NCBI GenBank assembly: GCA_017984435.1
Contig: JAGNZK010000019.1
Span: 1-49,284 of the forward strand
Direction of reading: 5' to 3'
Length of the DNA stretch: 49,284 nucleotides
Source: Nitrosomonas sp.
GTDB lineage: Bacteria; Pseudomonadota; Gammaproteobacteria; Burkholderiales; Nitrosomonadaceae
Shown here piece after piece: positions 1-49,284 of this stretch; within the stretch, counting starts at the first letter, position 1; each line of letters opens with the position of its first letter. The position numbers and the translations under genes were made by a program. The notes beneath the pieces were generated by a model that worked only from the letters and a program-made list of their open reading frames with translations, searched no databases and had not been told where the DNA came from.

Positions 1-56
1 TAATCCGCCAGCAAGCTATCAATTAAGTCGGTCGGTAGGGATTTAGGTGTAGTCAT
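1..56 (-). CDS. IS256-family transposase, N-terminal fragment (runs off left edge)
   Basis: The minus strand opens with an ATG at 56-54 and reads MTTPKSLPTDLIDSLLAD before the window ends. This closely resembles the conserved N-terminus of IS256/mutator-family transposases, which is usually followed by a Lys-Pro-Glu-Asp-Leu segment lying outside the window. Only 18 codons are visible, so whether the element is intact cannot be judged. An inverted-repeat-like sequence lies about 45-65 bases upstream, as expected for the transposase-start side of such an element. The family call rests on recognition of a short peptide and is moderately sure. Confidence 0.6.
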   Translation of the reverse strand, partial: MTTPKSLPTDLIDSLLAD

Positions 57-122
57 TTTTACTCCAAAAATAAATACGCAGTTTCCTGCTAAATGACCAT
101 TTACACAAAATTATTTACACCC
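1..122 (-). mobile_element. 5' end of an IS256-family insertion sequence
   Basis: The transposase start at 56 is preceded by a short leader and then, at about 99-122, a sequence that on the minus strand reads GGGTGTAAATAATTTTGTGT. G-rich ends followed by GTGTAAA-type sequence are typical of IS256 terminal repeats. The outer boundary is placed at about 122. The other end and the target duplication are outside the window, so the exact boundary is uncertain. Confidence 0.5.
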
Positions 123-128
123 TCGAAA

Positions 129-140
129 ATTCGATCGAAT
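129..140. repeat. 12-bp perfect palindrome next to the IS256 end
   Basis: ATTCGATCGAAT is a perfect palindrome just outside the proposed IS256 end and ten bases beyond the yicC stop codon. It might be a preferred insertion target, or a minimal stem at the end of the yicC transcript. No U-tract follows, so a terminator role is weakly supported. Confidence 0.3.
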
Positions 141-149
141 TTGACCTCA

Positions 150-1016
150 TCACTCAATATTCTGCACCTGCTCTCGCATTTGTTCGATCAATACCTTGAG
201 TTCCATCGAAATCCGGGATATTTCCAGATCGACGGATTTTGAACCAATGGTGTTGGCTTCGCGATTCAATTCCTGCATCATGAAATCCAGCCGCTTGCCG
301 ACGGAGCCGCCTTTGTCAAGAATACGTTCCACTTCATCGAGATGCGCTTGCAGGCGGGATAATTCTTCGTCCACGTCAATTTTTCCGGCAAACAGGGTGA
401 TTTCCTGACGGATACGGTCATCTTCGAGGTTGCCCAATATTTCCTCTATCCGGGTACGCAATTTTTCTTCAAAAGCAGCGATAAGGGTTGGAATACGCGG
501 GGTTGCAGTTTGCAGCAGCTGGCGCATTTGGTTAATGCGCGCCAGCAGGATGGATTTCAGCTTGCTGCCTTCACGGATACGGGAGGCTTTCAAGTCTTCA
601 AGCACGGTTTGCAACAATCCGATGCTGATTGCATCCAGTTCATCCAGGGGGAAATGGTCATTCCCCAGTATTCCCGGCCATTTCAGGATTTCCGCTACGG
701 TTAACGATTGTGCCTCAGGGTGGCGTGTTTTTATCGTTTTTTCCAGTTGCAGCAGTTGTTCGAGTAAGATTTTATCCAGTTGCTGATCATTTTCGCTATT
801 TGCCAAAGGGGAAAAATTAAGACGGCATTCGATCTTGCCACGTCCGAGTTGAGCGGTCAGCAGTTCGCGCATGGCGGATTCCTGCTTACGAAAATCATCC
901 GGCAGGCGGAACTGGATGTCCAGAAAACGGTTGTTGACCGAACGTAGTTCCAGGCTGAAAGATCCATAAGATGTTTCCTGGGTGGCGGTTGCATAGCCTG
1001 TCATACTGAAGATCAT
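150..1016 (-). CDS. yicC: YicC family protein (endoribonuclease-type)
   Basis: The 288-residue product opens MIFSMTGYA and contains LELRSVNNRFLDI near residue 25. It ends with a DUF1732-type tail (LDFMMQELNREANTIGSK, about 243-260). Length and both end motifs match E. coli YicC, a cytoplasmic protein reported to act as an endoribonuclease in small-RNA turnover. The first ATG matches the family's usual start. It overlaps the upstream phosphoesterase gene by four bases (ATGA), so it is the last gene of a five-gene minus-strand run. In many proteobacteria yicC sits beside gmk; here its downstream neighbour is an IS256 element, so that linkage is broken or absent. Confidence 0.9.
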   Translation of the reverse strand: MIFSMTGYATATQETSYGSFSLELRSVNNRFLDIQFRLPDDFRKQESAMRELLTAQLGRGKIECRLNFSPLANSENDQQLDKILLEQLLQLEKTIKTRHPEAQSLTVAEILKWPGILGNDHFPLDELDAISIGLLQTVLEDLKASRIREGSKLKSILLARINQMRQLLQTATPRIPTLIAAFEEKLRTRIEEILGNLEDDRIRQEITLFAGKIDVDEELSRLQAHLDEVERILDKGGSVGKRLDFMMQELNREANTIGSKSVDLEISRISMELKVLIEQMREQVQNIE

Positions 1017-2086
1017 GATAAAAACGCTTCCAATGTTAAGAATGGCGGGTGAATGGATAAACCGAGAAAGTTATGATCACAAATTGCCGGTGCGGGTTTT
1101 GGGTCGAGTAGACCGATTACTGTAAAGGGTGATGCTTTATTTTCCGGATTGATCGAGACCTGGCTGACATCGATGTATTTATAATCACCCGGTGCGTTGA
1201 GTCGCCAGAGATTGGGGATTGTGGGATAAGGTTGGTGCAGGCAATATGCCGGAGAATCACCATGAATCACTAGCACCGGTTTGTTCAATTGTTGTGCCTT
1301 ATTTTTAATCAAATCACGTATCATTCGATAGCCATCGCAATCCGTGCGATTTTCAGTAGTACAGACGGGTTTGTTATGATCGATGTCAAAAATATCCGCT
1401 TGAAATGCAATCACCACCGCCAGTGCGGATTCTGCTGCCGTAAATAGCTGCTGTAGCCATTTTTCATTGGATTGATCGCGCACATCTGCGGCATTCAAGG
1501 CATCCTGGATGTTGCTGCGCAGAATTTCTTTTCGGCCATTATTGGTACCCGGAATATGTAGCGTGGTGAAGACAATCTGATCGATTTTCCAGCGGGCATT
1601 TTCAATAAAACCTTCTTGCCGGATGAGTCCCGGAATATCCCGTGTTAATTGATGTTTGTCCTGCTGAAAAAAGATCTGGCGTAAAGAGGCCAATCGTTCC
1701 AACTCGTCGTATCGCGTCGATGTCGTGAACCGATCGCAGTCGGTCCAATCGTTATCACCGGGCGTATACACTGTTTTGTGCGGATGCAGATAAGCGATCT
1801 GTCGGTAATGATCGTTAAATAATTCATCGCTACAGCTCAATCGGCCTTTCTTGAAGTCTCCCAAATGAATCAGTACCGGGGGATTGAGTGTTTTAACGGC
1901 AGTGGCGATGGCGCCATCAGGATGTTCCAGCAGGGCATATTCAATGTCTGTGTAGGGCATATCGCCCATCACCACAAATTGTGTCAGTTTCTCAGTCGTT
2001 GCAGGGATTGCATCATTGGCCAGTGCGGATGAGGTTAAAAGGATCAGTGGTAGAAAAAACTGTGCCCATATAGACATATCTATCAT
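1013..2086 (-). CDS. secreted calcineurin-like metallophosphoesterase
   Basis: The 357-residue product has an N-terminal hydrophobic segment (about 7-23) ending in SALA-ND, a likely signal peptide. Metallophosphoesterase landmarks follow in order: GDMP (41-44), HLGDF (74-78), GDND (110-113), His177 and HGDS (275-278). This is the spacing of the calcineurin-like fold with a two-metal site, though the third motif has Asp where His is usual (GNH). Six cysteines downstream (85, 117, 242, 250, 282, 336) fit an exported, disulphide-containing enzyme. The start codon shares a base with the prfC stop (TAATG), and the gene overlaps yicC by four bases, so it is probably translationally coupled to both. 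The substrate is unknown. Confidence 0.7.
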   Translation of the reverse strand: MIDMSIWAQFFLPLILLTSSALANDAIPATTEKLTQFVVMGDMPYTDIEYALLEHPDGAIATAVKTLNPPVLIHLGDFKKGRLSCSDELFNDHYRQIAYLHPHKTVYTPGDNDWTDCDRFTTSTRYDELERLASLRQIFFQQDKHQLTRDIPGLIRQEGFIENARWKIDQIVFTTLHIPGTNNGRKEILRSNIQDALNAADVRDQSNEKWLQQLFTAAESALAVVIAFQADIFDIDHNKPVCTTENRTDCDGYRMIRDLIKNKAQQLNKPVLVIHGDSPAYCLHQPYPTIPNLWRLNAPGDYKYIDVSQVSINPENKASPFTVIGLLDPKPAPAICDHNFLGLSIHPPFLTLEAFLS

Positions 2087-3696
2087 TATCCATTTATATG
2101 ACTCTGAAAAACCAGGCCGGCATGTTCCCGCAGTTTATGAAAACGGATGGCCGGCCAGTTGTCCGCGGCAACGCTTAGTTCCGCGCCGAACGATGCCAGG
2201 AAGGTAGGTGCATCCACGGCATCGTAGGCGATGCGATGGGAATTGGCTTCAATAAATCGTTGCAATTCGCGCGGGTCGTCACAGGTAATCCAACGTGCCA
2301 ACTGATATTTGGCGGGTGCAATACGGGCCGCCACGGCATATTCATGTTGCAGGCGATGGGTCACCACTTCAAATTGCAGGGTACCGACAGCGCCGAGTAG
2401 CAAAACATTGCCCAAATGCGGACGGAATACCTGGATCGCGCCTTCTTCACCCAATTGCGCCAATCCGAGCTTCAATTGTTTACTGCGCAACGGATCGGTA
2501 ATTTCCACGGTGCGAAAAATCTCCGGTGCAAAGAAAGGCAGTCCGGTAAATTGTAAAACCTCGCCTTCGGTTAACGTATCGCCCAGTTGCAGCGTGCCAT
2601 GATTGGGTATGCCGATGATGTCACCCGGATAGGCTTCTTCGAGAATATCGCGACGTTGGGATAAAAACGACACCACGGTGCTGGTGCGGATGTCTTTGCC
2701 GTTACGCGCCACTTTCAAATTCATGCCGCGCTTGAAATGCCCTGAGCAAACACGTACAAAGGCAATCCGGTCGCGGTGCGCCAGATTCATATTGGCCTGA
2801 ATTTTAAATACCATGCCGGAGAATTTTTTTTCATCCGGTAGTACTTCACGCTGAATAGCGCTACGTGGTTCCGGTGGCGGCGCCAGATCGACCAGCGCAT
2901 CGAGAATTTCTCTGACGCCAAAATTATTGATGGCCGAGCCAAAGAAAACCGGAGTTTGTTTACCGGCAAGGAATTCTTTATGTTCAAAAGCAGGTGAAGC
3001 GCCTTTGATCAAATCAATTTCCTGTAAAGCTACGGATAGACCGGTACCAAATCGTTGCTGAATTTTTGCATCATCAAACTGCGCAATTACTTCGTCGTCA
3101 TCGCTGACTCGATCCGATCCCGGCTGGAATACGCGCATGCAATGATTTTGCAGATCACACACGCCATGAAAATTTTTGCCCATACCGACAGGCCAGGTGA
3201 ATGGTATCGTGGACATGCCGAGTGTGCGTTCAATTTCGTCCAGCAGGTCCAGCGGTTCGCGCACTTCGCGGTCCATTTTATTGACGAAAGTGACGATCGG
3301 TGTGTTGCGCGCGCGGCAGACTTCCAGCAGGCGCAACGTTTGCGCTTCCACGCCATTGGCAGCATCGATGACCATCAGCGCTGCATCCACTGCGGTGAGT
3401 ACGCGATAGGTGTCTTCGGAGAAATCCTGGTGACCGGGGGTGTCGAGCAAATTAATGACGCAATCGCGGTATTCCATTTGCATGACTGAGCTGGCGACCG
3501 AGATGCCGCGTTGTTTTTCAATTTCCATCCAGTCTGAGGTGGCATGGCGGCTTGCCTTGCGAGCTTTCACGCTGCCGGCGATATGGATGGCGCCGGCGTA
3601 CATCAGCAGTTTTTCGGTCAGCGTGGTTTTACCCGCATCCGGATGTGAAATAATGGCAAAAGTGCGGCGGCGCGCCACTTCGTGATTAATGCTCAT
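2086..3696 (-). CDS. prfC: peptide chain release factor 3
   Basis: A translational GTPase that recycles RF1/RF2 from the ribosome after peptide release. The 536-residue product starts MSINHEVARRRTFAIISHP. G-domain motifs are clear: P-loop HPDAGKTT (about 18-25), DTPGHQDF (G3) and NKMD (G4). The frame is open for 35 more codons upstream, but those lack RF3 similarity and lie inside the preceding ATPase gene. The ATG at 3696 gives a length close to E. coli RF3 (529). It overlaps the ATPase stop by 11 bases, and its own TAA overlaps the next ATG. Its position between a peptide transporter and a phosphoesterase suggests co-transcription rather than shared function. Confidence 0.95.
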   Translation of the reverse strand: MSINHEVARRRTFAIISHPDAGKTTLTEKLLMYAGAIHIAGSVKARKASRHATSDWMEIEKQRGISVASSVMQMEYRDCVINLLDTPGHQDFSEDTYRVLTAVDAALMVIDAANGVEAQTLRLLEVCRARNTPIVTFVNKMDREVREPLDLLDEIERTLGMSTIPFTWPVGMGKNFHGVCDLQNHCMRVFQPGSDRVSDDDEVIAQFDDAKIQQRFGTGLSVALQEIDLIKGASPAFEHKEFLAGKQTPVFFGSAINNFGVREILDALVDLAPPPEPRSAIQREVLPDEKKFSGMVFKIQANMNLAHRDRIAFVRVCSGHFKRGMNLKVARNGKDIRTSTVVSFLSQRRDILEEAYPGDIIGIPNHGTLQLGDTLTEGEVLQFTGLPFFAPEIFRTVEITDPLRSKQLKLGLAQLGEEGAIQVFRPHLGNVLLLGAVGTLQFEVVTHRLQHEYAVAARIAPAKYQLARWITCDDPRELQRFIEANSHRIAYDAVDAPTFLASFGAELSVAADNWPAIRFHKLREHAGLVFQSHING

Positions 3697-5764
3697 AATT
3701 CTCAGAACCTTGTTCCTGTGGATAAAGAAAACAATGAGTGGTATGCGTTGTGCTGAATACACTGGCGGACGGATAAGTTTCCCGGCAAACCGGCATGGCA
3801 TGCGCGCAGCGTGGATGAAAATGACACCCGCGAGGCGGAGCGGCCGGTGACGGCAAATCTCCTTTCAAGTGAATGACTTCCCGATCAGGATTCGGTTTAA
3901 TTTGTGGAACCGACGACAGCAAAGCTTGTGTGTATGGGTGTTTGGGACAATCGGTCACCTCATCGATGTGTCCGCGTTCAACGATGCGACCCAGATACAT
4001 CACGGCAATTTCATCGGCCAGATATTCTACGACAGCGATATTGTGAGTAATAAACAAAAATGCAATTCCTAAGTTAGTTTGTAGCGACTTGAGCAGATTC
4101 AGGATTTGTGCTTGAACGGATACATCCAAGGCGCTGGTTGGTTCATCACAAATCAATAGCTTGGGATTAACCGCCAAAGCGCGGGCAATCGCGATACGTT
4201 GCCGTTGACCACCGGAAAACTCATGGGGAAAGCGCCATTTTACATCAGCGGGCAAACCGACGCGCTGCAATAATGCATCGATTTCTTTTTCTTTCGAGCC
4301 AGTGGACGACTGATGATTGGTATCCGAAGGGTGAATGTTATCGACATTCAGAGCATTCATGCCTTCTTCCAGAATTTCAATAATCCGCATGCGTGGATTG
4401 AGTGAAGAGTAGGGATCCTGAAAAATGATCTGAAATTGCGAGCGTATTTGCCGCAACTGGTTGCGTTTCAATGCCACCAATTCCTGTTCGTTAAAGCGCA
4501 CGCTGCCGGCAGTGGGTTGAATCAACTGCAAAATGCTTTTTCCGATGGTCGTTTTTCCGCAGCCTGATTCACCGACCAGTGCCAAGGTTTTGCCGGCAGC
4601 GATATTAAACGATACGCCATCCACCGCTTTGACATGACCGGCTACGCGTTTGAATAGTCCTTTATGAATTGGGAAATGTACTTTAAGGTCAGTAACCTGT
4701 AATAGGTCAGATGCGGCTGAAACGGTTGCCGGCAGCGTGGTGGTGGCAGCGTGCCGAATGGCGTTGTTCGCCACGGAATGACTGGCAGCATTGACAGAAT
4801 CTTTGTCAAATAGATGACAGCGAACCTGGTGATCATCGGTTACCGAATGCCATTGCGGTATCGATTGGCGGCATAAATCCAGCGCCTGATTGCAACGATC
4901 GACAAAACGGCAGCCGGTAAATTGCTGCGATAATGACGGGACATTGCCCTGAATGACCGTTAATGCCTGGTCGCGTTTTTGTTTTTCGGGCAGGGAGGCG
5001 AATAGCTGCTGGGAATAAGGGTGTGCGGGATGGTTGAAAAAATCATCGCGGGTTGCCTGTTCGACAATTTCTCCCGCATACATCACTGCGACACGCTGTG
5101 CCGTTTCGGCTACCACGCCCAAATCGTGTGTAATCAGCAAAATCGCCATGTTATTGTGCTGCTGGATTGTTCGCATCAGATCCAGCACCTGTGCCTGGAT
5201 CGTCACATCCAGTGCGGTTGTGGGCTCATCGGCAATCAGCAATTCGGGTTCGCCGGCAAGTGCCATGGCGATCATGGCGCGTTGTTTCATGCCGCCGGAA
5301 AATTGAAACGGATACTCGTGCATGCGGCGCGGCGCATCGGGGATGCCCACTTGTTCCAGCAATTCCTGAATGCGTTGTTGGGTAGCTTGATAAGACAGAT
5401 TTAAATGTTGTTTCAACACTTCTTCAATTTGCTCGGCGATAGTCAGAACCGGGTTCAGGCTCAGCATCGGTTCCTGAAAAATCATACTGATATGCTTGCC
5501 GCGGATTTTGCGCATCTCGGTTTCGGGCAATTGCAACACATCGGTGCCGTTGATGCTGATTTGACCGGCGACGATCTCACCTACATCGGGCAGCAAGCGC
5601 ATAATGGATAATGCCGTCATTGATTTGCCGCAGCCTGATTCACCCAATAACGCAAAAGTTTCACCGCGTGAAATGGTTAGCGTTAATCCGTCAACCGCTC
5701 GGATTGGCGCATTGCCGGTGTGCAGCAGAGTTTCAAGGTTCTTGATGGACAATAAGTTTATCAT
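3686..5764 (-). CDS. peptide/nickel-type ABC transporter, fused double ATP-binding protein
   Basis: The 692-residue protein holds two complete nucleotide-binding domains. The first has Walker A GESGCGKS (about 38-45), signature FSGGMKQRA and Walker B LLIADEPTTALD. The second has GESGCGKTT, FSGGQRQRI and LLICDEPTSALD. Each ends with the Cys-containing oligopeptide-transporter tail (GCRFVDRC and GCHFHPRC). This is the DppD-DppF/YejF/GsiA type of fused ATPase that powers uptake of peptides or related small molecules. The start overlaps the permease stop by four bases (ATGA). No substrate-binding protein or DppB-type permease is next to it. Peptide is the default substrate guess; nickel, microcin-like or glutathione substrates are alternatives. 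Confidence 0.88.
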   Translation of the reverse strand: MINLLSIKNLETLLHTGNAPIRAVDGLTLTISRGETFALLGESGCGKSMTALSIMRLLPDVGEIVAGQISINGTDVLQLPETEMRKIRGKHISMIFQEPMLSLNPVLTIAEQIEEVLKQHLNLSYQATQQRIQELLEQVGIPDAPRRMHEYPFQFSGGMKQRAMIAMALAGEPELLIADEPTTALDVTIQAQVLDLMRTIQQHNNMAILLITHDLGVVAETAQRVAVMYAGEIVEQATRDDFFNHPAHPYSQQLFASLPEKQKRDQALTVIQGNVPSLSQQFTGCRFVDRCNQALDLCRQSIPQWHSVTDDHQVRCHLFDKDSVNAASHSVANNAIRHAATTTLPATVSAASDLLQVTDLKVHFPIHKGLFKRVAGHVKAVDGVSFNIAAGKTLALVGESGCGKTTIGKSILQLIQPTAGSVRFNEQELVALKRNQLRQIRSQFQIIFQDPYSSLNPRMRIIEILEEGMNALNVDNIHPSDTNHQSSTGSKEKEIDALLQRVGLPADVKWRFPHEFSGGQRQRIAIARALAVNPKLLICDEPTSALDVSVQAQILNLLKSLQTNLGIAFLFITHNIAVVEYLADEIAVMYLGRIVERGHIDEVTDCPKHPYTQALLSSVPQIKPNPDREVIHLKGDLPSPAAPPRGCHFHPRCAHAMPVCRETYPSASVFSTTHTTHCFLYPQEQGSENYEH

Positions 5765-7275
5765 GAGCGAGGAGAGGACTCTGATGACGCCATGGCTTCA
5801 GTTGTTTTGTTGAACGAAGTATCTTTTTTCTTTCCAAAGCGCTGCAAGAAACTACTTTTTTGTCTTGAAGTCCGCGTACGTGGGTCGAGTGCATTTTGTA
5901 CCGCATCAGCAAACAGATTGGCGCTCAATACCAAGGTAAACATAAAACCAAATGCCGCCAGCAATGCCCACCACACCATCGGTTCGCGCGCCATTTCCAG
6001 ACGTGCCGCGTTAATCATGGTACCAAAGCTGATCATCGATGGATCAACGCCGACACCGACATACGATAGCACAGCCTCCGCCAAAACCAGGCCGCTGAAA
6101 TCCATTACCGTTGCAATCAACACAAGGTGCATCACATTCGGCAAAATATGGCGGCTGATGATACGCCAATGCGAAACGCCAAACGCATGTGCCGCCTGGA
6201 TATATTCCAATTCCCGTAGTTTCATGGTTTCACCGCGCAACAAGCGGCATAAGCCGGTCCAACTGGTAATGCCGAGAATCATGCACAGGAACAGCAAGCG
6301 CAGATCCGCACGCGATGCGATGGTCTCGAATAATTCCGGGTGGGTTTCGATATATACCTGCATCATCAGTACCGCGGCGGCAATGAGTAAAACACTGGGA
6401 ATAGAATTCAGCGTGGTGTACGTGTATTGAATGACATCGTCGATCCAACCTCTGAAATAACCCGCCATAATGCCCAGCAGCAATGCAAACGGCAGCATGA
6501 TCAGCGTGGTGAGCGTACCGATTACCAGAGCGACGCGAATGCTTTTGAGCGATTGATACAAAATATCCTGTCCAACTTTGTCGGTGCCCAAAACATGATA
6601 GTGCGTCGCCAGCATGGACACACAGCCAATCAGCAGCAATAGAATGAACAGTGTGATCAATATGGCATACCACGGAATTTCCGTGGTGCGGTGCCATATG
6701 GCGTTCAGACTTTGCGTGAAATTTTGCTGATGGCGGCGGCACAGGATGATCACCAAACCAACAATCAGCAAGCTCCAAACCAATAGGCCATGTGCCAAGC
6801 CCTGTGCAGAACGCCATGTAATATCGTTCATGCGCTCCGTTTCCGGGTCATGTAAGTGCGCACCGCCAAACTCAAGTCGCGCGAAGGTGCGTACTTGTTT
6901 GCCATCCGGCAGTTCTATCGTCTCTTTGGCATAGAGATGTGACGCCAGCGGCGCCGAGTAGGTTTTCTCCACTTGTGTACGCAACGGCGTGACCAGGATA
7001 TCGAGCAAACTCAGTACTTCAACACTATAAACTTTTTCACCTTGATTGGTTTGATGGTCGAGCGCGGGACGGAAATGCACCGTATCCAGCAAACCGATGA
7101 CTAAGAAAAACAGCAGAATCGTCAGCGCAGACATGCCGCTGGCACTATGTCCCACGCGCTTCCAGGGTGTCAATAAATGTTCATGACGACGGACATACCG
7201 AATAAAACAAAGGACAATCACGACAAATAGATAAATCAGCGCGTCGGTCCACAGGATAATCGGGCTAAAAGGCAT
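5761..7275 (-). CDS. DppC/YejE-type ABC transporter permease with long N-terminal extension
   Basis: The 504-residue inner-membrane protein has a C-terminal binding-protein-dependent transport domain, including a DppC-like coupling segment (EYIQAAHAFGVSHWRIISRH) and a run of helices around residues 200-460. Before it are two helices (about 8-27 and 47-66), a roughly 95-residue hydrophilic segment predicted outside the cytoplasm, and another helix (about 160-180). DppC-type permeases are usually near 300 residues, so the extra N-terminal module stands out and recalls the longer YejE. Heterodimeric peptide importers normally need a DppB partner, and none is adjacent. It is followed directly by the fused ATPase with a four-base overlap. 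Confidence 0.82.
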   Translation of the reverse strand: MPFSPIILWTDALIYLFVVIVLCFIRYVRRHEHLLTPWKRVGHSASGMSALTILLFFLVIGLLDTVHFRPALDHQTNQGEKVYSVEVLSLLDILVTPLRTQVEKTYSAPLASHLYAKETIELPDGKQVRTFARLEFGGAHLHDPETERMNDITWRSAQGLAHGLLVWSLLIVGLVIILCRRHQQNFTQSLNAIWHRTTEIPWYAILITLFILLLLIGCVSMLATHYHVLGTDKVGQDILYQSLKSIRVALVIGTLTTLIMLPFALLLGIMAGYFRGWIDDVIQYTYTTLNSIPSVLLIAAAVLMMQVYIETHPELFETIASRADLRLLFLCMILGITSWTGLCRLLRGETMKLRELEYIQAAHAFGVSHWRIISRHILPNVMHLVLIATVMDFSGLVLAEAVLSYVGVGVDPSMISFGTMINAARLEMAREPMVWWALLAAFGFMFTLVLSANLFADAVQNALDPRTRTSRQKSSFLQRFGKKKDTSFNKTTEAMASSESSPRS

Positions 7276-7308
7276 GGATTTGTTTTAGATAAGGAATATC
7301 TTTGCGCA

Positions 7309-8043
7309 TTAAAACTTATATCCGCGATGCAATGCTACGATACCTGCTGTTAAATTAAAGTATTCCACGCGGTCAAAACCCACTTGTTCCATCAATTCCT
7401 TTAATTCCTCCTGGGAAGGGTGCATGCGAATGGATTCCGCCAGATAGCGGTAGCTCTCCGCATCGTTGGCAATGGCTTTTCCCATGGCGGGAAGTAATTT
7501 GAATGAATAAGTGTCATAGACAGGTTGCAGCGGTTTCCAGACTTTGGAGAATTCCAGCACGATGACGGTTCCACCGGGTTTGATGACGCGTAGCATTTCT
7601 TTGAGCGCTCTATCCTTATGCGTCATATTCCTGAGGCCAAATGCCACGCTGACACAGTTAAAATAATTATCCGGAAAAGGTAATTTTTCAGCATCGCATT
7701 GCGCGACGGGAGTAGGGGTGCTTTCATCAATCAGGCGGTCACGGCCGATGGAAAGCATGGAGTTATTGATATCGGTCAGCCAGACCTCACCGGATTTTCC
7801 CACCTTTTGTAAAAACAATGCGCTTAAATCACCGGTGCCGCCCGCAATATCCAATACTTTATCGCCATTTTTAACGCCGCTGGTTTCAATGGCAAAGCGT
7901 TTCCACAAACGGTGCAAGCCTACGGACATCAAGTCATTCATCAAATTGTAGCGTTCCGCTACGGAATGAAAAACTTCTGCGACTTTGCCGGCTTTTTCAT
8001 CCTCGGAAACGGTGTTAAAGCCAAAATGCGTAGTTTTAGTCAT
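7309..8043 (-). CDS. ubiE: ubiquinone/menaquinone biosynthesis C-methyltransferase
   Basis: The 244-residue SAM-dependent methyltransferase carries the UbiE entry sequence [19 protein letters not shown] (residues 7-25), SAM motif [15 protein letters not shown] (about 64-77) and [16 protein letters not shown]. It C-methylates the quinone ring precursor in ubiquinone (and, where made, menaquinone) synthesis. Length matches E. coli UbiE (251). The DUF971 gene lies 50 bases upstream on the same strand, a common betaproteobacterial arrangement. The transporter permease starts 33 bases downstream, so read-through transcription is possible. Confidence 0.96.
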
Positions 8044-8093
8044 GATAGTAATTGAGTTTAAATTGGATAGGCACGTAGAAGATCAATAGCAAT

Positions 8094-8504
8094 TTATTTG
8101 CAGGAGTGATTCGTGGTTTGGGATCGGGTCGCAGGTTCGCGATTGACACCGGCTTCTTCCATACGCTGCAGATAGCGTTGCCACATTTTATCCTGATTCA
8201 GGCCATAGTTATAGAGTAAATCCCATGAGTAGAGTCCAGTGTTATGGCCGTCGGTAAAATTGAGTTGTATGGCATAATTGCCAACAGGTTCGATTCTAAT
8301 GATATTGACCATTCTCTTACCGGTTTGCAATACTTCCTGCCCTGGACCGTGACCGCTTACTTCGGCAGAAGGTGAATGAACACGTAAAAATTCACATGGG
8401 AATTGAAAGGTTTTTCCATCAGAGAAAGAAATATCCAGGATTCTGGATTTCTGGTGTAGCTTGATTTCTGTGGGATGTGGTGTTTCTTTGGTTAGGCCGG
8501 CCAT
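8094..8504 (-). CDS. DUF971 (gamma-butyrobetaine hydroxylase N-terminal-like) protein
   Basis: The 136-residue protein is almost entirely one DUF971-type domain: it opens with a PTEIKLHQKSRILDISFSDG region and continues through CEFLRVHSPSAEV to YAIQLNFTDGHNTGLYSWD. In larger proteins this domain precedes a dioxygenase; as a stand-alone protein it is widespread in beta- and gammaproteobacteria, and its precise role is unsettled. It is first in the run with ubiE and is transcribed divergently from phoB across 94 bases. Family assignment is firm; no function is claimed. Confidence 0.85.
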   Translation of the reverse strand: MAGLTKETPHPTEIKLHQKSRILDISFSDGKTFQFPCEFLRVHSPSAEVSGHGPGQEVLQTGKRMVNIIRIEPVGNYAIQLNFTDGHNTGLYSWDLLYNYGLNQDKMWQRYLQRMEEAGVNREPATRSQTTNHSCK

Positions 8505-8598
8505 AGTATGTTATTCGATGTAAATGGATTAAGAGTAATAAATAGATCCATTGTAGCAAACTGTACAAAATAAATTTAATGGATACAGGAATTCACAC

Positions 8599-9324
8599 AT
8601 GGCCGCAAAAATACTGATTGTGGAAGATGAAGCGGCGATACAGGAGCTAATTACTTATAATCTACAGCAAGCCGGTTATGAGACCGTGTGTGCTGATCAT
8701 GCGGAACAGGCGATGATGATGATCAATGATGCGTTGCCGGATTTAATTTTGCTGGACTGGATGTTGCCCAAGATGAGTGGCATCGAGTTTGCGCGAGTTT
8801 TGCGGCGCAATGAACGTACCCGCTTGATTCCGATTATCATGTTAACGGCACGCACGCAGGAGGCGGATAAAGTGACAGGTTTGGAAATCGGCGCGGATGA
8901 TTATATTACCAAGCCTTTTTCGCCGCGTGAATTGATCGCCCGTATCAATGCGGTACTGCGTAGACTGATTCCGGAAGCTTCGGATGAGGTGGTTGAAATT
9001 GATGGATTGCGGTTGGATCCGGTCAATCATCGGGTGACTGCCGTGAATAAAGAAATCGAACTGGGACCGACGGAATATCGGTTGCTGCATTTTATGATGA
9101 CGCATACCGAGCGGGTTTATTCGCGTGGTCAATTACTTGACCGGGTATGGGGTGATCATGTTTTTGTTGAAGAACGTACTGTCGATGTGCATATCCGGCG
9201 GTTACGCAAGGCGTTGGAATTGGCGGGCAAAGATGAATGGATACAAACTGTCAGAGGCGCAGGTTACCGGTTCTCGGCGGTAGCCGGATTGTCTGCCAAA
9301 GACCCGGATAATACGGAAATCTGA
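8599..9324 (+). CDS. phoB: phosphate regulon response regulator PhoB
   Basis: An OmpR/PhoB-family two-component regulator of 241 residues. The receiver domain (about 4-118) has an acidic pocket EDE (10-12), phospho-acceptor Asp in LILLDWMLP (about 54) and the invariant Lys in [10 protein letters not shown]. The DNA-binding winged helix follows (about 135-228), with [15 protein letters not shown] and [12 protein letters not shown]. The first part matches PhoB more than other OmpR members ([24 protein letters not shown]). The sensor kinase phoR lies 121 bases downstream. Known role: activation of phosphate-starvation genes; no Pho box was recognised with confidence upstream. Confidence 0.93.
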
Positions 9325-9445
9325 TCGGATAGAATAGAATGCAGTATCTTGTTAAATGATATCGTTGATGAACTGGATTTCTTTATCTGCAGCGTTGGTT
9401 GTGATCAGAGCTTCCCAAGTGATTATTTTTCTCAGGAATATTTAA

Positions 9446-10741
9446 GTGTCTGATATCTGGCAACGTTCTTTTAATATCTTTCTGATTATTTTTATCACCG
9501 CAGTGCTATGGATGATTCTCGGTGCTGTGAAGGCCTTGATTTTTCTGAGTGTTATTTTATTATGGATGGTATTCCACCATATTCGTCATTTGGTTGCATT
9601 GGAACATTGGTTACAGCGTTCCGATCATTCACCCGCCAGTATTCCTGCAGGTTCGGGTGCCTGGGATGACGTATTTGCCCATTTGGCACGCTACGTGCGG
9701 CAACATAGTCAGAGTCAGGAGTTGTTGAGCCTCGCATTGGAACGGATGCGTAACGTTACTTCCGCGATGCCTGATGGCATTGTCATTCTGGATGATGCCG
9801 ATCGGATCGAATGGTGTAATGCGGTGGCGGAACAACATCTAGGCATTAATCTGTCGTTGGATACGGGCCAGCAAATCACTTATCTGGTTAGGCAAATACC
9901 TTTTGTTGCGTATCTTGCGGCACGTCAATACAGCAACCCTCTGATTCTCAATCAAACGCGCCAACAAGGACTGATTGTTTCGTTGCAGTTAGTGCCTTAC
10001 GGCTTTAACCAGAAGCTACTCATCAGTCGTGATATCACCCGGTTCGAAAAACTGGAAACCATGCGGCGTGATTTCATTGCCAATGTTTCTCATGAATTGC
10101 GTACACCGTTGACGGTCATCGGTGGTTTCCTCGAAACTTTATCAGCCGATGACAATGTGAATATCGGTTTCAATAAGCGCGCCCTGGCATTGATGAACGA
10201 ACAGACCACACGTATGCAACGGTTGATTGAAGATTTACTGGTTCTGTCGCGTTTGGAAAATGAGCAGAATAAGATGAATGAGAAAGCGGTGGATGTGGTC
10301 AATTTGTTGCATGACATTCTACAGGATGCAGAGTCCCTGAGCGCCGGGCGTCATCAAATCAAACTGAATATTTTGACGCAAGACCAACTGCTGGGAAGCG
10401 AAGAAGAATTGCGCAGCGCTTTTGGTAACTTAATCAGCAATGCTATTCGTTATACCCCCGATAACGGTGAAATCAATATTAACTGGGAAAAGCGCGATGG
10501 GAAAGGGTTGTTTTTTGTGCAGGATAGTGGAATCGGCATTGAATCAGAGCATATTCCGCGCTTGACGGAACGTTTTTATCGCGTCGATAGCAGCCGCTCA
10601 CGGGAAACCGGTGGCACAGGACTCGGGCTTGCCATTGTCAAACATGTCTTGAGTCGCCATGAGGCTCGTCTGGAAATTATCAGTAAGGTAGGCAAGGGGA
10701 GTCGGTTTAATATCTGGTTTCCTGAGAAGCGATTGCTATGA
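9446..10741 (+). CDS. phoR: phosphate regulon sensor histidine kinase PhoR
   Basis: A 431-residue inner-membrane histidine kinase. Two hydrophobic segments lie near the N-terminus (about 7-26 and 28-46), then a linker and a PAS-like region (about 95-205). The dimerisation/phospho-acceptor motif NVSHELRTPLT has its His near residue 215. The ATPase domain shows NLISNAIRY (N box), DSGIGI (G1) and GTGLGLAIV (G2). Translation starts at GTG (9446-9448), preceded by CAGGAA at good spacing; no better in-frame ATG precedes the first membrane helix. The small periplasmic portion and pairing with PhoB fit PhoR, which senses phosphate through the Pst/PhoU system. Confidence 0.92.
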   Translation: MSDIWQRSFNIFLIIFITAVLWMILGAVKALIFLSVILLWMVFHHIRHLVALEHWLQRSDHSPASIPAGSGAWDDVFAHLARYVRQHSQSQELLSLALERMRNVTSAMPDGIVILDDADRIEWCNAVAEQHLGINLSLDTGQQITYLVRQIPFVAYLAARQYSNPLILNQTRQQGLIVSLQLVPYGFNQKLLISRDITRFEKLETMRRDFIANVSHELRTPLTVIGGFLETLSADDNVNIGFNKRALALMNEQTTRMQRLIEDLLVLSRLENEQNKMNEKAVDVVNLLHDILQDAESLSAGRHQIKLNILTQDQLLGSEEELRSAFGNLISNAIRYTPDNGEININWEKRDGKGLFFVQDSGIGIESEHIPRLTERFYRVDSSRSRETGGTGLGLAIVKHVLSRHEARLEIISKVGKGSRFNIWFPEKRLL

Positions 10742-11606
10742 AAAAATAAATGGTGGTTTGTAATCAGAATATCCAAATTCGATTCTTAATGTCATGCTGT
10801 AAATGTAAGATCAACTGATTAAAAGCGTGTGTGCAATCTTGCGATGTATATAAATCAGCAACTTACAGTGCTTTCCTGGCATAAAATCTTCTCACACAAC
10901 CTAAAGTAGTAGAATATATGGGCTGGTGTGGCATAAGAAGTATAGGCACAGTCAATTTCATATTTTATTTGATTCTGTCATAGCACAACCTATTATTAGC
11001 TTCATTCAGTACAACCCGATTATGTCTTATGCGTCAGTCGATGCTTAAGCCTTTGCAAGAGATCCATTCGCTTATGCAAAACGGGCAGAATAATTGATTT
11101 TTCTCTGTCCTTTGGCTGCTAATAGAAAATATAGTGAAGTTCACAATGTGTAAACAATAAATCTGGCCTGTTTTTTAGAAATTCGTAACCGGGCAGTATC
11201 TATCGTTAGCCACCATGCGATAATCTGCCTTTGTATAACCCGTAAGCTTCAGACGCAACTCCTCCCAGTCAATCATAAGTACGTCGGTCTTCATTAGCAC
11301 GCTATCTCGCTTCAATCATTGCGCTAGTTCCAGTGTTCCAAAACTCATCTGCATCTTCTGTTCCAACTGTTTTTTAATTATCACTATTTTAGTTGGTTAT
11401 TGAGTCGACGGAAAAAGTTGTACAGAAGTCTTTTTCTTCATGAAAATGTGAGTCTTCTCACAGGCTTGTGATTATGAGTGCCTGTATAGTTTTTATCAGG
11501 GAATGCTTTTTCGTAAATTTCCTTGATTTATAGAATATATATTGAAATTCAATCAGTTAATGTTATTCATTTGTTGCGACGGAGTTCTTTTTAAGGAGAT
11601 ATCATC
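10742..11606. other. 865-base AT-rich intergenic region
   Basis: No convincing intact gene was found between phoR and the small secreted protein at 11607. The stretch is AT-rich with frequent stops in all frames. On the minus strand at 11175-11354 a short broken reading frame resembles a transposase N-terminus and is listed separately. The rest, including any phoR terminator, shows nothing assignable by eye. Confidence 0.5.
11175..11354 (-). pseudogene. possible IS5-type transposase relic (N-terminal)
   Basis: Read on the minus strand, this gives MQMSFGTLELAQ, a stop, then LKRDSVLMKTDVLMIDWEEL and RLKLTGYTK before similarity fades. The pattern resembles the first part of IS5-family transposases (a short helix, then a conserved Ile-Asp-Trp-x-x-Leu segment). 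One in-frame TGA and loss of the rest mean it cannot be functional. It is downstream of, and not collinear with, the C-terminal IS5 relic at 13242-13620, so the two are probably separate events. The family call is tentative. Confidence 0.35.
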
Positions 11607-12011
11607 ATGAAACTATTAAGTAAGAAACTACTTATGATTTGTTCGGTTACATTGTCCCTAACAATAGCACAAGTTGTAATAGCGGCTGGGGAACAGTGGA
11701 CGGATAGGAGTCTTATTTATGCTGTGGAGTCAGGTTGGGGAATTGACTCTTATTCTGTAAAGTTAGTTAACGACTCATCCACAGGAGGAATATATACTAA
11801 CCCTGCCGGTTGTGCTTCTCCTCAGGCAGGCTATGTTACTTCTCCTACCGATACAGGTCGTAAACTTTATCAAGATCAACTTCGTGAAGCATTCTTGAGA
11901 AATCTACCAGTAAAGCTTCTGATCTCCCCTACAGATTGTCCTTTCAATAAACCTCGCATTATTTCAGTTTCTTTATGTCGGCCCAACACAGATCATGCGC
12001 TAAATTGTTAG
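11607..12011 (+). CDS. small secreted cysteine-containing protein, function unknown
   Basis: A 134-residue protein with a clear signal peptide: a Lys-rich start (MKLLSKKLL), a hydrophobic core and a probable cut after IAA near residue 26. The mature part has four cysteines (about residues 69, 111, 124 and 134), the last being the C-terminal residue, which suggests two disulphides in the periplasm or outside the cell. A strong ribosome site (AAGGAG, about 8 bases before the ATG) supports real expression. A 12-bp hairpin follows the stop. I do not recognise the family. The gene is isolated in an AT-rich, IS-scarred region and may be accessory. Confidence 0.6.
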   Translation: MKLLSKKLLMICSVTLSLTIAQVVIAAGEQWTDRSLIYAVESGWGIDSYSVKLVNDSSTGGIYTNPAGCASPQAGYVTSPTDTGRKLYQDQLREAFLRNLPVKLLISPTDCPFNKPRIISVSLCRPNTDHALNC

Positions 12012-12022
12012 CAGCAGGGTAG

Positions 12023-12051
12023 TTGTTTGCTTCCATTTTGGAAGCAAACAA
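12023..12051 (+). terminator. 12-bp perfect hairpin after the secreted-protein gene
   Basis: TTGTTTGCTTCC (12023-12034) and GGAAGCAAACAA (12040-12051) form a perfect 12-bp stem with a 5-base loop, starting 12 bases after the stop codon at 12009-12011. No run of T follows, so it may be an RNA-stabilising stem, or a terminator needing another factor, rather than a classical intrinsic terminator. Confidence 0.5.
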
Positions 12052-12120
12052 GTGAGATGAGGATGCTGCCAACCACGTCTATTTCTATCTCAGATTGATT
12101 CTGATTTTTGTATCCAGAAT

Positions 12121-12264
12121 ATGAAGCTGATGACTGTTATAAAACATAGAAATAAACTGCAGTACATCGGGTTTCCAGACAATGGTATTTACTGGTCTAG
12201 GTTCAATGGCGCAGGCTGGACTCCTCAACATAGGATTTTCGGTGTTGGTACTTCAGTGGATTAG
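12121..12264 (+). pseudogene. remnant of a propeller-repeat protein
   Basis: This frame gives a 47-codon peptide ending in FPDNGIYWSRFNGAGWTPQ and RIFGVGTSVD, then TAG. The pattern (Asp-x-x-Ile-Tyr-Trp-x-x-Phe-Asn-Gly-x-x-Trp-Thr-x-x-Arg-Ile) is that of one blade of secreted lectin- or sialidase-like propeller proteins, in which this unit is repeated several times. Only one blade survives here. No signal peptide or ribosome site precedes it, and upstream codons in the same frame show no more repeats. It is therefore read as a fragment, not a gene. Confidence 0.4.
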
Positions 12265-12353
12265 TATGATTTTTAAATCACATTCAATAATTAAGTACGA
12301 CATAGTTTTTAATAACCAAAACCTGATATTACGCACTTTTTTAGGAGAACTAC

Positions 12354-13091
12354 ATGTACAACTTATTGCTAAAGCTAATATTATCGGCCTTACTGTGCTT
12401 GCCAATTATTGTGATAGCAGGGCCCTCTGACAACACGCTTTGGTTAGGAAATAATAAGAATACTAGCCTAGGCGTGTTAAACGTTACTCGCGCCGGAAAG
12501 ATCCTTCGTCGTGTGCATGATACCGAAGCGACAGGAATTGCTATCGATGCAAGTAAAAATCTGATTTACTTTGGTAATGATGCGGGACAAATCACCGCCC
12601 GGGATCTGAACAGCCCTGCTTTAATAATCAAACCACCACTGAATCCACCGGTATCTAATGGGCGTGACATGGCATTCGATGGAAAATTTCTATGGCGCAC
12701 GGATACAGGCAATAGATCAGTTCAAAAAATTGATCCTAAGACTGGTACTATCGTTTTCTCATTTGAGCCTAATTTTTATGTTATCGGGATTGCTTGGGAT
12801 GGTCGTCATTTATGGATGAGCGAGTACAACGGATTTGCGGGTAACGAACGGATCGTCCAATTTACTCGAAACGGTGTGCCAACGGGTGTAGAGTTTCCTG
12901 CGGGATTGGTAGATGATCTCGTGGGTGGATTAGCTTTTGATTCGGCAGATGGTACGTTATGGCTTGGGGCGAGGAATAAACTCTACCGTTATACTACTAC
13001 TGGAGTTCCACTCGGAGCAGTACCGATTGCAACCTCCGGTCGTTTTATTGACGGGCTAGAGTTTCAGGGTATTGCGGCGTGTTTACAGTGA
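12354..13091 (+). CDS. secreted beta-propeller-like protein
   Basis: A 245-residue protein with a signal peptide (hydrophobic 4-21, probable cut after VIA-G near 22-23). The rest is built of repeated short strands with recurring patterns such as DNTLWLGN, GKFLWRTD, GRHLWMSEY and DGTLWLGA, each about 50 residues apart. This indicates four or five blades of an NHL/SMP-30/Vgb-like propeller. TTAGGAGAA about 6 bases before the ATG is a good ribosome site. Related proteins in this group often end in a PEP-CTERM anchor, but this one stops at GIAACLQ without such a tail. A terminator follows directly. Substrate and role are unknown. Confidence 0.65.
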   Translation: MYNLLLKLILSALLCLPIIVIAGPSDNTLWLGNNKNTSLGVLNVTRAGKILRRVHDTEATGIAIDASKNLIYFGNDAGQITARDLNSPALIIKPPLNPPVSNGRDMAFDGKFLWRTDTGNRSVQKIDPKTGTIVFSFEPNFYVIGIAWDGRHLWMSEYNGFAGNERIVQFTRNGVPTGVEFPAGLVDDLVGGLAFDSADGTLWLGARNKLYRYTTTGVPLGAVPIATSGRFIDGLEFQGIAACLQ

Positions 13092-13101
13092 CTAGGAAAG
13101 T

Positions 13102-13130
13102 CCTGAATAAGTAACTACTTTCAGGTTTTT
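13102..13130 (+). terminator. intrinsic terminator after the propeller gene
   Basis: CCTGAATAAGT (13102-13112) pairs imperfectly with ACTTTCAGG (13117-13125), and TTTTT follows at 13126-13130. The hairpin begins 11 bases after the stop codon of the propeller gene. Confidence 0.6.
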
Positions 13131-13199
13131 AATTTCTGGAATTGCAATTTTAGACAAGACTTCATTGAAGAATTACTCAGAACTGCTTTTTATCTGTGT

Positions 13200-13225
13200 A
13201 GTCACCGGGTTTTTCCGGTGACTTT
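13200..13225. terminator. 9-bp hairpin, terminator-like
   Basis: AGTCACCGG (13200-13208) and CCGGTGACT (13215-13223) form a perfect 9-bp GC-rich stem around a GTTTTT loop. A short T run follows on the plus strand, and A residues precede on the left. It could stop plus-strand read-through from the propeller gene or be the outer border of the adjoining IS relic. Confidence 0.45.
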
Positions 13226-13241
13226 CTGTGTTCCGGGTACA

Positions 13242-13620
13242 TTAAGCCCTAGATACCAGTAATGCACGTCTAACGTGATACAAGTTGTCTAACGCAAACA
13301 GTGCAAAAAGTTGTGCAGCATTTTTGGCAACACCACGATAGCGCACTCTGATATAACCAAATTGTCGTTTCAATATTCGAAATGGATGCTCGCCGATGAC
13401 ACGAATTCTGGTAACAGCCTGATTAAATTTTTTCGTCCATACATTTACTTTCTGCCCAGACTCGCTTTTGCGAGCCACACAGTCTTTCGTCAATGTTTCT
13501 TTTAGATGCGCATGTACCTGCACCACGATCAGCACTGACGGGTTCTTCATCACCATGCAGTAATTGTTCAAACTGGGACATATCAGATACCTTCGCAGTA
13601 GTGCCAATCACTGTATGCAC
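13242..13620 (-). pseudogene. IS5-family transposase relic (C-terminal, frameshifted)
   Basis: Two overlapping minus-strand frames together give the second half of an IS5-type transposase. The upstream frame reads MHTVIGTTAKVSDMSQFEQL and LLHGDEE; after a frameshift the downstream frame reads GEHPFRILKRQFGYIRVRYR and LFALFALDNLY. The conserved Arg-Val-x-Glu-His-Pro-Phe-Arg block (here RVIGEHPFR) contains the expected catalytic Glu. The N-terminal half with the first two catalytic Asp residues is missing, so the copy is dead. Confidence 0.7.
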
Positions 13621-13771
13621 GAGACCACTCTGATTTCATTAAACTAGGTCAATAGATCTTGTGCTACAACTCCGGATAGTTTATTTGTTACCTACAATCC
13701 GGATTTTTAGAGATGCCCTTATGATTCGCTTGTGTTAGTATCCCGCAAATTATTGTCCAGGGAATTTTCTT

Positions 13772-13900
13772 GTGCGTTTATTTCTTATCATATTGCTCTT
13801 AACCTGTTTACTCAGTGCCTGCGGTCTTAAAGGACCGCTTTATCTGCCACAACCCGATGAAGCCAATCGCACATCACCCAATGAAACTGAAAAGAAATGA
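13772..13900 (+). CDS. lptM: LPS translocon maturation lipoprotein LptM (YifL)
   Basis: A 42-residue lipoprotein starting at GTG: MRLFLIILLLTCLLSACGLK, then GPLYLPQ and a polar tail. The lipobox LSAC places the lipidated cysteine at residue 17, and the CGLKGPLYLP stretch is the hallmark of YifL/LptM. In E. coli LptM assists oxidative maturation of the LPS translocon LptD/LptE in the outer membrane. CCAGGGA upstream is an acceptable ribosome site. The TGA overlaps the lysA ATG (ATGA), and the lptM-lysA order is conserved across many proteobacteria, which supports both the tiny gene and its GTG start. Confidence 0.88.
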   Translation: MRLFLIILLLTCLLSACGLKGPLYLPQPDEANRTSPNETEKK

Positions 13901-15150
13901 GTGGCTTTGCAGAATTTAACTATCACAATAATGAACTCTTTGTAGAATCAGTACCTTTAAAACAGATTGCCGATGAATTCGGCACGCCATGTTATGTTTA
14001 CTCACGGTCAGCCTTAACCAAGGCTTATCAGGAATTTGATACTTCATTTGCAAACCGGGATCATTTAATTTGTTATGCGGTAAAAGCCAATTCCAACATT
14101 GCCATACTGAATCTGTTTGCGCAGCTTGGCAGCGGTTTCGATATCGTATCGGGTGGTGAACTGCAACGGGTTATGAAGGCGGGCGGAGATCCGCAAAAAA
14201 CGGTTTTTTCCGGCGTTGGTAAAAATACACAGGAAATGCGTATGGCATTGGATGCCAATATTCTGTGTTTTAACGTGGAATCTGAAGCTGAATTAGTTAT
14301 TCTAAATCAGGTCGCTAAAGACATGGGCAAGGTCGCCCCTGTCAGTTTGCGCGTCAACCCGGATGTGGATGCCAAAACCCACCCCTACATATCGACCGGT
14401 CTCAAAGAAAATAAATTTGGTGTTCCGGCCAGCGAAGCTGAAAGGATCTATCAATCAGCGCACCTGTATGCTCATGTTCGTTTTACCGGATTGGATTGTC
14501 ATATTGGTTCTCAACTGACAGCGCTTGAGCCATTCATGCAGACGAGTAGCAAAATGCTCAATTTACTCGATACGCTACAATCGCAAGGCTTGGAAATTAA
14601 GCACCTGGATTTAGGCGGTGGATTAGGGATTCGCTACGCGAATGAGACGCCGCCATCCATTAAGGATTATGTTTCCATGTTATGCGCCAGCACGCGTCAA
14701 GTTAAACAACGCCTGTTAATTGAACCGGGCCGCTCTTTGGTGGGTAACTCAGGCATCCTATTGACTCGGGTTGAGTACCTTAAACATACCACTGCCCGTA
14801 ATTTTGCCATTGTCGATGCAGCCATGAACGATCTGATGCGTCCGGCACTATATGATGCCTATCATGAGATCCTTCCGGTCAGGAAAAGCAATGGAGAAAT
14901 TAACAGTTATCAGATTGTCGGTCCTGTGTGTGAAACTGGTGATTTTCTAGGCCATGATCGCAAGCTTGGTTTGATCGGTGGAGATTTACTGGCGATCATG
15001 TCAGCCGGTGCCTATGGTATGAGTATGAGTTCGAATTACAATACCCGGCCACGTGTTGCTGAAGTGATGGTAGACAAGGACACTGTTCATATTATTCGGC
15101 AGCGCGAAACCATTGATCAACTCATCGCTGGCGAACAAATTTTGTCTTAA
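13897..15150 (+). CDS. lysA: diaminopimelate decarboxylase
   Basis: The 417-residue PLP enzyme converts meso-diaminopimelate to L-lysine, the last step of lysine synthesis. The PLP lysine is Lys63 in CYAVKANSN; other group IV decarboxylase markers are HIGSQL, the glycine-rich LDLGGGLGIRY and GPVCETGDFL with the active-site Cys. Length matches bacterial LysA (about 415-420). It is translationally coupled to lptM by a four-base overlap. No lysine riboswitch was recognised upstream. Confidence 0.97.
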   Translation: MSGFAEFNYHNNELFVESVPLKQIADEFGTPCYVYSRSALTKAYQEFDTSFANRDHLICYAVKANSNIAILNLFAQLGSGFDIVSGGELQRVMKAGGDPQKTVFSGVGKNTQEMRMALDANILCFNVESEAELVILNQVAKDMGKVAPVSLRVNPDVDAKTHPYISTGLKENKFGVPASEAERIYQSAHLYAHVRFTGLDCHIGSQLTALEPFMQTSSKMLNLLDTLQSQGLEIKHLDLGGGLGIRYANETPPSIKDYVSMLCASTRQVKQRLLIEPGRSLVGNSGILLTRVEYLKHTTARNFAIVDAAMNDLMRPALYDAYHEILPVRKSNGEINSYQIVGPVCETGDFLGHDRKLGLIGGDLLAIMSAGAYGMSMSSNYNTRPRVAEVMVDKDTVHIIRQRETIDQLIAGEQILS

Positions 15151-15220
15151 TTAATGGCATAGGATATAGAGATGCGCCCAATTGTAGTAACATGCCTTAT
15201 CGCTTTATGACAAATTTGTA

Positions 15221-16270
15221 ATGACAAGTCTTTCCAGTATTGATGATGAACACTATCAGGACCATGCCCTGCAAGGCGTATCGCGTACGTTTGCGTTAAC
15301 TATCCCACAGTTGCCTGAAGCGTTACGCCGTGTCATTGGTAATGCGTATTTGCTATGCCGTATCACCGATACGATTGAAGATGATAATGCGCTGACTTTG
15401 GAACAAACCAGACAATTGTCGCACCTATTTTCTGAAGTGGTTTGTGGCAATGCTTCCGCCGAAGCATTTGCACAAAAATTATATCCTCTCCTTTCCGATC
15501 ATACGATTCCAGCAGAACATGATTTAATCAAAAATGCCCCTGCGGTTATTCGCATCACGCATAGTTTTAATGCCACGCAACGCCATGCCCTGGAACGCTG
15601 TGTTCGAATCATGGCGCAAGGTATGTCTGATTATCAGGAAACAGAATCCCTGCAGGGACTTAAAGATCTATCCGCGATGAATCAATATTGTTATTACGTT
15701 GCGGGTGTCGTCGGCGAAATGTTAACCGAACTATTTTGCGATTATTCCCAGGAAATCAATAGTCATAAACCTACGCTGATGAAACTTTCCGTTTCTTTTG
15801 GGCAAGGATTACAGATGACGAATATCCTTAAAGATATTTGGGATGATCGTAAGCGCGGTGCTTGCTGGTTACCGCAAGATATTTTTCTTAAACATGGTTT
15901 TGATCTTGGCAATTTGCAACCGGGTGTGTCCGATGCAAAATTTCAGGCCGGATTGGCAGAGCTCCTCGGAATCGCCAAAAGCCATTTACAGAATGCACTC
16001 ATCTATACTAGTTTGATCCCTTCGCATGAAAAAGGAATTCGTCGTTTCTGTTTATGGGCAATCGGGATGGCGATTTTGACACTCAATAAAATTAACCGGC
16101 ATCGGGATTTTTCTACAAGCGCGCAAGTTAAAATCAGTCGCCGTAGTGTTAGAGCGACTATCACAACAACTAGCTTATTGGCTGGTTATGATGGGGCATT
16201 GGATTTACTTTTTAAATTGACATCCAGAAATCTTCCCGATATTGAGGTACACAAAGAAATCTTTCTCTGA
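15221..16270 (+). CDS. squalene/phytoene synthase family protein (probable squalene synthase)
   Basis: The 349-residue prenyltransferase condenses two C15 (or C20) diphosphates head to head. The two Mg-binding aspartate motifs are DTIED (50-54) and DIWDD (205-209), each in a family context (CRITDTIEDD; TNILKDIWDDRKRG). SRTFALTIPQLP and NQYCYYVAGVVGEM resemble classical eukaryote-like squalene synthase more than the short HpnC/HpnD pair, so one enzyme may do the whole reaction. The next gene is HpnA-like, pointing to hopanoid synthesis. The cyclase gene (shc) is not in the window. Phytoene synthase is a less likely alternative. Confidence 0.85.
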   Translation: MTSLSSIDDEHYQDHALQGVSRTFALTIPQLPEALRRVIGNAYLLCRITDTIEDDNALTLEQTRQLSHLFSEVVCGNASAEAFAQKLYPLLSDHTIPAEHDLIKNAPAVIRITHSFNATQRHALERCVRIMAQGMSDYQETESLQGLKDLSAMNQYCYYVAGVVGEMLTELFCDYSQEINSHKPTLMKLSVSFGQGLQMTNILKDIWDDRKRGACWLPQDIFLKHGFDLGNLQPGVSDAKFQAGLAELLGIAKSHLQNALIYTSLIPSHEKGIRRFCLWAIGMAILTLNKINRHRDFSTSAQVKISRRSVRATITTTSLLAGYDGALDLLFKLTSRNLPDIEVHKEIFL

Positions 16271-16373
16271 GATCTATTAAAAGATGATTATTAAATTTTA
16301 TTGTGTTTCAAATTATTCGCCTACTTTTTTAAGTAATTTTAAATTTAATAGCTGACTAAGAACATTAATTCAT

Positions 16374-17363
16374 ATGAAATCATTGGTTACCGGTGCAACA
16401 GGATTTCTCGGTTCCGCTGTCATGCGATGCTTACTGACAGCAGGCCATGAAGTTCGCGTGTTGGTAAGGCCAGGTAGCAATCGAAAGAACCTTGAGAATT
16501 TCTCCGTTGAAATTACTGAAGGTGATTTGCTTGATCATCAGTCACTAAAACGTGCAGTGAACGGCTGCGATAATCTATTTCACGTAGCTGCTGATTATCG
16601 TCTCTGGGTTCCCGATCCGGAAACAATGTATGCCATCAATGTTAATGGCACGCAAGCACTTATTATGGCTGCTGCGGAAGCTGGCATAAAACGCATTGTT
16701 TATACCAGTAGTGTGGCAACCCTAGGTTTGAACTCGGACGGATCCTCCGCAAATGAAGAAACACCTTCCGATCTCGCAACCATCAACGGCTATTACAAAC
16801 GCTCCAAATATCAGGCTGAACGAATAGTCAAGAAATTGACGGATGATCACCAGTTGCCCTTAATCATCGTCAATCCATCAACCCCAATCGGCCCTGGAGA
16901 TGTACGCCCTACACCCACAGGTCGTATCGTGATGGATACATTAATGGGTCGAATGCCTGCCTATGTCAATACTGGATTGAATATTGCCCATGTGGATGAT
17001 ATTGCCCAGGGACATTTATTGGCTTACCAACAGGGAAAACTAGGAGAGCGATACATATTGGGCGGCGATAACATGATGTTGTTACAGATCCTTCAAACGA
17101 TTGATGAGATCAATGGAGTGCAGGTAAACCGCATTAGAGTGCCGGTTAATTTAATGCTGCCACTGGCGTGGTGTATGGAAAAAATGGCAAATGTCACACA
17201 CACCGAACCACGCGCAACACTGGATAGCATTCGTATGGCCAAGAAACTTATGTTTTTCTCCAGTGCAAAGGCTCAGCGTGAATTAGGTTATCAATACCGC
17301 CCCGCAATTGAAGCACTCAAAGATGCTGTCAGATGGTTTAAAAAGCATGATTACTGTAAGTAG
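16374..17363 (+). CDS. hpnA: hopanoid-associated sugar epimerase (HpnA-like), extended SDR
   Basis: The 329-residue NAD(P)-dependent short-chain dehydrogenase of the extended type has the Rossmann glycine motif TGATGFLG (7-14), VRPGS (37-41), TSSVATLG and an active-site Tyr-x-x-x-Lys (YYKRSK, about 141-146). The sequence around FHVAADYRLWVPDPETMY is characteristic of HpnA, found in bacterial hopanoid clusters and thought to act on the sugar side chain. It sits about 100 bases after the squalene synthase gene on the same strand, consistent with a shared hopanoid role. Confidence 0.85.
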   Translation: MKSLVTGATGFLGSAVMRCLLTAGHEVRVLVRPGSNRKNLENFSVEITEGDLLDHQSLKRAVNGCDNLFHVAADYRLWVPDPETMYAINVNGTQALIMAAAEAGIKRIVYTSSVATLGLNSDGSSANEETPSDLATINGYYKRSKYQAERIVKKLTDDHQLPLIIVNPSTPIGPGDVRPTPTGRIVMDTLMGRMPAYVNTGLNIAHVDDIAQGHLLAYQQGKLGERYILGGDNMMLLQILQTIDEINGVQVNRIRVPVNLMLPLAWCMEKMANVTHTEPRATLDSIRMAKKLMFFSSAKAQRELGYQYRPAIEALKDAVRWFKKHDYCK

Positions 17364-17399
17364 TCTATTGTTATGCCATTGATAGTTTGGTTTCTGTAT

Positions 17400-18074
17400 T
17401 TAGATTAAGTCATGCTCGGCAAATGACATGGTGGTATTACCACCCACAATAAAATGATCGAGTACTTTAACGTCGATCATGGCTAATGCTTGTTTTAACG
17501 ATTGAGTAAGTGCTTTATCAGCATGACTGGGTTCTGCCACGCCTGAAGGATGGTTGTGCGCAAAGATGATAGCTGCTGCATTATGATGCAATGCACGTTT
17601 GATTACTTCTCTTGGATAGACACTGGCTTGTGTCAATGTGCCGCTAAATAATTCTTCGGTAGCAATTGTATGATTTTTGGCATCAAGAAAAATACCAATA
17701 AATACCTCGTGTTGTTTATTGGTTAAACTTAAACGTAGAAAATCTCGCACCAGTGCAGGTGAATTCATCGCATTTCCGTTCTTTAACGCTTCACCCAGCG
17801 CACGGCGGGCCATTTCCAACACTGCTTGCAGTTGTGTATATTTCGCAATACCCATTCCTGGCAATTGACAGAAACTGGCCTGATCGGCTGCAAATACATT
17901 GGTCAAGCTACCGAAATGCGACAGTAATTCTCGTGCCAGATCTACAGCACTTTTTCCTGTGATCCCTGTACGCAGAAATATCGCTAATAGCTCTGTGTCC
18001 GAAAGGGCGGTAACGCCTTTTTGTAATAGTTTTTCGCGGGGTCGTTCAGATATGGGCCAATCTGGAATAGCCAT
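17400..18074 (-). CDS. radC: RadC family protein (JAMM/MPN+ domain)
   Basis: The 224-residue protein has an N-terminal helix-hairpin-helix region (about 20-90, with LPGMGIAKY) and a C-terminal JAB/MPN+ domain with the metal motif HNHPSG (173-178) followed by Asp186. It matches the standard bacterial RadC length. Its once-proposed DNA-repair role is not well supported, and a metalloprotease-like activity is inferred from the motif. It converges with hpnA, with a 36-base gap. Confidence 0.93.
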
Positions 18075-18259
18075 AAGATATAGTTGACAATTTAATCATG
18101 TAAAATAAGGTTTATTGCGGGTTTATCACTCGTTGTCGAGATAACATTGACTGATAGCGACATGCGGTGTAGCCCTATTGAGTAAAATGAGCAAATTTAT
18201 TGATTATTAATACAATACGTTTACTTTTGTTAAACCAAGCTTATTCAGAAACTTTTAAT

Positions 18260-19462
18260 ATGATAGTACGCACATCCTCTGTATCTAAGAAGCGTTTGTT
18301 GCTGGGTATAACCGGTGGTGTGGCTGCTTATAAAGCTGCGGAACTGGCGCGCCTGTTAACGCAAGACGGAATTGATGTGCAGACGGTAATGACGCAATCC
18401 GCTTGTCATTTTGTTGGACCGGTGACTTTTCAGTCATTGACAGGCAATCCTGTTTACACGGATCTGTGGGAAACCAATACCGCCCATAACATGGCACATA
18501 TTAACTTGTCGCGTCATGTTGATATGATTTTGGTAGCGCCGGCCAGTGCGGATTTTATTGCAAGACTTGCCAGTGGCAGGGCGGATGATTTATTGGCGAC
18601 ATTATGCTTGGCGCGTGATTGCCCGCTCATGATAGCACCTGCTATGAATCGGCAAATGTGGGGGAATTCCGCGACACAGCGTAATTTGTCTTTATTGCAG
18701 CAGGATGGTATCAAGATTATCGGTCCGGCCAGTGGTGAACAGGCCTGTGGTGAAACGGGCATGGGGCGCATGCTGGAAGCTTCCGAGCTGGCAGAAACAG
18801 TACAATCCGCTTTTCAGACGGATAATTTGTTGCAGGACAAAAATGTTTTGGTGACGGCGGGAGCAACTTTTGAAGCGATTGATGCTGTCCGTGGCATAAC
18901 CAATAGCAGTTCCGGAAAAATGGGATATGCCATTGCTAAAGCTGCGGTAGAGGCGGGTGCAAAGGTTATCCTTGTTTCTGGCCCCACATGTTTGGTACCC
19001 CCGATGGTGAACAAGCTCATTCCTGTTGTGAGTGCAGAGGATATGCTGCATGCTGTGCTGGCAGAAATACCGCAGACCGATATCTTTATCAGTGTCGCCG
19101 CTGTTGCTGATTATCGCGTGGCACAAGTCAGTCAGCAGAAGATCAAGAAATCGGATAATAAGCTCTCGATAGAATTGATTGCAAATCCGGATATTCTGAG
19201 GACGATAGCCAATTTGCCCAAGCCGCCTTTTTGTGTCGGTTTCGCAGCGGAAACAGAGGATCTTGAGAAGAATGCAGCCATTAAGCGGCGTAAGAAGAAT
19301 CTGCCCTTGTTGGTTGCTAATTTAGCCCAAGATGCTATCGGTGCTGACGCGAGTGAATTGATTTTATTGGATGATGCTGGTAAACATGTTCTTCCCAAAG
19401 CGTCTAAAATGGAGCAGGCGCGGCATTTGATAAGACATATCAGCTTGCTTTATAAGCGATAA
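18260..19462 (+). CDS. coaBC: bifunctional phosphopantothenoylcysteine decarboxylase/synthetase
   Basis: CoaBC joins cysteine to 4'-phosphopantothenate and decarboxylates the product, two consecutive steps of coenzyme A synthesis. The N-terminal flavoprotein half has LLGITGGVAAYKAAELARLL, an active-site His (HNMAHINLSRH) and PAMNRQMW. The C-terminal CoaB half has VTAGATFEAIDAVRGITN, SSGKMG and FAAETED. The frame is open from a TTG at 18200, but that adds 20 residues unlike the family. The ATG at 18260 gives 400 residues, close to E. coli (406). dut follows after 22 bases, the usual coaBC-dut order. Confidence 0.95.
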   Translation: MIVRTSSVSKKRLLLGITGGVAAYKAAELARLLTQDGIDVQTVMTQSACHFVGPVTFQSLTGNPVYTDLWETNTAHNMAHINLSRHVDMILVAPASADFIARLASGRADDLLATLCLARDCPLMIAPAMNRQMWGNSATQRNLSLLQQDGIKIIGPASGEQACGETGMGRMLEASELAETVQSAFQTDNLLQDKNVLVTAGATFEAIDAVRGITNSSSGKMGYAIAKAAVEAGAKVILVSGPTCLVPPMVNKLIPVVSAEDMLHAVLAEIPQTDIFISVAAVADYRVAQVSQQKIKKSDNKLSIELIANPDILRTIANLPKPPFCVGFAAETEDLEKNAAIKRRKKNLPLLVANLAQDAIGADASELILLDDAGKHVLPKASKMEQARHLIRHISLLYKR

Positions 19463-19484
19463 AATTAAGTAAAGACCTAATCAT

Positions 19485-19934
19485 ATGAAGAAAATTGATA
19501 TTAAAATTCTTGATGAACGTTTAAATGAACAGTTGCCTAACTATGCGACACCGGGGTCAGCCGGTTTGGATTTGCGTGCCTGTATTGAGCAGCCCATTAC
19601 GATCAATCCAGGAGAAACCAGCCTTATTCCCACAGGGATTGCAGTGCATCTTGCCGATACAGGATTAGCGGCGTTGGTATTGCCGCGTTCCGGATTAGGC
19701 CACAAGCATGGCATTGTATTGGGGAACCTGGTCGGTTTGATTGACTCGGACTATCAGGGACAGATCTTGGTGTCGTGCTGGAATCGCGGCCAGACATCTT
19801 TCCGGCTTGATCCATTGGAGCGCATTGCACAACTCGTGGTAATTCCTGTGATACAGGTTGAATTTAACAAAGTGGATAGTTTTGATCAAAGCCATCGGGG
19901 CGAAGATGGCTTCGGTAGTACGGGTAAGCATTGA
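19485..19934 (+). CDS. dut: dUTP diphosphatase (dUTPase)
   Basis: The 149-residue trimeric dUTPase hydrolyses dUTP to dUMP, keeping uracil out of DNA and supplying dTMP synthesis. The five motifs are visible: GSAGLDLRA (motif 1), PTGIAVHL (2), [11 protein letters not shown] through GLIDSDYQG (motif 3 region), [13 protein letters not shown] (4) and the C-terminal [11 protein letters not shown] (5). The catalytic Asp lies in GLIDSDY. It follows coaBC closely and converges with ffh across 48 bases. Confidence 0.96.
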
Positions 19935-19982
19935 TACGTTCCACCATAACCTTGGTTTCTCAGCAAGAAAGATAGCCGTCAT

Positions 19983-21332
19983 CTAGTGCAAGCGAGGGAG
20001 CATTCCCTTTAATCCGCGCATCATTTTTGATATCCCACCTTTGTTCATCATTTTCATCATTTTCTTGGCTTGTTCGAATTGCGCCAATAGGCGATTGACT
20101 TCTTGTACGGAAACGCCGGCACCTGCTGCGATGCGTCGTTTGCGAGAGGCTTTAAGGATTTCGGGTTTGGCGCGTTCCTGTTGTGTCATGGAATTAATAA
20201 TACCTTCGGTCCGATTAATTACTTTGTCGTCTACTTTTACATTTTGTGCGGCTTGGCTTAATTGAGCAGGTAGTTTGTCCATCAGGGCGCTCATGCCGCC
20301 CATATTTCTCATTTGCTGAAACTGTGCTTTAAAATCATCCAGGTCAAATGCTTTACCTGATTTCATTTTTTTCATCAGCTTTTCGGCTTCCTGCTGATCA
20401 GCACTGCGATGGGCTTCTTCAATCAATCCGAGTACATCACCCATACCCAGAATACGTGAAGCCATTCGATCGGGATGGAATGCTTCCAATCCGCTTAACT
20501 TCTCTGCAACACCGGTAAATTTGATGGGTTTGCCGGTGATATGTTTAACCGACAGTGCCGCGCCGCCACGCGCATCCCCATCCAGTTTAGTCAAGATAAC
20601 GCCGGTTAAAGGCAATGCATCGGAAAATGCTTTGGCTGTGTTAACCGCGTCCTGCCCCTGCATCGCATCAACGACGAACAAAGTTTCAATCGGTTTCAAT
20701 AATGTTTCAAGTTCGCTGATTTCTTGCATCATGGCTTCATCAATACCTAATCGACCGGCAGTATCAACGATCATGACATCATGATGATGCCTGCGTGCAT
20801 GATCCAATGCGGCTATACCGATTTCTCCAGGTTTTTGTCCGTCTTTAACGGGGAAAAAATCAGCTGCTACTTGATTGGCAAGAAGTTCTAACTGTTGGAT
20901 AGCAGCCGGACGATAAATATCACATGAGACCAATAGCACTTTCTTTTTCTTTTGTTCTATTAGCCACTTTGCCAACTTGCCACTACTGGTGGTTTTGCCC
21001 GCACCTTGTAATCCGGCCATGAGAATCACGGCAGGTGGTGTCGTGGCAAGATTAAGATCAACCTTTTCTTTCCCCATAAGGGTAATCAGTTCTTGATGCA
21101 CCACCTCCACTAAAGCTTGACCTGGTGTGAGACTGGCCATTACTTCATGGCCGATCGCTTTTTCTTTGATGCGTGAAATGAGATCTTTCACGACTGGTAA
21201 AGCGACGTCCGCTTCTAGCAATGCCAGGCGAACTTCACGCAATGCTTCCTGGATATTACTCTCGGTGAGTCTTGCTTCACCGCGTAATGTTTTAATTACA
21301 CCGGCTAGTCGACCGGTCAGATTTTCAAACAT
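19983..21332 (-). CDS. ffh: signal recognition particle protein Ffh
   Basis: The 449-residue SRP GTPase binds 4.5S RNA and signal sequences and delivers ribosomes to FtsY. It has the N domain, then the G domain with GLQGAGKTTSSGKL (P-loop, about 107-120), DTAGRLGIDE (G3) and TKLDGDARGGA (G4). The methionine-rich M domain includes RILGMGDVLGLIEEA and a tail with many Met (KKMMKMMNKGGISKMMRG). Length fits the family (about 450). It is divergent from the cytochrome assembly-type gene, as in many betaproteobacteria. Confidence 0.97.
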   Translation of the reverse strand: MFENLTGRLAGVIKTLRGEARLTESNIQEALREVRLALLEADVALPVVKDLISRIKEKAIGHEVMASLTPGQALVEVVHQELITLMGKEKVDLNLATTPPAVILMAGLQGAGKTTSSGKLAKWLIEQKKKKVLLVSCDIYRPAAIQQLELLANQVAADFFPVKDGQKPGEIGIAALDHARRHHHDVMIVDTAGRLGIDEAMMQEISELETLLKPIETLFVVDAMQGQDAVNTAKAFSDALPLTGVILTKLDGDARGGAALSVKHITGKPIKFTGVAEKLSGLEAFHPDRMASRILGMGDVLGLIEEAHRSADQQEAEKLMKKMKSGKAFDLDDFKAQFQQMRNMGGMSALMDKLPAQLSQAAQNVKVDDKVINRTEGIINSMTQQERAKPEILKASRKRRIAAGAGVSVQEVNRLLAQFEQAKKMMKMMNKGGISKMMRGLKGMLPRLH

Positions 21333-21467
21333 ATTTGAAACCCCACAAAAATAGATGAATGTAGAATAATATGATCATTCAATTTTTAATAAATATCCAG
21401 GTTAGCGCTTTGAATTTGCTGAAGTGCCATGTAGACTAACCAGCTATTTCAGCTTCTTAAAAAGTTT

Positions 21468-22316
21468 GTGATGTCATTGATCAGTATTTTAACTTATCTC
21501 ACTGCCTTCTTGCTTTATATACTAATCGGTTGGTATTTCTGGCGAAACACTTGGCATCAATCGCCATCAAATGGTGATGATCGCGTGTTAGTGATGGTTG
21601 ATTGGGTGCATTATGCCATGCTTATTCCTTTGATGCTGCATGCCGTAACACTTTATCAATCGATGTTTATTGGAACGGGACTTAGTTTTGGATTGGGTAA
21701 CGCGATTTCATCCATAGTCTGGCTGACGGCATTGATTTATTGGTTCTCAGGGTTTTTTAGTCGCTTGCAAGGATTGCAAACCTTGGTTGCACCGATTGCA
21801 GTAGCTGCTGCAATTGCAATTTTATTACCGCTAATTTTTCCATCCATGCGTCCTCTTGTGAATACTGAATTGCCCGCATTCAAAGCGCATTTGTTAGTTG
21901 CGATGATGGCCTATAGCCTGTTAACGATAGCAGCATTACATGCCTTATTGATGACAGTGGTAGAGCGCCATTTGCACCATCCTGCCACTCATCCAATACT
22001 AACGAATCTACCACCGCTGTTAGTGATGGAAAAACTGTTATTTCGTATTATATGGGTTGGATTTGTTCTACTAACGCTGACACTTGCAAGTGGTATTGTC
22101 TTCTCAAAAGAAGTTTTTGGCCAACCACTTACATTTACGCATAAAACTCTTTTTGGTTTTATCTCCTGGGGCGTGTTTGCCGCGTTGCTCATTGGCAGGC
22201 AACTGTATGGATGGCGAGGGCGGATAGCTATTCGTTGGACACTGACGGGGTTTGCAACGTTATTGCTTGCTTATATTGGTAGCAAGTTTGTATTAGAGGT
22301 TATATTAAGTCGCTAA
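21468..22316 (+). CDS. CcsA/HemX-type cytochrome c assembly family membrane protein
   Basis: The 282-residue polytopic membrane protein has about eight hydrophobic segments, in the size range of the YpjD/CcsA-like family. Conserved-looking His residues sit at membrane edges (for example HYAMLIPLMLHA, LKFKAHLL-like FKAHLLVAMMAYS and THKTLFGFISWG), and SWGVFAALLIGR matches the C-terminal part of the domain. True CcsA has a Trp-rich haem motif that is not obvious here, so the haem-handling role is uncertain. Start is GTG at 21468 or the adjoining ATG at 21471. A terminator-like hairpin lies about 150 bases downstream. Confidence 0.75.
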   Translation: MMSLISILTYLTAFLLYILIGWYFWRNTWHQSPSNGDDRVLVMVDWVHYAMLIPLMLHAVTLYQSMFIGTGLSFGLGNAISSIVWLTALIYWFSGFFSRLQGLQTLVAPIAVAAAIAILLPLIFPSMRPLVNTELPAFKAHLLVAMMAYSLLTIAALHALLMTVVERHLHHPATHPILTNLPPLLVMEKLLFRIIWVGFVLLTLTLASGIVFSKEVFGQPLTFTHKTLFGFISWGVFAALLIGRQLYGWRGRIAIRWTLTGFATLLLAYIGSKFVLEVILSR

Positions 22317-22467
22317 CATGTTTATTATTAATAACACGATCTGGGATTGTCAATAGTCCCATTTTATTTCTGGTCCACGTAATAATCTTAAGTATTTTTT
22401 GACGAAATGACATCTTGTCTAATATTAGTTAACCTGATGCTTTAATCTCTACCTGGTTCAATTCCTC

Positions 22468-22494
22468 GCTCCTTGCGGCAGGGTGCTTTATTTG
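22468..22494 (+). terminator. possible intrinsic terminator
   Basis: GCTCCTTG (22468-22475) pairs with CAGGGTGC (22479-22486), with one mismatch and one wobble, around a 3-base loop; TTTATTTG follows. It would end transcripts from the CcsA-type gene before the SH3 lipoprotein gene. Confidence 0.4.
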
Positions 22495-22532
22495 TTTATA
22501 TTTGCCAATAAAAATTTGCAAGAACAATTAGT

Positions 22533-23363
22533 ATGATTAATAACTTGGGAATGATAAGAAGCAGAATGACGGAATTGTGGATACAAACTATACCGTTTTA
22601 TTTAGTTAAAATTTCTAGCGTAGGTGCGTATCAGCTAGTCTTTATTCTGCTAATTTTAAATTTATCGGGATGTGCTTCCAAGGAACCCATCGTTATTTCA
22701 GTGATCGAGCCAGTGCCGGCGCCAACACCACAGGATGAAGATTTAAAAAATGAAATTGCACGTTTGGAGAAATTGGTTGCGGAAAAAGACGAACTGATTA
22801 AGAACACAAATATTCTGCAGAAAAGTCAAGCGCATGTGTTAAGAGAAGTCAATAAGGAGGCTACTCGTGCACAAGTGAAATTACATCGGCTAGCTACAAA
22901 ACCAGGCACAGCCTCAGCAATTGCAGAGGTAGAAGCTACCCTGGAGCATATGAAGCAGTTAAAAATTACTTCATTTGATCAGATATTGCGTATCCAAGCC
23001 CAGCGATTATTAGAGACAGCTATCTCATTTTATTCGAAAGATCAATATGCCGCTGCTATGAATCATGTGGCACAGGCGAATAATTTTATCGGATTGATAT
23101 CAGATCAGAACCGCAAGAGAGTGACACACGTAGATCAATTTCTACTTGAATTCCACATACCAGTAAAGTTACGTACAATTAAGAATGCTTTTTTACGTAA
23201 AGAACCAAATCAATATGCCCAGATCTTAACTACTCTGAAAAAAGATACCGTATTGGTGGCTAATGCTAATCAAGGTCCGTGGTTACGCGTTCAGAGAGAT
23301 AAAGATCAAGGGTGGATATTGAATACGATGCTCGAGATAGAGGAGAATCGTAATAATCCATAG
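22533..23363 (+). CDS. SH3-domain lipoprotein with coiled coil
   Basis: The 276-residue protein has a hydrophobic stretch ending in lipobox LSGC, with the lipidated Cys near residue 47 from the first ATG. That long leader suggests translation may begin at a later Met (codon 7 or 12). After a Pro-rich linker comes a coiled coil (about 66-115, Glu/Lys-rich), a helical segment and a C-terminal bacterial SH3-like domain (about 205-268; LRTIKNAFLRKEPN and WLRVQRDKDQGWI). Such proteins usually sit at the cell envelope and bind peptidoglycan or partner proteins. It converges with the GGDEF gene with only three bases between stops. No specific function is assigned. Confidence 0.7.
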   Translation: MINNLGMIRSRMTELWIQTIPFYLVKISSVGAYQLVFILLILNLSGCASKEPIVISVIEPVPAPTPQDEDLKNEIARLEKLVAEKDELIKNTNILQKSQAHVLREVNKEATRAQVKLHRLATKPGTASAIAEVEATLEHMKQLKITSFDQILRIQAQRLLETAISFYSKDQYAAAMNHVAQANNFIGLISDQNRKRVTHVDQFLLEFHIPVKLRTIKNAFLRKEPNQYAQILTTLKKDTVLVANANQGPWLRVQRDKDQGWILNTMLEIEENRNNP

Positions 23364-23366
23364 GAT

Positions 23367-25043
23367 TTATAGTGAAGCGACAGAACTGGAACTGATACTG
23401 GATTTGGGCGGTAAACAGTATGCTTGATTACGTCCAGCGCGTTTAGCTTCGTAGAGTGCACTATCAACTCTGGAAAGTAGGATAGTTAGTGATGTGTCTT
23501 CCGGTTCACTTTGTATGATACCGATACTTAAAGTTACTTTAACCGCTTCATTAATTGTGTCGCAATAGATTTTGATGACGTGCGATCGTATGCGCTCAGC
23601 GGTTTTCATGGCTTCATCAACCGTTGTTTCGGTCAAAATGATAATAAATTCATCACCACCATAACGAGCCGCAAAGTCAACGCTACGGATACAATGAAAA
23701 ATCTTTTTCGCGACAGAAACTAAGATTTCATCGCCAGCGATATGTCCGAGGCTATCATTCAGCGTTTTAAAATAATCAACATCAATCATCAGGACAGCAA
23801 ATGGACGTTTATTACGTGCATACCGGGCAAGTTGATCATTGATAATTGAATTAAGTTTGTTGCGGTTATAAAGCCCGGTAAGGCTGTCTGTGATAGACAG
23901 TGTTTCCAGTAATTGATTTTTTTGCTGCATAGCAGTACTGGCTGCAATGATCTCGGTCTGATTCTGACGTAACTTATCAGTCATCTGATTAAACATCAGC
24001 GTGAGCTGACCTAGTTCGTTACGTTGTGAAGTAGTTAATTCAACGGCAAGATCTCCTTTCACAATTCGCTCAGTGGCATTAATCAGTCTTTGCAAAGGAA
24101 CAACGATTGCATGTCCCATTCTAAAAGCAATTGAGGTAACGATAAGGAGAATGGCACTAATCAACCCGATGAATAGATTACGTTGCTGTTCCCAAGCAGC
24201 ATATATAGATTCATGACTTCTGCTTACTATTATCGTAATGGGCGGTTTTTCCGACGTATAAGCTAAACCAATTACTTTTTCTTGCAGCAGTCCTTGGAAG
24301 ATTTCAAATTCCCCCGGATTATCCTGTAATCGTTGTAATACTCTGGAATCAATTGATGCAGTACTGTCGGTGCTGAGTGCTGAAATATAACTAGCCAGCA
24401 TGATATTACCGTTCTTATCTAATAAAAGAACCTCACCTGGCGGTGATTTTACTGAGTCCTTTAAACTTGACTGAATGTTACGTAAATCAAATGTTACGAT
24501 TAATGCTCCCAATATAAAATCATCCATTGATAAAACTGGAACTGAAATACTGAGTGTGGCGGTTGTGTAGTGTGTGTTCCAATGAGGTGGAACGACAACA
24601 TTACCTTGAATTGATGCACTTTCTGGCCAATTCTGTGGCAATTGAACCGGAGCTGGTGATTCTATATTGCTGGCAATTACCTCACCATCTGTATTAATTA
24701 CAGTTAATTCAAGTACCGTTTCTAGTTTTTTATGTACAGATTTTAGGTAATGTTCCAATACTTTTGGCTGCGTTATAAACTTATTTTTCTGAGATTGGTT
24801 TGTTAATGATAGGCTCTCAATAAGAATCTTGGAAGTTGAAAGTTCGCGAGCAATGTAAATTTGATCTTTAGTCCATAAATCTAATTCACGACTGGCATAA
24901 TTTGCCAATGCACGTAATTCACGGGTTACATTTTCGCTGATCATCGCTTCATTTTGCTGAAACGAAAGTATTCCCAGCCCTAGCGAAGGTATTAAGGTGG
25001 CCAGAATCGAGAAAACAATAATTTTGCTTTTAATGCTTTTCAA
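23367..25043 (-). CDS. membrane diguanylate cyclase (Cache-HAMP-GGDEF)
   Basis: The 558-residue inner-membrane signalling protein has a first helix (about 8-27), a periplasmic Cache-type sensor (about 30-285), a second helix (289-308), HAMP (about 309-361) and a GGDEF domain (about 381-545). The catalytic loop is intact (GGDEF at 462-466), and the inhibitory I-site RxxD is present five residues before it (Arg453-Ser-Val-Asp456), predicting an active, product-inhibited cyclase making c-di-GMP. No EAL domain is present. The ligand of the sensor is unknown. In this window c-di-GMP is of interest because of the exopolysaccharide locus further right. Confidence 0.92.
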   Translation of the reverse strand: MKSIKSKIIVFSILATLIPSLGLGILSFQQNEAMISENVTRELRALANYASRELDLWTKDQIYIARELSTSKILIESLSLTNQSQKNKFITQPKVLEHYLKSVHKKLETVLELTVINTDGEVIASNIESPAPVQLPQNWPESASIQGNVVVPPHWNTHYTTATLSISVPVLSMDDFILGALIVTFDLRNIQSSLKDSVKSPPGEVLLLDKNGNIMLASYISALSTDSTASIDSRVLQRLQDNPGEFEIFQGLLQEKVIGLAYTSEKPPITIIVSRSHESIYAAWEQQRNLFIGLISAILLIVTSIAFRMGHAIVVPLQRLINATERIVKGDLAVELTTSQRNELGQLTLMFNQMTDKLRQNQTEIIAASTAMQQKNQLLETLSITDSLTGLYNRNKLNSIINDQLARYARNKRPFAVLMIDVDYFKTLNDSLGHIAGDEILVSVAKKIFHCIRSVDFAARYGGDEFIIILTETTVDEAMKTAERIRSHVIKIYCDTINEAVKVTLSIGIIQSEPEDTSLTILLSRVDSALYEAKRAGRNQAYCLPPKSSISSSSVASL

Positions 25044-25226
25044 TGCAAATATCCTATCCTTATGATAAAAGGAATATTACAGTACTGCCTGTACAAGAAT
25101 ATAATCGAATAAGGATACTTTATTATCTCTTTTTAATTTTTGTGAATCTAATTTCCAGCCACATGAGAAAGGTTCTTTATTTACGCTAAATATATACCTG
25201 AATGTTAATCAACGCCTTAAGTTAAA

Positions 25227-25652
25227 TTAATTAGTATGAAGCACAACCGGTTGTTTATCTGGGTAATTACTGATTTGGTAGCCTTGCCACAGTCTGGTGG
25301 CAATGAATGAAGCAATTGCATTAGCATGCTGCTGCAAAGTTGGATTGCCAAGTTCTTCGGTCGTTTGTCGAAAAAGCTGCAGCCAGCGCGCAAATAATTC
25401 CGCTGTGAGTTCTGGTAATGCAATATGTTTAGGCATGGGCGCGCCGCGAAATCGACTGGTTCCACGTAACTGGGCAGACCAGAAGTTTATCATTTGTATA
25501 AAGTGAGCATCCCAATCGATTACATGCGCTTCAAAAATAGGACCCAGTGAAGGATCTTTTCTGGCTTTTGTATAGAATGTATGAACAAGTCTTGCAATCT
25601 CTTCTTCAGTATATAAACTTGGATTGGGTGTTGGAAAGGGTGATTGATTCAT
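25227..25652 (-). CDS. group III truncated haemoglobin
   Basis: The 141-residue globin-like protein matches group III truncated haemoglobins in FYTKARKDPSLGPIFEAHV (about 26-44), W47 and the FWSAQLRG segment. The candidate haem-ligating proximal His is His76 (PKHIALPEL), and Tyr27 is a plausible distal Tyr. Members bind O2 or NO and are usually cytoplasmic; a role in NO or redox handling would fit an organism exposed to nitrogen oxides, but that is inference. It lies about 180 bases upstream of the GGDEF gene on the same strand and is divergent from malic enzyme. Confidence 0.88.
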   Translation of the reverse strand: MNQSPFPTPNPSLYTEEEIARLVHTFYTKARKDPSLGPIFEAHVIDWDAHFIQMINFWSAQLRGTSRFRGAPMPKHIALPELTAELFARWLQLFRQTTEELGNPTLQQHANAIASFIATRLWQGYQISNYPDKQPVVLHTN

Positions 25653-25831
25653 AATTTTTTTATTTTGGATAATTTCTTATTAAATAGGGTACGGGTAAAG
25701 TTGTGCAGTGCTCTAAGTACAAGTTAGACAGATAAGTTTATCTTTCGTTGTTCGGATTGTCCAATTGCACATGAGATGAATCATTTTATATCGATATACG
25801 TAGACGACTCGTTGTGGGGATATGAATTAAC

Positions 25832-27442
25832 ATGAGAAATCTGTATGGAAAAGCGTTGTTGGTTGATGCGGCACTTACCAAATCAACCGCATTTACGCGG
25901 GAAGAACGCGAGCGTTGTGGTTTACGCGGACTGCTTCCCTATGATGTTGCGAATATCGGCAAACAGATAGAACGCGTACTGGAGAGTATGCGCGGCAAAA
26001 GTAGCGCCATTGAAAAATATATTTTTCTAAATGCTTTACTGGAGCGTAATCAACGGCTTTTCTATCGAACAATGATTGATCATATCGAAGAGATTATGCC
26101 TTTGGTTTATACCCCGACCGTGGGTGAGGCATGTAAGGAATTTGCACATATTTTCAGAAGACCGCAAGGATTCTATATTACGCCTGAAGATCGGGGCGCT
26201 GTTGTAACGATTCTGAGAAATTGGCCTGAAGAGGATATTCGAGTGATTGTTGTGACTGATGGCGAGCGGATTCTGGGTTTAGGAGATTTGGGTGCCAATG
26301 GTATGGGGATATCTATTGGCAAAATTGCTTTATATGTAGCCTGTGCCGGACTTAATCCGGCGCAATGCATGCCAGTCATGCTCGACGTTGGCACGAATAA
26401 TGTATCGCTGCGTGAGGACCCGCTGTATTTGGGTTATCCCTATCCACGAATCAGTGGCGATGCCTATCGGTCACTGGTGGATGAATTTGTCAAGGCCGTT
26501 CAATTGCGTTTTCCGAATGCATTAATACAGTTTGAGGATTTTCTGACACCGCATGCGTTTGAGTTTTTAGATCGTTATAATGGGCAAGTTCGTTGTTTTA
26601 ACGATGATATACAAGGTACTGCAGCAGTGACGCTGGCGGGAATCTATAGTTCATGCCGTATTACTCGGAAGAAATTTGTCGATTTGAATATTATGTTCTT
26701 AGGAACCGGTTCAGCAGCTGGCGGTATTGCGGAATTGATGGTGGATGCATTCTGTGCAGCTGGACTAAGCAGACAACAAGCGCAAGAACGCTTGTGGTTT
26801 ATCGATCGGAAGGGGCTGGTGACATCAAAAAACGACAATATAAAACCGCGCATTAAACCTTTTGCCCATGAACATGCTGCGTGCAATTTTGTGGATGCCA
26901 TCGGAGATATTAAACCGGATGTGTTAATCGGTGCTACAGGTGTGGCAGGAACATTTAATGAAGCCGTTGTGCGTAAAATGGCTGCAGTGAATGAGCGTCC
27001 GGTGATGATTGCCTTGTCGAACCCGACTTCACATACCGAATGCACTGCAGAGCAAGCTTATCAATGGAGTGACGGGCGGGCAATTTTTGCCAGTGGCAGT
27101 CCTTTTGATGCTGTGCAATATGACGGTAAGTTGTTTAAGCCGGCTCAAGGTAATAATGCTTACATTTTTCCAGGGATCGGTCTGGGTATTTATGCCAGTG
27201 CTGCCAGTCTTGTCACACAAAGTATGTTTTTAGCGGCTGCGGAAGTGTTGGCAAGCATTGTTACAGAACAGGAAATTGATACTGGAGCGATTTATCCTGC
27301 GCTGACTCGTGTGCGTAAAGCATCACATGCCATTGCTGTAGCCGTCTGCCAAGTGGCCGGTCAAGAAGGATTAACCGACATTAGTTTGCCTGAGGATCTA
27401 GATGGCCATGTCCGGTCGCTGATGTATGAACCGAATTATTGA
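25832..27442 (+). CDS. maeA: malic enzyme (NAD-dependent, oxaloacetate-decarboxylating type)
   Basis: The 536-residue enzyme oxidatively decarboxylates malate to pyruvate and CO2. The catalytic-domain motif VYTPTVGEACKEF (about 92-104), GLGDLGANGMGI and LDVGTNN are present, then FEDF and the NAD(P)-binding loop FLGTGSAAGG (about 289-298). Length and order match the large (about 540-565 residue) SfcA/MaeA-type malic enzymes rather than the MaeB fusion. Cofactor preference cannot be fixed from sequence by eye. A hairpin follows about 30 bases after the stop. Confidence 0.94.
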   Translation: MRNLYGKALLVDAALTKSTAFTREERERCGLRGLLPYDVANIGKQIERVLESMRGKSSAIEKYIFLNALLERNQRLFYRTMIDHIEEIMPLVYTPTVGEACKEFAHIFRRPQGFYITPEDRGAVVTILRNWPEEDIRVIVVTDGERILGLGDLGANGMGISIGKIALYVACAGLNPAQCMPVMLDVGTNNVSLREDPLYLGYPYPRISGDAYRSLVDEFVKAVQLRFPNALIQFEDFLTPHAFEFLDRYNGQVRCFNDDIQGTAAVTLAGIYSSCRITRKKFVDLNIMFLGTGSAAGGIAELMVDAFCAAGLSRQQAQERLWFIDRKGLVTSKNDNIKPRIKPFAHEHAACNFVDAIGDIKPDVLIGATGVAGTFNEAVVRKMAAVNERPVMIALSNPTSHTECTAEQAYQWSDGRAIFASGSPFDAVQYDGKLFKPAQGNNAYIFPGIGLGIYASAASLVTQSMFLAAAEVLASIVTEQEIDTGAIYPALTRVRKASHAIAVAVCQVAGQEGLTDISLPEDLDGHVRSLMYEPNY

Positions 27443-27470
27443 TTTGGGGTTATTTACCAGCATTAATCGG

Positions 27471-27495
27471 GTTGTTCTGACGGAATCAGAACAGC
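27471..27495 (+). terminator. hairpin after malic enzyme
   Basis: GTTGTTCTGA (27471-27480) pairs with TCAGAACAGC (27486-27495), 10 bp with one wobble, around loop CGGAA. It starts 28 bases after the stop codon. There is no T run, so it may be a stabilising stem or a non-classical terminator. Confidence 0.45.
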
Positions 27496-27697
27496 AAATC
27501 TATTCAGCTAAGCAACTAATTGAACAACGATAGTTATCATGAGAAGGTGTGAATAGCGGTGTAAAAATGTACCATTGAATCGTATTAATTTTCATGAATA
27601 TTACAGAATAACAGCGCACTTTTCACGCATTATTCGGTACCTTTTTGCTCTGTCATCGGCACATTTTTAGAGCAGAACTGCATGGGTAATATAGGAA

Positions 27698-27787
27698 TGG
27701 TGCCCGGGGCCGGAATCGAACCGGCATGGGCGGTTTAAGCCCGAGGGATTTTAAGTCCCTTGTGTCTACCTATTTCACCACCCGGGC
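27698..27787 (-). tRNA. tRNA-Leu (UAA)
   Basis: On the minus strand the gene begins GCCCGGG at 27787 and ends CCCGGGC, then A and an encoded CCA (27698-27700). The acceptor stem pairs over all seven positions. The anticodon stem AGGGA/TCCCT encloses loop CTTAAAA with anticodon TAA, which reads UUA/UUG. A long variable arm (CGGGCTTAAACCGCCC region) and T-arm GGTTCGATTCC identify it as a class II tRNA for leucine. It is complete, and no integrated element adjoins its 3' end. Confidence 0.95.
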
Positions 27788-28077
27788 GATAGAAACACTA
27801 TTTATTCATCACAACACCCTGATACCACTGGATGTCAATTGCAGGTGGCATTATAACCTGAAGCAAGGTATTTTAATATGGGTTATTGTAAGTGGTGTGC
27901 ATATCTGTGAAATAAAACCTTCTGAGTGATGGTTTACATTAAAGCGATAGGGGAATTATTTTTCTTATGTAAAGGGTATAGTTAAGAAAATAAAGCTTCA
28001 TGGAAATTCCCTATAATATCAGCTACTCTTTTTGTGAATGCGCAGTAAATAGGTTTTTAATATTAATAGGAAGAATC

Positions 28078-29583
28078 ATGATCGACCATATTAAACTTGA
28101 GTTAATGCAGATGGCTAAGTGGTTGAAGAACAAATGCAATTCTGAGAAAATTATTGCTACGGTAGTTTTTGCGGTCACTTTTCCTGTCATGATATTGAGC
28201 ACCTTTGCATTCGCAATGGATGAGAAAGTTTCAACTGCTCAGGATCAAGAAAATGTTGTGATTACGATTTATAACGAAAACCTTGCATTGGTTAAAGATT
28301 CACGCAAGGTTATGTTGGATCAGAATGTTAATAGGTTGGCATGGCGTGATGTTGCTGCTCAGATTCGCCCTGAAACCACGCTATTGCGCAATCTTACCGC
28401 ACCATCCCAGTTTCGTTTGCTGGAACAGAATTTTGATTTCGATCTGCTTACCCCAGCAAAATTATTAGAAAAATACGTTGGTAAGGAAATCACGGTTATT
28501 CGCACCAATTCGGTGACAGGATCTGAAGCCAGTGAAGCAGCCATTGTCCTTTCAACCAATGAAGGTGTTGTTCTGAAATTTAAAGATCGCATTGAAACAG
28601 GGGTGCCAGGACGATTGGTATTTGCAGATGTACCGAAGAATCTTCGTGATAAACCAACCTTGCTGATTTCACTGATTAATTCATCCCAAGGAAAACACGA
28701 TCTTGAGCTTTCCTATCTGACGCATGGATTATCCTGGCACGCTGATTATGTGGCCGCTTTGAATGAAGATGATAGCTTGCTGGATCTCAGTGGTCTGGTA
28801 ACGCTAACCAATCGAAGTGGCATAGCCTATCACAGCGCAGGGTTGCAACTGGTTGCCGGCGATGTGAATCAAATTCAACCGGAACAACGGATTGCCAGAA
28901 AAATGATGGCACAGGCAGCGGAAATGAGTGATGCTGTGCAGATGAAGGAAGAATCACTCTTTGAATATCATCTTTATACTTTGCAACATCCTACTACATT
29001 ATCTGAGAATCAAACTAAACAGGTTGCATTGCTGTCGGCGGCGAATATTCCTCTCAGTAAGGAATATTTATTGCATGGCGCAGATTATTATTATTCTGGA
29101 AGATATGAAACGATTGGCCAGAAGCATAAGATCAGCGTATTGATCAATTTTCGCAATCAAGGTCAGAACTTAGGTATTCCTTTACCGAAAGGTGTTATTC
29201 GTGTTTACAAAAAAGATTTGCAGGGCGATAGCCAATTTGTCGGTGAAGATCGCATTGATCACACACCGAGCAATGAACTGATACGTCTCAAATTGGGTAA
29301 TGCGTTTGATATAACCGCTGACAAAATACAAACCGATTTCCAGCAAATTGCCGGCACGGCGCGTCATGCCAGTATATTTGAAACTGCCTATCAAATCACT
29401 TTGAAAAATGCCAAAAAAGAAGCAGTCACGATACAAGTGCAAGAACCCATACCCGGTGATTGGCAGGTGATAGCGGAATCTTTACCGCATAAGAAACTAA
29501 GCGCAGGTTTGCTTGAATGGAAAGTACCGGTTACCGCGAATAGCGAAACTACGCTGACTTATCGTGTCCGTGTCAAATATTAA
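28078..29583 (+). CDS. exported DUF4139-domain protein
   Basis: The 501-residue protein, started at the ATG with AGGAAG seven bases upstream, has a hydrophobic segment ending STFAFA-MDEK, a late-starting signal peptide. The frame is open 26 codons further to an ATG at 28000, but that one lacks a ribosome site. The body fits DUF4139-type proteins: VVITIYNENLALVKDSRKV near the start (describing a beta-sandwich of unknown ligand), LSYLTHGLSWHADYVA in the middle and VQEPIPGDWQVI with an LTYRVRVKY C-terminus. Function is unknown; export to the periplasm or outer membrane is likely. An IS4/IS3 remnant complex follows about 200 bases downstream. Confidence 0.75.
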   Translation: MIDHIKLELMQMAKWLKNKCNSEKIIATVVFAVTFPVMILSTFAFAMDEKVSTAQDQENVVITIYNENLALVKDSRKVMLDQNVNRLAWRDVAAQIRPETTLLRNLTAPSQFRLLEQNFDFDLLTPAKLLEKYVGKEITVIRTNSVTGSEASEAAIVLSTNEGVVLKFKDRIETGVPGRLVFADVPKNLRDKPTLLISLINSSQGKHDLELSYLTHGLSWHADYVAALNEDDSLLDLSGLVTLTNRSGIAYHSAGLQLVAGDVNQIQPEQRIARKMMAQAAEMSDAVQMKEESLFEYHLYTLQHPTTLSENQTKQVALLSAANIPLSKEYLLHGADYYYSGRYETIGQKHKISVLINFRNQGQNLGIPLPKGVIRVYKKDLQGDSQFVGEDRIDHTPSNELIRLKLGNAFDITADKIQTDFQQIAGTARHASIFETAYQITLKNAKKEAVTIQVQEPIPGDWQVIAESLPHKKLSAGLLEWKVPVTANSETTLTYRVRVKY

Positions 29584-29659
29584 GATTTGGGGCCGTAGTA
29601 GATCAGATTAAATTTGAGTCCAATTTTTCAATATTTTTAGTTGATGTTTAGGTGTTCCA

Positions 29660-29894
29660 TCAGTAGTGTCCGGCAATTTAACCAAGATGATTGTATAAGA
29701 GATTGATCTGTAGAATGAAATAGTATGTTTTTGGATGTCACCGATTTGAAAGCGAATTTTTTGCGAAACTGAAAGTTTCTCTACGTGGTTTCTCATCATG
29801 AACTCAGGCAAATTGGTATTCGCACAACTCATGGAGCATTTACCCCTTCACACATTCCGTCGCTGTGTGCAACGCTACTCCTCCAAATGAGGTA
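29660..29894 (+). mobile_element. left end of an IS4-type (DUF4372) element, truncated
   Basis: This stretch contains a non-coding leader followed by a transposase start at 29798, and it is cut at the IS3 end near 29895. The left boundary is a guess based on AGTGTCCGGCAATTTAACC at about 29664-29682, which looks like an IS end. Nothing on the far side of the IS3 element (after 31151) resumes the transposase, so the rest was deleted. Confidence 0.4.
29798..29890 (+). pseudogene. IS4-type (DUF4372) transposase N-terminus, truncated
   Basis: Thirty codons read MNSGKLVFAQLMEHLPLHTF then RRCVQRYSSK and stop. The Met-Asn-x-Gly-Lys-x-x-Phe-x-Gln-x-Met-x-x-x-Pro-x-x-x-Phe pattern is the conserved start of transposases with an N-terminal DUF4372 domain. 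Similarity ends at the border of the IS3-family element at about 29888, and the final residues and stop come from the junction. Confidence 0.65.
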
Positions 29895-29914
29895 TGCTGA
29901 TTTTCATGGAGTCC
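29895..29914 (+). repeat. left terminal inverted repeat of the IS3 element
   Basis: TGCTGATTTTCATGGAGTCC; matches the reverse complement of 31132-31151 at 13 of 20 positions, strongest in TGCTG and ATGG-GTCC. Confidence 0.5.
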
Positions 29915-29953
29915 GAAGTTTCATAAAATGAGAACATGAAATGGAGGATGGAG

Positions 29954-30253
29954 ATGGAATTACCCCGCGCACAATATAGCCAGGAATTTAGGGAGCAATC
30001 AGTTAAGTTTTTTAAAGAAAGTGGATTAACTTTGGTTGAGGCAGCAAAACGGTTTTCTTTACCGGAAAGCACATTAAAGAATTGGGTTTATGCTGACAAA
30101 CGAGGAGAACTTGCATTGGTAGGTAAGCATCAGAAGCCTCTGACTGAAGTTGAATTAGAGCTGTCCAGAGTTAAACGAGAATTAGCAGAAGTGAAGATGG
30201 AGCGTGACTTTATAAAAAAGTGTGCGACGTATTTCGCGAAGGGGTCGCGGTGA
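29954..30253 (+). CDS. IS3-family transposase OrfA
   Basis: The 99-residue product starts MELPRAQYSQEFREQSVKFF. It has a helix-turn-helix (about 17-45; GLTLVEAAKRFSLPESTLKN) and a leucine-zipper-like coiled coil (about 60-85; ELELSRVKRELAEVKMERDF), the standard OrfA plan for terminal-repeat binding and multimerisation. The ATG at 29954 is chosen because GGAGG lies 6 bases upstream; the frame is open further to 29936. The 3' end contains the A-AAA-AAG shift site and overlaps the orfB GTG (GTGA). Confidence 0.8.
   Translation: MELPRAQYSQEFREQSVKFFKESGLTLVEAAKRFSLPESTLKNWVYADKRGELALVGKHQKPLTEVELELSRVKRELAEVKMERDFIKKCATYFAKGSR
30214..30220 (+). other. programmed -1 frameshift site A_AAA_AAG
   Basis: In the orfA reading frame the bases split as A AAA AAG, the canonical slippery heptamer that lets ribosomes shift back one base to make the OrfAB transposase. 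It lies 34 bases before the orfA stop, inside the orfA/orfB overlap. Confidence 0.75.
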
Positions 30254-31125
30254 GATACGGTCTGATTGAATCGATGCGACAAAAATATCCGATTGCGCTC
30301 ATGTGTCGGACATTTGACGTTTCCGAGAGCGGCTTTCATGTCCAAAGGACTCGCCCGGTCTGTAAACGTAAGCAGGAGAATGCAAGACTGGAAATAGAAA
30401 TACTGGCCGCACACTAACGTACACGGGAGACCTGCAGTTCCGAGCGCTTGCACCATGACTTGGCGGATCACGCAGTACAAACCACGCCATACCGCGTTAG
30501 AACATTGCGCAAGAAATTGAACTTGCGTTGTAAGCAAAAACTGAAATTCAAGGCGACCACCGATTCTAAACATCATTTACCGGTTGCGCCCAATACTCTG
30601 AACCGGGAATTTGCTGTTAACGCACCTGATAAAGTGTGGGTCAGTGACATCACTTACATCCCTACAGACGAAGGTTGGCTGTATTTGGCTGGCGTAAAGG
30701 ATCTGTTTAATGGAGAACTGGTAGGCTATGCCATGAATGAGAGAATGACCAGGAGCCTGGTTATACAGGCATTATTTCGTGCAACAGCGAAAAAACATCC
30801 GGACAAAGGACTCATTGCTCACTCAGATCGCGGCAGCCAATACTGTGCACATGATTACCATAATTTATTACAACAATTTGGCATGATCGCTTCCATGAGT
30901 CGCAAGGGTGACTGTTATGATAATGCTCCGATGGAAAGCTTCTGGGGAATACTTAAAACCGAACTGGTACATCATCGGAGATTCAAAACACGGCAACAAG
31001 CCATTCAGGAGATTACCGAATATATCGAAATTTTCTATAACCGGCAGAGAAAACAGAAAAAGCTGGGCTATTTGTCACCAGTACAATTTACGCAGCTATA
31101 CTATGCAAATCTAGCCGCAGCTTAA
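30250..31125 (+). pseudogene. IS3-family transposase OrfB with in-frame stop
   Basis: The frame carries HTH_21 and integrase-core sequence: MRQKYPIALMCRTFDVSESG, then HHDLADHAVQTTPYRVRTLR, the catalytic Asp residues in WVSDITYI and AHSDRGSQY, and the Glu in MESFWGILKTEL. At 30415-30417 the sequence EILAAH is followed by TAA where related transposases have Gln, then RTRET continues in the same frame; a single C-to-T change would explain it. The stretch before the stop is also diverged (SGFHVQRTRP). Both parts are otherwise open, so decay is recent. Confidence 0.8.
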
Positions 31126-31131
31126 ACACAT

Positions 31132-31151
31132 GGACCCCATTTTTGACAGCA
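31132..31151 (-). repeat. right terminal inverted repeat of the IS3 element
   Basis: Read on the minus strand: TGCTGTCAAAAATGGGGTCC, partner of the left repeat. The spot lies just after the orfB stop. Confidence 0.5.
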
Positions 31152-31519
31152 CACACCATGTGGCACAGTTGAAAAAAACCGCATAATAAGCGCGTTAAGA
31201 TATACGAATTACCGGGGCAAGGTCAGTTTTGAGATACCGCTTTACTATATACATCACAATACTATTATTTGGAGAATTAGAGAGTATATTATCTGTTTAT
31301 TCGACGTTTTCTATGAAAAGTACAGAGTTTATAATGTGTGATATTAGATATATGATTTATAATAATATTTGTAGGTGTTCGCTCGAAGATTAAAGTTTTT
31401 TATTTAATTGTCGTAGCTGATTAGAAATGGTTGTATGGTTTATGATGGCTACGGTTTTGTGGTGAATCAGTGAGTTTGAGATTGCTTCATTATATTTGTA
31501 ATCATAAAGGAAAGATTCT
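31152..31519. other. non-coding stretch upstream of the exopolysaccharide locus
   Basis: 368 AT-rich bases between the IS3 end and epsD with no recognisable gene. It must hold the epsD promoter unless transcription comes from the IS. TTGAGA at about 31471 with a 17-base gap to TAATCA is a weak sigma-70-like pair close to the start codon; I do not consider it proven. Confidence 0.4.
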
Positions 31520-32488
31520 ATGGTATTGACACATACACAGATTAGATTAACGGCACTGGCACTGACTCTTGTTTTGGTTTTTTCAGCTTGTGGCAATCAA
31601 TCAAAGGATAAAGAGAAAAAATCTGGGCAGGCATTAGTGAGTGTCAACGGTAAGGAAGTCACTACACTCCAACTTAATGATGAAATAAGGCGTGCTGGTG
31701 TTCGAGCTGATCAATACGAAACTGCCAATAAGCAATTGTTAGAGTCGTTAATTGCTCGCCAACTAATTGTGGATGAAGCTATGCGTAATAAGCTTGATCG
31801 GACTCCTGACGTTATGCAAGCACGCGAGCGAGCAAATGCTCAGATTATTGCACATGCGTATTTGCAAGGTATAACGGGTAAAGTTATTAAACCATCAAAG
31901 GAAGAGATTGATGATTATTTTCAGAAGCATCCGGAGTACTTTGCACAGCGTAAGCAATTCGATTTGACGATAGTACGTGTTGCTACTAATGACCTTACTA
32001 ATGAACTAAAAGTAATTGTGGGTGCTGCTAAGTCTCTTGATGAAGTTGCAGTTTGGCTTGACAAGCATAATGTTCAATATTTCCGTAGTTTGGCATCGCG
32101 GAGTACTACTGATCTGCCATCGGATATGGCGACCATGATGCAAAAGAAAGGTAAAGGTCATATTTTTATTCTTAATGAACAAGAGGGTAGTCTGTTGATT
32201 TCAATTAATGCAATTAAAGATAGTCCTATTACAGTCACTGTTGCTGCACCACAAATTGAAAGGTATCTGGTAAATCAGAAATACAAACAAGCAACTGATG
32301 CAGAAATTGCTCGTTTGCGTTCATTAGCAACAATAGAATATCTTAATGCTCAGACATCAGTATCCGATGTAGAGAAGCCTATTACTCAATCAACAATGAT
32401 AATAATGCCTGATTCGGCAAATAATTTAACTCTGCCTGGACCAAGTTCAGAGGGATTAATTGAACGTGGTATCATGGGGTTAAAATAA
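31520..32488 (+). CDS. epsD: EpsD-family peptidyl-prolyl isomerase-like lipoprotein
   Basis: A 322-residue lipoprotein: signal peptide with lipobox FSAC (lipidated Cys24), a SurA-like N-terminal region (VSVNGKEVTTLQLNDEIRRA, about 42-61) and a degenerate parvulin-like part (about 140-250). It matches the EpsD family found at the head of betaproteobacterial exopolysaccharide loci with exosortase B. It probably acts in the periplasm or at the outer membrane as a chaperone for export parts. Isomerase activity is not assured because the parvulin core looks weak. AAAGGAAAG precedes the ATG. First gene of the locus, 64 bases before epsE. Confidence 0.82.
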   Translation: MVLTHTQIRLTALALTLVLVFSACGNQSKDKEKKSGQALVSVNGKEVTTLQLNDEIRRAGVRADQYETANKQLLESLIARQLIVDEAMRNKLDRTPDVMQARERANAQIIAHAYLQGITGKVIKPSKEEIDDYFQKHPEYFAQRKQFDLTIVRVATNDLTNELKVIVGAAKSLDEVAVWLDKHNVQYFRSLASRSTTDLPSDMATMMQKKGKGHIFILNEQEGSLLISINAIKDSPITVTVAAPQIERYLVNQKYKQATDAEIARLRSLATIEYLNAQTSVSDVEKPITQSTMIIMPDSANNLTLPGPSSEGLIERGIMGLK

Positions 32489-32552
32489 AATTATATTGTT
32501 TTTTGATTAATATGGTATGAATTAAGTGATTATAAGTTAATGGATATTTGTT

Positions 32553-33356
32553 ATGAATAAAGCAAAGCTACTAGTAGTAATTTTCTCGTTATTGTGGATG
32601 ACGTGTATTGACAGTATCGCTGCGGGTGAAACGAAGACAAGTGTATTGGGGCCTGGAGATGTATTAAAAATATTTGTTTATGGACATCCCGATCTTACAA
32701 CTGAAACGAAAGTGAATGAAACGGGAAACATAACTTTTCCTCTGTTAGGTGAAGTACTAGTAGACGGATTAACTCCATCTGCAGCTGAGAGAAAGATAGT
32801 TAATCTACTGGAAAGTAGAGATATTATACGTAAGCCTCAAGTAAATATCATTGCTGCTTCGCTACAGAGTCAAATGGTATCGGTACTTGGTTACGTTCGT
32901 AATCAAGGGCGTTATCCTATCGAAGGTAAACGCAGTTTGACTGATATTCTTGCCATGGCAGGAGGAATAATCCCTGATGGGGGAGAAATAGTTACCTTAA
33001 TTCGCGCAGATGGAAATAAATCCACTAAAGAAGTGATTGACGTGCTAGAAATGATTCGCTTTAGTGATTTAAATCGAAATTTGAATATACGAAGTGATGA
33101 TCTTATCTATGTTGAACGAGCTCCACGTTTCTATATCTATGGCGAAGTGCAACGTGCTGGAGCTTATAGGCTTGAACGTAATATGACAGTTATACAGGCA
33201 CTATCAGTTGGAGGAGGGTTAACTCAGAGAGGCACTGAACGTGGTTTGCGGATTCAGCGTAGAGATGCAGAAGGTAATTTACAGATACTTACTGTTAATC
33301 CTAGTGATTTGATTCAACCAGATGATGTTATATATATCAGGGAAAGCTTATTTTAA
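32553..33356 (+). CDS. epsE: polysaccharide export protein EpsE (Wza-like OPX)
   Basis: The 267-residue protein has a cleavable signal peptide (AAG-ETK, about 24) without a lipobox Cys. A Poly_export domain follows (about 30-112; LGPGDVLKIFVYGHPDLT, GNITFPLLGEV), then two SLBB-type beta-grasp repeats (about 115-175 and 195-255; VSVLGYVRNQGRYPI, FYIYGEVQRAGAYRL). OPX proteins form the periplasmic and outer-membrane channel for surface polysaccharides; lack of the long C-terminal helix suggests a separate outer-membrane partner. The position after epsD and before epsF is standard. Confidence 0.92.
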   Translation: MNKAKLLVVIFSLLWMTCIDSIAAGETKTSVLGPGDVLKIFVYGHPDLTTETKVNETGNITFPLLGEVLVDGLTPSAAERKIVNLLESRDIIRKPQVNIIAASLQSQMVSVLGYVRNQGRYPIEGKRSLTDILAMAGGIIPDGGEIVTLIRADGNKSTKEVIDVLEMIRFSDLNRNLNIRSDDLIYVERAPRFYIYGEVQRAGAYRLERNMTVIQALSVGGGLTQRGTERGLRIQRRDAEGNLQILTVNPSDLIQPDDVIYIRESLF

Positions 33357-33543
33357 TTTTTTTCTGAGTACCTTGGAATTCCTTTTTGCTAAGGGGTTAT
33401 TGATTCTAGTATTTAATTGTGGAATTAGATTAGTTGCTTGCAAATATACAGTTAATCGATTGTTTTTTAAGGTAATAAAGTTTGGAAAGATTTGATTAAT
33501 GCAACTTAACATAACTCAGATTGAAATGAGATTTTAAATAAAT

Positions 33544-34929
33544 ATGAATTATTCTCGATTGCTTCTTATTTTACTAGCTCGTCGCAAGATTATTTTGTTT
33601 GCGCTTATTGTGACTGTATTGACTGCTTTAATGGTGAGTTTGTTACTGCCCAAAAGTTATAAATCGACAGCAACGTTAGTGCTAACTTATAAAGGGCCTG
33701 ATCCCGTAACAGGACTTACTCTAACAGCGCAGCAGACGACAGGTTATATGGCAACACAGTTGGATGTTATTAAAAGCTTTAAAACTGCGTTAATGGTGAT
33801 AGATCAACTTAAACTTGATCAGAGTGAAATTGTAAAAAGAAACTATGCAGATAGCAAAACTAATATGGAGTTACGGGATTGGTTGGCAACTTTTCTTCTT
33901 AGAAATTTAGATGTTGAAACTTCACGGGATAGCAGTGTCATTCGTGTAAATTTTAAAAGTACAGATGCTGAATTTGCTTCTATCATTGCCAATGCTTTTG
34001 CAAATGCTTATCAAGAGATTAGTATTCGTCTTACGGTAGAGCCTTCACAGAGGGCGGCAGCCTATTTTACAGATCAGCTTAATGTGTTGCGTGACAGGTT
34101 AGATGCAGCACAGAAAAGATTAACAGCTTACCAATATGATAAAGGGATTGTCGATGCAGATTTTCGTCTTGACGTTGAAACAAGGCGTTTAAATGACCTG
34201 TCTAGTCAACTGGTAATCGCTCAAGCGGAGTTGATAGGAACAGGGGTAGAACGAGATGACAAGAATCGTGGTAATGAAACTCATAGTATTATTAGAAGTA
34301 CAATGATTAATAACCTAAAAATGAGTTTGTCGCAAGCTGAATCTAGGTTCTCAGAGATTTCTCATAAACTGGGGCACAATCATCCTAGCTATGCGGGAGC
34401 AAAAGCGGAGATGGAAAAGCTAAGATCTGAGCTTAATAAGCATATAAGATCTACTACACAAGATGCTATCAATCAGGAAGCTGAGATTCGTACGGCACTT
34501 GAGGAACAGAAAGCTAAAGTGCTGACTCTTAATCGTGGGAGGGATGAGCTTCGGCTTCTTACGAGAGAAGTGGAGGGTGCGCAACATGCATATGATAGTG
34601 CTATGCAACGTTTAAACCAAACCAATCTTGAAGGACAATCCAACTTGTCGAGTGTATCTATACTAGATATCGCAAAAATTCCAGACACGCCGGACAGCCC
34701 TAAGTTGTTGCTCAATATGGTTTTATCAGTATTTTTGGGTGTTTTGCTAGGACTAGGAGCTGGTTTGCTTACAGAAATGCTTGATCAACGTGTGCGTTCA
34801 GTAGAGGATTTAGTGAATATACTCCAAGCACCTGTTCTCGGCGTAATAAAGTGGGGAGCACCTGAGCAGAGACGTCGACAATTAGCGTGGCCACAATTAA
34901 TACGAAGAGTTAATCTAAGCTTAAAGTAG
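33544..34929 (+). CDS. epsF: chain length determinant protein EpsF (Wzz/GNVR type)
   Basis: A 461-residue inner-membrane co-polymerase: a helix near 15-35, a long periplasmic domain with coiled coil (about 175-370) and a second helix near 393-415 preceded by the Pro-rich motif PDTPDSPKLLLN. It ends in a short cytoplasmic tail. It regulates chain length and links the polymerase to the export channel, working with EpsG. epsG follows 9 bases later; a 187-base gap with no gene separates it from epsE. Confidence 0.92.
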   Translation: MNYSRLLLILLARRKIILFALIVTVLTALMVSLLLPKSYKSTATLVLTYKGPDPVTGLTLTAQQTTGYMATQLDVIKSFKTALMVIDQLKLDQSEIVKRNYADSKTNMELRDWLATFLLRNLDVETSRDSSVIRVNFKSTDAEFASIIANAFANAYQEISIRLTVEPSQRAAAYFTDQLNVLRDRLDAAQKRLTAYQYDKGIVDADFRLDVETRRLNDLSSQLVIAQAELIGTGVERDDKNRGNETHSIIRSTMINNLKMSLSQAESRFSEISHKLGHNHPSYAGAKAEMEKLRSELNKHIRSTTQDAINQEAEIRTALEEQKAKVLTLNRGRDELRLLTREVEGAQHAYDSAMQRLNQTNLEGQSNLSSVSILDIAKIPDTPDSPKLLLNMVLSVFLGVLLGLGAGLLTEMLDQRVRSVEDLVNILQAPVLGVIKWGAPEQRRRQLAWPQLIRRVNLSLK

Positions 34930-34938
34930 GAAAAAATA

Positions 34939-35844
34939 ATGGATACCTCAAACTCCTCAGAAACGCCGAAATTTAGTGATTCTATTTCTGTTAGTACAAA
35001 TGCATCATCCCTTCGTAAGTTTAGTATAGGGCGCATTCTGCTGGATATGGGAAAAATTACGCCAGTTGAAGCAGAGCGTATATTGTGTTTACAGAAAGAA
35101 AGTGGTTTGCGTTTTGGTGATGCCGCACTTAAATTAGGTTTAATTACTGAAGCAGATATTCAGTTAGTGTTAGCGCAGCAGTTTGATTATCCCTATTTAT
35201 TACCAGGTCAGGGAAACCACCCTCCAGAGCTAGTGGTCGCTTACCAACCATTCGGTGCTCAAGTAGAAGTTTTTCGTGCGGTACGTAGTCAACTGATGCT
35301 GCGTTGGTTTACTTCAGGGCATAAAGCATTGGCAGTTGTTGGTTATAATCCTAATGATGGAATGAGTCTTTTTACCGCTAATCTTGCGGTAGTATTTTCA
35401 CAATTGGGGGAGAGAACGTTACTAATTGATGCCAATTTACGTTGTCCACAACAGCACGAAATTTTCAACCTAAGAAATAAACAAGGCTTATCTGATGTTC
35501 TTGCTGATCGCGCTAATATTTTTGAGGTAATTTCGAAGATAGAATCTTTTGTTGATCTATCTGTTTTACCAGCAGGAACGCTTCCACCTAATCCTTTGGA
35601 ACTTCTTAATCGTACCTCGTTTGATGAATTGAATGATCAGCTTGCGAATCATTTTGATGTTATTCTTTATGATACTTTAGCTTTTTCAAGTGGTGTAGAT
35701 GCATTAGCTATCGCTTCTCGTACAGATGGTGTATTAATAGTTGCTCATAAGAACGACACTCGTGTAAATGATATTAATAACATGAGTGAACAGCTTAAGC
35801 ATAGTGGCGCTGAAATTGTCGGCTCTGTATTAATTGATTTCTAA
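34939..35844 (+). CDS. epsG: EpsG tyrosine-kinase homologue with altered Walker A
   Basis: A 301-residue BY-kinase/ParA-like protein with the EpsG plan: an N-terminal MshEN-like region (about 29-90; IGRILLDMGKITPVEAERIL) and a P-loop ATPase domain (about 105-301). The nucleotide-binding motifs look weakened: the loop is GYNPNDGMS (135-143) with Met142 where Lys, or Arg in many EpsG proteins, is expected. Walker A' is LLIDANLR (Asn for the second Asp), and the Walker B-like motif is ILYDTLAF without the usual DTPP. No Tyr-rich tail is present. It may be a non-catalytic partner of EpsF. AGGAAA precedes the ATG. Confidence 0.85.
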   Translation: MDTSNSSETPKFSDSISVSTNASSLRKFSIGRILLDMGKITPVEAERILCLQKESGLRFGDAALKLGLITEADIQLVLAQQFDYPYLLPGQGNHPPELVVAYQPFGAQVEVFRAVRSQLMLRWFTSGHKALAVVGYNPNDGMSLFTANLAVVFSQLGERTLLIDANLRCPQQHEIFNLRNKQGLSDVLADRANIFEVISKIESFVDLSVLPAGTLPPNPLELLNRTSFDELNDQLANHFDVILYDTLAFSSGVDALAIASRTDGVLIVAHKNDTRVNDINNMSEQLKHSGAEIVGSVLIDF

Positions 35845-35857
35845 TAAATAATTAATT

Positions 35858-36748
35858 ATGTCCTTATATCAATTGAACAGCCTGAGATCGCCTATGTTAG
35901 ATTGGTGGCCCGTGTCACTGGGCCTATTGGCCTTATATATTCCCACTTTTTATGATCTCTCCAGTGGACTATGGACTAGTGAGGAGCAGGCACATGGTCC
36001 AATAATTTTGTTTCTTTCGTTGTGGCTTATTTCTCGTCAATGGACGGGAATGATAAAAAGAAGTGATCAACAAGCAACTTCAAGTTTTGGATGGGTAATC
36101 CTTTTCGTAGCTTTGATACTCTATATTATAGGCCGTTCTCAACAGATATTGATATTTGAGATTAGTTCTTTTATCTTAATATTAGTGGCAATTTTGCTTA
36201 TTAAGCGAGGTTATATTGCCCTGAAAGTCATGTGGTTTCCACTTTTTTTCTTATTGTTTATGATTCCATTGCCTAGTCAATTGGTTAGTTTTCTTACAAT
36301 GCCAATGAAGATGGCGGTCTCATACGTTGCAGAGCATATTTTATTTTGGGCAGATTACCCTATCGCAAGAAATGGTGTTATCTTGCAAATTGGCCAATAT
36401 CAGCTTCTTGTAGCGGATGCTTGTGCTGGATTGCAAACATTGTTGACATTGGAGGCACTCGGATTATTTTATTTAAATCTTATGCATCATACTTCAGTTT
36501 TTCGTAATGTAACATTAGCTATTCTTATAGTGCCGATTTCTTTTACCGCTAATGTTATTCGCGTTATTGTACTTACTTTGATTACTTACCATTATGGAGA
36601 TGCTGCAGGACAGGGATTTCTCCATGGATTTGCTGGAATGGTTCTGTTCATTAGTGCATTGGTTTTAATCCTTTTTGTAGATGGATTATTACAGTACTTC
36701 GCTAAAGTACAGTCGATGAATGTTTTACAACCAGTGCGTAATAATTAG
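35858..36748 (+). CDS. xrtB: exosortase B
   Basis: A 296-residue polytopic membrane protein with about eight helices and the three exosortase active-site residues: Cys189 in VADACAGLQTLL, Arg235 in ANVIRVIVLT and His256 in FLHGFAGMV. Exosortases are transpeptidase-like enzymes that process PEP-CTERM proteins. The B type, placed between EpsG and EpsI, is tied to exopolysaccharide loci. The start could instead be the Met at codon 13 (MLDWW). It follows epsG by 13 bases. Confidence 0.93.
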   Translation: MSLYQLNSLRSPMLDWWPVSLGLLALYIPTFYDLSSGLWTSEEQAHGPIILFLSLWLISRQWTGMIKRSDQQATSSFGWVILFVALILYIIGRSQQILIFEISSFILILVAILLIKRGYIALKVMWFPLFFLLFMIPLPSQLVSFLTMPMKMAVSYVAEHILFWADYPIARNGVILQIGQYQLLVADACAGLQTLLTLEALGLFYLNLMHHTSVFRNVTLAILIVPISFTANVIRVIVLTLITYHYGDAAGQGFLHGFAGMVLFISALVLILFVDGLLQYFAKVQSMNVLQPVRNN

Positions 36749-36986
36749 TAATTTAAGTGTATATCTATAACCATTAGTCTGAGAAATGATTGTACTCGTT
36801 GAGTTAGCTGAGGCAGTGATAAATCTGTATGCGATCATTCATTAATATAATGACGTGGAAAGATTGGTATTTATCAATTCTTTTTATCTGGCACAGAATT
36901 GTTTCTTCTTAGACATATGCTTATGTAATATTTGGCAATGGTTTTGTTTCGTTTTTATTTAGGATTTAAGTGAGTGGAGGGATTCA
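36749..36986. other. 238-base gap before epsI
   Basis: AT-rich, no gene seen. It separates xrtB from epsI, which are usually adjacent or fused, so epsI may have its own promoter here. A sigma-54-like sequence at about 36933-36949 was considered and is listed under rejected observations. Confidence 0.35.
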
Positions 36987-37673
36987 ATGAAAAAGTCTTT
37001 AATCATCAGTATTATCCTAGGCATATTGATGGTGTCGTCCGGTGTTTTAACAATGGCTTTGACTCCTACTCAAAGAATCGCTGATCAACGGGAGAAGGTC
37101 AATCTTGACATCATGATTCCTGCCAAGTTTGGGGATTGGCAAATCGATAAGTCAATTGTGCCATTGCAAATAGATGCCGAGACACAAGCCAAACTTGACA
37201 AGATATATAATCAAACATTAGCAAGAACTTATGTTAACTCTCAGAATGAACGTATTATGCTGTCTGTTGCTTATGGAGGCGATCAGAGTGACAATCTAGC
37301 AGTACACAAACCTGAGGTATGTTATTACGTGCAAGGTTTCGAGATAATGAAAATTTTATCTGATGAATTAGCCACACAATACGGAAAATTGCCGATTAAG
37401 CGTTTGCTAGCCGTTAAAGGTAATCGTAACGAGCCTATTACATATTGGGTTACTGTTGGTGATAAAGCTGTTTTACCTGGATTTGATCAAAAATTGCAGC
37501 AATTACGTTACGGTTTGACTGGAAATGTACCTGACGGTATGTTGGTGCGAATTTCTTCCATTGATAATGATAATGATAAGGCCTACCAGCTTCAGACTAT
37601 TTTTATTCAGGATTTACTCTTAGCAGTTAATGTTAAGGAACGTATCAGATTGATAGGGATTTTTGGAGCATAA
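36987..37673 (+). CDS. epsI: exosortase-associated protein EpsI (B type)
   Basis: A 228-residue protein with an N-terminal membrane anchor (about 4-24) and an extracytoplasmic domain. It has the EpsI hallmark AVHKPEVCYYVQGFEI (His107, Pro109, Cys112) and WQIDKS near 51. EpsI is found beside or fused to exosortases; its Cys and His suggest it takes part in the exosortase reaction, but its chemistry is unproven. A strong ribosome site (GGAGGG) precedes the ATG. The next gene is separated by an IS5 relic. Confidence 0.88.
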   Translation: MKKSLIISIILGILMVSSGVLTMALTPTQRIADQREKVNLDIMIPAKFGDWQIDKSIVPLQIDAETQAKLDKIYNQTLARTYVNSQNERIMLSVAYGGDQSDNLAVHKPEVCYYVQGFEIMKILSDELATQYGKLPIKRLLAVKGNRNEPITYWVTVGDKAVLPGFDQKLQQLRYGLTGNVPDGMLVRISSIDNDNDKAYQLQTIFIQDLLLAVNVKERIRLIGIFGA

Positions 37674-37783
37674 ACCAAACATGTTTTGCCAATATGGTGA
37701 TGCATACAAGTATAAGGCAAAGGTCAGTCAAATAAGTTTTTATGGCTATGAAAAAGTGTGCAAAGAAAAGAGTATGCTTACTA

Positions 37784-38346
37784 GGATCTGTTAACGTTTT
37801 GAGATAAGTATTTAATAGATAGAAACAAAATCGTGCTATTAAGGCTCCTATACGACCAACAGAAGGTATGCTGTATCGAATGCGGGTAGGTTGCCCGTGG
37901 CGAGACTCGCCTGAGGCATTTGGAAGCTGGAATTCCATCTGCAAAAGATTCAATGCGTGGTCATTAAATAGTAAATTGATAATACTTATCAAGGTATTAT
38001 ATATTGATCACAGATTGTGAATGGGAATTTATTGATGGCAGCTATGTTAAAGCGCATCAGCATAGTGCAGGCGCAGCGGACAAGGGCGATGACAGTGAAT
38101 GTATACGGGAACAAAGACGAAGAAGGGGGTTCGAGCTGTGATACCGAGAAAACGGAATTCGTTGAAGGGTCACGCAGATATGGATTGAGGTATGTATAGA
38201 TACCTGCACTGGGTGGAAATGCTTTTGCTCGGCTAAAGCATTATCGGGCAGTAGCGATACGATACCACATTGAAGAAAATTTTGAGGGTATGGTCGCCAT
38301 GATATGTGGATATCTATGGCTACCTATGTGAAATGTCAATAGGCCC
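37784..38346 (+). mobile_element. decayed IS5-family (IS427-like) element
   Basis: Plus-strand fragments in shifting frames recover one IS5-type transposase: GMLYRMRVGCPWRDSPEAFG (about 37866-37925), SWNSICKRFNAWSLN, then after a stop GSYVKAHQHSAGA, ADKGDDSECIREQ and finally NAFARLKHYRAVAIRYH to MVAMICGYLWLPM, TGA at 38331. A middle part, including the second catalytic Asp region, is deleted. Imperfect terminal repeats lie at 37784 (GGATCTGTTAACGTTT) and 38346 (minus strand GGGCCTATTGACATTT; 11 of 16 match). CTAG-like target sequence occurs at both ends. It is dead, but its ends are still visible. Confidence 0.75.
37845..38331 (+). pseudogene. IS5-family transposase pseudogene
   Basis: Coding remnant of the element above. 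The N-terminal DUF4096-type part (Tyr-Arg-x-x-x-Gly-Cys-Pro-Trp-Arg-Asp) and the C-terminal block (Asn-Ala-Phe-Ala-Arg-Leu-Lys-His-Tyr-Arg-Ala-Val-Ala) are both clear. At least two stops, one frameshift and a large internal deletion separate them, since about 490 bases are left where a complete gene needs about 750-800. Confidence 0.75.
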
Positions 38347-38404
38347 TAGGTTTACTCGATGATATGACAGAAAGAGCATAAGCTTAACAGCGTGAATTGA
38401 TATT

Positions 38405-39931
38405 ATGAAAGTACCTGTCTTTGTATTAACATCTAACAATAAGTCGCAATCGAATGTATTGCTTATTGTCTTTGTGGTGATTAGTGTTCTGCTTCTCTCG
38501 ATATTGAGTGGCATACTTTCGGCATTCGCTAATCTGTACCATTTGATTGCGTTGTTGGCTCTGTATGGTCTCTTTTTCGTCTTGACCGCACCCACTACTT
38601 GGGTAGTTTGGATTATATTCTGGGCGACGTTTCTAATAACTGGGCCTACCGCGTATTTCTTTAATTTAACCCAACTCCAGTGGCTTAACGTACTCATGAG
38701 CGCAGCATTGCTTCTCCCTGTGCTAATTCATCTGCTACGTATTAAAGCTAACATTTTATCTACTTCAATTTCGAACGATTTCTTTTTCCCAGCTACTTTT
38801 CTTCTACTCATAACTTTTTCTACTGTTATTGATCATCCTCAATTAACAGATTTTGTGAATGCATCTCGTCATTACCTATTTATGTGGCCATTGATGCTAG
38901 TTTTCATGCTTGGTTTGATTCGTCCGGAGGTGGTGGTTCAATTGTGGAAAGCTCTCATGATTGTGGCGATCTTGCAATTACCTATGGCTCTTTATCAATA
39001 TTTCTTTGTGGCTCGGAAAAGTGCAAGGCTCTCTCCTTGGGATGCGGTAATAGGAACATTTAATGGCAAGATTGAAGGCGGTGGGGAGAGTGCAGGCATG
39101 GCAATCATGTTATTGATTGCTATGCTAACCGCAATTGCACTATGGCGTGGAGGTAGGTTACGTAGTGCATGGATGTCTTTAGTTGTGATAACGGGCCTTG
39201 GCACATTGGCTTTAGCAGAAGTCAAAGCAGCGGTTATGTTATTGCCGGTTGTTATTGGTTTGTATTACCGTAAAGAGTTAATACAACGACCTATAGAGTC
39301 GATTGTGGTTATGATCGGTGGGGTTTTGTTGGTTGTAGGAATATTTACGGCCTATGAAGTAGTTCATTATGGGGATGCGCCAACACATTCGTTCAATAAT
39401 AAGAGAGTTACTTCAACTTATGATCGCGTAATGAGAGCATTAGATCCAGAGGAAGAGTCTGCAGGTGGAAATCAATTGGGGCGTATTAATCATCTAATAA
39501 ATTGGTGGGATATCAACGTCATAGGCGGTGATTTACAACACAGCTTGTTTGGCTATGGTATGGGGGCAACTCATGCTAGTAGAATTAATGTGGGTGAATT
39601 AGCTGCTCGTTTTCATTATCCCGTTAATACGACTTCTACTAGTATTTTGTTATGGGAAACGGGTATTCTAGGACATCTGGTTTTTCTGCTTATATTACTA
39701 TCTGCTGCTTGGACATCAGAACGGATTTCTAATAATGAGGCTATTCCAGATATTCACCGTATTTTTCTCAGAATAGGAGCAGTTAGTCTGATGCTCTTAG
39801 CCTTAACGTTACCTTACAAGAATTTTCATTTATATTCTAACCCCATTCAATTTCTCATGATGTTCATGCTTGGTCAGGTGGCTTATTGGTCACGTTTTGT
39901 AAAGAACAATCTTGAGAGTATGAAGTTATAA
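38405..39931 (+). CDS. O-antigen ligase/Wzy polymerase-like membrane protein
   Basis: A 508-residue protein with about 12 hydrophobic segments and a large extracytoplasmic loop (about 325-410; includes RVTSTYDRVMRALDPEEES and NWWDINVIGGDLQHSLFGYG). This plan matches the Wzy/WaaL superfamily that polymerises or transfers lipid-linked sugar units in the periplasm. WaaL-type His-x-x-x-x-Gly and Wzy motifs are too variable to separate the two by eye. Next to EpsE-EpsF and a Wzx-type flippase, a polymerase is most likely. It starts 74 bases after the IS5 relic's stop, so its natural promoter or link to epsI may be disturbed. Confidence 0.75.
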   Translation: MKVPVFVLTSNNKSQSNVLLIVFVVISVLLLSILSGILSAFANLYHLIALLALYGLFFVLTAPTTWVVWIIFWATFLITGPTAYFFNLTQLQWLNVLMSAALLLPVLIHLLRIKANILSTSISNDFFFPATFLLLITFSTVIDHPQLTDFVNASRHYLFMWPLMLVFMLGLIRPEVVVQLWKALMIVAILQLPMALYQYFFVARKSARLSPWDAVIGTFNGKIEGGGESAGMAIMLLIAMLTAIALWRGGRLRSAWMSLVVITGLGTLALAEVKAAVMLLPVVIGLYYRKELIQRPIESIVVMIGGVLLVVGIFTAYEVVHYGDAPTHSFNNKRVTSTYDRVMRALDPEEESAGGNQLGRINHLINWWDINVIGGDLQHSLFGYGMGATHASRINVGELAARFHYPVNTTSTSILLWETGILGHLVFLLILLSAAWTSERISNNEAIPDIHRIFLRIGAVSLMLLALTLPYKNFHLYSNPIQFLMMFMLGQVAYWSRFVKNNLESMKL

Positions 39932-40067
39932 CATAATTTAACTTATTATTTAGCTATTGTCAGAACCCTTATATTATAAGAATGGAGACTGAGTTTATTT
40001 CTATGTTGTTATTTCAAATGGTTATTTACTCCTGCTATATCGTGTTTTTTGTTCAAGGTGATTGTAC

Positions 40068-40937
40068 ATGAAGATTAATTTCATAGGAATCGGTGCGCAA
40101 AAATGCGCATCTACCTGGGTACACAGTGTTCTATCTGATCATCCAGAGGTGGCAGTTCTTCCCGGTAAAGAGATTGATTTTTTCTCGTATTACTATAATT
40201 TTGGCTATGAATGGTATGAAAAGCATATATGTGATGTTGGTACCGCAAAAATGATAGGTGAAGTATCTCCTTCATATTTTGCTGATAGCAGTGATACGCC
40301 TGATCGTGTATTTTTCTATAATCCCAAAATGCGGATTGTGTTATCTCTCCGAGATCCAATAGAGCGCGCATATTCCAATCATCTGAATGAAGTAAAACTG
40401 GGTCATGTAACAAATCAGAATCTCGAATTTGAGAATGGTTTAGCAAACAACCCTATGTATTTGGAACAATCACGTTATGGACGACAACTGGCTCGTTGGT
40501 TGGCGGTATTTCCAAGGGACCAAGTGTTAGTGATTTTTCAAGAGGATATTCGTGATGATTCTTTTAGACAAGCGCGAGATTTATATCGCTTTCTAAATGT
40601 GGCTGAGGATCACCAATCCTGGTTTCTGGAAAAGAAAGTGAATGAAAGTCGAATTATTAAGAATACCCGAGTAGATAACTTCCTAAAATTACTGGGAAAG
40701 CTTGGCCGATCGACTGGGGCTGGTAGCCTAGTTGAAATAGTTAGAAAAAATGATTTGGTTTGCCGTTTGCGCCACCGTCATAATCAGATTGACTTGCGCC
40801 AGATTGTCCCACCTATGCGTGAAGATACAAGAATATACTTACAAGATGCGCTGGCTGATGATATGCGTGAATTAGCACATCAACTAGGAAAAAAAGATTT
40901 GCCGTGGTCAAGTTGGGAAGCAATATGCAATAAATAA
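40068..40937 (+). CDS. sulfotransferase 1
   Basis: A PAPS-dependent sulfotransferase-like protein of 289 residues. The 5'-phosphosulfate loop is GIGAQKCASTWVHSVLSDHP (7-26), and the 3'-phosphate motif is RIVLSLRDPIERAYSNHL (about 88-105), both in the expected order. The start is set at ATG 40068, with AGGTG seven bases upstream, rather than the TTG two codons earlier. The C-terminus (SWFLEKKVNESR, then WSSWEAI) suits the Sulfotransfer_1 family. It is cytoplasmic and would sulfate a carbohydrate or lipid-linked sugar. It is the most divergent of the four in the locus. Acceptor unknown. Confidence 0.85.
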   Translation: MKINFIGIGAQKCASTWVHSVLSDHPEVAVLPGKEIDFFSYYYNFGYEWYEKHICDVGTAKMIGEVSPSYFADSSDTPDRVFFYNPKMRIVLSLRDPIERAYSNHLNEVKLGHVTNQNLEFENGLANNPMYLEQSRYGRQLARWLAVFPRDQVLVIFQEDIRDDSFRQARDLYRFLNVAEDHQSWFLEKKVNESRIIKNTRVDNFLKLLGKLGRSTGAGSLVEIVRKNDLVCRLRHRHNQIDLRQIVPPMREDTRIYLQDALADDMRELAHQLGKKDLPWSSWEAICNK

Positions 40938-41161
40938 AGCACCTTGTATTAACCTGTGAGGTATATAAAAGGAAAAATGCGATTCAAAAAGAGTGTGGAA
41001 ATTTGAAGAAAGACAAAATAAAGTTGGTTATGCGGAGTGTTTTGTCAAAGGAGGCTCGTGGGAGCTAAGGGCATTTTTGAGATGTTTGCCAATAAAAGAC
41101 TGATGGTGTTTGATTGATAAAGATTTTACCGAGTGTACACTAATAAGATTCAGGAGAAGTA

Positions 41162-42085
41162 ATGAATGAAAGTTGTGGTCGAGTAGTATTTCTTCTTGGA
41201 GCAGGTCGTTCCGGTACAACGTTACTTTATAAGTTACTCGCTCTTCATAAAGATGTAGCTTATTTTAGTAATTATCAGAATCGTTATCCTAATTGGTCTT
41301 ATCTGGCTTATTTGCAATATATACTCAATCAATTTCCAGAGTACAAACGCCGATCGTGGTTTAAGGAACATGGAAATGCTTATTTCAACGAACGTCGTAG
41401 ATGGCTACAGTCTATTGTGCCAACTCCGTCGGAGGCTGAGTCGGTATATGCTAGCTGCGGTATTCCGTTGACACCTACTGACGACTATCATCTGCAGTCC
41501 CAAGTAGCAAAATGCTTGCAAAATAGATTTGAGCGTATCCGTCGGATGTCTCACGGTCAAGTATTATTGACCAAGCGCACCGCCAACAATCGTCGAGTTT
41601 CAATCCTCAAGAAAGTATTTCCTGATGCAAGGTATATTCATTTAATTAGAGATGGTCGTGCAGTGGCCTATTCCTTACTAAGAGTTGCTTGGTGGAACGA
41701 CCATGTTTTGTATTGGACTGGCAAAACCCCGCGGGAAATGATTGCAAAAGGCTCTAATCCATTGGAACTTGCAGCCAAGAATTGGGTTGAAGAGATGAAG
41801 GTATTGGAGCAAGGTATTACGCAGATTCAGAGTGATCAGTTATTGGAGGTACGCTATGAAGAGCTTTTGTGCAACCCATTTGAACAATTGCGGCGTATCT
41901 TAGATTTTATGGGAGTATCCGCTCAAAAAGATACTGAGTTCTGGGATATTATAGAATCTTTGCATCTTACTCCAAAAAAAGAGAAGTGGATGCACAAGTG
42001 GACAGAATCGGAACTGAACATGGTACTTGATCTACAGGATAGTACTTTGCGTCATTGGGGTTTTGAAACAGGTATGTATCGCTAA
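41162..42085 (+). CDS. sulfotransferase 2
   Basis: A 307-residue Sulfotransfer_3-like protein with a textbook P-loop, LLGAGRSGTTLLYKLLALHK (11-30), and a 3'-phosphate motif YIHLIRDGRAVAYSLLR (about 160-176). The WVEEMK and LEVRYEELLCNPFEQLRRIL block (about 220-255) and the C-terminal KEKWMHKWTESEL are also family-typical. CAGGAGAAG gives a good ribosome site. It is preceded by a 224-base gap without genes and followed by sulfotransferase 3 after 54 bases, so 2 and 3 are likely co-transcribed. Confidence 0.88.
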   Translation: MNESCGRVVFLLGAGRSGTTLLYKLLALHKDVAYFSNYQNRYPNWSYLAYLQYILNQFPEYKRRSWFKEHGNAYFNERRRWLQSIVPTPSEAESVYASCGIPLTPTDDYHLQSQVAKCLQNRFERIRRMSHGQVLLTKRTANNRRVSILKKVFPDARYIHLIRDGRAVAYSLLRVAWWNDHVLYWTGKTPREMIAKGSNPLELAAKNWVEEMKVLEQGITQIQSDQLLEVRYEELLCNPFEQLRRILDFMGVSAQKDTEFWDIIESLHLTPKKEKWMHKWTESELNMVLDLQDSTLRHWGFETGMYR

Positions 42086-42139
42086 AGTACTAATCGTGCT
42101 GAATTAGTTTGTCGAGTAATTAAATATAGGAATCCTAAA

Positions 42140-43126
42140 ATGATATATCCAGGATCTGATCAAATAGGGGAAATTGCCAAGGGTGGTTTTCGTGTTCTAT
42201 ATATTTGCTCCGCTGCTCGTAGTGGATCTACAGTAACAGACATGTTCATTGGAGGGCATTCCAAGGCTGCTTCCTTGGGTGAAATTAACCTTTTAGGTAA
42301 ATCTATTAGTCTGGATGCAAGGTGTGGTTGCGGTAGCAAGTTACGTACTTGTGAACAGTGGAGGAAAGTTTTTGATGCGATTATGTTATCGCATGATATT
42401 GATATGATTAATAATCCTTATGAATTTAGGCTATGGGATACTTTTGCTGTTAACGAGATTGATTATGAACACCAGACGCGCGCATATCGATTGATTGTTA
42501 CTTTGCGTAGGGCATGGATGCAAGGTAGGAGTTATTTACCATACAATCTGTATAAACACTTTCCTATACCGTCGATATTGCTTAAGGCACTGCACAATAA
42601 GATGGACCTCTATCGAGAGATTTCTCGCTGCTGGGGAAAATCCATAATTGTAGACTCATCTAAAAGTTTCCGTGAAGCAGTTGAACTGCACCAACGATGG
42701 CCAGATATTGTTAAGGTGGCACTATTGACCCGTGATGGAAGAGGGGTTTATCTTTCCCGTCGTTCCAGCGGACGTAGTCAACAAGAAAGTGTAAATGATT
42801 GGATACACTATTACCGTGTTGCATTGCCTTTGTTAGAGAATCAAGTTGCTCCTAGTAGCTTACTTAAGATACGGTATGAAGATTTTGCATCTGATCCAGA
42901 AAAAATTGGTCGTACTTTGTGTGATTTTGTCGGTATCCCTTATGAACCAGAGATGCTTGATTTAACGCAATCCACGAGACATCTTGTTAATAGTAACAAG
43001 ACAAAATTTTTCCCTGAGAAAGGAGTACGGCTTGACGAACGTTGGCGAACCGATTTGCATGGGATAGAACTGGATTTCTTTGAACGTAATGGTGGAGAGA
43101 TGAATCATCGTTTGGGATATCGGTAA
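42140..43126 (+). CDS. sulfotransferase 3, with Cys-rich motif
   Basis: A 328-residue sulfotransferase-like protein. It has the P-loop ICSAARSGSTVTDMFIGGHS (23-42) and the 3'-phosphate motif VALLTRDGRGVYLSRRSS (about 192-209). Between them is a Cys cluster, CGCGSKLRTCEQW (about 65-77), seen in a subset of bacterial sulfotransferases and possibly metal-binding or structural. LLKIRYEDFASDPEKIGRTL marks the C-terminal half. It is followed by a gene-free stretch of over 700 bases. Acceptor unknown. Confidence 0.85.
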   Translation: MIYPGSDQIGEIAKGGFRVLYICSAARSGSTVTDMFIGGHSKAASLGEINLLGKSISLDARCGCGSKLRTCEQWRKVFDAIMLSHDIDMINNPYEFRLWDTFAVNEIDYEHQTRAYRLIVTLRRAWMQGRSYLPYNLYKHFPIPSILLKALHNKMDLYREISRCWGKSIIVDSSKSFREAVELHQRWPDIVKVALLTRDGRGVYLSRRSSGRSQQESVNDWIHYYRVALPLLENQVAPSSLLKIRYEDFASDPEKIGRTLCDFVGIPYEPEMLDLTQSTRHLVNSNKTKFFPEKGVRLDERWRTDLHGIELDFFERNGGEMNHRLGYR

Positions 43127-43860
43127 AGCCCGAATTGTTTTAGTTTGTTGTAGCTTAATATTTGATGAGTGGAGAAGCAGTTGTGTGAAGAAAGCTCTCA
43201 AGTAGATCGTTATTGAACACACCGAATTATAAAAAACTGGGTTTGGTTGTTGATGTAAATCCGAGTTTACGGTGACTGCAGGCGGTAGGTATTTATGACT
43301 GTACATGCTTAATTCACAGTTAAATAAGGTTGGACGGTTAATATCAGCTATGTCTTAGCATTAATCTCTGCGGTTCAAATCCTAGCTTCGAAGCGAAGGT
43401 TGATTGAAAATTAGCAGACTGAAAACGTAGTTAATACTTCCCTGATATCATGTTCTCCACGTATGGTGTATTTAATGTGTCGAAAGGAGAGTTATTGTAA
43501 TAATTCTTATATAACACGTTTTTTTAGTAATCCAGAATGTAAATAGCTGACGAACAATGCTTGTCACTACAGTTTGTAGACTTATAGATGGTAAGAATGT
43601 GATTCCGCCTTGTTCTAGAAAGATGACTATGATCCTGTTCTGAATTTAAAGTAAAGGTATGACGAAAATACATTCTTTATTTAATCTACTAAAGCCTTGG
43701 CTTAGATTGACGAATATAAACTATCTTGATAATACGCAAAAAATAATACAGTCCAAGTTGTTGTAGATTCTGAGCTATCAGTAGTATCGAGTGGAAGATG
43801 AAGAATTTTATAAATGAAAGACATGACAAGTTCCTGTCATAAATTGGCCGAGGAGTTTCT
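43127..43860. other. 734-base AT-rich non-coding region inside the polysaccharide locus
   Basis: No gene or recognisable IS relic was found on either strand between sulfotransferase 3 and the glycosyltransferase; frames are closed by frequent stops. Possible content: the start of a second transcription unit for the glycosyltransferase-flippase-sulfotransferase 4 group. A small inverted repeat lies near its right end (listed separately). Confidence 0.45.
43823..43840 (+). promoter_or_regulatory. inverted repeat upstream of the glycosyltransferase
   Basis: ATGACA (43823-43828) and TGTCAT (43835-43840), separated by six bases, end 20 bases before the ATG and just before the ribosome site. This could be an operator or a small RNA hairpin; evidence is only the symmetry and location. 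Confidence 0.25.
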
Positions 43861-45066
43861 ATGAGAATGCTTTATATTGTGGAAGACCGATTCCCGCCAT
43901 TTCGGGCAGACGTGGTGGAGTTATTTGCTAAGCAGATGCCGGCGCGTGGTCATCAGATTAATTGGCTGATGCAACGAGGATCAGATGTATCCGGTTTATC
44001 CTCACCTACAAATTGGTTGGGGAATACCGTATATCTTATGCCACGCAGTGGACAGAAAGGCTTATTAGGTAGGATACTGAATAACCTGCAGAGTATGCTT
44101 GGAGACTTTATGATCCTACCTTTGGCATTTAGAGGTCAGTACGATGTAATTCAGGTGCGCGATAAGTTTTTTACTTGCATGATTGCCTGGTTGGCAGCCC
44201 GTTTGACTGGTGCACGTTTTATCTACTGGATGTCTTATCCATTCTCCGAGTCTAAGTTATATGAAGCGCACAATGGGCTTGTTCCTTATCGCCATTTGGT
44301 GTGGCTCAAGGGGGTAATAATTGGTAGTTTACTCTATAGAGTCATTTTGCCGTTGGCTGATCATGTTTTTGTACAAAGTGAACGCATGAAGGAAGATGTC
44401 GCAAAAAAAGGTATCCCTTCTATCAAAATGACGCCTGTACCTATGGGTATTCGTACCGATCAAGTGGGCAGTGCTGAAGATGCCATCACACCAAATACGC
44501 ATGCTCCTATATTACTCTATCTTGGGACTCTCATACAGTTACGCCAATTGGAAATGCTAGTGCGTGTGCTTCAGCACGTTCGATTACGTTATCCCGGTAC
44601 TCGGCTGATATACGTAGGAGATGGTGAATTACCTAGTGATCGCCAAGCGGTAGAGGAGGAAGCATCTCGATTGGGATTGTCGGCCGCTGTAACTATCACA
44701 GGTTTCCTGCCTATGGAGCAAGCTTGGGAACTGGTAAAACGCGCAGATATCTGTTTTTCACCTTTTTATCCTGTTCCTGTGTTACTTTCTACCTCCCCTA
44801 CAAAACTTATCGAATATATGGCCATGGCTAAGTGTGTCATTGCAAACGAACATCCTGAACAATGTCAAATAATGGAAGCAAGTGGTATTGGTCATTGTAT
44901 ACCATGGGGTGAACAGTTCTTTGCCGATGAGGTTTGTAATTTGCTAGATAACCCTGAACGTGCACGAATGATGGCAGCAAAAGGCCCCAAGTGGGTGCAG
45001 ACACATCGTACATACGATGTAATTGCCGATTTGGTGGAGTTAAAATACCAAGAATTACTTAGGTAG
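43861..45066 (+). CDS. glycosyltransferase family 4 protein
   Basis: A 401-residue GT-B glycosyltransferase. The N-terminal acceptor domain starts MRMLYIVEDRFPPFRADVVE and holds the AADH-like surface PLADHVFVQSERMKEDVAKK (about 161-180). The C-terminal donor domain shows LLYLGTLIQLRQLEMLV (about 219-235), LIYVGDGEL and the GT4 donor motif STSPTKLIEYMAMAKCVIAN (about 311-330), with the conserved Glu in KLIEYMA. It transfers a sugar from an activated donor, probably to a lipid-linked repeat unit in the cytoplasm. GAGGAG precedes the ATG. The flippase gene starts five bases after the stop. Confidence 0.9.
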   Translation: MRMLYIVEDRFPPFRADVVELFAKQMPARGHQINWLMQRGSDVSGLSSPTNWLGNTVYLMPRSGQKGLLGRILNNLQSMLGDFMILPLAFRGQYDVIQVRDKFFTCMIAWLAARLTGARFIYWMSYPFSESKLYEAHNGLVPYRHLVWLKGVIIGSLLYRVILPLADHVFVQSERMKEDVAKKGIPSIKMTPVPMGIRTDQVGSAEDAITPNTHAPILLYLGTLIQLRQLEMLVRVLQHVRLRYPGTRLIYVGDGELPSDRQAVEEEASRLGLSAAVTITGFLPMEQAWELVKRADICFSPFYPVPVLLSTSPTKLIEYMAMAKCVIANEHPEQCQIMEASGIGHCIPWGEQFFADEVCNLLDNPERARMMAAKGPKWVQTHRTYDVIADLVELKYQELLR

Positions 45067-45070
45067 GAAA

Positions 45071-46591
45071 TTGAATAATTTCAATCTTTATTCCGGCAAA
45101 CGTTTTCGTCAGGCAATTCAACATTTTTTACTTGGTCGGACTGCGCAAGGGATCGCTTCTTTCATTTTTACACTATGGCTTGTGCGTCTGCTGATACCTG
45201 AGGACTATGGTATTTATATGGTTTTATGGGGAATGGTGGAAATGATGGTGCCGCTGAGTTCACTTGGCATGCTCGAAGCAGTGCGGCGTTTTCTGCCAGA
45301 GTTGGCAACTCGAGGAGCGCCAGGTGTTTTAATATGGTTTGTTCGTTGGATGACTTTGATTCGCTTTGTCATTATAGCGGCTTGGGCAATGTTAATTGCT
45401 ATTTTTTGGTCAGATATCGCCGCGTGGATGGGTTTCAGTGCATCGCAGCAGGGTGCTACTTTGCTAGCCGTAGGGCTTATTATTACAGTCATCGGTTTTC
45501 GTTATGCTTCGGAAATGCTCGAATGTCTTCTGGAACAGCGTTGGTCACAGATGATTCATGCATTTATGCCTTTAGGGCGCTTGATCGGCTTAGCAATACT
45601 GGTGGTTACTGGCAGTTTGGGTTTGGAGCAATTACTTTGGGTGGATCTAATTGTTTCCTTAAGTTGCTTTTTATTAGCTGAATTTTTCTTGATGAAAAAA
45701 TTGCGTAACTTGCCTGGCATGGGAGATTTTAGAGTGAGTGTGCGTGAGATATTCAGTTTTTCTTGGGATATGGCCGGGGTTAATTTACTCAGGGCTGTTG
45801 CCAGCTTAGGTGCACTACGTATTCTTGTGGCACGTACCTTGGGGCTTGAAGCTGCAGGTATGTTTGCTTTCCTACAGCAACTGCTAATGATCTTTGGGCG
45901 CTATCTCCCCGCCAATTTGCTGGCTAATATTATCCGACCGATGCTGATTTCTCGCTACATAGGGGGAGAGACTGCGATGGTTAAGCAAGGGATGGCGCTT
46001 TTGTGGAAGAGCAATCTCCTAATTATTGCCGCCATACTGACAGCGATGAGTGTAGCAGGTGATGTGCTTATTGAATTGGCAAGTAGTGGGCGTTTCACCG
46101 ATGCTGGTATGCTCATGATGATTATGCTACTGGGTTTGGGAGCTACCAGCCAAGGTCAATTGGTTGTTATGATCATGCAAATATTTTTATACACTCGTCA
46201 ACTCAGGCATTTTAGCCTGCTTTCTATTTTAACACCATTAGCGGTTATTATCGGATCGGACTGGGGATTGCTTGGAGTGGCTAGCGGGATTGTGTTGAGT
46301 GTTTGGTTGTTGAACAGTGTGATTTTATTTTGGTTAAATCGCCAAGCTGGACGTATTGAGTTAGATTGGTTTAGTGTTCTTAGAGGTTTTGGCTTGGCAA
46401 TGTTGCTAGCAGTTATTGGTCGGATGATTGAATATGAGTTTGGACCATGGTGGGCGCTAACTTTTGTATTGCTAGCTTATGTACCAGGACTGGCATTGGT
46501 CAAACCATTAAACCAGCTCGATATGGCACTGTTGAATTTGGGGTTGCGCCATCGTGCTCGTTTTCTAGTACCTTTTGTGCGGAATGGTTGA
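45071..46591 (+). CDS. Wzx-type polysaccharide flippase (MATE-like/PST family)
   Basis: A 506-residue inner-membrane protein with about 12-14 helices and the start pattern FLLGRTAQGIASFIFTLWLV (about 20-39), then RLLIPEDYGIYMVLW, typical of polysaccharide transporters of the Wzx/PST group. It would flip lipid-linked repeat units to the periplasm for polymerisation. Start is TTG at 45071, with AGGTAGGAAA just before; no nearby ATG preserves the first helix. It overlaps nothing, lies 4 bases after the glycosyltransferase and 18 before sulfotransferase 4, so the three are one unit. Confidence 0.88.
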   Translation: MNNFNLYSGKRFRQAIQHFLLGRTAQGIASFIFTLWLVRLLIPEDYGIYMVLWGMVEMMVPLSSLGMLEAVRRFLPELATRGAPGVLIWFVRWMTLIRFVIIAAWAMLIAIFWSDIAAWMGFSASQQGATLLAVGLIITVIGFRYASEMLECLLEQRWSQMIHAFMPLGRLIGLAILVVTGSLGLEQLLWVDLIVSLSCFLLAEFFLMKKLRNLPGMGDFRVSVREIFSFSWDMAGVNLLRAVASLGALRILVARTLGLEAAGMFAFLQQLLMIFGRYLPANLLANIIRPMLISRYIGGETAMVKQGMALLWKSNLLIIAAILTAMSVAGDVLIELASSGRFTDAGMLMMIMLLGLGATSQGQLVVMIMQIFLYTRQLRHFSLLSILTPLAVIIGSDWGLLGVASGIVLSVWLLNSVILFWLNRQAGRIELDWFSVLRGFGLAMLLAVIGRMIEYEFGPWWALTFVLLAYVPGLALVKPLNQLDMALLNLGLRHRARFLVPFVRNG

Positions 46592-46609
46592 AAAATTGGA
46601 GACACGGGT

Positions 46610-47584
46610 ATGATTAAAGATCAGATATTTATAGTCGGAATAAATGGCTCTGGTACTACTATGCTAGCAGAGGCCCTAGGTAGGCATCCAGAATTGTATA
46701 TGTTTCCCCAGGAAACACGTGTTTTGCCATATTTGGTACACCGTTACCCTGATTCTATTTTACATGATTTGTCGGCACGACGTGCTTTAGCTGGTGCACT
46801 TGGGCGTTCTAGGGCATTCTGGCGATGTAACGGCAATCAGCCTTTGGTATTGTCGGATGAAGTACTTGTCGCGTTAGATGATTTCTCGAGTGTTGTAGAT
46901 GCTATGTATGGTCATTTTGCACAACTGGAAGGAAAGCAGCGTTGGGGTGATAAGTCACCTATGTATCTACAGCACATTGATGTGCTTGCCCAAGTGTTCC
47001 CGAATGCGCGTTTTATTCATATCTATCGTGATGGACGTGATTCCGCTCAGTCTTTCCATCGACGATGGAAACAGTCGCCAAGTCGCACTATTTTTCGCTG
47101 GAAGAAGGCAATAGCACTTGGTCGCGAACAGGGAAAACGGTTAGGCGTTACCCGTTATTTTGAATTGAGTTATGAAGATTTAACTGCAGACCCAGAGAAT
47201 TGGATGCGTCGCGTATGTACTTTTGTGGGCTTAGATTTTTGTCCGACAGTACTTAGTTCTTCGATGCAATACATGGATGAAAGCGCTCGTCAGGCAGCTC
47301 AAGGACGAATGATTCAGAACAGCAACAAGTGGCGTACTTATTTTAATTCCAATCAGATTGATGAACTAGAACAAATCGCTGGTAAGACGTTGGTCGATTT
47401 GGGTTATACAGTTAAGTTACAAGGAGATAAAGATCTATCCTCTGCTCGATTGTATTGGTTAAAGTGGCAGGACTGGATAAACTTTTCCATTCACCATGTT
47501 ACTGCTTTTGGTGTTAGAGGTTTAGTTCCTTTCTTTTTTCGCGTTCGCGATGCATTAATGCAAGATAAAAGTAATAAATACTAG
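46610..47584 (+). CDS. sulfotransferase 4
   Basis: A 324-residue Sulfotransfer_3-like protein. It has the 5'-phosphosulfate loop IVGINGSGTTMLAEALGRHP (8-27) and the 3'-phosphate motif FIHIYRDGRDSAQSFHRRW (about 140-158). YFELSYEDLTADPENWMRRV (about 183-202) and SNKWRTYF complete the family signature. GGAGA upstream is a suitable ribosome site. It is translationally close to the flippase gene, tying sulfation to the polysaccharide unit. Acceptor unknown; the C-terminal 40 residues are basic and aromatic and may touch the membrane. Confidence 0.88.
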   Translation: MIKDQIFIVGINGSGTTMLAEALGRHPELYMFPQETRVLPYLVHRYPDSILHDLSARRALAGALGRSRAFWRCNGNQPLVLSDEVLVALDDFSSVVDAMYGHFAQLEGKQRWGDKSPMYLQHIDVLAQVFPNARFIHIYRDGRDSAQSFHRRWKQSPSRTIFRWKKAIALGREQGKRLGVTRYFELSYEDLTADPENWMRRVCTFVGLDFCPTVLSSSMQYMDESARQAAQGRMIQNSNKWRTYFNSNQIDELEQIAGKTLVDLGYTVKLQGDKDLSSARLYWLKWQDWINFSIHHVTAFGVRGLVPFFFRVRDALMQDKSNKY

Positions 47585-47992
47585 AAGTAAGCTCGTTGGT
47601 ATGAGATATAAGCACAGGAAAAATGAGATTGTCAACGAAGAATGTTTTTTCAATACTGAAGTACAAGGTGCTTAGGACTAATGCTTGCTAGATTATAATT
47701 ATGAAGCGGGTCTTGCCTTGTCAAGTCGATCAAGTTTTCTACGTGCCGGGTATTAACTTACCATTATTTGAGATTTCGATGAAGTCGAAGTTGATCTGTA
47801 TTGGTTGGTAGATTAGATAGAGGGCAAATATGACTGAAGTGGATACGTTCAAGTGCCTATCCACTAAGAGTAAAGGGCTCTTCAGATCGTAGTGGTGGGA
47901 CGGATCTGTATTTATGGTGGGATTTTTGATGTATGAAAATTGTAAAATATTATAGGCTATATGCTGTCAATCATTGAGGCGAAGAAAAAAAC
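47585..47992. other. 408-base non-coding gap
   Basis: No intact gene or IS relic recognised between sulfotransferase 4 and the WecG-type gene. AT-rich, with stops in all frames. Probably a promoter region for the last glycosyltransferase. Confidence 0.4.
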
Positions 47993-48769
47993 ATGAATCA
48001 TATTTCTCTATTTGGGTTGGATATAGAGGACACAACACTAACTGATGCCAGCTCTCATATTATTCGCGACGCCAATTTGAGTGTGCGGCGGAAGGTATAT
48101 TTTGTCAATGCGCATTGTATTAATATAGCTGCTATGGATACAAACTATCTTGGCGTATTGCGGGATGGAGCTTCGTTATTTGCAGATGGTAGTGGCATGC
48201 GACTAGCTTCCAGGTTGGCTGGTTTTCCGCTCAAGGACAATGTCAACGGAACGGATCTGTTTCCGCTAATCTGTCGTGATGCTGCAGTCTCTGGGATTAA
48301 GTTAGCATTGCTTGGTGCTCGCCCGGGTATCGCGCAACGTTGTGCAGACAACATGAGAAGTCAATTTCCTGGCCTGAAGATCGTCTGGATTCATGACGGC
48401 TACTTTAGCTCAGATGATGAAGTGGATATGATCAAGGCTATCAATAATAGCGGTGCACAAATCCTTTTTGCGGCGATGGGAGTACCCAAACAGGAATTCT
48501 GGATTGCTCGCAATGTCGGAGAGTTGCGTGTACCAATTTTACTTGGTGTAGGAGCATTATTTGATTTCTATTCTGGTGCTATGCCTCGTGCACCACAGCG
48601 AGTACGTCAACTTGGCTTAGAATGGCTATTTCGTTTCATCATGGAACCAAGAAGGATGTTTGTACGTTATATCTTGGGTAATCCGGTATTTATTATTCGA
48701 ACTTTATGGCGACGTTTGCGCGGCCAAAAATTCTTGCAAGAAGCTCCGCTCATCAATAGCGTAAAGTAA
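47993..48769 (+). CDS. WecG/TagA/CpsF family glycosyltransferase (GT26)
   Basis: A 258-residue protein with family blocks: VYFVNAHCINIAAMD (about 35-49), a catalytic-loop Asp in LFADGSGMRLASR (about 62-74), NVNGTDLFPLI (about 83-93), LLGARPGIAQRCADNM and LFAAMGVPKQEFWI. The C-terminal REL-like segment LGLEWLFRFIMEPRRMFVRY is membrane-associating. These enzymes transfer the second sugar (for example ManNAcA, ManNAc or glucose) to an undecaprenyl-linked sugar. Here it likely adds an early residue of the repeat unit. The first-sugar phosphotransferase is not in the window. Confidence 0.92.
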   Translation: MNHISLFGLDIEDTTLTDASSHIIRDANLSVRRKVYFVNAHCINIAAMDTNYLGVLRDGASLFADGSGMRLASRLAGFPLKDNVNGTDLFPLICRDAAVSGIKLALLGARPGIAQRCADNMRSQFPGLKIVWIHDGYFSSDDEVDMIKAINNSGAQILFAAMGVPKQEFWIARNVGELRVPILLGVGALFDFYSGAMPRAPQRVRQLGLEWLFRFIMEPRRMFVRYILGNPVFIIRTLWRRLRGQKFLQEAPLINSVK

Positions 48770-48914
48770 GAATCATGGGGCGTGACTGTTTTGTTGTGTG
48801 ATTCAGTAAAGCCAGATACCTTGAGAAGTGGCCTCGCAAATTCGGACAGTCGGATAAGTGGTAATCTTGCTCAATCTAAATCCGTGAAGTACGCGGCAAA
48901 AAAGGAGCGAGAGT

Positions 48915-49217
48915 ATGAGAAGGACGAGGAGGAATCACGCAGCGGGATTCAAGGCCAAGGTGGCAATAGCTGCGTTGAAGGGTGACAAGACACTGGCTGA
49001 GTTAGCTGAACAATTTGATGTGCATCCGAATCAGATTTCGGAATGGAAGCAGCAGTAACAGGAATCTGCAATCGATGTATTCGAGCATAATTCAAAAGTA
49101 AAGGCCGCCGCGCCTGATCTCAAGATACTCCACGCCAAGATTGGACAGCTCACGTTGGAGAATGATTTTTTAGAAGGCGCGCTCATCAAGGCGGGATTGT
49201 TGAGCGCAAAGCGATGA
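48915..49217 (+). pseudogene. IS3-family OrfA with in-frame stop
   Basis: The frame reads [40 protein letters not shown] and ISEWKQQ, then TAA (49056-49058) and continues QESAIDVFEHNSKVKAAAPD to GLLSAKR, TGA at 49215-49217. Relatives have Leu at the stop position, so a TTA-to-TAA change is likely. The HTH region precedes the stop; the coiled coil follows it. AAAGGAG nine bases before the ATG is a good ribosome site. Confidence 0.75.
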
Positions 49218-49284
49218 TAAACCGAACTCACCCACTGCCGCTGGTGAAGTAATGTCGGCTGCTGGATGTGGCACGCTCGACAGC
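49214..49284 (+). pseudogene. IS3-family OrfB start, partial, with in-frame stop
   Basis: Overlapping the orfA stop (ATGA), the frame reads MINRTHPLPLVK, then TAA at 49250-49252, then CRLLDVARST to the window end. Related orfB starts have Gln at that place followed by Cys-x-Leu-Leu. A C-to-T change would explain it. Only 71 bases are visible. Confidence 0.6.

Follow-up and report, generated by a model that had tools for sequence, protein, structure and literature searches.

Nitrosomonas is one of the main ammonia oxidizers of wastewater plants, and the locus analyzed here raises the question of why an exopolysaccharide cluster of such an organism should encode four sulfotransferases (STs), and on what their products act. 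In the window, i.e., the whole stretch of 49,284 nucleotides that was analyzed, the four genes (ST1 to ST4) lie inside 7.5 kb of an EpsD-E-F-G-XrtB-EpsI exopolysaccharide locus (Table 1). The likely product of this locus is an exopolysaccharide of Wzx/Wzy type, with up to four PAPS-dependent STs sulfating the repeat unit. The gene content, along with the recurrence of such STs next to the same Wzy-like gene in relatives, makes it probable that the host nitrifier, most likely a Nitrosomonas, surrounds itself with sulfated polysaccharide. In two published accounts, sulfated polysaccharides are called widespread among algae and animals but, cyanobacteria apart, rare among bacteria (PMC8205485, PMC13390465). 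A preliminary description of this DNA had called a sulfated polymer notable for an organism of this type and had proposed a candidate for an undescribed system. In the literature searched we found no description of a sulfated-polysaccharide locus in this organism, which upholds the first statement; the second holds for the instance, whereas the kind is already represented by synechan-type clusters and is not an unknown type of system.

Table 1. Predicted genes of the locus, with positions in the window and the evidence for each assignment
Feature	Positions	Strand	Evidence
EpsD family peptidyl-prolyl isomerase, common XrtB-locus backbone	31520..32488	+	TIGR02925 158 bits, cut-off 108.9
EpsE outer-membrane polysaccharide export protein (OPX)	32553..33356	+	TIGR03028 311 bits, cut-off 262.7; Poly_export, SLBB
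EpsF chain-length determinant (co-polymerase)	33544..34929	+	TIGR03017 524 bits, cut-off 422.8
EpsG tyrosine kinase	34939..35844	+	TIGR03029 339 bits
Exosortase B (XrtB)	35858..36748	+	TIGR03113 411 bits, cut-off 275
EpsI, B type	36987..37673	+	NF045609 296 bits, cut-off 220
WaaL/Wzy-fold membrane protein, candidate repeat-unit polymerase, polymer-cassette marker	38405..39931	+	Predicted fold
ST1, sulfotransferase, loop GAQKCAST	40068..40937	+	Sulfotransfer_1 PF00685 1e-10
ST2, sulfotransferase, loop GAGRSGTT	41162..42085	+	Sulfotransfer_3 PF13469 2.1e-27
ST3, sulfotransferase, loop SAARSGST	42140..43126	+	Sulfotransfer_3 2e-11; predicted fold
GT4-family glycosyltransferase	43861..45066	+	PF13692 2.5e-16
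Wzx-like flippase	45071..46591	+	PF01943 24.6 bits, under cut-off 28.2; position conserved in related loci
ST4, TPST-like sulfotransferase, variant PAPS loop GINGSGTT	46610..47584	+	PF13469 9.9e-36
GT26 (WecG/TagA/CpsF) glycosyltransferase	47993..48769	+	PF03808 1.3e-58

All four ST open reading frames are open, and each product scores above the curated cut-off of a Pfam sulfotransferase model, ST1 with Sulfotransfer_1 and the other three with Sulfotransfer_3. They are strongly divergent, as the preliminary description had held: pairwise alignment gives mutual identities of 16 to 25%, which rules out a recent duplication as their origin, and the predicted structure of ST3, the most divergent of the four, has the sulfotransferase fold. 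ST1 is most similar to heparan sulfate 3-O-sulfotransferases (3-OSTs) and NDST (top solved structures 3rnl, 8.3e-15, and 1zrh, 1.5e-14). Without assigning it to the 3-OST subfamily itself, we note that its sequence resembles those of polysaccharide-modifying enzymes, polysaccharide being the substrate of the 3-OSTs, its best eukaryotic relatives. ST2 has a weak likeness to NoeE (1.2e-07, far under the cut-off) and to the tyrosylprotein sulfotransferase (TPST) TPST2 (4.6e-07), and ST4, which starts 18 bases 3' of the flippase gene, matches TPST1 at 8.3e-13. A genome search with both Pfam families recovered five ST genes in total; four of five random points fell inside 7.5 kb in 1 of 2,000,000 simulations, by which chance clustering is rejected. 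The fifth ST gene of the genome adjoins a PEP-CTERM gene.

Each of the four had been credited with a PAPS 5' loop and a 3'-phosphate motif. The latter is borne out throughout, the Arg/Ser pair being invariant in the aligned relatives of ST1 (R95 and S103; 24/24), ST2 (R163 and S171; 15/15), ST3 (R198 and S206; 18/18), and ST4 (R140 and S148; 5/5, as is E35). These motif classes are not all orthologues, since identity to the window protein is 38% in one ST1-pattern row, 24% in one ST2 row, and 37% in one ST4 row. The 5'-loop residues are invariant too, partly by construction because the classes were chosen by loop pattern; this also applies to K12 of ST1 (24/24). The basic loop residue is K12 in ST1, R16 in ST2, and R27 in ST3, whereas ST4 has G13 in its place, which corrects the earlier account on this one point. 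When the loops of ST-like open reading frames were read with a pattern free of the K/R condition, the 103 that were readable (14 further ones were not) had K in 52 cases, R in 46, and G in 5, all five of the ST4 class. We do not file ST4 as a tyrosylprotein sulfotransferase because the loop Arg (R78 in TPST2) is replaced by this Gly. ST1 further has a Lys-Glu pair ahead of an FF motif (K34 in 24/24 and E35 in 23/24 relatives), whose Glu we take to be the catalytic Glu of the heparan sulfate 3-OSTs.

The figure of four sulfates for each repeat should be read as a maximum, because ST4 lacks a basic loop residue and the ST set varies from one to five among relatives. In relatives, an ST gene termed ST5 follows the GT26 gene. 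The same two observations bear on a variant compatible with the preferred reading, to which we give not quite an even chance: only some of the STs would act on the polymer, the rest, ST4 first, being degenerate, redundant, or conditional, with one or two sulfates per repeat. It is in keeping with the little change that followed deletion of xssE, one of the two ST genes of the cyanobacterial synechan cluster, but deletion of xssA abolished bloom formation and suppressed exopolysaccharide, according to parts of the same account (PMC8205485). In the Nitrosomonas locus, the four open reading frames and the unvaried E35, R140, and S148 of ST4, which suggest a kept function, also stand against it.

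The genome encodes PAPS synthesis, in the form of CysD (565 bits) and CysNC (1067 bits), on a separate contig (C77) outside the ST locus. Of the polysaccharide sulfated at up to four positions that had been proposed earlier, the sulfated polysaccharide remains likely, with PAPS supply present, and the number four is retained as a ceiling. No CysQ equivalog for PAP clearance was found in the genome, where two Inositol_P proteins both fall under the CysQ cut-off and neither was accepted as a dedicated PAP phosphatase; this counts against the preferred reading. The genome has no sulfatase (PF00884) match either, which is uninformative.

The neighbors listed in the preliminary description (EpsD/E/F/G, XrtB, EpsI, GT4, and GT26) were all recovered above cut-off, and EpsE, EpsF, and EpsG supply the OPX exporter, co-polymerase, and tyrosine kinase of a Wzx/Wzy-type cluster. 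EpsG has at its N terminus a predicted MshE-type c-di-GMP-binding motif (residues 30 to 81; NF053729, 41 bits, cut-off 38). The cassette genes are all on one strand, and at 0.397 to 0.447 G+C against 0.427 for the window they give no sign of a foreign contig. Only two glycosyltransferases are seen in the locus, and none of the window proteins that were scanned was recognized as a priming one; both points count against the preferred reading. The earlier calls of a flippase and a Wzy/WaaL-like protein stand in weaker form: the flippase match is below its cut-off, and the Wzy/WaaL-like protein, which no Pfam or NCBIfam model matches, is assigned by predicted fold. The same kind of gene is present in named Nitrosomonas records, which also speaks against a foreign contig. 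Among relatives the sole match, below threshold, is that of the L078 protein to TIGR04370 (repeat-unit polymerase; 19.6 bits, cut-off 40). The predicted fold matches WaaL, nearest a ligase rather than a polymerase, and one might accordingly picture the STs as sulfating a short glycan that a ligase moves to lipid A-core or another carrier, in which case the product would be a sulfated glycoconjugate of LPS type instead of free exopolysaccharide. WaaL and Wzy have a common fold, however, so that a WaaL match cannot separate the two activities, and EpsE, EpsF, and EpsG are polymer-export parts; we regard the ligase as improbable. We infer that the product would be a secreted polymer rather than a lipid or protein conjugate.

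The survey of related loci indicates what the STs accompany. In the genus of the host, 29 stretches contain an orthologue of the Wzy-like protein at >300 bits, of which 4 stop at a contig edge just past the gene; each of the remaining 25 loci (23 in the comparison table plus L149 and L159) has at least one ST, so that the arrangement recurs in 25/25. Loci of that table without the orthologue have an ST in 3/17 cases (Fisher p 2.9e-8), and in 4/19 when L107 (neither) and L152 (a different Wzy type, plus ST2 and ST3) are added. Another Wzy type is accompanied by STs in four loci, L078, L087, L088, and L152, of which L087 and L088 are close relatives; these loci count against the preferred reading. 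In a second genus of the family (g3, L121 to L143), 0/23 XrtB loci have an ST, two of them ending about 3 kb past XrtB, and the figure for XrtB loci read elsewhere in the order is 2/40. The Wzy class switches six times on the EpsE-EpsF-EpsG-XrtB tree and has therefore been exchanged, and in genome G062 a single contig carries both a Wzy-ST3 pair (L159) and XrtB (L113), some 660 kb apart. Thus, the STs appear from these gene associations to go with the polymer genes and not with the exosortase. The association may in part reflect shared ancestry; an independent-pairs test, with 4 to 5 concordant, 0 discordant, and 1 to 2 tied pairs, did not reach significance (median p 0.125).

The link of the STs to the exosortase drawn in the preliminary description is not sustained, given that XrtB loci of other or no Wzy type mostly lack STs, and we set aside exosortase-linked sulfation as the main reading because the presence of STs matches the Wzy type better than it matches XrtB. 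That the STs sulfate proteins, e.g., tyrosines of XrtB-handled PEP-CTERM proteins, we hold to be very improbable: TPSTs are the solved structures nearest to ST2 and ST4, a point counted against the preferred reading, and the genome has 12 PEP-CTERM matches, one of its genes adjoining the fifth ST, with XrtB as the single exosortase match (PF09721 search), but Sulfotransfer_3 is broad, so that nearness to TPSTs says little about substrate, ST1 is similar to polysaccharide enzymes, and the distribution just described tracks the Wzy type above XrtB.

For the sulfated exopolysaccharide that we prefer, the following pathway can be conceived. CysD and CysNC would provide PAPS, and the glycosyltransferases would assemble an oligosaccharide on undecaprenyl phosphate. 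ST1 to ST4, as cytoplasmic enzymes with separate acceptor specificities, would each sulfate one position of the lipid-linked unit, sulfation preceding Wzx/Wzy export on the model of synechan. Wzx would then flip the sulfated lipid-linked unit, the WaaL/Wzy-fold protein would polymerize it under the control of EpsF and EpsG, and the polymer would leave through EpsE. XrtB and EpsI are part of the shared locus backbone and may process PEP-CTERM proteins as a separate task.

The closest precedent is the xss/synechan cluster of Synechocystis sp. PCC 6803. Like the predicted Nitrosomonas cluster, it is of Wzx/Wzy type and has STs from different subfamilies next to glycosyltransferases, a polymerase, and a co-polymerase, and its product has been demonstrated to contain sulfate; parts of this account list two STs and eight glycosyltransferases, against four (five in a relative) and two in the Nitrosomonas locus, and mention no exosortase, and the host is a cyanobacterium rather than an ammonia oxidizer (PMC8205485). 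Nitrosomonas resembles it in that ST genes lie within the polymer cluster and the genome encodes PAPS synthesis. The wps-1 cluster of Actinoplanes missouriensis, with a predicted sulfated product, is again of Wzx/Wzy type and has two STs of different families, one of heparan-sulfate type, but its host is Gram positive and an exosortase goes unmentioned in the sections used (PMC13390465). Capsule clusters of Vibrio sp. KMM 8419 and Cobetia marina KMM 1449 combine STs and PAPS genes with surface polysaccharides of solved sulfated structure; from the excerpts drawn upon, they differ in being marine, in their ABC-transporter capsules, and in having the cys genes within the cluster rather than on another contig (PMC11641403, PMC11766843). 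In the freshwater iron oxidizer Gallionella ES-2 (Betaproteobacteria), an exopolymer cluster, for which its authors suggested a substituted polysaccharide, contains, in the portion consulted, one ST (Galf_1285) among 26 genes (PMC3770913). The methanolan eps locus likewise has adjoining EpsH (exosortase family) and EpsI; the excerpted account reports methanolan production unaffected by epsH disruption, in line with XrtB as a side function, and its main text has 0 occurrences of sulfotransferase (PMC1569441).

A bolder version, which we regard as unlikely, would have a glycosaminoglycan-like polymer with at least three sulfated positions per repeat, made by an exchangeable, serotype-switch-like cassette, and ST4 as a PAPS enzyme without a basic loop residue; if this were true, such polymers could explain part of the sulfated-glycosaminoglycan-like material reported from autotrophic granules. 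If confirmed, the sulfated exopolysaccharide locus would offer a genetic handle on nitrifiers producing a sulfated matrix, together with several ST types whose specificities can be separated, and would point to strains in culture that could be tested.

The multi-sulfotransferase locus is a real and recurrent feature of one genus. Exosortase B (XrtB) scored above the cut-off in 68 of the 126 genomes of the family, from which we fetched 71 DNA stretches and searched them using profiles derived from the window's four sulfotransferases (STs). Of the 71, 69 hold an over-cut-off XrtB match and two a partial one; genome G058 has two further, tiny partial matches, which were not retrieved in their own right. 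Twenty-three of these stretches (L121 to L143) come from g3, the second genus, presumably Nitrosospira, and none of their XrtB loci has an ST, with two (L121 and L127) stopping about 3 kb past XrtB. The other 48 belong to the genus of the window. EpsE, EpsF, EpsG and XrtB, the shared backbone used for a tree, were present in 46 of them, the short L116 and L145 being dropped. Four of the 46 (L095, L105, L108 and L111) have the Wzy-like orthologue next to the end of their contig and were set aside, and two went unscored, namely, L098, which is cut off, and L107, whose ~9 kb of downstream sequence has neither the orthologue nor an ST.

In the remaining 40 loci, the STs accompany orthologues of the Wzy-like protein, the candidate polymerase: both are present in 23, the orthologue without an ST in none, an ST without the orthologue in 3, and neither in 14 (Fisher P = 2.9e-8). 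The preliminary description had proposed counting STs near XrtB loci; in the family, that count finds STs at 23/23 scored orthologue loci and 3/17 others. Relatedness weakens the association: of six independent pairs on the tree, four to five agree with it and none disagrees (median P = 0.125). Beyond the scored loci, STs accompany the orthologue at L149 and L159. L152 has ST2 and ST3 together with a different Wzy type, and the XrtB contig of its genome was too short for scoring; once L107 and L152 are added, 4 of 19 loci lacking the orthologue bear an ST. Eight genomes of the window's genus whose XrtB locus holds a different Wzy type or lacks one (G023, G034, G035, G038, G043, G044, G051 and G076) gave no genome-wide match to either sulfotransferase family at an E value of 0.001. 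Two carrier genomes keep their STs (L146 and L160) on a different contig.

On a quick tree of EpsE-EpsF-EpsG-XrtB, the Wzy class changes six times. In L103 and L115, the window-type Wzy and STs are joined to a divergent backbone, and in G062 the XrtB locus (L113) has no Wzy, and a Wzy-ST3 pair (L159) lies elsewhere on that contig, at a distance of ~660 kb. Such behaviour would be expected of a polymer cassette. The XrtB loci L105 (G068) and L106 (G087) are near-identical, and G068 also holds an unlike XrtB locus (L076), so the contig of L105 may be a contaminant.

Across the 91 stretches L075 to L165, which partly overlap so that a few genes are counted twice, we found 99 ST-like ORFs, some of them fragments. 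By loop motif, they fall into ST1 (25), ST2 (16), ST3 (18), ST4 (5), ST5 (15), ST6 (7) and ST7 (6, from four genes), with 7 unclassed. ST4 is the only class without the basic loop residue among 103 readable loops. ST6 takes the place that ST2-ST3 have elsewhere, and ST5 follows the glycosyltransferase GT26 in relatives; G058 (L149) has ST1 to ST5 all inside 20 kb. Since GT26 in the window is followed by transposase-like sequence, read by eye, and then by the contig end, a fifth member may have been lost or left unassembled. An Integrase-core transposase gene lies directly upstream of EpsD, and the locus seems to be flanked by mobile elements on that side and at the contig end. EpsG bears a c-di-GMP-binding motif, and a diguanylate cyclase gene lies ~10 kb upstream of it; polymer export may be under c-di-GMP control.

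Features of the window and of other contigs of the same genome
Feature	Location	Strand	Remark
GGDEF diguanylate cyclase gene	window 23370-25043	opposite	
Integrase-core transposase gene	window 30448-31125		
EpsG	window 34939-35844		MshE-type motif, 41 bits (cut-off 38)
Transposase-like sequence	window 48880-49284		
Protein beside cysNC	L044:5284-6246		sub-threshold DHHA1 match
Fifth ST of the genome (G000)	contig C53, L045:6363-8264		PF00685, 169 bits

The source genome is a 2.8-Mb draft, 92% complete, of which the window is one entire contig. When named genomes were scanned with an alignment of the Wzy-like protein, 26 loci matched: 22 are titled Nitrosomonas, one belongs to an uncultured beta proteobacterium labelled AOB, and three bear other labels; we infer that the host genus is Nitrosomonas. 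Of those three, L171 and L190 are metagenome-assembled contigs assigned to Alphaproteobacteria and Sphingomonadales that hold a Wzy-like gene of the Nitrosomonas type (67 to 69% identity) and are probably misbinned, and the third is a distant Burkholderiaceae match (27% identity). The genes for supply of the sulfate donor PAPS, which the preliminary description had proposed looking for elsewhere in the genome, are there: in profile searches cysD adjoins a CysNC-fusion gene on a separate contig, so that PAPS can be made. This capacity is common and not diagnostic: an APS kinase match also turned up in 11 of 14 control genomes. Searches of the genome found no CysQ equivalog for clearing the by-product PAP; the DHHA1-like neighbour of cysNC could be a candidate PAP phosphatase. 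The fifth ST of this genome adjoins a gene for a DUF4114/PEP-CTERM protein, and many related genomes also have STs that score about as high against PF00685.

In the wider order, XrtB is above the cut-off in 75 of 399 genomes and Sulfotransfer_3 is found in 119. Outside the family, 40 of 71 XrtB places were read (three on short pieces), with an ST nearby in two (L255 and L261); by coordinates, a rough measure among the matches listed, an ST lies within 30 kb of 2 of the 71. Long exosortases of another, untyped kind (~500 residues) in other families have an ST within 30 kb in 19 of 68 cases, and 25 of 134 STs lie that close to one versus ~1 expected were the 60 STs of those genomes placed evenly, all rough counts among the matches listed. 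The proximity of STs to exosortase loci thus extends beyond the family, chiefly in company with the long exosortases.

Searches of openly available papers, which give no proof of absence, returned nothing joining Nitrosomonas, exosortase and sulfotransferase; PEP-CTERM, sulfotransferase and exopolysaccharide; sulfated EPS, nitrifying organisms and sulfotransferase; or ammonia-oxidizing bacteria, sulfated polysaccharide and exopolysaccharide. Sulfated polysaccharides are described as scarce in bacteria except cyanobacteria in PMC8205485 and PMC13390465, a scarcity partly contradicted by the marine Vibrio and Cobetia capsules of PMC11641403 and PMC11766843. In the likeliest reading, the locus makes a sulfated exopolysaccharide whose repeat unit bears at most four sulfates, which would be surprising in this organism, ordinary in principle and open to direct testing.
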